This document shows, one piece after another, positions 1 to 23,089 of a DNA stretch of 23,089 nucleotides. Numbering within the stretch: position 1 is the first letter of the stretch; every line of letters starts with the position of its first letter. Origin of the DNA: a virus; the IMG/VR virus record IMGVR_UViG_3300044846_000315, positions 1-23,089 of that record; one strand, 5' to 3'. Position numbers and translations under genes: made by a program. The notes under the pieces were generated by a model. The model ran no database searches. It saw only the letters and a program-made list of their open reading frames with translations, and was not told the DNA's origin.

Positions 1-1044
1 CTGCACCATGTTTACCTGGTTAGCTGACTTGTGATTGAAGACTCGATCTGCCCAGTTGTTTAGCTGAGCAAGGCTTGTTGTGTTTAGAGTTACGTCGATA
101 GCCGCTTCCCCATAAAGATCGATAGAGTCCTGATCCTTACGGACTGTAAAGATAGCCGGGTCTGATTGAAGCGAAACAGTTAGGGAGTTATAGACCGCGT
201 CCGCGTCCGAGAAGACATTGATTTCGCTCATACATAAGTGATAGGGCTCGCCGTGGTTGTTGCCAATTACGTAAGTTGTTGGAGTTCCTGACTGGACTCC
301 GGTGCGGTGAATAACAACAAGTTCCTCGGTGTCCTGATCTAGCCAGACTAAACCGTTACCAACTTGAAGAGCTTCATTGATTACTTGTGAGACTAGAACG
401 TTAGTTTCATCCACTACTGGAATCTGACCTCCAACGTGGTAAGAATCTGGTGAGAGTCCTAGACCGGAGTAGATACCAATAAGCTCCCAAACTTCGTCTA
501 CGTGAATGTGTGAACCGAATGAAGTGGTGTCCCAAACCGCGAACCTAGAGTTCACTAGGGACTTGTAAGCATCGAAGCCAGTAATTCTAATTTGATTTAG
601 ACCGTCTGGAAAATAGGTCACGTCTATAGTGTCAATAAAGCCTTGAAATAGGATGCGGTCTAGCTCGTCATCCTCTAAACGAATTCTGAACTTAGTTGAA
701 GCTCGAATGTTTTTGTTTACAGTTGGGTCTAGATCGTAGCTTTGAAGAGTTAGGTTAGCCGTTCCTGGAGTCGGTTGAAAATTGATTGAGTCCTCTAATG
801 ATCCACCAACGGAGATGTTAGCCCGCGCGACCGTGCAAGTTACTTCTTGCCACTTTAGACCGGAGCTAGGGGCTAGAACTGCGTCTGAACCTAGGAGTGA
901 TACACCCAAGATAAACTCACCGAAGCCACCAAGGACATCGGTTGAACCTAGCTCGCTAATTCCAAGAATGAAGGTGTTGCCCTCTGCGTCGGGAACTAAG
1001 AACTCGACCTTTAGGTTTTCATCAATAGCGAAGTTAGGGATCAT
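1..1044 (-). CDS. Tail tip / minor tail protein, copy 1 (3' end cut by window edge)
   Basis: Homologue of the complete 409-residue protein at 15660-16889. The first 348 codons are present and about 61 C-terminal codons lie beyond the left edge. The start ATG (1044-1042) overlaps the tape-measure stop as ATGA, giving translational coupling. The N-terminus has a short repeated Gly/Leu-rich hydrophobic motif (FILGISLLG-like, twice), then a beta-rich region with an IRANTKIRVRL-type strand and a D-rich turn, as in baseplate-hub/tail-tip proteins. Its place directly after the tape measure is where siphophages put the distal tail or hub protein. The exact role (distal tail versus hub) cannot be told from sequence alone. 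Confidence 0.8.
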   Translation of the reverse strand, partial: MIPNFAIDENLKVEFLVPDAEGNTFILGISELGSTDVLGGFGEFILGVSLLGSDAVLAPSSGLKWQEVTCTVARANISVGGSLEDSINFQPTPGTANLTLQSYDLDPTVNKNIRASTKFRIRLEDDELDRILFQGFIDTIDVTYFPDGLNQIRITGFDAYKSLVNSRFAVWDTTSFGSHIHVDEVWELIGIYSGLGLSPDSYHVGGQIPVVDETNVLVSQVINEALQVGNGLVWLDQDTEELVVIHRTGVQSGTPTTYVIGNNHGEPYHLCMSEINVFSDADAVYNSLTVSLQSDPAIFTVRKDQDSIDLYGEAAIDVTLNTTSLAQLNNWADRVFNHKSANQVNMVQ

Positions 1045-2234
1045 CGTGCGTTTCTGATTAGGTTAGTTCCAGAAGCTCGGTTAGCTCGGTTGATTGCGTT
1101 AGCTATCTCCTGCGCGGTTGCGTCAGTTCTAACGCTAATGTTGTTGCTAATCATAAGTGGAGCTGGTGTTGGTTCCTGGAATGCTTCACCGAATAGTCTG
1201 CCACCTTGCTGGAATCCTGAACCAGCAAGAATCCTTGATTGCTGACCTAATGCTTCACCCTGCATGAATCCACCTGCTGCCGCTCCTGCTGCAGCTGCTC
1301 CAGTCGTGGCTAAGGCTGAACCGCTAACAAAGGCAGCGATACCTGCAGCGGTTTTGAATCCGTTCACGGCTACGGTTGCCAAGTTCCAGGCTGCGGTCAC
1401 TCCACCAATAGCTGCAACCATTGGAAGCAGCCAGTCCTTGTTATCAATTACCCACTTAGCCATGGCGGTTAGCTCTGTAATGATTTCAACAATTCCATCT
1501 ACTACGGCTTCAAGGGTTTCTTGACCTTTAGGTGTAGCTAGCCATTCCGAGAAGTCGTTTAGAAGCGGTAGTAACGCCATACCAATTTGTTCTTGTAGTT
1601 CACCAAAGATGATGTTTATTCGCTGATACGGGTCTGTGTCTGCAGCTGCTTCTGCAGCACCCTTGAAGGTTCGCTCTAATTCTGCTAGAGGATCTTCTGC
1701 TCCTCGAAGTGATGGGATGAGCTTTAGAAGTGCGGTGTCCTGACCTGCCAAGGACTTCGCCATGGCTTGAGTAACTGAATCTAGATCCTTACCAGTTGCA
1801 GCTGAAGCGTCTAGTGCTACCTGGAGGAACTTGCTTGATTGAGTAACATCTCCGGTTGCGATGAATAGCTTCTGGAATGCTGGTCTTAGAACATCGTCAG
1901 CCACGGCGGACTGGAGTTGCATCCGCTTTATGTGCTCTTCGGCTTCTCTTACAGTTCCAGCGGTTGCCTTGCCTGTGTTTTGCATAGCAAGTGCCAGGAT
2001 GTCCATTGACTTGACATCTTCGATTGCAGCCTTAGAAGCTTGCTCAAATTCGTTCTTGATTGCACTTAGAGAGAACCCAACACCGATAGCTCCGAGAGCT
2101 GTGATCATACCTTTAGAGATAGATGAAGCGGTTTTGTTTAGCCCGGCAAGGTTTCCTTCCGCGCCCTTAGTTGCTTCCGTTAGCTTCTTGAACTCACCAA
2201 GAATCTCAACGTTTAGAGCTAAAGTTCCTGCCAT
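1041..2234 (-). CDS. Tape measure protein, copy 1 (397 aa, very short)
   Basis: The scaffold around which the tail tube polymerises, setting tail length. It is Ala/Gly/Leu-rich and largely helical, with a hydrophobic segment near residues 270-320 (WLLPMVAAIGGVTAAWNLA onward). The N-terminus MAGTLALNVEILGEFKKL and the C-terminus ANAINRANRASGTNLIR are shared with the 426-residue copy at 16898-18178, but the core differs. At about 1.5 angstrom per residue (the general rule for siphophages) the tail would be roughly 60 nm, at the short end for siphophages. The start has an AAAGGA Shine-Dalgarno 8 nt upstream and follows the frameshifted chaperone stop by one base. Confidence 0.92.
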   Translation of the reverse strand: MAGTLALNVEILGEFKKLTEATKGAEGNLAGLNKTASSISKGMITALGAIGVGFSLSAIKNEFEQASKAAIEDVKSMDILALAMQNTGKATAGTVREAEEHIKRMQLQSAVADDVLRPAFQKLFIATGDVTQSSKFLQVALDASAATGKDLDSVTQAMAKSLAGQDTALLKLIPSLRGAEDPLAELERTFKGAAEAAADTDPYQRINIIFGELQEQIGMALLPLLNDFSEWLATPKGQETLEAVVDGIVEIITELTAMAKWVIDNKDWLLPMVAAIGGVTAAWNLATVAVNGFKTAAGIAAFVSGSALATTGAAAAGAAAGGFMQGEALGQQSRILAGSGFQQGGRLFGEAFQEPTPAPLMISNNISVRTDATAQEIANAINRANRASGTNLIRNAR

Positions 2235-2235
2235 G

Positions 2236-2597
2236 CTAATTCCTTTGTGCGGTCTTGATGAACGCTAAATACTCGCCCATCGTTAGAGCTTTATACTCCG
2301 ACGGGGTAATGTTAAAGACCCGGCAGAACTCCGCCATTCGTTTAGCGGATAGCTCCCTTATTCTTTTTTTTCTTCATCACCCTTGATCATCTCAAGGGCT
2401 TGTTTCAAACTTACTTTTTTAGCGTCTTCCATTTTGTAGTTAGGGTTATCCCTTTTGAGGACTACCCAAACGAAAGCAGATAGGGCTTTGCCTTTAGGCT
2501 TGCCGTTCTGAAACGCTTCATCGATACTTGAGTTTGTCAAGTTCTCGATTAGTTCTACTTCTTCTAGAGTCAAACTCTCGAAATCAAACTGGCTCAT
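2236..2597 (-). CDS. Tail assembly chaperone, -1 frameshift (GT-like) product, copy 1
   Basis: A -1 slip on A-AAA-AAA followed by G (2364-2370) after codon 78 reads 42 further codons and stops at 2238-2236, one base before the tape-measure ATG, giving 120 residues. The extension begins RIRELSAKRMAEF and contains the SEYKALT motif. It has no start of its own and fills the otherwise empty 120 nt. The same frame is open with only substitutions in copy 2, which argues that it is translated. Programmed -1 shifting at this position is an established feature of tailed-phage tail genes. The efficiency cannot be read from sequence. Confidence 0.88.
2358..2597 (-). CDS. Tail assembly chaperone, short (zero-frame) form, copy 1
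   Basis: A 79-residue acidic protein ending KGDEEKKE. Position between the gp10-like/tube genes and the tape measure is diagnostic of the lambda G-like tail assembly chaperone, which binds the tape measure before tube assembly and is absent from the virion. The start is supported by TAGGAGA 8 nt upstream of ATG. The stop lies just after a run of eight A residues that forms the slippery site for the longer product. It is 87% identical (69/79) to the copy-2 protein at 18302-18541. Confidence 0.88.
   Translation of the reverse strand: MSQFDFESLTLEEVELIENLTNSSIDEAFQNGKPKGKALSAFVWVVLKRDNPNYKMEDAKKVSLKQALEMIKGDEEKKE
2364..2371 (-). promoter_or_regulatory. Programmed -1 ribosomal frameshift slippery site, copy 1
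   Basis: Eight consecutive A residues on the coding strand, with the zero frame reading GAA-AAA-AAA-GAA-TAA. The heptamer A-AAA-AAA fits X-XXY-YYZ, and the zero-frame stop follows one codon later. No convincing downstream pseudoknot was seen by eye. Confidence 0.85.
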
Positions 2598-2606
2598 CTG
2601 TGTCTC

Positions 2607-3011
2607 CTATGGTTTAGTGGATTGTTCTTTTAGTAGTTTATCTAGGTTATTGAAGAATGCCTCGTAGACTTCTTTTCTTTTCCTTCTGATTGCTAATGTG
2701 AAGAACGGGTTAGGTCTGATGTTTTTCTTTACGAAGTTATTCTTATCATAAGTCCAACCGAAGTGGATTGGGTTAGCGTAGGGAACTGATCTATTGTTAC
2801 CTGCACTAACGACAACTTTTCTTGCCACTTTTCTGGCTTTGATTGTCTCCCTAAGATCACCATTTCTAACAGGAGCTAAGGAGCGACCTTCATTAGCCAC
2901 AATCTCTCCAGCCCTTTGAGATGCTTCTCCAATAGCAGAAGAAGGAACCCCAATAGTTCTAAGAGCTTTGACGGCTTGATTCAGACCGCTTACCTTAACA
3001 CCTTCAGCCAT
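2607..3011 (-). CDS. HK97 gp10-like neck/tail-completion protein, copy 1
   Basis: A 134-residue basic protein with the hallmarks of the HK97 gp10 family: an N-terminal VKVSGLNQAVKALR helix, the APVRNGDLRETIKA segment near residues 46-59, then PYANPIHFGW at about residues 77-86 and an RPNPFF motif before a C-terminal helix. These proteins act at the head-tail interface or in tail completion. It sits between the tube and the chaperone genes, 2 nt after the tube stop. Copy 2 (18553-18960) keeps these motifs but differs at many positions, mainly in the C-terminal helix. Confidence 0.88.
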   Translation of the reverse strand: MAEGVKVSGLNQAVKALRTIGVPSSAIGEASQRAGEIVANEGRSLAPVRNGDLRETIKARKVARKVVVSAGNNRSVPYANPIHFGWTYDKNNFVKKNIRPNPFFTLAIRRKRKEVYEAFFNNLDKLLKEQSTKP

Positions 3012-3013
3012 GA

Positions 3014-3454
3014 CTAGGCTGCTGTTACGATCTCTACTCCGAAGTATTTGTTCGTAGCTGGGTCGTGAGGAGTGTTCTTCACGCGTAGGGTTACAGAGAA
3101 CAGAGCGGTCTCGTTGCTGTTTAGGCTTAGAGGTGGAAGCTCGTTGAATACTGCAACTCCCTCGTAGTGAGGAGCGTCAGCGGTTGGAGTAGTGTTTCCG
3201 TTAGGAGCGATTACGAAGGCAACCTCGGTTCCGAAGTTATCCCATAGAACGCGGTAAAGGCTAGTGTCTTCGCCTGAAGTGATTCCATCTAGCTGAAGCG
3301 CCCATTCTCCGCCCACGCGAACTTCACAGAAGGTCTGAACATCGCCAGGTGCGTCACCTAGGGTCAGCTCAACCATGTTTGCGTCGCATGCGTAGTCGGT
3401 TGCTCCGATTTTGAAGATAATGTTTTGTGCTTTGATTCTTGTTGAAGCCGCCAT
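3014..3454 (-). CDS. Major tail (tube) protein, copy 1
   Basis: A 146-residue beta-rich protein starting MAASTRIKAQNIIFKIG, with an immunoglobulin-like/tube fold pattern and the C-terminal stretch FNELPPLSLNSNETALFSV. Such short major tail proteins polymerise as hexameric rings around the tape measure. The ATG is preceded by GAAAGG at 9 nt, the expected strong site for an abundant structural protein. It differs from copy 2 at 6 of 146 residues (96% identity), all in the second half. Confidence 0.9.
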   Translation of the reverse strand: MAASTRIKAQNIIFKIGATDYACDANMVELTLGDAPGDVQTFCEVRVGGEWALQLDGITSGEDTSLYRVLWDNFGTEVAFVIAPNGNTTPTADAPHYEGVAVFNELPPLSLNSNETALFSVTLRVKNTPHDPATNKYFGVEIVTAA

Positions 3455-3468
3455 GATTGGCTACCTTT

Positions 3469-3837
3469 CTAAAGTGTGATGTCTAGCGAGACAAACAAGT
3501 TTGTTGCTAGATACTCGGCGTTGTTTGTTTGTAGATTGTAAGGCTGGTTGACCGAAGTAATCCGAACATAAGTCAGAGGTTCGATTGCGTTCAGAACATC
3601 CTCGATGAGCTGGTCTAGGTTTTCCGTTGCCTTCTTGTTAGTCGCGGTAGAAGCTACCAAAACTAACTCAAGCCCTAAACTCCACTCACCAAACTGTGCG
3701 GTCTGCAAGTAAGGCTGTGCGGAGTTGATTAGGACTATTGGCGGAGTGACTCGCTCCGGGATGTATTCCAGAACGTTCAATCCAGCTTCCGTTAGCTCAA
3801 GTTTGAACTCGACCTTAGAAGCATTGATTTCGCTCAT
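3469..3837 (-). CDS. Probable tail terminator protein, copy 1
   Basis: A 122-residue protein of the size and alpha/beta pattern of siphophage tail terminators (lambda gpU / minor tail U-like), which cap the finished tube and join it to the head. Identification rests on length, on the YVRITSVNQPYNLQTN strand and on its place between connector and tube gene. The ATG overlaps the connector stop as ATGA. It differs from copy 2 at 10 of 122 positions (92% identity). A head-closure role is the main alternative. Confidence 0.75.
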   Translation of the reverse strand: MSEINASKVEFKLELTEAGLNVLEYIPERVTPPIVLINSAQPYLQTAQFGEWSLGLELVLVASTATNKKATENLDQLIEDVLNAIEPLTYVRITSVNQPYNLQTNNAEYLATNLFVSLDITL

Positions 3838-4136
3838 ACGGCATAGCCTACGTATCTTTGAAGCAACGGGTAAACCGCGTTCATTGGATCCTTGCCAACC
3901 CTGATGGGTGCGCCATCGAAGCTTGCAAATTGAGCGACTCCGTTAGGAGCGGAACGACGGTGAAAGAGTTCCGAGCTTGTTATTAGGACAGCCTGATCGT
4001 GCAACGAGACCGGGACGGTCGTTACTGCACCAACATACTTAGTCACTAAAGCAAGTCCGGCGGTGAGACATTCCTGGGGGAATGTAATCTCATCGGTCCC
4101 GACATAAGCCTGGAACTCTTCCAACGTCACAGCCAT
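3834..4136 (-). CDS. Head-tail connector (gp6-like adaptor), copy 1
   Basis: A 100-residue helical protein starting MAVTLEEFQAYVG, in the slot right after the capsid gene where HK97 gp6-like adaptors attach under the portal. SELFHRRSAPNGV and the PMNAVYPLLQRYVG C-terminus fit the family pattern seen in actinophage connectors. The start has AGGTC about 7 nt upstream. It is 97% identical to the copy at 19781-20083, the best conserved protein in the module. Confidence 0.78.
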   Translation of the reverse strand: MAVTLEEFQAYVGTDEITFPQECLTAGLALVTKYVGAVTTVPVSLHDQAVLITSSELFHRRSAPNGVAQFASFDGAPIRVGKDPMNAVYPLLQRYVGYAV

Positions 4137-4147
4137 TTATAGACCTA

Positions 4148-5680
4148 TTACGCTACTACGTCTAGCTCAACGATTGCAGCTGGGAATGGCACGGTAATTG
4201 CCATAAACCCAAACACAGAAATTGAGTCAGTCAGAGTGGTGATGTCATCCGCGGTCAGCCTCACAGGTGCGCCTGGAGACTCTAGAGTCTGAAGTGCGCG
4301 ACTGTTAGCAACGTATGCCTTTGTAGCAGTCATAGCTGGGTCTACGATGATTGGTAGTCCCATGATCTGACCGGATAGTCCTGGAACGTTAGCTGAACCA
4401 AGGTTGTTGATTCCTGCTCCGTCAACTAGAACTACTGGACGTCCGTCTTCACCCTGAACCGATAGAAGGAACTTGAATGCAGTTGTTCCAACAACGATTG
4501 CCTCTGGACGTAGTCCGGAGTTCTTGAAGATGTAAGTAGAAGCGTCGGTTAGACCAGCGATAAGTGCAGCTGAAGTTCCAGCTGAAACATCGAAGACCTT
4601 GCCGGTGTAGCTTAAACCCTGAACCTTAGCAACAAGAGCTGCGTTGGTTGCGTTAGCGTAAGCGATTGACAAGCCCTGAAGAGCGGTGTCTAGGTAGTTT
4701 ACGGATGATCTTAGGATGCTTTGCTTGGACATGCTTGTGTAGCCACCGTAGGTTATTACGTCTGCAGATACAGAGTCGATTGTCAAGTTACCGAATGATA
4801 GCTCTTCGTTCTCTGGGTTCTGAACGCCAACTGCAAGAGTGTTTGCAGATACCTGTGCATACTCAACGGTTAGTCCTGCAGCTGGAAGTGCAGCGCGAGA
4901 GAAGACCGATAGAGCTGGACGGTTGGTGTCGATTAGGTTGTTGATGAAGCCCAAGAAGCCTGGTAGGGCAACGGTGTCAGCTGAAGTTGAAGCGTCGCGG
5001 GCTAGAGCCTTTGCGTCTTCGTCTCCAGTAACTAGAGCCTTTGCGAACTCGCCTTGTGAGCGGAACTTGTGTGATGCTGGTGTTGCTTGTGCGACGGTCT
5101 GTCCTGCTTCGATAACGCGGCGCAGTTCTGCAACCTCGTCCTGAACGGTGCGAACGTCAAGTTCAATGTTTTCCATTGTTTCACTTTCTGTTTCATTAGG
5201 AGTCTCAACGATCTCTTCAACCTCTTCGGCTTCAATCTCGCTGCGGACTTCGGTTATTTTTGCGCCTTCAAAGGCAGGGAAGGGAACTACTGAAACCTCT
5301 TTGAGATCCACTAGCTCTCTAACTATCGTTTGACCTTCCTTCCGGTCTTTGACCGGGAAGAATCCAACCGAGAATCGATTTAGAACGCCGTCCTGTAACA
5401 AGGTATACACTTCATTTCCGCGGACGGTATCGGAAATTCTAGCCACGATCTCGTAGCCTTCTTCGGTGTCGCGACCTTCTAGAACTTTACCGATTGGCTC
5501 CTCGTGACCGTAGAACAGTTTTACATCCTCAACGGACTCAATAGCTCCAGCCTCGAAGCGCTCTTTTAGGTTTCCAGTTAGGTCGATTTCTTGACCGTAT
5601 GGAACTGCAAGTCCGACGATGGTTCTCTCTTCGGTCTCAACTAAGCGAGCTTGGAACTCGCGTGTAATCATTTCAGACAT
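4148..5680 (-). CDS. Prohead protease-major capsid fusion protein, copy 1
   Basis: A 510-residue polyprotein. Residues 1-145 are an HK97-type prohead protease (S78/U35 family): FYGHEEPIG with probable catalytic His59, VLNRFSVGFFP with Ser104, and LKEVSVVPFPAFEGAKI. Residues 145-200 are Glu-rich and coiled, matching a delta/scaffold domain. Residues 203-510 are the HK97-fold capsid protein. A single gene for protease plus shell occurs in some very small actinophages; most phages use two genes. The start is chosen for AAGGAAGG 6 nt upstream and an 8-nt overlap with portal. The shell domain diverges strongly from copy 2, whereas the protease domain is nearly the same. The maturation cleavage point cannot be placed from sequence. 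Confidence 0.92.
   Translation of the reverse strand: MSEMITREFQARLVETEERTIVGLAVPYGQEIDLTGNLKERFEAGAIESVEDVKLFYGHEEPIGKVLEGRDTEEGYEIVARISDTVRGNEVYTLLQDGVLNRFSVGFFPVKDRKEGQTIVRELVDLKEVSVVPFPAFEGAKITEVRSEIEAEEVEEIVETPNETESETMENIELDVRTVQDEVAELRRVIEAGQTVAQATPASHKFRSQGEFAKALVTGDEDAKALARDASTSADTVALPGFLGFINNLIDTNRPALSVFSRAALPAAGLTVEYAQVSANTLAVGVQNPENEELSFGNLTIDSVSADVITYGGYTSMSKQSILRSSVNYLDTALQGLSIAYANATNAALVAKVQGLSYTGKVFDVSAGTSAALIAGLTDASTYIFKNSGLRPEAIVVGTTAFKFLLSVQGEDGRPVVLVDGAGINNLGSANVPGLSGQIMGLPIIVDPAMTATKAYVANSRALQTLESPGAPVRLTADDITTLTDSISVFGFMAITVPFPAAIVELDVVA
5126..5233. repeat. 108-bp perfect match between copies (with 21070-21177)
   Basis: All 108 bases, including synonymous positions, are identical to 21070-21177. 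The block encodes the Glu-rich linker and start of the coiled delta region of the protease-capsid fusion, just upstream of the strongly diverged shell domain. It fits a recombination exchange point or RNA-level constraint. Confidence 0.95.
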
Positions 5681-6764
5681 CTAAGCCTTCCTTGGTTCTG
5701 ACCTCTTCAGCGGTTAGGATACCTGCTGCGATTGCGGTCTGGTAGTAGTTGTAGCGTGCTGCGACATCTGCCTTGAATAGATGCTCGAAGTCGAACTCGA
5801 CTCTCGTTCCTCTAGGTAGACAGTTGCTTAGTGCGTCTGTGATTGCGTCGGTGTAAGCCATAAGTGTGTGACGGAAGAAGACTTGATTCTCATCTTGCAA
5901 GTTAGTGTAGGTGTCTGATGATCCTGGAACGGATGTGATTAGCAACCTTGGAGGGATACCGAATAGCCTGGCGATTGCTTGTGTCTGCTGATCCTGAACT
6001 TCGGTGAATAGCGCGTCCCTTGGGGATAGAGCAATCTGCTGGTAATCAAAGCCATTAGCTAGAACTGCAACCTGACGGTTCTGTTGCTTGTTGTGCCAGT
6101 TGTTAGTTACTTCATCAGCTTCAGCCTTGTTCAACATCTGGTTAGTCTTTAGGACTCCAGTTGGAACTCCTGCAGCGGTGAACCAGTTTAGAGCGTAGTC
6201 GCGTAGATCTAGAGCTGCGCTGATGTCTTTGTAGCAAGAAGCGATTGGGCTAACACCGATTAGATTACCGGACTGGCTAAATACTCTTAGATGCTCAATC
6301 TCGCGCTTAGTGTAACGCTTGCCCATGTAGTCATAAACGATTGTTGAGTAATCGATTGTGCCGTCTACCATCTTTGGATAGCTAGGCATAACTGCAGCTG
6401 CCGGAAGAATAGTTAGGTTGTTTACCTGACCGTTGGAAGCGTATTGCTTATACCAGTATGCGTTGCCCTGTAGAGCTAGATCAACGACGGTCTGAAATAG
6501 GAAGTCCCTTCGGTTCTGATCTAGTGAAGGGTTGTTTACTAGAACAGGGTTCTCGACCTTTAGCTCGACTCCGGTAGCGAATCGGTAAGTGTTGATGGTC
6601 ATCTTGCTAATCGGAGTTCCGATGATTTGGATAGCGCGATAGACAGCGGTAAGACTTAGAGCTGTGTTAGGAGTAACGATGCTCGGTTGTCTGGTTGGGA
6701 TAGTAGGCTGAACAGCGCGAACTTCTGGAGTGCGACCTAGTAGCCTGTCAAGAATAGATGCCAT
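5673..6764 (-). CDS. Portal protein (HK97 family), copy 1
   Basis: The dodecameric portal forms the DNA entry pore at one capsid vertex and docks terminase. At 363 residues it is somewhat short for the HK97 portal family (usually about 400). Diagnostic segments are TALSLTAVYRAIQIIGTPIS near the N-terminus, DYALNWFTAAGVPTGVLK in the clip/stem region and QDQQTQAIARLFGIPPRLL near the C-terminus. It starts 30 nt after the terminase stop and has no clear Shine-Dalgarno site. The C-terminus overlaps the protease-capsid start by 8 nt. The copy-2 portal has exactly the same length and few changes. Confidence 0.95.
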   Translation of the reverse strand: MASILDRLLGRTPEVRAVQPTIPTRQPSIVTPNTALSLTAVYRAIQIIGTPISKMTINTYRFATGVELKVENPVLVNNPSLDQNRRDFLFQTVVDLALQGNAYWYKQYASNGQVNNLTILPAAAVMPSYPKMVDGTIDYSTIVYDYMGKRYTKREIEHLRVFSQSGNLIGVSPIASCYKDISAALDLRDYALNWFTAAGVPTGVLKTNQMLNKAEADEVTNNWHNKQQNRQVAVLANGFDYQQIALSPRDALFTEVQDQQTQAIARLFGIPPRLLITSVPGSSDTYTNLQDENQVFFRHTLMAYTDAITDALSNCLPRGTRVEFDFEHLFKADVAARYNYYQTAIAAGILTAEEVRTKEGLDV

Positions 6765-6793
6765 TTGGGGTCTAGGATACCACAGACCACCGA

Positions 6794-8230
6794 CTAGAAC
6801 ACTCCTATTGATGCGTGTGGTGCGCGCGATGAAACATAGAGGGCAAACACTGTTGCCATAACTGCATCGATGTCACCGATTGATTCTTTACGACTTATGA
6901 ACCAACTCTCTCCAGAGTATTTAGCAACACCGTTAGGCATTTGAGCGACCAGGAGGGGATCGCTGTTGTGCCTAACGGTGCCGGTGCTAAACATAGCAAA
7001 GACAGTCGAGCATGCTGATGAGACTTCTTTAGCCCATAGTGTCCAGACTGGAAGCCCAGAGTTTTTTAGTCTCTTAGCTAGACCAGGTAGCTGGCGATCA
7101 TCTAGCACTATCGCTCGCGGGCTGTGTTTACTATAAAGCGATGTTAGCTCATTGAAGAGTTGTTGTTCGGTAGGACTGACTAAAGACATAACCAATTCTG
7201 TTTCGTGAATGTTTTCGATGTCATTGGCATAAGCTATTGTGCCGTGAGCCCAGTTTGTAGTTATGTCTACTGCAAAGACTCCTCCAGTTAGATTGGTAAC
7301 TCCTCGACCAGTTGCAGCTCGGAAGATGTCTCCTGGCAACCATGAGTTAGTAGATCCAGCGATGAATTGATTTAGTCGGTATCTTCTAGCTTCGTGTTCC
7401 GGGATTGTTTTCAAGTCCGAGATAACTTGTTCCATTTCGATTCGACCTGCAGCGACCGAAGGGTTAGCTGCCATGATTGCCTTCGGGTCATCGACCTTTG
7501 AGTTCTCCGGTGCTTCCCATAAGAAGAAGCCAAAGCGTTCTAGATCGGCTGCGCCATTGGCTGCTGCTTTTCCTGACTTGTATAGATCTATCAAAGTCTT
7601 AGAGTTCTGATCTCCTGCGGTTGTAATTCCAACGACGATTCCATCCTTACGCTGTGATGTTCCAAGAACGGCTGCTGACCACATTCCTTCTTTAGCTAAG
7701 TGGAGCTCATCGAATAGACAGAAGCTAATCGGGATACCTTGAAGAGCTGCTTCTTTGGCTGCCTTGACGTCATAGCGTCCTCCTCCATCCGAAGTGACAA
7801 TTCCTCGAGTCTCTGTGGCTCGCTTGAATCGCTTCTTTAGAAACGGGTTGCTATTGATCACATAGAGAACGCGGTTGTAAACAATGTTTGCCTGGTCGGT
7901 GCTCGAGGCTAGTGAGATACACTGTGGACCGACTTCGTGAAGTAGCAAGCCATAGAGTCCTAGCATGGCTGCGATAAGTGACTTACCGTTCTGCCTTCCA
8001 ACGGAGATTACTACCTGGCGATACCGGAGTCTATTGGGGAAGGTTGGATGGTCTGCTGGATAGCGTTCGAGGATTGCCCTAAGCAACCACTTCTGCCATT
8101 CGTCAAGTTCTAGTCCATCTGGACTCTCCGGGCTACTCCACGCGATCTTTGCGAACTCGATGAGCTTATCCCCGTCGGTTATGAAGTCATCCGATAGAGG
8201 AGGCGTGAAAGTAGTCGGGAGCTGGAGCAT
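6794..8230 (-). CDS. terL: Terminase large subunit
   Basis: The ATP-driven packaging motor and nuclease, 478 residues, full length. The ATPase domain has Walker A GRQNGKS (78-84), Walker B CLFDEL (171-176, with D174/E175) and coupling motif TTAGDQNS (203-210). The nuclease domain has acidic residues D322 (FAVDITT), D377/D378 (VLDDRQ) and D453/D455 (GDIDAV), as in RNase H-fold terminase nucleases. The ATG overlaps the small-terminase stop as TAATG. Codons from about residue 362 to the end are matched at 22738-23089. This is the only complete terminase in the window. Confidence 0.97.
   Translation of the reverse strand: MLQLPTTFTPPLSDDFITDGDKLIEFAKIAWSSPESPDGLELDEWQKWLLRAILERYPADHPTFPNRLRYRQVVISVGRQNGKSLIAAMLGLYGLLLHEVGPQCISLASSTDQANIVYNRVLYVINSNPFLKKRFKRATETRGIVTSDGGGRYDVKAAKEAALQGIPISFCLFDELHLAKEGMWSAAVLGTSQRKDGIVVGITTAGDQNSKTLIDLYKSGKAAANGAADLERFGFFLWEAPENSKVDDPKAIMAANPSVAAGRIEMEQVISDLKTIPEHEARRYRLNQFIAGSTNSWLPGDIFRAATGRGVTNLTGGVFAVDITTNWAHGTIAYANDIENIHETELVMSLVSPTEQQLFNELTSLYSKHSPRAIVLDDRQLPGLAKRLKNSGLPVWTLWAKEVSSACSTVFAMFSTGTVRHNSDPLLVAQMPNGVAKYSGESWFISRKESIGDIDAVMATVFALYVSSRAPHASIGVF
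7020..7145. repeat. 126-bp exact repeat of the window's right end
   Basis: Identical base for base to 22964-23089. The first mismatch is at 7019 versus 22963. It lies inside the terL nuclease domain. Its partner ends exactly at the last base of the window, which suggests an assembly branch point. Confidence 0.97.
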
Positions 8231-8448
8231 TAGCGAGTGAGTAACTTCTCCAGTGGGTCAATCTCTGCGGAAGAGGCACCGAGAGATCGTTGAAGCTCGA
8301 GAACGGTCTTGCGAAGTTCCGCTGCCGTGCTGGTATTGGCTTGCTGGTCAAAGGACTGTGCCAGACGTAGGCATAAACCCGATAATACTTTTTGTTCAAG
8401 GTTAAGTTCCAGCGTTTCAAGCCAGTTCTGAATTGATTCAGTAATCAT
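8230..8448 (-). CDS. Probable small terminase subunit
   Basis: A 72-residue helical protein (MITESIQNWLETLELNLEQ...) placed directly upstream of terL, with a one-base TAATG overlap. A short helical protein with a TAAELRKTVLELQ-type central helix immediately before terL is the usual form of small terminase subunits in actinophages; these recognise the packaging site and regulate TerL. The ATG at 8448 is preferred over one at 8457 because the AGAAGGA site is 8 nt from the former and directly against the latter. No winged-helix motif is certain, so the call rests on context. Confidence 0.72.
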   Translation of the reverse strand: MITESIQNWLETLELNLEQKVLSGLCLRLAQSFDQQANTSTAAELRKTVLELQRSLGASSAEIDPLEKLLTR

Positions 8449-8750
8449 TAGATCCATCCTTCTGGATAATTTGACTGTTCCGCGAAAATTCGTGGAGAAG
8501 CGTGGGATGATGGCGAGCTAACAGAAAAAACCGGATAGCTCATTTTAGCCCTAACTTTCGCAGCAATGCATTCTTCCAATGCGATCTCCATAGCATTCTA
8601 TAAGTGAAGAGGCGGTGCCCTACCCCCAGGTATGTCCGTCTATGGGCTCTCTTAGATTTGATTGGTCTAAGCCAAAGAGGTAACAAGCTATTGAGTCCTA
8701 GCAATATCCTTGCCAGTAGCCCCTTACCCCCCGTCTTACCCCTACCCCTA
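8449..8750. other. Interval between HNH and small terminase; candidate cos/packaging region
   Basis: 302 bases without a convincing gene. Holds an imperfect 16-bp palindrome (8480-8495, CCGCGAA/TTCGTGG arms), a 6-bp inverted repeat GAGCTA/TAGCTC (8515-8520 and 8536-8541), a second G-rich tract on the minus strand near 8620-8625, and a four-run G-quadruplex motif at 8720-8748. Cohesive-end phages with an HNH-TerS-TerL order usually carry cos near here. The cut site itself cannot be placed. Confidence 0.4.
8720..8748 (-). other. G-quadruplex motif just 3' of the HNH gene
   Basis: On the minus strand four guanine runs of 4, 4, 6 and 4 are separated by loops of 2, 6 and 3 bases. This meets the standard intramolecular G4 pattern with room for four tetrads. 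It begins two bases after the HNH stop codon and lies in the candidate packaging region. Confidence 0.75.
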
Positions 8751-9002
8751 TTAGAATCTAGGGTTCCTCCAAGTGATTCGTTGGAGCACCCGGTCTTGCT
8801 TTCGTCCGTTACAGGATCTGCATAGCGATTGTAAGTTGTTGATGTCATGATTGGGTTCCCCGTTGCCGGGTGGAACGATGTGGTCGATTGTCCAGTCTTC
8901 ATTTATTAGCTCCTTCGCACACGATACACAGATCGGTTCCAAAACAGTCTTCGCATAAGCCCTTGCATTCCTCCACAATGTCGTGTCGTGCCAGTCTGCC
9001 AT
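8751..9002 (-). CDS. HNH endonuclease
   Basis: An 83-residue HNH nuclease with a treble-clef zinc site: C25/C28 (CVSC), catalytic pair D40-H41 (TIDHIVP), N55/N56 (DINNLQSL) and C61/C64 (CRSCNGRK). Free-standing HNH proteins next to terminase genes are known to assist TerL in cutting cos-type DNA. The ATG is supported by GAGAGGA 8-9 nt upstream and by the WRNAR element at residues 10-14, which belongs to the domain. The first 34 codons overlap the end of the gene at 8899-9177 in another frame. Confidence 0.93.
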   Translation of the reverse strand: MADWHDTTLWRNARAYAKTVLEPICVSCAKELINEDWTIDHIVPPGNGEPNHDINNLQSLCRSCNGRKQDRVLQRITWRNPRF

Positions 9003-9177
9003 CTGCTATTCCTCTCAATAGTTCTAGGTCTGTGGTTTCCCATTTAGTTACTTCTTCAATTATCTCCTCGAATGTTAGGATGTCTCCTAGATCGTGGTGA
9101 GCATTTAGGAACTCGAGTAGCTGCTTCCTTGCATAGTCAATACCAGCTTGAAAGCCTTTGGTGTATTGTGTCTTCAT
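8899..9177 (-). CDS. Small protein with C-terminal cysteine cluster
   Basis: 92 residues, function not recognised. The N-terminus has QYTKGFQAGIDYARKQLLE, a helix also echoed in the 88-residue protein at 9299-9565. The C-terminus has five cysteines (71, 75, 78, 84, 87) in a C-x2-C-x5-C-x2-C pattern suited to a zinc knuckle. The start has a strong AAGGAGGA site and overlaps the stop of the 42-residue zinc-ribbon gene. The last 104 nt overlap the HNH gene in a different frame; both frames carry sensible cysteine motifs. Confidence 0.75.
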   Translation of the reverse strand: MKTQYTKGFQAGIDYARKQLLEFLNAHHDLGDILTFEEIIEEVTKWETTDLELLRGIADGRLARHDIVEECKGLCEDCFGTDLCIVCEGANK

Positions 9178-9302
9178 TCTTCCTCCTTATTACTAATGAT
9201 GACGGTTATTGCCTTGGTGTCTGTGTTTACTGCACAATTCGGGCAAACGTAATGGTCTTTGAGATCGTATACCTCGTTGCAATATAGGCATTCGCTAGTC
9301 AC
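9174..9302 (-). CDS. Small zinc-ribbon protein, GTG start (42 aa)
   Basis: A short gene read from GTG at 9302. The product has two CxxC pairs, C5-x2-C8 and C20-x2-C23 (CLYC ... CPNC), separated by 11 residues, a typical zinc-ribbon knuckle, followed by a hydrophobic strand and an acidic tail NKEEE. The GTG overlaps the preceding stop as GTGA, and its own TGA overlaps the next ATG as ATGA, so it fills the space between the 88- and 92-residue genes exactly. The stop region of this gene also supplies the next gene's Shine-Dalgarno site. Function unknown; nucleic-acid binding or a protein adaptor are possibilities. Confidence 0.8.
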   Translation of the reverse strand: MTSECLYCNEVYDLKDHYVCPNCAVNTDTKAITVIISNKEEE

Positions 9303-9565
9303 TTAGTTTCCTCGATGATCCTAACGATTCTCTCTAGGTGATTCACATCCACGTTGGTCGAGATAGTTCCATCGCTCACGATGTTCTTGACTATTTCATC
9401 CTTTAGGTGTTTGTAAGCTCCAGCCCAGCCTTTATTGTATTGTTCCATCTCTCGGGTTACGAGCATGGTCTTGAAGTTGTCCATGAGTGCGTCATAGTTA
9501 GGAACTAACTTCTTGATGTTCTCGATTGCTTCGCTCGATAGTCTTTCGCGTTCTTCGTTATCCAT
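9299..9565 (-). CDS. Hypothetical helical protein (88 aa)
   Basis: An acidic, predicted all-helical protein, no family recognised. A central QYNKGWAGAYKHLKDEIV segment resembles QYTKGFQAGIDYARKQLL of the 92-residue protein downstream, which may mean distant paralogy, though the match is short. It overlaps the upstream gene by 8 nt and the downstream zinc-ribbon start by 4 nt, so it belongs to the same translation-coupled string. Confidence 0.75.
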   Translation of the reverse strand: MDNEERERLSSEAIENIKKLVPNYDALMDNFKTMLVTREMEQYNKGWAGAYKHLKDEIVKNIVSDGTISTNVDVNHLERIVRIIEETK

Positions 9566-9764
9566 GAGTTTTGATTATCCTTACTGCTAGCGTGGTTAGT
9601 AATTGCGCCAGTTCTGGAACTGACATGGCTCTTAGGAATAGCGATCCGAGTGCCGGGCGAATCTCCTCGAAGTCTGCACTCCATACCAGGTTGTCATCGA
9701 GCAATAACTTCATCGCTTCAAACATGATGGCGTTGCGTTCTTCGTCTGTTATCTTTCCGGCCAT
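9558..9764 (-). CDS. Hypothetical protein (68 aa)
   Basis: The start is placed at the internal ATG at 9764, which gives MAGKITDEERNAIMFEAMK and a TAATG overlap with the preceding membrane-protein gene. The longer frame to 9827 would add a Trp-rich segment running into that gene and has no better ribosome site. The product is helical with no recognised domain. The DEERNAIMFEA start resembles DNEERERLSSEA of the next gene, so the two may be distant relatives. Function unknown. Confidence 0.7.
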   Translation of the reverse strand: MAGKITDEERNAIMFEAMKLLLDDNLVWSADFEEIRPALGSLFLRAMSVPELAQLLTTLAVRIIKTHG

Positions 9765-9907
9765 TAGTCCGACCAGTCTGCGATCAAGTAAAGAGCTCCA
9801 ACAAAGATAGCTCCAATAAGTGGCCAAGCGTCTTGGGTTTCGTATGAGATGTAACCCATAGCAAACGTAAACGCCAGAGCCATGAATCCTTCTAGTAGGT
9901 ATTTCAT
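9764..9907 (-). CDS. Small membrane protein (47 aa)
   Basis: Begins at the ATG at 9907, which has AGGAAGG 6-7 nt upstream; a longer frame to 9967 has no such site. Two hydrophobic segments (LLEGFMALAFTFAMGYISY and WPLIGAIFVGALYLIADW) indicate two membrane passes in a hairpin. It is the first gene after the gap behind the exonuclease and is preceded by a possible promoter. Function unknown. A holin-like role is conceivable but lysis genes are elsewhere. Confidence 0.72.
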   Translation of the reverse strand: MKYLLEGFMALAFTFAMGYISYETQDAWPLIGAIFVGALYLIADWSD

Positions 9908-9936
9908 TTGTTTCCTTCCTGTGTAGTGGTAGTTCA

Positions 9937-9963
9937 ATTTTATTGCTGTGGTTGCGTTGTCAA
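9937..9963 (-). promoter_or_regulatory. Possible sigma70-type promoter
   Basis: On the minus strand TTGACA (9963-9958) is followed after 15 bases by TAAAAT (9942-9937). The -35 is perfect and the -10 matches 5 of 6 consensus bases, but the spacing is short. It lies in the 84-base gap behind the DnaQ-like gene and would drive the small-gene/HNH/terminase string. Confidence 0.35.
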
Positions 9964-9991
9964 TCATTTGAATCGTTTTGTTACCGAATTG

Positions 9992-10717
9992 TTATGATCG
10001 CCTAGCTGTCAGGATTGTCTCTCCTTTGAGGCTGAATCCACAGTCCTGGCAGAGATAACGCTGATACTTCCCGAGCTGTGTGTATCGATAGCCATACTTG
10101 ATTAGGTTCTCGCTTGCACAGTTACGGCAAGATAGCCGCTCTCCATTGGCAACCCCTAGATGTGGATGGTTTCTTATCCAGGGTAACAAGATGTAGTAAA
10201 GGTCGATTAGGAGATTGACGTCCTGAATCTGGTATTCCTTCATCATCTTCCAGGCTTTAGGGATACCGGCCATACAGTCAAGCCATAACTGGAATCCCGA
10301 GTGTTGCACCTTAGCTCCGACGCCTAGCTTTTGAGCTACGTAGTCGAGCTTGTTAGATGGGAACTTGAATTGGGATTTGACGGTTCTCATTAGATCTAGT
10401 TCAATCCAAGGGCTAGGTGGTAGATAGCCGTTCTCGATGAACTCTCGTTTGATGTGTTTAGAGTCGAATGCTGCAGAGTTCCATCCAATTAGCACATCCG
10501 CTTCATCCATGACTTTATGTAATTCATCCAACATGGCCTTTTTACCGTGGTGATGAACTGACTTGAAGATAACCTTGTCACTTCCAAGCCATCGAGCTCC
10601 CCAGCAGATTACTTCTGTGGAACGCTCTATCTGTGTGATTGCTATGTTCTGATCCCAGAGTCCCCATACGTGCGCCAGGTTCGGCGAAGTCTCTAGATCG
10701 AGGAATAGTATTTTCAT
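9992..10717 (-). CDS. DnaQ-like 3'-5' exonuclease with C-terminal zinc ribbon
   Basis: A 241-residue DEDD nuclease of the RNase H fold. ExoI is DLET with D7 and E9, ExoII is WNSAAFDSKHI with N80 and D85, ExoIII is YQIQDVNLL with Y162 and D166. A second part has CRNC (197, 200) and CQDC (223, 226), a four-cysteine zinc ribbon suited to DNA or protein contact. There is no polymerase domain; the protein resembles the stand-alone exonuclease module seen in several phages. It follows rusA by 3 nt. Likely roles are DNA end trimming or proofreading for the host polymerase. Confidence 0.88.
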   Translation of the reverse strand: MKILFLDLETSPNLAHVWGLWDQNIAITQIERSTEVICWGARWLGSDKVIFKSVHHHGKKAMLDELHKVMDEADVLIGWNSAAFDSKHIKREFIENGYLPPSPWIELDLMRTVKSQFKFPSNKLDYVAQKLGVGAKVQHSGFQLWLDCMAGIPKAWKMMKEYQIQDVNLLIDLYYILLPWIRNHPHLGVANGERLSCRNCASENLIKYGYRYTQLGKYQRYLCQDCGFSLKGETILTARRS

Positions 10718-10720
10718 ACT

Positions 10721-11179
10721 CTAAACGTAGCCTTTACGCTTTCGGTCGAGTTCCGACACGCCAGCCGTTATGGAATCGTTATCAAATGGAATTACCGTTA
10801 CTAGAACACCTGATTCATGGGTATCTGCATAAATCTTTCGAACTGTTAGATCCACAACTAAGTTGTCATTCTTGATTACCCCGGCAGATTCCAGAGAGTC
10901 CAGAACTCCTCGAGTGAGTTTGTCGATGTCATAAGTTCCCGTTGCATACTGCCTGGTTACTGATTTAGGTCGAGTAAGCCAGAACTGTAATGAGACCGAG
11001 ACGGCCGTTACGAATTGAGAATCAAGCTCCATCATCTTGAGTTCAAACATTCGCTTCATGGTCGCTCGCCAGGCAGGGAGATCCTTGTTGGCCTCTACTA
11101 GGACTATATGAGCTCCTCGAGAGAATGCCTTCTTCGACCCTTGAGGTCTAGGTTCTCCTGCAACGAACAGTTGGAACAT
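10721..11179 (-). CDS. rusA: RusA-family Holliday junction resolvase
   Basis: 152 residues, close to RusA proteins of about 120-150. Diagnostic residues are PRPQGSKK (10-17), the acidic motif DIDKLTRGVLDSL with D84, D86 and D94, and NDNLVVDLTVRK with D105, D110 and K115, which form the metal site. RusA dimers resolve four-way junctions left by recombination and replication, clearing branches before packaging. The ATG abuts the SSB-like stop (TAAATG). Confidence 0.92.
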   Translation of the reverse strand: MFQLFVAGEPRPQGSKKAFSRGAHIVLVEANKDLPAWRATMKRMFELKMMELDSQFVTAVSVSLQFWLTRPKSVTRQYATGTYDIDKLTRGVLDSLESAGVIKNDNLVVDLTVRKIYADTHESGVLVTVIPFDNDSITAGVSELDRKRKGYV

Positions 11180-11530
11180 TTAGAACGGTAATCCTGCAGG
11201 TTCTTCTGGTGCGAGAATGCTTTGGATCTCCTGTATTGGAGTCTTCTGTTCTGCAGCCCTAATGAGTTCAACTTCACAGTTGTTTAAGGAGTGCTCGACT
11301 ACCTGCTTAGTTTCCTGACCGGGCTTGTTGTAAGTTCCGACCTTTGTGCTTAGGTGGCCGGAGATTTTTACTTCGTCTTCCTTCTTTAGGCTGCAAGGTA
11401 TATCTAACCAAGCCGTCCATAGTCGATTGCGTGGTTCGCCTTTGAAGTCGTAAGTCTCCCAGACCCTAAGTCTTGGATAACCTTCATTTACTACCTCGGC
11501 TACTTTTGCATAGATTGTTACTTGTGCCAT
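11180..11530 (-). CDS. Single-stranded DNA-binding protein-like (OB fold)
   Basis: A 116-residue beta-rich protein. It reads like a compact OB fold: VTIYAKVAEVV, then RLRVWETYDF, then WTAWLDIPCSLKKEDEVKISG, where the last part matches the strand of SSB proteins that precedes a GxL turn. The C-terminus PEEPAGLPF ends in the acidic-plus-PF tip with which SSB proteins recruit repair enzymes. Position between the HTH gene and rusA supports a role in recombination-linked replication. Sequence similarity to canonical SSB is modest, so the family is inferred. Confidence 0.75.
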   Translation of the reverse strand: MAQVTIYAKVAEVVNEGYPRLRVWETYDFKGEPRNRLWTAWLDIPCSLKKEDEVKISGHLSTKVGTYNKPGQETKQVVEHSLNNCEVELIRAAEQKTPIQEIQSILAPEEPAGLPF

Positions 11531-11566
11531 TTCTGTGTTTTTCCCTTCTAGTGTTCTTTTAAGTTT

Positions 11567-11587
11567 AAGTTAATTATTAGTTAACTT
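11567..11587. repeat. AT-rich inverted repeat at the end of the HTH gene
   Basis: Seven-base arms AAGTTAA/TTAACTT around a 7-base spacer, overlapping the stop codon. Not GC-rich and without a T tract, so not a standard terminator. Confidence 0.5.
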
Positions 11588-11995
11588 TAACGCGACATCT
11601 ACGCCGTCCCGTGACGTCGTGGGTGACACCCCGACTAGTCTTAAACGCCGTCCCGTTTTGCCTTTTTTGACGCCCCGTAGATTATGACTCAAACTACCGT
11701 CACAACCCTCGGAACAGTCAATAGTGATCCAGTATCGATTTGTGATTCGGTCGAAGCGATACCCGATTCCGTCATGCTGCGACATTTCAATTTCTCCTAG
11801 CTCGACTAACTTCTGGAGATTGCGTTGAACTTGTCTAACGGAACACCCGGCTAATTTAGCCAGGCGAGTTTGTGATGGATAGCAACCTTCTTCGGGATCA
11901 TCTCCCAAGTGCCATGCCAAAGCGACCATGAGGGCTCTGGATGTTCCGGTGCTATGTGAGTGGTGCAGAACTGCTGATAACGCTTCTAGGGACAT
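11570..11995 (-). CDS. Helix-turn-helix DNA-binding protein, possible replication initiator
   Basis: 141 residues. Residues 39-75 (CYPSQTRLAKLAGCSVRQVQ onward) are a winged helix-turn-helix of the HTH_36/DnaD-like type, often found at the N-terminus of phage replication initiators and in transcription factors. The C-terminal half is basic (VKKGKTGRRLRLVG) with no helicase-loader domain, so it is short for a full initiator. The start has AGGAAGG about 7 nt upstream and sits behind three tandem hairpins, a candidate autoregulatory or origin element. Confidence 0.8.
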   Translation of the reverse strand: MSLEALSAVLHHSHSTGTSRALMVALAWHLGDDPEEGCYPSQTRLAKLAGCSVRQVQRNLQKLVELGEIEMSQHDGIGYRFDRITNRYWITIDCSEGCDGSLSHNLRGVKKGKTGRRLRLVGVSPTTSRDGVDVALKLTNN

Positions 11996-12025
11996 CCTGC
12001 GCCTTCCTAAGCTATAATTATGAAG

Positions 12026-12085
12026 CCCATCGTGGTTGGGTGACGCTTTCGCGTCGGGCTAGTAGTTTTCTGTGGCTACTAGCCC
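12026..12085 (-). ncRNA. Three tandem stem-loops between annealing-protein and HTH genes (possible structured RNA)
   Basis: On the minus strand the order is: a perfect 10-bp stem GGGCTAGTAG/CTACTAGCCC with 10-base loop (12085-12056); directly after it GACGC-GAAA-GCGTC, a 5-bp stem with GNRA tetraloop (12055-12042); then CCCA/TGGG with 7-base loop (12040-12026). They fill almost the whole 98-base gap. A terminator is unlikely on the minus strand since no T run follows. A leader RNA, a processing site, an operator or an origin structure all fit. Confidence 0.55.
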
Positions 12086-12093
12086 TTTCCAAT

Positions 12094-12576
12094 TTACTTG
12101 GCCTTTAGCGAATCTGCGAGAGATTTGATAGCTTCGAGAACATCGTTATCAACCTGTGACTTTTGTGCCGTGCTGTAGATAACCCTAAGAGTTTCGAGAT
12201 CGTTATTTGCTGCAGCTTCCGAAGCCTCCTCGATGTAGTTCCGGGAGTCCCTGGTTGCCTTGATCATCTCTTCACGACTTGGACGGTTCTTAGAAGTCGA
12301 TAATCCTAGAGTTGCAAGTCCTCGACCGATGGCAGAAGTTGAACAGTTCTCCAGGAATGAAGAACGATTGATGTTGCTCGATCCTCGAGTCTCATGTGCC
12401 CAATCCACCGAAGCTGGTCTGGCGTCATCGCGATCGGTAAACACCGAAGCTTGAACTACAACCTCGGTCTCATTGATCAGTTTGATTTCTGTGATAATAC
12501 GGCCGTTTGGATACGTCTTCCAGAACTTCTGAATACGTTCTGAAACTGGCTCGTAATTGCTTAGGTCGAAACCCAT
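12094..12576 (-). CDS. Probable single-strand annealing protein (ERF/Rad52-like)
   Basis: 160 residues. The segment NINRSSFLENCSTSAIGRGLATLGLS (quoted in part: FLENCSTSAIGRGLA at residues 73-87) is the conserved core of a phage family annotated as ERF-like annealing proteins, and PNGRIITEIKLINETEVVVQA is the usual strand before it. Partnership with a lambda-exo-like nuclease immediately upstream (10-nt spacing) strongly suggests the classical exonuclease-annealase pair. The start has a perfect AGGAGG at 5 nt. The ERF assignment is by pattern and context. Confidence 0.75.
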   Translation of the reverse strand: MGFDLSNYEPVSERIQKFWKTYPNGRIITEIKLINETEVVVQASVFTDRDDARPASVDWAHETRGSSNINRSSFLENCSTSAIGRGLATLGLSTSKNRPSREEMIKATRDSRNYIEEASEAAANNDLETLRVIYSTAQKSQVDNDVLEAIKSLADSLKAK

Positions 12577-12585
12577 GTTTTCCTC

Positions 12586-13449
12586 CTACTTGAATGTGAT
12601 GAATGGCTTGCCGTTACGGGCTTGTAAAGCGATAACTTTTTCACCTTGAAACAGACCATACTTAGTCCCGTTCATGAATGCAAGCACCGCGGACTTGTGT
12701 GCCTTGAATTGTTTATCCCATTGGTCGAACTCGAGTTTCGCCTGGAGAAGATGTGAGTATAGAGATCCAAGTTCCAGCTCGCCTTCCTCGATACCTTCGG
12801 ATAGCTCCCTAACAGTCTCATAGGTAGACTCACTTCCGTCGTAGTCTGGGGCTGTCTTAGAGTCTAGGAAGCCGTAGAACGCCTGTAGGCGGGTTTTCAT
12901 GGTCTCGATAAGGGAATCATCCCGAACTACCTCAAACTCCTTCCAATCGCCTCCTGCGACCGCTACGACCATAGCGGAGTCTAGACCTAGAACCCATAGG
13001 TAATGTTGAACTTGAAGGTTATAGTGCTCTGGAAGCTCATCCCAATACTGCCTGGTGAACTTGATCTCAAGGACGGAGAGCTTGCCGTTCTTCCATTCGA
13101 TTATGCCGTCTACGTTAGCTACGGATCTAGGGTCTTCTACGCTAGCCCAAGTTCCGGTCTCATGGACGGTTAGCCAATCTGAATTAGCTTCTTGGAATAG
13201 CTGCCTAATGACTGGCTCGAATGCCGTGCCTAATTTCATTGGCATAGAGGGTTCGATATCGGAATCGATTAGCCCGGTCTTTTCGCAAAAAAGTGTGTAG
13301 GAACTTTTCCACGGGTTCTTGTCCATAACGGACGCGATGTCAGAACCGCCGATACCCTTCCGGGCTTCGTGCCATTCTTTAGAGCCATGCTCAAACGTGC
13401 CTAAGAATTTTCCAGCTCTTAGGGCTTCGATTTTCTGTGTTATCTCCAT
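12586..13449 (-). CDS. YqaJ/lambda-exo-like recombination exonuclease
   Basis: 287 residues of the PD-(D/E)XK YqaJ family. Motifs are ARKGIGGSDIASV with G34/G35/S36/D37, KLGTAFEPVIRQ with E78, VANVDGIIEW with catalytic D114, LSVLEIKF with E128 and K130, and NLQVQHYL with Q146/Q148. It digests one strand of double-stranded ends, giving 3' tails for the annealing protein encoded next. No Shine-Dalgarno site precedes the ATG. Instead a 5-bp hairpin (13452-13470) lies 2 bases upstream, which may tune translation. Confidence 0.93.
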   Translation of the reverse strand: MEITQKIEALRAGKFLGTFEHGSKEWHEARKGIGGSDIASVMDKNPWKSSYTLFCEKTGLIDSDIEPSMPMKLGTAFEPVIRQLFQEANSDWLTVHETGTWASVEDPRSVANVDGIIEWKNGKLSVLEIKFTRQYWDELPEHYNLQVQHYLWVLGLDSAMVVAVAGGDWKEFEVVRDDSLIETMKTRLQAFYGFLDSKTAPDYDGSESTYETVRELSEGIEEGELELGSLYSHLLQAKLEFDQWDKQFKAHKSAVLAFMNGTKYGLFQGEKVIALQARNGKPFITFK

Positions 13450-13478
13450 GACCGCTATTTTAGTAAGCGGCTAGGACA

Positions 13479-13661
13479 TTACTTGGTAGGGACGTTCTTT
13501 ATTGCTAGAACTGATCCACCAACAGTTAGAAGAGCTGCTACGACGTCAAGGATTGGAAGAGCTAGGTCTTCGCTTATGAGTCCGAGAACTACTAGAAGCG
13601 GAACGACCGAAGCAATAACTCCATAGATTGCCTTGCGAGTTTCTGGTTTGTAGTTGAACAT
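13479..13661 (-). CDS. Holin (two membrane segments)
   Basis: 60 residues from ATG 13661, which has GAAAGG about 7 nt upstream; the longer frame to 13694 runs into the endolysin end and is not favoured. Two hydrophobic helices (AIYGVIASVVPLLVVLGLI, and LPILDVVAALLTVGGSVLA) are joined by a short acidic turn, and the C-terminus is basic (KNVPTK), as in small phage holins found beside actinophage lysins. Holins open the membrane for the amidase. Immediately follows the endolysin. Confidence 0.82.
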   Translation of the reverse strand: MFNYKPETRKAIYGVIASVVPLLVVLGLISEDLALPILDVVAALLTVGGSVLAIKNVPTK

Positions 13662-13678
13662 AATTTGCCTTTCGATTA

Positions 13679-14443
13679 TTAGAGTCTTGACCAAGTCTGT
13701 GGTCCGACTACTCCGTCAATTTGAATTCCTTGTTGCTTTTGAAACTTGCGAACTGCAGCCTGGGTGATTGGCCCAAAGATTCCATCGACCTTTAAGCCCC
13801 CTAGAGCTCTCTGTAAGTAGCGAACGTTGTCTCCAGTAGATCCATTCCTAAGCCACTTGCCTAGTCTTGGCTTTGATGAAGGTGTCGGTGTTGTCGGCGT
13901 TGTCGGTCTGTTAGGTGTGGATGGCTTACCGGAAGCTCGCTTGTTACATTCGGAAACGATGTAGTCGAGCTGTGACATCAGGAATGGTCCGGGGCAAGCT
14001 GTGGCCTTGTATTGAGAATGCCAGGCAATAAAGAACTCGGACTGGACTCTAGCCTTGTCATTTAGAGCGAAGCCTTGACCAGCTCTTGGGGACTGGCTTG
14101 CGTGGTAAACAATTACGTCAATAAGTGCGTCAAGTGCAGCACTAGATACTGGCCAGTCTCCTCCGACGGAAGAGTTATCAATTTCGAAGGTTACAGCGTT
14201 AGGGTCTGGCTCTCCAGCGGTTGAATAAGGTCTACGATCTGGATGGACTATTCCAGTTACGGCTCCAGAATTAGCGATGTGATAAGTCGGATGAGAGTTC
14301 CGAGCATTGGTGTTGGCAACATAATTAAGTCCATTAGTTCCTGCGACATGGTGAATGACTACGCCGTTTATTTTCCGACCAGCTCTAGATCCACCGAACC
14401 CGTTATCGATTACTGCAGATACTTTGGGATACCAGTCGGTCAT
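13679..14443 (-). CDS. Endolysin: N-acetylmuramoyl-L-alanine amidase with peptidoglycan-binding domain
   Basis: 254 residues from ATG 14443, chosen for TAGGAAAA upstream and the TAATG overlap with the preceding gene. The Amidase_2/PGRP domain (about 10-165) has VVIHHVAG with H31, TYHIANSG, AWHSQYKATACPG with H142 and C150 (zinc ligands). A Pro/Thr linker (172-192) leads to a PG_binding_1 domain (198-254) with two GDNV.YLQ / VDGIFGP-type repeats. It cleaves the amide bond between muramic acid and L-alanine. No signal peptide, so export depends on the holins. Confidence 0.96.
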   Translation of the reverse strand: MTDWYPKVSAVIDNGFGGSRAGRKINGVVIHHVAGTNGLNYVANTNARNSHPTYHIANSGAVTGIVHPDRRPYSTAGEPDPNAVTFEIDNSSVGGDWPVSSAALDALIDVIVYHASQSPRAGQGFALNDKARVQSEFFIAWHSQYKATACPGPFLMSQLDYIVSECNKRASGKPSTPNRPTTPTTPTPSSKPRLGKWLRNGSTGDNVRYLQRALGGLKVDGIFGPITQAAVRKFQKQQGIQIDGVVGPQTWSRL

Positions 14444-14688
14444 TATTTTCCTATCGAGTTTATTAGCAAGCCAATCAAAGCTACAACCGAACCTGTTAGC
14501 CCGGTGTAAGCAATCTTCTCTACCCAAGCAAGTCTAGCGAGAGTTAGCTCAACTTCACGAATGCGGTCTGGCACGTCGTCCAGGTGATCTAGCTTCTGTA
14601 GAACTTTGACTAAAATCTCGCCGTGCTCGAGTTGCTTTTTATAGATGTCAGCTTGAGTAATGCGGACTGTTGTTGTCTCGTCCGCCAT
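14443..14688 (-). CDS. Membrane-anchored coiled-coil protein, possible second holin
   Basis: 81 residues. An acidic N-terminal region, an amphipathic helix (EHGEILVKVLQKLDHLDD) and one C-terminal membrane helix (GLTGSVVALIGLLINSIGK). This layout resembles XhlA/DUF2746-type phage proteins and hemolysin-XhlA-like lysis partners that sit before a lysin. One base shared with the endolysin start. A role in lysis timing is inferred from position. Confidence 0.7.
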   Translation of the reverse strand: MADETTTVRITQADIYKKQLEHGEILVKVLQKLDHLDDVPDRIREVELTLARLAWVEKIAYTGLTGSVVALIGLLINSIGK

Positions 14689-14689
14689 T

Positions 14690-14911
14690 CTAAAGTGCCG
14701 AAATCTCTTCTTCTGTTAGACCAAGTTTTGCAAGTTTAGCAAGTGCGGACTCTCTGGCAGACGCCTTCTTCTCTGCGTCTTGTTTTAGTTTTGCTTCTTC
14801 GGCAATCCCTTTAGCCAAGTCTTCTTCGCGCTTCTTCTTTTCAGTTGCACTTAGTTCCTCGACGAAAATAGGAACAATCGAATCCTCGGGAGTTACGTCA
14901 ATTAGTTCCAT
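14690..14911 (-). CDS. Small charged coiled-coil protein
   Basis: 73 residues, strongly charged helix (KKKREEDLAKGIAEEAK onward) ending ALAKLAKLGLTEEEISAL. Proteins of this form are common between tail-fibre and lysis genes in actinophages and related phages; the function is not established. The ATG has AGGAAGG at 7 nt and shares a base with the fibre stop. It could be a fibre chaperone, but nothing in the sequence proves this. Confidence 0.72.
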   Translation of the reverse strand: MELIDVTPEDSIVPIFVEELSATEKKKREEDLAKGIAEEAKLKQDAEKKASARESALAKLAKLGLTEEEISAL

Positions 14912-15660
14912 TATGATCCCTTCCTGAATCCGTAAATAGTCATGGTTCCAGTCATTGTTGCTGTGTCTGCAAAAATCGTAAAGCCTGTGTATTGAGTTGT
15001 AGTTTCAATTTCACAAGCAGCGATTTCCGCGTAAGTAGTTCCAGCATCGTTTGCGGTTCCAGCAATTTTATAAGTAGTGTTTTGAGTTCTGTTAGGTGCA
15101 AAGAACTCGATGGTTGCGCTAAACCTATCGAAGCTGTTGAATGCGATTGGAGGGTTTGTGGAGTTTGAAGATCTAGCGGCTGACGCTGCAGCTCCAGAAA
15201 AAGTTCCACGCTGTAAGTCATAAACTGCTCCGGTTTCATCCGAGCTAGTTCTAACTCTTAGTCGAACTGTTCCAGAAGCGGATAAGGTCTCATCGAAAAC
15301 AACCTGGTAGTTATCGTAAGTAGAATCGAATACACCGTTTACGGAGATACTTTCAGTTCCGTTGAATGTAACTAATCCACCTGCTCCAACTGTAGCTGTT
15401 CCGCTTGCGCCCTTGACAATCGATGTTGGGATTATTTGGTTCAAACCAGTAGCTCCACCGATAGGAATCCATGCGGTTCCATTCCAATAAACCATAGCGT
15501 CGGTATCAGTTAGGTAAGTAACCATTCCTTCGATTGGGGTTGGAATGGCTGCGCTTCTGGCTGTCGAGTTGCTGAAAACTATGACGGATTGATTCATCAA
15601 GTTGTCGTTTATTTCAGACGCGTTTAGAACGCTTCCGTTTGAAAATACTTTGTAAGCCAC
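14911..15660 (-). CDS. Tail fibre / receptor-binding protein candidate
   Basis: 249 residues from GTG 15660. This start has GGAAG at 4 nt and a TAGTG overlap with the tail-tip stop; the longer ATG frame (to 15696) would overlap it by 37 nt. N-terminal residues resemble a common fibre-base module: a YKVFSNGSVLNASEIND segment, then ARSAAIPTPIEGMVTYLTD and MVYWNGTAW near residues 34-66. The rest is Ser/Thr/Ala-rich beta structure suited to a receptor-binding head. It is present only once in the window, as its copy-1 counterpart would lie to the left of base 1. Host range is likely set here. Confidence 0.78.
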   Translation of the reverse strand: MAYKVFSNGSVLNASEINDNLMNQSVIVFSNSTARSAAIPTPIEGMVTYLTDTDAMVYWNGTAWIPIGGATGLNQIIPTSIVKGASGTATVGAGGLVTFNGTESISVNGVFDSTYDNYQVVFDETLSASGTVRLRVRTSSDETGAVYDLQRGTFSGAAASAARSSNSTNPPIAFNSFDRFSATIEFFAPNRTQNTTYKIAGTANDAGTTYAEIAACEIETTTQYTGFTIFADTATMTGTMTIYGFRKGS

Positions 15661-16889
15661 TAGGCTTCCTTCCATAGTTCGAGTGTCGTGAACCAATTAT
15701 CCACATCTATGCGATGTGAGACCTTGATTATAGTGTAGAATCCGACGATGTCTAGCTCGTTATTAGTATAGCTGACACCTACCGTCATTCCCGGTGCAAA
15801 CACCGCTGCCTGTGTCAAGTTGCCTAGTCTGTCTTTAGTAGGAGTAACCACTTGATTCACCTGGTTAGCGGATTTATGATTGAAGACTCGATCTGCCCAG
15901 TTGTTTAGTTGCGCTTCGCTTGTTGTATTGAGTGTTATGTCGATGGCTGCTTCGCCGTATAAGTCAATAGAATCTTGATCCTTACGAACTACGGAGATTG
16001 CCGGGTTGGACTCGAGCGTTACAGTCAAAGAGTTATACACGGCGTCCGCGTCCGAGAATACGTTTATTTCGCTCATGCATAAGTGGTAATCATCTTCGTG
16101 ATTGTTTCCAATTATGAAAGTAGTTGGTGTTCCAGTCTGGACTCCGGTTCTATGAATAACTACAAGTTCTTCTGTATCTTGATCTAGCCAAACCAAACCG
16201 TTACCAACTAAAAGAGCTTCATTTATTATCGAGCTAACTAGAATGTTTGTTTCATCGACTACTGGTATTTGACCTCCGACATGATAAGACTCCGAAGATA
16301 ATCCTAAACCGCTATAGATACCTACTAGCTCCCAAACCTCGTCTACGTGGATGTGAGTTCCGAACGATGTAGTATCCCAAACTATAAATCGAGAGTTCAC
16401 TAAAGTTTTGTAAGCGTCAAACGCTGTTATCTCAATTACATTCGGGCCATCTGGAAAATAGGTAACTTCGATTGTGTCAATGTATCCCTGAAAGAGAACG
16501 CGGTCAATTTCATCATCCTCTAAGCGAACTCGAATTTTAGTGTTCGCTCGAATGTTCTTGTTTACAGTTGGGTCTAGTTCATAGCTTTGAAGAGTAAGGT
16601 TTGCTGTTGCTGGAGATGGCTGAAAGTTAATTGAGTCTTCTAGTGATCCACCGATAGAGATGTTTGCTCGAGCCGTTGAACAGGTTACTTCTTGCCATTT
16701 CAGACCGGAGCTAGGAGCTAGAACGTCATCTCCTCCTAGTAGCGACAATCCAAGAATAAACTCACCGAATCCACCAAGAACGTCGGTGCTACCAAGAAGG
16801 CTAATACCAAGAATGAAAGAACTACCGTCTTCGTCTGGAACTAGAAACTCGACTTTTAGGTTTTGATCAATTTGAAAGTTAGGAATCAT
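15660..16889 (-). CDS. Tail tip / minor tail protein, copy 2 (complete, 409 aa)
   Basis: Complete counterpart of the truncated copy at 1-1044. The N-terminal Gly/Leu motif occurs twice (FILGISLLG and FILGLSLLG). The central section IRANTKIRVRLEDDEIDRV and the FQGYIDTIEVTYFPDG strand are typical for hub-like tail proteins, and the C-terminus ends in VGFYTIIKVSHRIDVDNWF. It starts 8 nt after the tape-measure stop, unlike copy 1, which overlaps by 4 nt. Stop TAG is shared with the fibre GTG. Confidence 0.82.
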   Translation of the reverse strand: MIPNFQIDQNLKVEFLVPDEDGSSFILGISLLGSTDVLGGFGEFILGLSLLGGDDVLAPSSGLKWQEVTCSTARANISIGGSLEDSINFQPSPATANLTLQSYELDPTVNKNIRANTKIRVRLEDDEIDRVLFQGYIDTIEVTYFPDGPNVIEITAFDAYKTLVNSRFIVWDTTSFGTHIHVDEVWELVGIYSGLGLSSESYHVGGQIPVVDETNILVSSIINEALLVGNGLVWLDQDTEELVVIHRTGVQTGTPTTFIIGNNHEDDYHLCMSEINVFSDADAVYNSLTVTLESNPAISVVRKDQDSIDLYGEAAIDITLNTTSEAQLNNWADRVFNHKSANQVNQVVTPTKDRLGNLTQAAVFAPGMTVGVSYTNNELDIVGFYTIIKVSHRIDVDNWFTTLELWKEA

Positions 16890-16897
16890 TTGTCCTA

Positions 16898-18178
16898 CTA
16901 ACGAGGCCTAATTAGATTTGTTCCGCTTGCTCTGTTAGCTCTATTGATTGCGTCTGCTATCTCTTGAGCGGTTGCGCCAGTTTTAACGTTTATGTTGTTA
17001 GTTATTGTCGGTTGTGAGGTTCTAGCTTCTGGCCACCATTGAATGTCTGCCCAATTTGGTTCACCTGCAGCTTTAGCCGCGTCCATTTTTTGCTGTAGTG
17101 TTTGTTGAGCTTCGGTGCTATAGTAAGCTCCGACCGCTGCCCCTCCAACTAATCCAGCGCCCACGACTCCACCAGTAACAGCCGCTACAGAACTAATACC
17201 TGCAGCCGCTTTAAATAGTGTTACCGCTGTTGTAGCAGCATTCCACGCAGTCGTTACCGCTCCAATAGCTGTCACCATCGGGACTAGCCAATCTTGGTTA
17301 TCATCTACCCATATAACTAACTCAATTAGGTTTTCAATAATTTCCACAATGCCATCGACTATTGCCTGGAGCTTTGCTTCTCCTTCTGGAGTTTGTAACC
17401 ATGCGGAGAAGTCGCTTAGGACTGGGAGAAGAGCCTGACCAATCTCGGCTTGCATGTCTGTGAATTTGGCTGTTAAGGCTCCTGTTACACCTGCATAGCT
17501 TTCAGACTCTCTAGCAGCTTGTCCTTGTGCGTCTGTTGTTTTTTGGTAAAGAAGAGTAAGTGTTGCGTTTATGTCAGCTTCTTTTTCCGAAGCAAAGACC
17601 AAACCATTTTTAGCGTCCTCAAGTTTTTGGGCATCCACGTCCAATGCCTTGAGGGATACACCATAATTCTCAATAGGATCTCTTTCGCCTTTGAGCAAGG
17701 AAGAGATTGCACTTACGGCGTCTGCGGTTGGGCCACCGAAAGTTGCGGCTAAGTCTCCAGCTAGTTGAACTAGTCCTTTAGTTTTCTCTGCGGTGTCTTC
17801 AATCGTTAACCCATTACCTTTTAGAAGTGCACCAATAAGGGAAGATTGTCTAGCTGCGTCTGCGCTACTTAGACCAATGTCATTCATCTCTTTCGAGAAG
17901 AGCTTCATCTCTCCAGCGTTGCCCTTGAAGATAGAATCTAATGCGCCAAACTGTTGTTCTAGATCGCTTGCAGCTTCAACCGAATCCTTAGCACCTTGAA
18001 TCAAAGCGGAGAATCCAAGTGTGATTCCAAGGGCACCAACTATGCGACTTATGTTGGTTGAGAAGCCGGAGACTTTATCCTGGAGACCTTTAAGGCTTCC
18101 CTCTGCTCCTTTGGTTGCAGACGTTAGCTTCTTGAACTCACCAAGAATTTCTACGTTTAGAGCTAAGGTTCCTGCCAT
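16898..18178 (-). CDS. Tape measure protein, copy 2 (426 aa)
   Basis: 29 residues longer than copy 1. N-terminal MAGTLALNVEILGEFKKLT and the C-terminal ADAINRANRASGTNLIR are shared, as is the hydrophobic zone around WLVPMVTAIGAVTTAWNAA. Between them (about residues 28-240) the sequence is of a different lineage and reads like a TP901-type tape-measure domain (GALDSIFKGNAGEMKLFSKE ... LKGERDPIENYGVSLKAL). Expected tail length is about 64 nm by the usual 1.5 angstrom per residue rule. Confidence 0.9.
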   Translation of the reverse strand: MAGTLALNVEILGEFKKLTSATKGAEGSLKGLQDKVSGFSTNISRIVGALGITLGFSALIQGAKDSVEAASDLEQQFGALDSIFKGNAGEMKLFSKEMNDIGLSSADAARQSSLIGALLKGNGLTIEDTAEKTKGLVQLAGDLAATFGGPTADAVSAISSLLKGERDPIENYGVSLKALDVDAQKLEDAKNGLVFASEKEADINATLTLLYQKTTDAQGQAARESESYAGVTGALTAKFTDMQAEIGQALLPVLSDFSAWLQTPEGEAKLQAIVDGIVEIIENLIELVIWVDDNQDWLVPMVTAIGAVTTAWNAATTAVTLFKAAAGISSVAAVTGGVVGAGLVGGAAVGAYYSTEAQQTLQQKMDAAKAAGEPNWADIQWWPEARTSQPTITNNINVKTGATAQEIADAINRANRASGTNLIRPR

Positions 18179-18179
18179 G

Positions 18180-18541
18180 CTAATCCTTTTTCAAAATCTT
18201 TATGAACGCTGCATACTCGCTCATAGTTAGAGCCTTGTATTCGGAAGGACTCATGTTGAAAGTCCTGCAGAACTCCGCCATTCGTTTAGCGGATAGCTCC
18301 CTTATTCTTTTTTTTCTTCATCACCCTTGATCATGCCAAGAGCGTCTTTCAAGCTAATCTTCTTTGCGTCTTCCATCTTGTAATTCGGGTTATCCCTTTT
18401 AAGGACTACCCAAACAAAAGCGGATAAGGCTTTGCCTTTAGGCTTGCCGTCGGTAAACGCTTGCTCGATACTTGAATTTGTCAAGTTCTCGATTATTTCT
18501 ACTTCTTCTAGAGTTAGACTCTCGAAATCAAACTTGTTCAT
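18180..18541 (-). CDS. Tail assembly chaperone, -1 frameshift product, copy 2
   Basis: The slip on the A-run (18308-18315) after codon 78 gives the 42-residue extension RIRELSAKRMAEFCRTF... with SEYKALT intact, and stops at 18182-18180, one base before the tape-measure ATG. Length 120 residues, identical to copy 1. Ten of 42 extension residues differ, with no stop or indel. Confidence 0.87.
18302..18541 (-). CDS. Tail assembly chaperone, short form, copy 2
   Basis: 79 residues, ending KGDEEKKE exactly as in copy 1. Ten substitutions, most of them conservative. Stop TAA is one codon past the slippery run. It is the zero-frame product that normally exceeds the frameshifted form in amount. Confidence 0.87.
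   Translation of the reverse strand: MNKFDFESLTLEEVEIIENLTNSSIEQAFTDGKPKGKALSAFVWVVLKRDNPNYKMEDAKKISLKDALGMIKGDEEKKE
18308..18315 (-). promoter_or_regulatory. Programmed -1 frameshift slippery site, copy 2
   Basis: Eight A residues on the coding strand with the same phase (GAA-AAA-AAA-GAA-TAA) as the site at 2364-2371. Confidence 0.85.
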
Positions 18542-18552
18542 TCTGTGTTCTC

Positions 18553-18960
18553 CTATGGTTTAGTGTTTGAATACTTTTGAAACAGCTTCTCCATGCTATC
18601 AAAGAACAATCCGTAAACCTGTGACCTGGTTCTTGTCAAAGCGTTTGTAAAGAATGGTCTAGGTCTAATGTTCTTAGCTTGCAGGTTATTCTTGTCGTAA
18701 TTCCAACCGAAGTGAATCGGGTTAGCGTAGGGAACTCTTGTGTTGTTTCCTGCACTAACTACAACTTTTCTAGCTATCTTCTTAGCCTTTATAGTTGCCC
18801 GGAGTGCTCCAGTCCTGACCGGAACTAAGGATCGCGCCGTATTGGCTACAAGTTCTCCAGCTTCTTGGGACGCCTGGCCTATTTCGGCAGACGGAACCCC
18901 AATAGCCCGGAGAGCTCGTATGGCCTCATTGAGACCAACGACCTTAATTCCATCGGCCAT
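18553..18960 (-). CDS. HK97 gp10-like neck/tail-completion protein, copy 2
   Basis: 135 residues, one more than copy 1. VKVVGLNEAIRALRAIGVP at the N-terminus, LVPVRTGALRATIKA, PYANPIHFGW and RPRPFF mark the family. The C-terminal helix (RTRSQVYGLFFDSMEKLF) is quite different from copy 1. It ends 12 nt before the chaperone ATG and begins 3 nt after the tube gene's stop. Confidence 0.88.
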   Translation of the reverse strand: MADGIKVVGLNEAIRALRAIGVPSAEIGQASQEAGELVANTARSLVPVRTGALRATIKAKKIARKVVVSAGNNTRVPYANPIHFGWNYDKNNLQAKNIRPRPFFTNALTRTRSQVYGLFFDSMEKLFQKYSNTKP

Positions 18961-18962
18961 GA

Positions 18963-19403
18963 TTAGGCTGCTGTTACGATCTCTACTCCGAAGTATTTTC
19001 CAGTAGCTGGGTCGTGAGGAGTGTTCACTACGCGAAGAGTCACAGAGAACGTTGCTGTCTCGTTGCTGTTTAGGCTTAGAGGTGGAAGCTCGTTGAATAC
19101 TGCGGTTCCTTCGTAGTGAGGAGAGTCAGCAGTTGGAGTCGTGTTTCCGTTAGGAGCAATTACGAATGCAACTTCGGTGCCGTAGTTGTCCCATAGAACA
19201 CGGTATAGGCTTGTGTCTTCGCCAGATGTAATTCCGTCTAGCTGTAGTGCCCATTCTCCGCCTACGCGAACTTCGCAAAAAGTCTGAACGTCGCCAGGTG
19301 CGTCACCTAGAGTTAGCTCGACCATGTTAGCGTCACACGCATAATCGGTGGCTCCGATTTTGAAGATAATGTTTTGTGCTTTGATTCTTGTTGAAGCGGC
19401 CAT
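18963..19403 (-). CDS. Major tail (tube) protein, copy 2
   Basis: 146 residues, 96% identical to copy 1. The six changes lie in the second half (for example DNYGTE for DNFGTE and LRVVNTPHDPATGK for LRVKNTPHDPATNK). A Shine-Dalgarno AAAGGTAG precedes the ATG. Near-identity of the tube alongside different tape measures implies tube and length genes exchange independently. Confidence 0.9.
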   Translation of the reverse strand: MAASTRIKAQNIIFKIGATDYACDANMVELTLGDAPGDVQTFCEVRVGGEWALQLDGITSGEDTSLYRVLWDNYGTEVAFVIAPNGNTTPTADSPHYEGTAVFNELPPLSLNSNETATFSVTLRVVNTPHDPATGKYFGVEIVTAA

Positions 19404-19415
19404 GAGGCTACCTTT

Positions 19416-19784
19416 CTAAAGTGTGATGTCTAGCTGGACGAACATGTTCGCTGCTAGATACTCGGCGTTATTTGTTTGTAGATTGTAAGGCTGGTTTACC
19501 GAAGTGATCCGAACGTATTTCAAAGGTTCAATAGCGTTCAGAACATCCTCGATGAGCTGGTCTAGGTTTTCCGTTGCCTTCTTGTTAGTTGCGGTAGAAG
19601 CTACCATAACTACTTCAAGTCCTAAACTCCATTCGCCAAACTGTGCTGTTTGCAAGTAAGGCTGCGCGGAGTTGATGATGACTATTGGAGGAGTTATTCG
19701 TTCCGGAATGTATTCCAAAACGTTCAACCCTGCGTCCGCTAGTTCAAGTTTGAACTCGACTTTAGACGCGTTGATCTCGCTCAT
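19416..19784 (-). CDS. Probable tail terminator protein, copy 2
   Basis: 122 residues, 92% identical to copy 1. Overlaps the connector stop as ATGA. Changes are scattered and mostly conservative (V/I, L/I, E/D), as expected for a protein under structural constraint. Confidence 0.75.
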   Translation of the reverse strand: MSEINASKVEFKLELADAGLNVLEYIPERITPPIVIINSAQPYLQTAQFGEWSLGLEVVMVASTATNKKATENLDQLIEDVLNAIEPLKYVRITSVNQPYNLQTNNAEYLAANMFVQLDITL

Positions 19785-20083
19785 ACTGCATAGCCTACGT
19801 ATCTTTGAAGCAACGGGTAAACCGCGTTCATTGGATCCTTGGCAACTCGGATGGGAGCACCATCGAAGCTTGCGAATTGAGCAACTCCATTAGGAGCGGA
19901 ACGACGGTGGAAGAGCTCCGAGCTAGTTATTAGGACAGCCTGATCGTGCAACGATACCGGAACGGTAGTTACTGCACCAACATACTTGGTCACTAAAGCA
20001 AGTCCGGCGGTAAGACATTCCTGGGGGAATACAGTCTCATCCGTCCCGACATAAGCCTGGAACTCTTCCAACGTCACAGCCAT
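19781..20083 (-). CDS. Head-tail connector, copy 2
   Basis: 100 residues, three substitutions against copy 1 (in the DETVFPQ turn and at RVAKD). It starts 12 nt after the capsid stop, with AGGTC upstream. The flanking bases 20047-20104 match copy 1 without change, so the capsid stop/connector start is another conserved join. Confidence 0.78.
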   Translation of the reverse strand: MAVTLEEFQAYVGTDETVFPQECLTAGLALVTKYVGAVTTVPVSLHDQAVLITSSELFHRRSAPNGVAQFASFDGAPIRVAKDPMNAVYPLLQRYVGYAV

Positions 20084-20094
20084 TTATAGACCTA

Positions 20095-21624
20095 TTACGC
20101 TACAGTCTGGAGTGAAACGATTGCACCCTGACGCTGTGCAGCAACGGCCATGTAGCCGTAAACCGATACAGAATCTTCTAGGGTTGTGATGTCACCAGAT
20201 GATAGTCGAACTGGAGAACCAGCAGACTCCCATGAAGTAACTGCAGCGGAGTTAGCTAGCAAGCAATCGGTAGCACCCAACTGTGGGTCCACGATGATTG
20301 GAAGACCGAACAAAGAACCGGATAGACCTGGAATGTTTGCAGATCCAACGGTGTTCATTCCGTCGTTGTTAGCCGAGAAGGATAGTCTTCCGTCGGTTGC
20401 ACCAATAGATACTAGGTTTACGTAAGCGGTTACACCAGTAACGATGAACTCTGGACGTAGACCAGTTGCGTTGAAGATGTAAGCAGAACCTTCTGCGATA
20501 CCCTTTGCAACAGTTGAAGCGTCGGTGTGTGCGTCGAATGTCTTTCCTACGTAGCTTAGGCTCTGTAGAAGGTCGATTACGGCGTTGTTGGTTGCGTTAG
20601 CGTAAGCAATAGTCAAGCCCTGGAATACCTGGTCAAGAGTGTTGATTGTAGCGCGCTCCACGTATTGTCTTGAGAATTGAGTGTAGCCACCCCAAGTCTT
20701 TACGTCTGCAGACATTACCTCGAAGCTCAAGTTACCGAAGGATAGTGCTTCGTTCTCTGGGCTCTGCTGACCAACTGCAAGAGTGTTGCTGTCAATCTGA
20801 ATGTATTCAACGGATAGTCCGCTTGCTGGAAGTGCTCCGCGTGTGAACGCTGACAAGGTTGGACGGTTGTTGTTGATTAGAGTGTCCAGGTATCCAACGA
20901 ATGGAGGAAGGACGGCTGCGTCTGCGGAAGTTGAAGCTGCACGGGCTAGAGCCTTTGCGTCTTCGTCTCCAACAAGAAGACCCTTTGCAAATTCGCCTTG
21001 TGAGCGGAACTTGTGTGTTGCTGGTGCTGCGATTTCGACGGCCTGACCTGCTTCGATAACTCGGCGCAATTCTGCAACCTCGTCCTGAACGGTGCGAACG
21101 TCAAGTTCAATGTTTTCCATTGTTTCACTTTCTGTTTCATTAGGAGTCTCAACGATCTCTTCAACCTCTTCGGCTTCGGATTCGCTTCTGACTTCGGTTA
21201 TTTTTGCGCCTTCAAAGGCAGGGAAGGGAACTACTGAAACCTCTTTAAGGTCTACTAGTTCTCTAACTATCGTTTGGCCTTCCTTCCGGTCTTTGACCGG
21301 GAAGAACCCAACCGAGAATCGGTTTAGGACGTCGTCCTGTAGTAATGTGTAAACTTCGTTTCCGCGTGGAGTATCGCTGATCTTGGCAATAATCTCATAG
21401 CCTTCTGGTGTGTCTCGGCCTTCGATAACTTTACCGATTGGCTCTTCGTGACCATAGAACAACTTGACGTCATCTACGCTTTCGATGGCTCCAGCTTCAA
21501 AGCGCTCTTTTAGGTTTCCGGTTAGTTCAATTTCCTGACCGTATGGAACTGCGAGACCCACGATAGTTCTTTCCTCGGCGTCCACTAAACGAGCCTGAAA
21601 CTCGCGTGTAATCATTTCAGACAT
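20095..21624 (-). CDS. Prohead protease-major capsid fusion protein, copy 2
   Basis: 509 residues. The protease domain keeps FYGHEEPIG (His59) and NRFSVGFFP (Ser104) and is nearly the same as copy 1. The linker is identical at the DNA level (21070-21177). From about residue 195 the shell domain is diverged (roughly half the residues differ by eye) yet keeps landmarks such as HKFRSQGEFAK, SNTLAVG, SADV...WGGYT and LPIIVDP. The fusion is therefore shared by both haplotypes and is not a local artefact. Confidence 0.92.
   Translation of the reverse strand: MSEMITREFQARLVDAEERTIVGLAVPYGQEIELTGNLKERFEAGAIESVDDVKLFYGHEEPIGKVIEGRDTPEGYEIIAKISDTPRGNEVYTLLQDDVLNRFSVGFFPVKDRKEGQTIVRELVDLKEVSVVPFPAFEGAKITEVRSESEAEEVEEIVETPNETESETMENIELDVRTVQDEVAELRRVIEAGQAVEIAAPATHKFRSQGEFAKGLLVGDEDAKALARAASTSADAAVLPPFVGYLDTLINNNRPTLSAFTRGALPASGLSVEYIQIDSNTLAVGQQSPENEALSFGNLSFEVMSADVKTWGGYTQFSRQYVERATINTLDQVFQGLTIAYANATNNAVIDLLQSLSYVGKTFDAHTDASTVAKGIAEGSAYIFNATGLRPEFIVTGVTAYVNLVSIGATDGRLSFSANNDGMNTVGSANIPGLSGSLFGLPIIVDPQLGATDCLLANSAAVTSWESAGSPVRLSSGDITTLEDSVSVYGYMAVAAQRQGAIVSLQTVA
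21070..21177. repeat. 108-bp perfect match (partner of 5126-5233)
   Basis: Second member of the perfect block in the protease-capsid linker, offset exactly 15,944 bases. Confidence 0.95.
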
Positions 21625-22708
21625 CTAGTCCTTCTTTCGTTCTGACTTCATCGGCGGTTAGGATACCTGCTGCGATTGCGGTCTGGTAGTAGTTGTAACG
21701 TGCTGCGACATCTGCCTTGAATAGGTGCTCGAAGTCGAACTCGACTCTGTTGCCTCTAGGTAGACAGTTGCTAAGTGCGTCTGTGATTGCGTCCGTGTAA
21801 GCCATAAGAGTATGACGGTAGAAGACTTGGTTTTCATCTTGCAAGTTTGAGTATGTATCGCTAGATCCAGGAATCGAAGTTAGAAGCAACCGGGCAGGGA
21901 TACCAAAGAGCCTGGCGATTGCCTGGGTCTGCTGATCTTGAACTTCGGTGAATAGTGCGTCTCTAGGTGAGAGTGCAATCTGCTGGTAATCAAAGCCATT
22001 AGCTAGAACTGCAACTTGACGGTTCTGCTGTTTGTTGTGCCAGTTGTTAGTTACTTCATCGGCCTCGGCCTTGTTCAACATCTGGTTAGTCTTTAAAACT
22101 CCAGTTGGAACTCCAGCGGAAGTAAACCAGTTCAAAGCGTAATCTCTTAGATCGATGGCTGCAGCGATGTCCTTGAAACAAGAAGCTATTGGAGAGATAC
22201 CGACAAGCTGACCTGCCTGGCTAAAGATTCTTAGGTGCTCGATTTCGCGCTTGGTGTATCGAGTTCCCATGTAGTCGTAAACGACTGTGGAGTAATCTAC
22301 TGCGCCGTTATTCATTTGAGGCCACGAAGGGCTAACCGCTGCAGCCGGAAGAATGGTTAGGTTATTTACCTGACCGTTAGATCCATACTGTTTGAACCAG
22401 TAAGAGTTTCCTTGAAGAGCTAGATCTAGAACGGTCTGAAACAAGAAGTCTTTACGGTTCTGTTCCAAAGAAGGATTGTTTACTAGAACTGGGTTCTCAA
22501 CCTTGAGCTCGACTCCGGTAGCGAATCGATAAGTGTTTATGGTCATCTTGCTAATCGGTGTTCCGATAATTTGGATGGCGCGATAAACAGCGGTAAGACT
22601 TAGCGCCGTGCTAGGTGTGACCACGCTCGGATGTCTTGTTGGGATTGTTGGCTGGGCTGCGCGAACTTCTGGGTTGCGACCTAAGAGCCTATCAAAAATA
22701 GTTGCCAT
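21617..22708 (-). CDS. Portal protein (HK97 family), copy 2
   Basis: 363 residues, same length as copy 1 and highly similar throughout. Conservative changes include RTPEVRAVQ to RNPEVRAAQ at the N-terminus and IPPRLLITS to IPARLLLTS. Overlaps the protease-capsid start by 8 nt. Both copies lack a strong Shine-Dalgarno site but share TGTGGTATCC in the 29-base gap after terminase. Confidence 0.95.
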   Translation of the reverse strand: MATIFDRLLGRNPEVRAAQPTIPTRHPSVVTPSTALSLTAVYRAIQIIGTPISKMTINTYRFATGVELKVENPVLVNNPSLEQNRKDFLFQTVLDLALQGNSYWFKQYGSNGQVNNLTILPAAAVSPSWPQMNNGAVDYSTVVYDYMGTRYTKREIEHLRIFSQAGQLVGISPIASCFKDIAAAIDLRDYALNWFTSAGVPTGVLKTNQMLNKAEADEVTNNWHNKQQNRQVAVLANGFDYQQIALSPRDALFTEVQDQQTQAIARLFGIPARLLLTSIPGSSDTYSNLQDENQVFYRHTLMAYTDAITDALSNCLPRGNRVEFDFEHLFKADVAARYNYYQTAIAAGILTADEVRTKEGLDV

Positions 22709-22737
22709 TTGGACTCAAGGATACCACAGACCACCGA

Positions 22738-23089
22738 CTAGAACACGCCTATTGTTGCGTGTGGTGCGCGTGATGAAACATACAACGCCATGACTGTTGC
22801 CATTACTGAATCGATGTCTCCTAGTGATTCCTTACGACTTATGAACCAACTTTCGCCGGAGTATTTAGCAACCCCGTTAGGCATTTGAGCGACCAGGAGG
22901 GGATCGCTGTTGTGCCTAACGAGGCCAGTGCTAAACATAGCAAAGACAGTCGAGCATGCTGACGAGACTTCTTTAGCCCATAGTGTCCAGACTGGAAGCC
23001 CAGAGTTTTTTAGTCTCTTAGCTAGACCAGGTAGCTGGCGATCATCTAGCACTATCGCTCGCGGGCTGTGTTTACTATAAAGCGATGTT
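22738..23089 (-). CDS. terL: Terminase large subunit, copy 2 (only the C-terminal 116 residues; cut by window edge)
   Basis: Codes for the C-terminal part of the nuclease domain, including VLDDRQ and the GDID pair (GDIDSVMATVM). Compared with the complete gene at 6794-8230 it differs by a few residues near the end, but the outermost 126 bases are identical. The remainder of the gene lies beyond the right edge or is the shared copy. Confidence 0.95.
   Translation of the reverse strand, partial: TSLYSKHSPRAIVLDDRQLPGLAKRLKNSGLPVWTLWAKEVSSACSTVFAMFSTGLVRHNSDPLLVAQMPNGVAKYSGESWFISRKESLGDIDSVMATVMALYVSSRAPHATIGVF
22964..23089. repeat. 126-bp exact terminal repeat (partner of 7020-7145)
   Basis: Perfect match to 7020-7145, ending at the last base of the window. 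Length is close to the overlap left by de Bruijn assemblers using k near 127. Confidence 0.95.

Follow-up and report, generated by a model that had tools for sequence, protein, structure and literature searches.

Probable overprinting of a short HNH nuclease gene by two neighbouring reading frames in small uncultured phages

The HNH protein GP74 of HK97 promotes cos cleavage by terminase, according to the accessible text of PMC9410871 (citing Kala et al. 2014), which makes no mention of gp74 being overlapped by other genes. The linear 17.45-kb genome of the Microbacterium phage BonaeVitae (Orlajensenviridae) has as its final gene the small HNH gene gp26 (profile match E 1.8e-10), which overlaps its upstream gene by 4 nt only. 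Overprinting itself is a known process. In the accessible parts of two studies, 61% of dsDNA virus reference genomes are stated to hold a gene overlap longer than 50 nt (PMC7017920), and overlaps above 60 nt in prokaryotes are suggested to be selected against (PMC3887535).

Herein, we analysed a virus record of 23,089 bases, IMGVR_UViG_3300044846_000315 (the window), from a group of small uncultured phages. Its HNH gene lies near the terminase genes, like gp74 of HK97, and is small, like gp26 of BonaeVitae, whereas its overlaps are long. The locus resembles known overprinted viral and prokaryotic genes in carrying an apparently older and a newer frame on the same strand with suppressed synonymous change, and the lengths of its overlaps (104 and 152 nt) each leave a remainder of 2 on division by 3, as in known overlapping genes. 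Unlike in these, HNH is covered end to end by two abutting neighbours, and the four-cysteine motif of the newer frame is partly read from the C-x2-C codons of the older gene. This layout was not found in titles and abstract openings, mostly from outside the subscription literature, on HNH overprinting, nested or fully overlapped phage genes, or zinc motifs in overlaps, and it is a strong new form of overprinting. With a probability of about 0.82, we read the locus as dual coding by overprinting, in which HNH would be the older gene, the upstream frame u92 would carry a four-cysteine tail, and a third frame, u120, would start within HNH.

The HNH gene and its surroundings

The features of the locus, in order of transcription, are as follows.

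9182..9188, minus strand: AAGGAGG, ribosome-site-like, before u92
8899..9177, minus strand: u92, a 92-aa ORF with a predicted two-helix N-terminus and a four-cysteine tail; no known family
9011..9016, minus strand: GAGAGG, ribosome-site-like, before HNH and within u92 (L-R-G codons; L-K-G in others)
8751..9002, minus strand: HNH endonuclease ORF, 83 aa (PF01844/PF14279)
8899..9002, minus strand: overlap of the u92 tail and the HNH 5ʹ end, 104 nt, different frames
8916..8957, minus strand: HNH codons 16–29, the block of suppressed synonymous change in u92 loci
8917..8955, minus strand: u92 motif C75-x2-C78-x5-C84-x2-C87
8910..8915, minus strand: AAGGAG, ribosome-site-like, before u120 and within both HNH and u92
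8540..8902, minus strand: u120, the third ORF, 120 aa, with an ATGA overlap with the u92 stop and a basic C-terminus conserved beyond HNH
8751..8902, minus strand: overlap of u120 and HNH, 152 nt, frame kept open, otherwise unconstrained
8230..8457, minus strand: 75-aa ORF at the usual small-terminase place, named from its position, with no family match
6794..8230, minus strand: terminase large subunit (TerL), downstream of HNH

With u92 over 8899–9002 and u120 over the remaining 152 nt, HNH lies inside a second open frame along its full 252 nt. The first codon position of u92 coincides with the third (wobble) position of HNH, and its second and third positions with the first and second positions of HNH.

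The HNH ORF is a true member of the HNH family, with a profile match of 42.2 bits against curated cut-offs of 21.4 and 27.5 (PF01844/PF14279). D40, H41, N56, C25, C28, C61, and C64 were invariant in 18 of 18 aligned HNH sequences; the D-H and N residues and the two C-x2-C pairs are those which we take to be catalytic or characteristic of the family. A gap of 293 nt separates HNH from the 75-aa ORF, after which TerL follows. The closest named phages by TerL were Microbacterium phages of about 17.4 kb, 36.6–38.5% identical among the ten matches listed (1348 records), and the TerL of BonaeVitae is 38% identical to that of the window. This identity, the similar small genome, and the position of HNH near the terminase would be compatible with a relation to Orlajensenviridae. 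Considering the family match, the nearness of the terminase genes, the HNH gene at the genome end of BonaeVitae, and the role of GP74, packaging appears to be the likeliest role of the HNH protein.

Viral contigs were scanned with the HNH protein, and 123 relatives were obtained. Among the best 80 of these 123, which were kept, a u92 relative overlapping HNH was present in 56 loci and was not found in the other 24 (L058–L081), so that the same HNH gene, with and without the second frame across many related phages, supplies a built-in control. Scanning with the u92 protein gave 35 loci, and a profile of its N-terminal 59 residues gave 56, together adding L114 and L158. HNH was overlapped in all 35 loci of the former scan and in 55 of the 56 of the latter, the remainder being L158, in which u92 is present and the contig stops before HNH. 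The working set with u92 comprised 58 loci (the window, L002–L057, and L114). Neither scan found a u92 homologue away from HNH, and no locus therefore displays the arrangement that preceded the overlap. The HNH trees give no clear answer as to a single u92 clade: in the DNA tree, the u92 side of the best split also took in 11 of 31 loci lacking u92, and in the protein tree, 5 of 28 u92 sequences lay outside that side.

The u92 frame and its cysteine tail

The original prediction held that the 92-aa ORF and HNH share 104 nt in different frames, with motifs in both; we confirmed both ORFs and the shared stretch, with CEDCFGTDLCIVC read in u92 and WRNAR and CVSC in HNH. Its description of strong ribosome sites at both starts applies to u92 (AAGGAGG) and less to HNH, where GAGAGG, 8 nt before the ATG, is weaker. 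Relatives in which the 92-aa frame stops before the overlap, or in which HNH starts after CVSC, had been named as evidence to the contrary. The former were found in 0 of 58 loci, and as to the latter, all 80 loci had a start codon (78 ATG, 2 GTG) where the alignment puts the HNH start. The overlap is thus conserved in different frames: u92 extends 98–119 nt into HNH in all 58 loci holding both, with its stop at +95, +101, +104, or +116 counted from the HNH start. An in-frame stop lies one to four codons upstream of the HNH start, or just beyond, in the 56 u92 loci, which makes a much earlier HNH start impossible there; in some loci without u92, the HNH frame is open further upstream. A long overlap had also been regarded as unusual in this DNA. 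This view did not stand, since u120 overlaps the rest of HNH by 152 nt and overlaps above 50 nt occur in most dsDNA virus reference genomes, as cited above.

When HNH codons were redrawn by phage codon usage, the u92 frame was open in 11% of draws on average, and it was open with C-x2-C-x5-C-x2-C in 0.2–0.4% (three sequences tested). The frame is actually open in 58 of 58 u92 loci, compared to 3 of 24 without u92. The upstream ORFs of these 24 loci are of several kinds and overlap HNH by 4 or 8 nt in 20 of them. Among loci without u92, L064, L068, L237, L240, and their near-copies carry different short cysteine-rich ORFs that reach 64–152 nt into HNH. These use two different frames, their tails lack a u92-like motif, and they offer natural passenger run-ons against which u92 can be compared.

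The C-x2-C-x5-C-x2-C motif was present in all 50 distinct u92 proteins, and each of its four cysteine codons begins on an HNH wobble, namely that of codon 16, 19, 25, or 28. For codon counts, L075 was left out (insertion in HNH) and identical sequences were merged, which reduced 58 loci with u92 to 52 and 23 without to 22. In the 52 distinct u92 loci, Tyr16 was TAT, Cys25 TGT, and Cys28 TGT in every case, and codon 19 was ACT in 49 of the 49 with Thr, whereas the HNH cysteines outside the overlap were mixed (Cys61 28 TGT/24 TGC; Cys64 25 TGT/27 TGC). Without u92, the counterparts were TAC in 14 of 21 (codon 16), and TGC in 17 of 22 (codon 25) and 9 of 22 (codon 28). TAT, TGT, and TGT were also each kept in 11 of 11 u92 representatives less than 85% identical. 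In a set of 12 HNH genes without u92 near the u92 group (11 picked by the HNH tree, L237 added by hand), the codons vary and the motif is read in 0 of 12.

The original prediction had proposed a test for reduced synonymous variation, which we ran with expected changes taken from trees built from HNH codons 35–82. Variation was suppressed at HNH wobbles that are the first bases of u92 motif codons, and not in relatives without u92. Loci with u92 had 32 synonymous changes over codons 16–29 where 77.9 were expected (resampling P 5e-5), and loci without it had 61 where 57.3 were expected; at the four cysteine wobbles, there were 0 against 15.5 with u92 and 21 against 14.9 without, these motif-span and four-cysteine tests having been run, like the choice of eight 'core' codons, after codon usage had been inspected. 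Codons 2–15, which read as u92 residues 60–73 and also lie in the overlap, had 64 changes against 51.4 expected and are unconstrained. For the HNH/u92 pair, change at sites synonymous in one frame is therefore suppressed in the motif block and not in residues 60–73, and the selected part is the cysteine motif with its near surroundings.

TerL provided an independent yardstick in 37 of the 58 loci with u92 and 16 of the 24 without, loci lacking a usable TerL being left out. With u92, pS in codons 16–29 was 0.08–0.18 at a TerL pS of 0.35–0.65, a several-fold suppression. Without u92, it was 0.53–0.63 at a TerL pS of 0.56–0.66, unsuppressed in the well-populated bins. Only 8 pairs lacking u92 fall into the three low-divergence bins, 7 of them in two bins with low pS (0.04 and 0.09) and 1 in a bin with high pS; these few pairs are uninformative, and the contrast depends on the more divergent ones.

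The second frame also appears in the HNH protein. Codon 26 in u92 loci has 13 second-position changes (Val/Ala) that alter HNH and leave u92 Cys84 unchanged, compared to 2 at this codon without u92 and to means of 0.25 in codons 35–78 and 2.64 in the variable codons 2–15. With u92, all 52 sequences carry Val at HNH position 20 and Ala at position 29, residues that u92 needs for cysteine; without it, position 20 is Ile in 9, Val in 8, and Leu in 5, and position 29 is mostly Gly (18 of 22) and in no case Ala. These comparisons indicate that the tail motif of u92 is under selection of its own, and they make the locus a clear natural case of one DNA stretch selected for two proteins at once, the u92 four-cysteine tail and HNH. 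The residues open to dictation by a second frame can be seen here (HNH Val20, Ala29, and wobbles), as can the reading of a cysteine motif from the cysteine codons of another protein.

The u92 protein itself matched no known family at Pfam or profile cut-offs, no protein of a phage collection below E 0.9, and nothing convincing among solved structures or by fold search; 32 pattern matches in cellular genomes contained no relatives. DUF2087 was rejected as its family, as 14 of 38 members matched at E up to 0.1 (best 0.0025) and the window protein scored 12.4 bits against a cut-off of 22.4. Homology with an 88-aa upstream ORF (hhalign probability 5.7%) was not supported, nor was homology with the upstream ORF of L078. 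AlphaFold2 predicts a helical N-terminus (mean pLDDT 80–90 per ten residues over residues 11–40) and gives the tail a pLDDT below 50, so the model lends no support to a folded knuckle there. Proteins of the DnaJ and anti-TRAP style carry two C-x2-C pairs, often followed by x-G, and the u92 tail shares this pattern. Unlike a DnaJ-type zinc knuckle, it has no Pfam match at cut-off and is not folded in the model. The four-cysteine motif is probably a small metal-binding knuckle.

Two small observations concern the flanks of this frame. Just ahead of HNH, u92 has a conserved L-R/K-G whose codons are the ribosome-site-like sequence at 9011–9016, and its conservation may thus reflect the signal and not the protein. 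Directly before u92 lies a GTG-start ORF of 42 codons (9174–9302, minus strand) with two C-x2-C pairs (VTSECLYCNEVYDLKDHYVCPNC...), under the size limit of the ORF list and overlapping the u92 start codon by 4 nt.

The u120 frame

The earlier note on this DNA had missed u120, which begins at the u92 stop. Its start codon overlaps this stop as NTGA in 55 of 58 loci, the exceptions being TGATG in L050 and a GTG two nucleotides past the stop in L010 and L020. In most loci with the u92 stop at +95, the start is TTG with a GTG at +100 as an alternative, which leaves the exact start in those loci uncertain.

The frame is open to the end of HNH in all 58 loci (51 complete, 7 cut by contig ends), compared to 2 of the 24 without u92. 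Synonymous redraws would keep it open in 46% and 27% of cases per sequence, respectively, ignoring relatedness, and with 46% of random draws open, openness inside HNH alone is a weak signal. The pS of HNH codons 34–83 is close to that of TerL, indicating that the portion of u120 inside HNH is not selected for sequence; synonymous change was not suppressed there, and openness alone is kept. ATA would usually put a stop in the u120 frame at HNH codons 39 and 42, and it was used for Ile39 and Ile42 in 0 of 58 loci each with u92, compared to 8 and 6 of 23 without. Given the open frame and this avoidance of ATA, translation of u120 probably runs through HNH, its N-terminus being free in sequence and left unfolded in the predicted structure; the start might lie further downstream. 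Outside HNH, sequence divergence demonstrates that u120 is coding: the part beyond HNH has a pN/pS of 0.28 (146 pairs from 51 sequences), and its C-terminus is basic and conserved.

The u120 protein is basic. That of the window had no Pfam or PHROG match, no PHROG matched more than 1 of 30 members, and no match was found in the phage collection at E up to 1. BonaeVitae gp1 was tried as a homologue and did not match. L294 (IMGVR_UViG_3300047300_000241) has an HNH gene with no u92 match and with its own AAAGGAG upstream. The u120 frame there has no stop over most of HNH, extends far past it to a basic end, and possibly represents u120 without u92.

Origin of the overlaps

Could the upstream gene simply have lost its stop and read into HNH, leaving a tail without function? 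The cysteine-rich ORFs of L064, L068, L237, and L240 run into HNH without keeping a motif, and u92 residues 60–73 are unconstrained. As an account of the whole, however, this is very unlikely, for the motif occurs in every distinct u92 protein, its four cysteine wobbles never change, and where u92 is absent the same HNH residues have free wobble. A passenger run-on is contradicted for the motif, and it is still the best account of residues 60–73 and of the first ~50 residues of u120. A cause other than a second protein for the suppressed change, be it a DNA site (e.g., a terminase site), a signal for translation, or a structure in the RNA, would fit the nearness of the terminase genes and the AAGGAG at the edge of the block. 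Yet RNAalifold on 18 sequences gave 11 pairs, compensatory change in none, and −6.26 kcal/mol, and RNA structure was rejected as the cause of the block. Moreover, the HNH codons that do vary (17, 22, 24, 26, and 29) are those where the u92 residue is kept or itself variable, 13 changes in the block alter HNH and not u92, and loci without u92, including 16 with TerL in the examined flank, are unconstrained; we give this alternative hardly any weight.

HNH genes can be mobile, and this one spans the junction of the abutting u92 and u120, across which it might have arisen or settled late. We hold this to be highly improbable, since an HNH gene with the same start is found in the 24 of the best 80 loci without u92, behind several different upstream ORFs and, in 17 of 24, with TerL on the same strand in the examined flank. 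The linear genome of BonaeVitae also ends with an HNH gene, and two reading frames would hardly survive the arrival of a sequence in their midst. An intact u92–u120 pair without HNH was seen in none of the 56 loci from the u92 profile scan, of which L158 ends before HNH; a u120 pattern search gave HNH in 52 of 52 loci, with patterns lying in the part of u120 shared with HNH. Overprinting, as originally suggested from the window, is favoured by the u92 tail, which overlies HNH in all u92 loci that have this gene, and a direction can be added, with HNH likely the older gene, as it keeps its start where the upstream neighbour differs.

In the overprinting account, the older frame would be a short HNH nuclease gene beside the terminase genes. 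In one phage group, an upstream u92 would have come to lack a stop until about 100 nt inside HNH, where its C-terminus would have been shaped into the conserved four-cysteine motif. Starting at the u92 stop, probably by termination–reinitiation with help from the internal AAGGAG, u120 would cross what remains of HNH and end in a conserved basic C-terminus of its own. On one mRNA, a ribosome would then read u92 and u120 in a coupled manner, while HNH would be started internally from GAGAGG, and the HNH protein would most likely aid terminase in cutting genome ends during packaging, as gp74 of HK97 does. The sequence TGTGT...GTGTGC yields C-x2-C in both frames. A bolder and rather doubtful proposal is that the nuclease gene is hidden under the coupled u92–u120 pair, with competing ribosome traffic setting the amount of packaging nuclease; the HNH C-x2-C codons, reread one frame over, would supply half of the putative metal knuckle of u92.

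The locus illustrates that two neighbours can between them overlie a gene along its full length, and gene-calling programs in which long overlaps are disallowed would be expected to miss at least one of u92, HNH, and u120. We also observed that the structural genes occur twice in the window (11–7145 and 15856–23089), about 15.9 kb apart and 67–82% identical in aligned pieces. The window spans about 1.45 genome lengths, many related contigs being 15.7–16.9 kb, and the duplication represents either an assembly that merged two strains or a genuine mixed concatemer.
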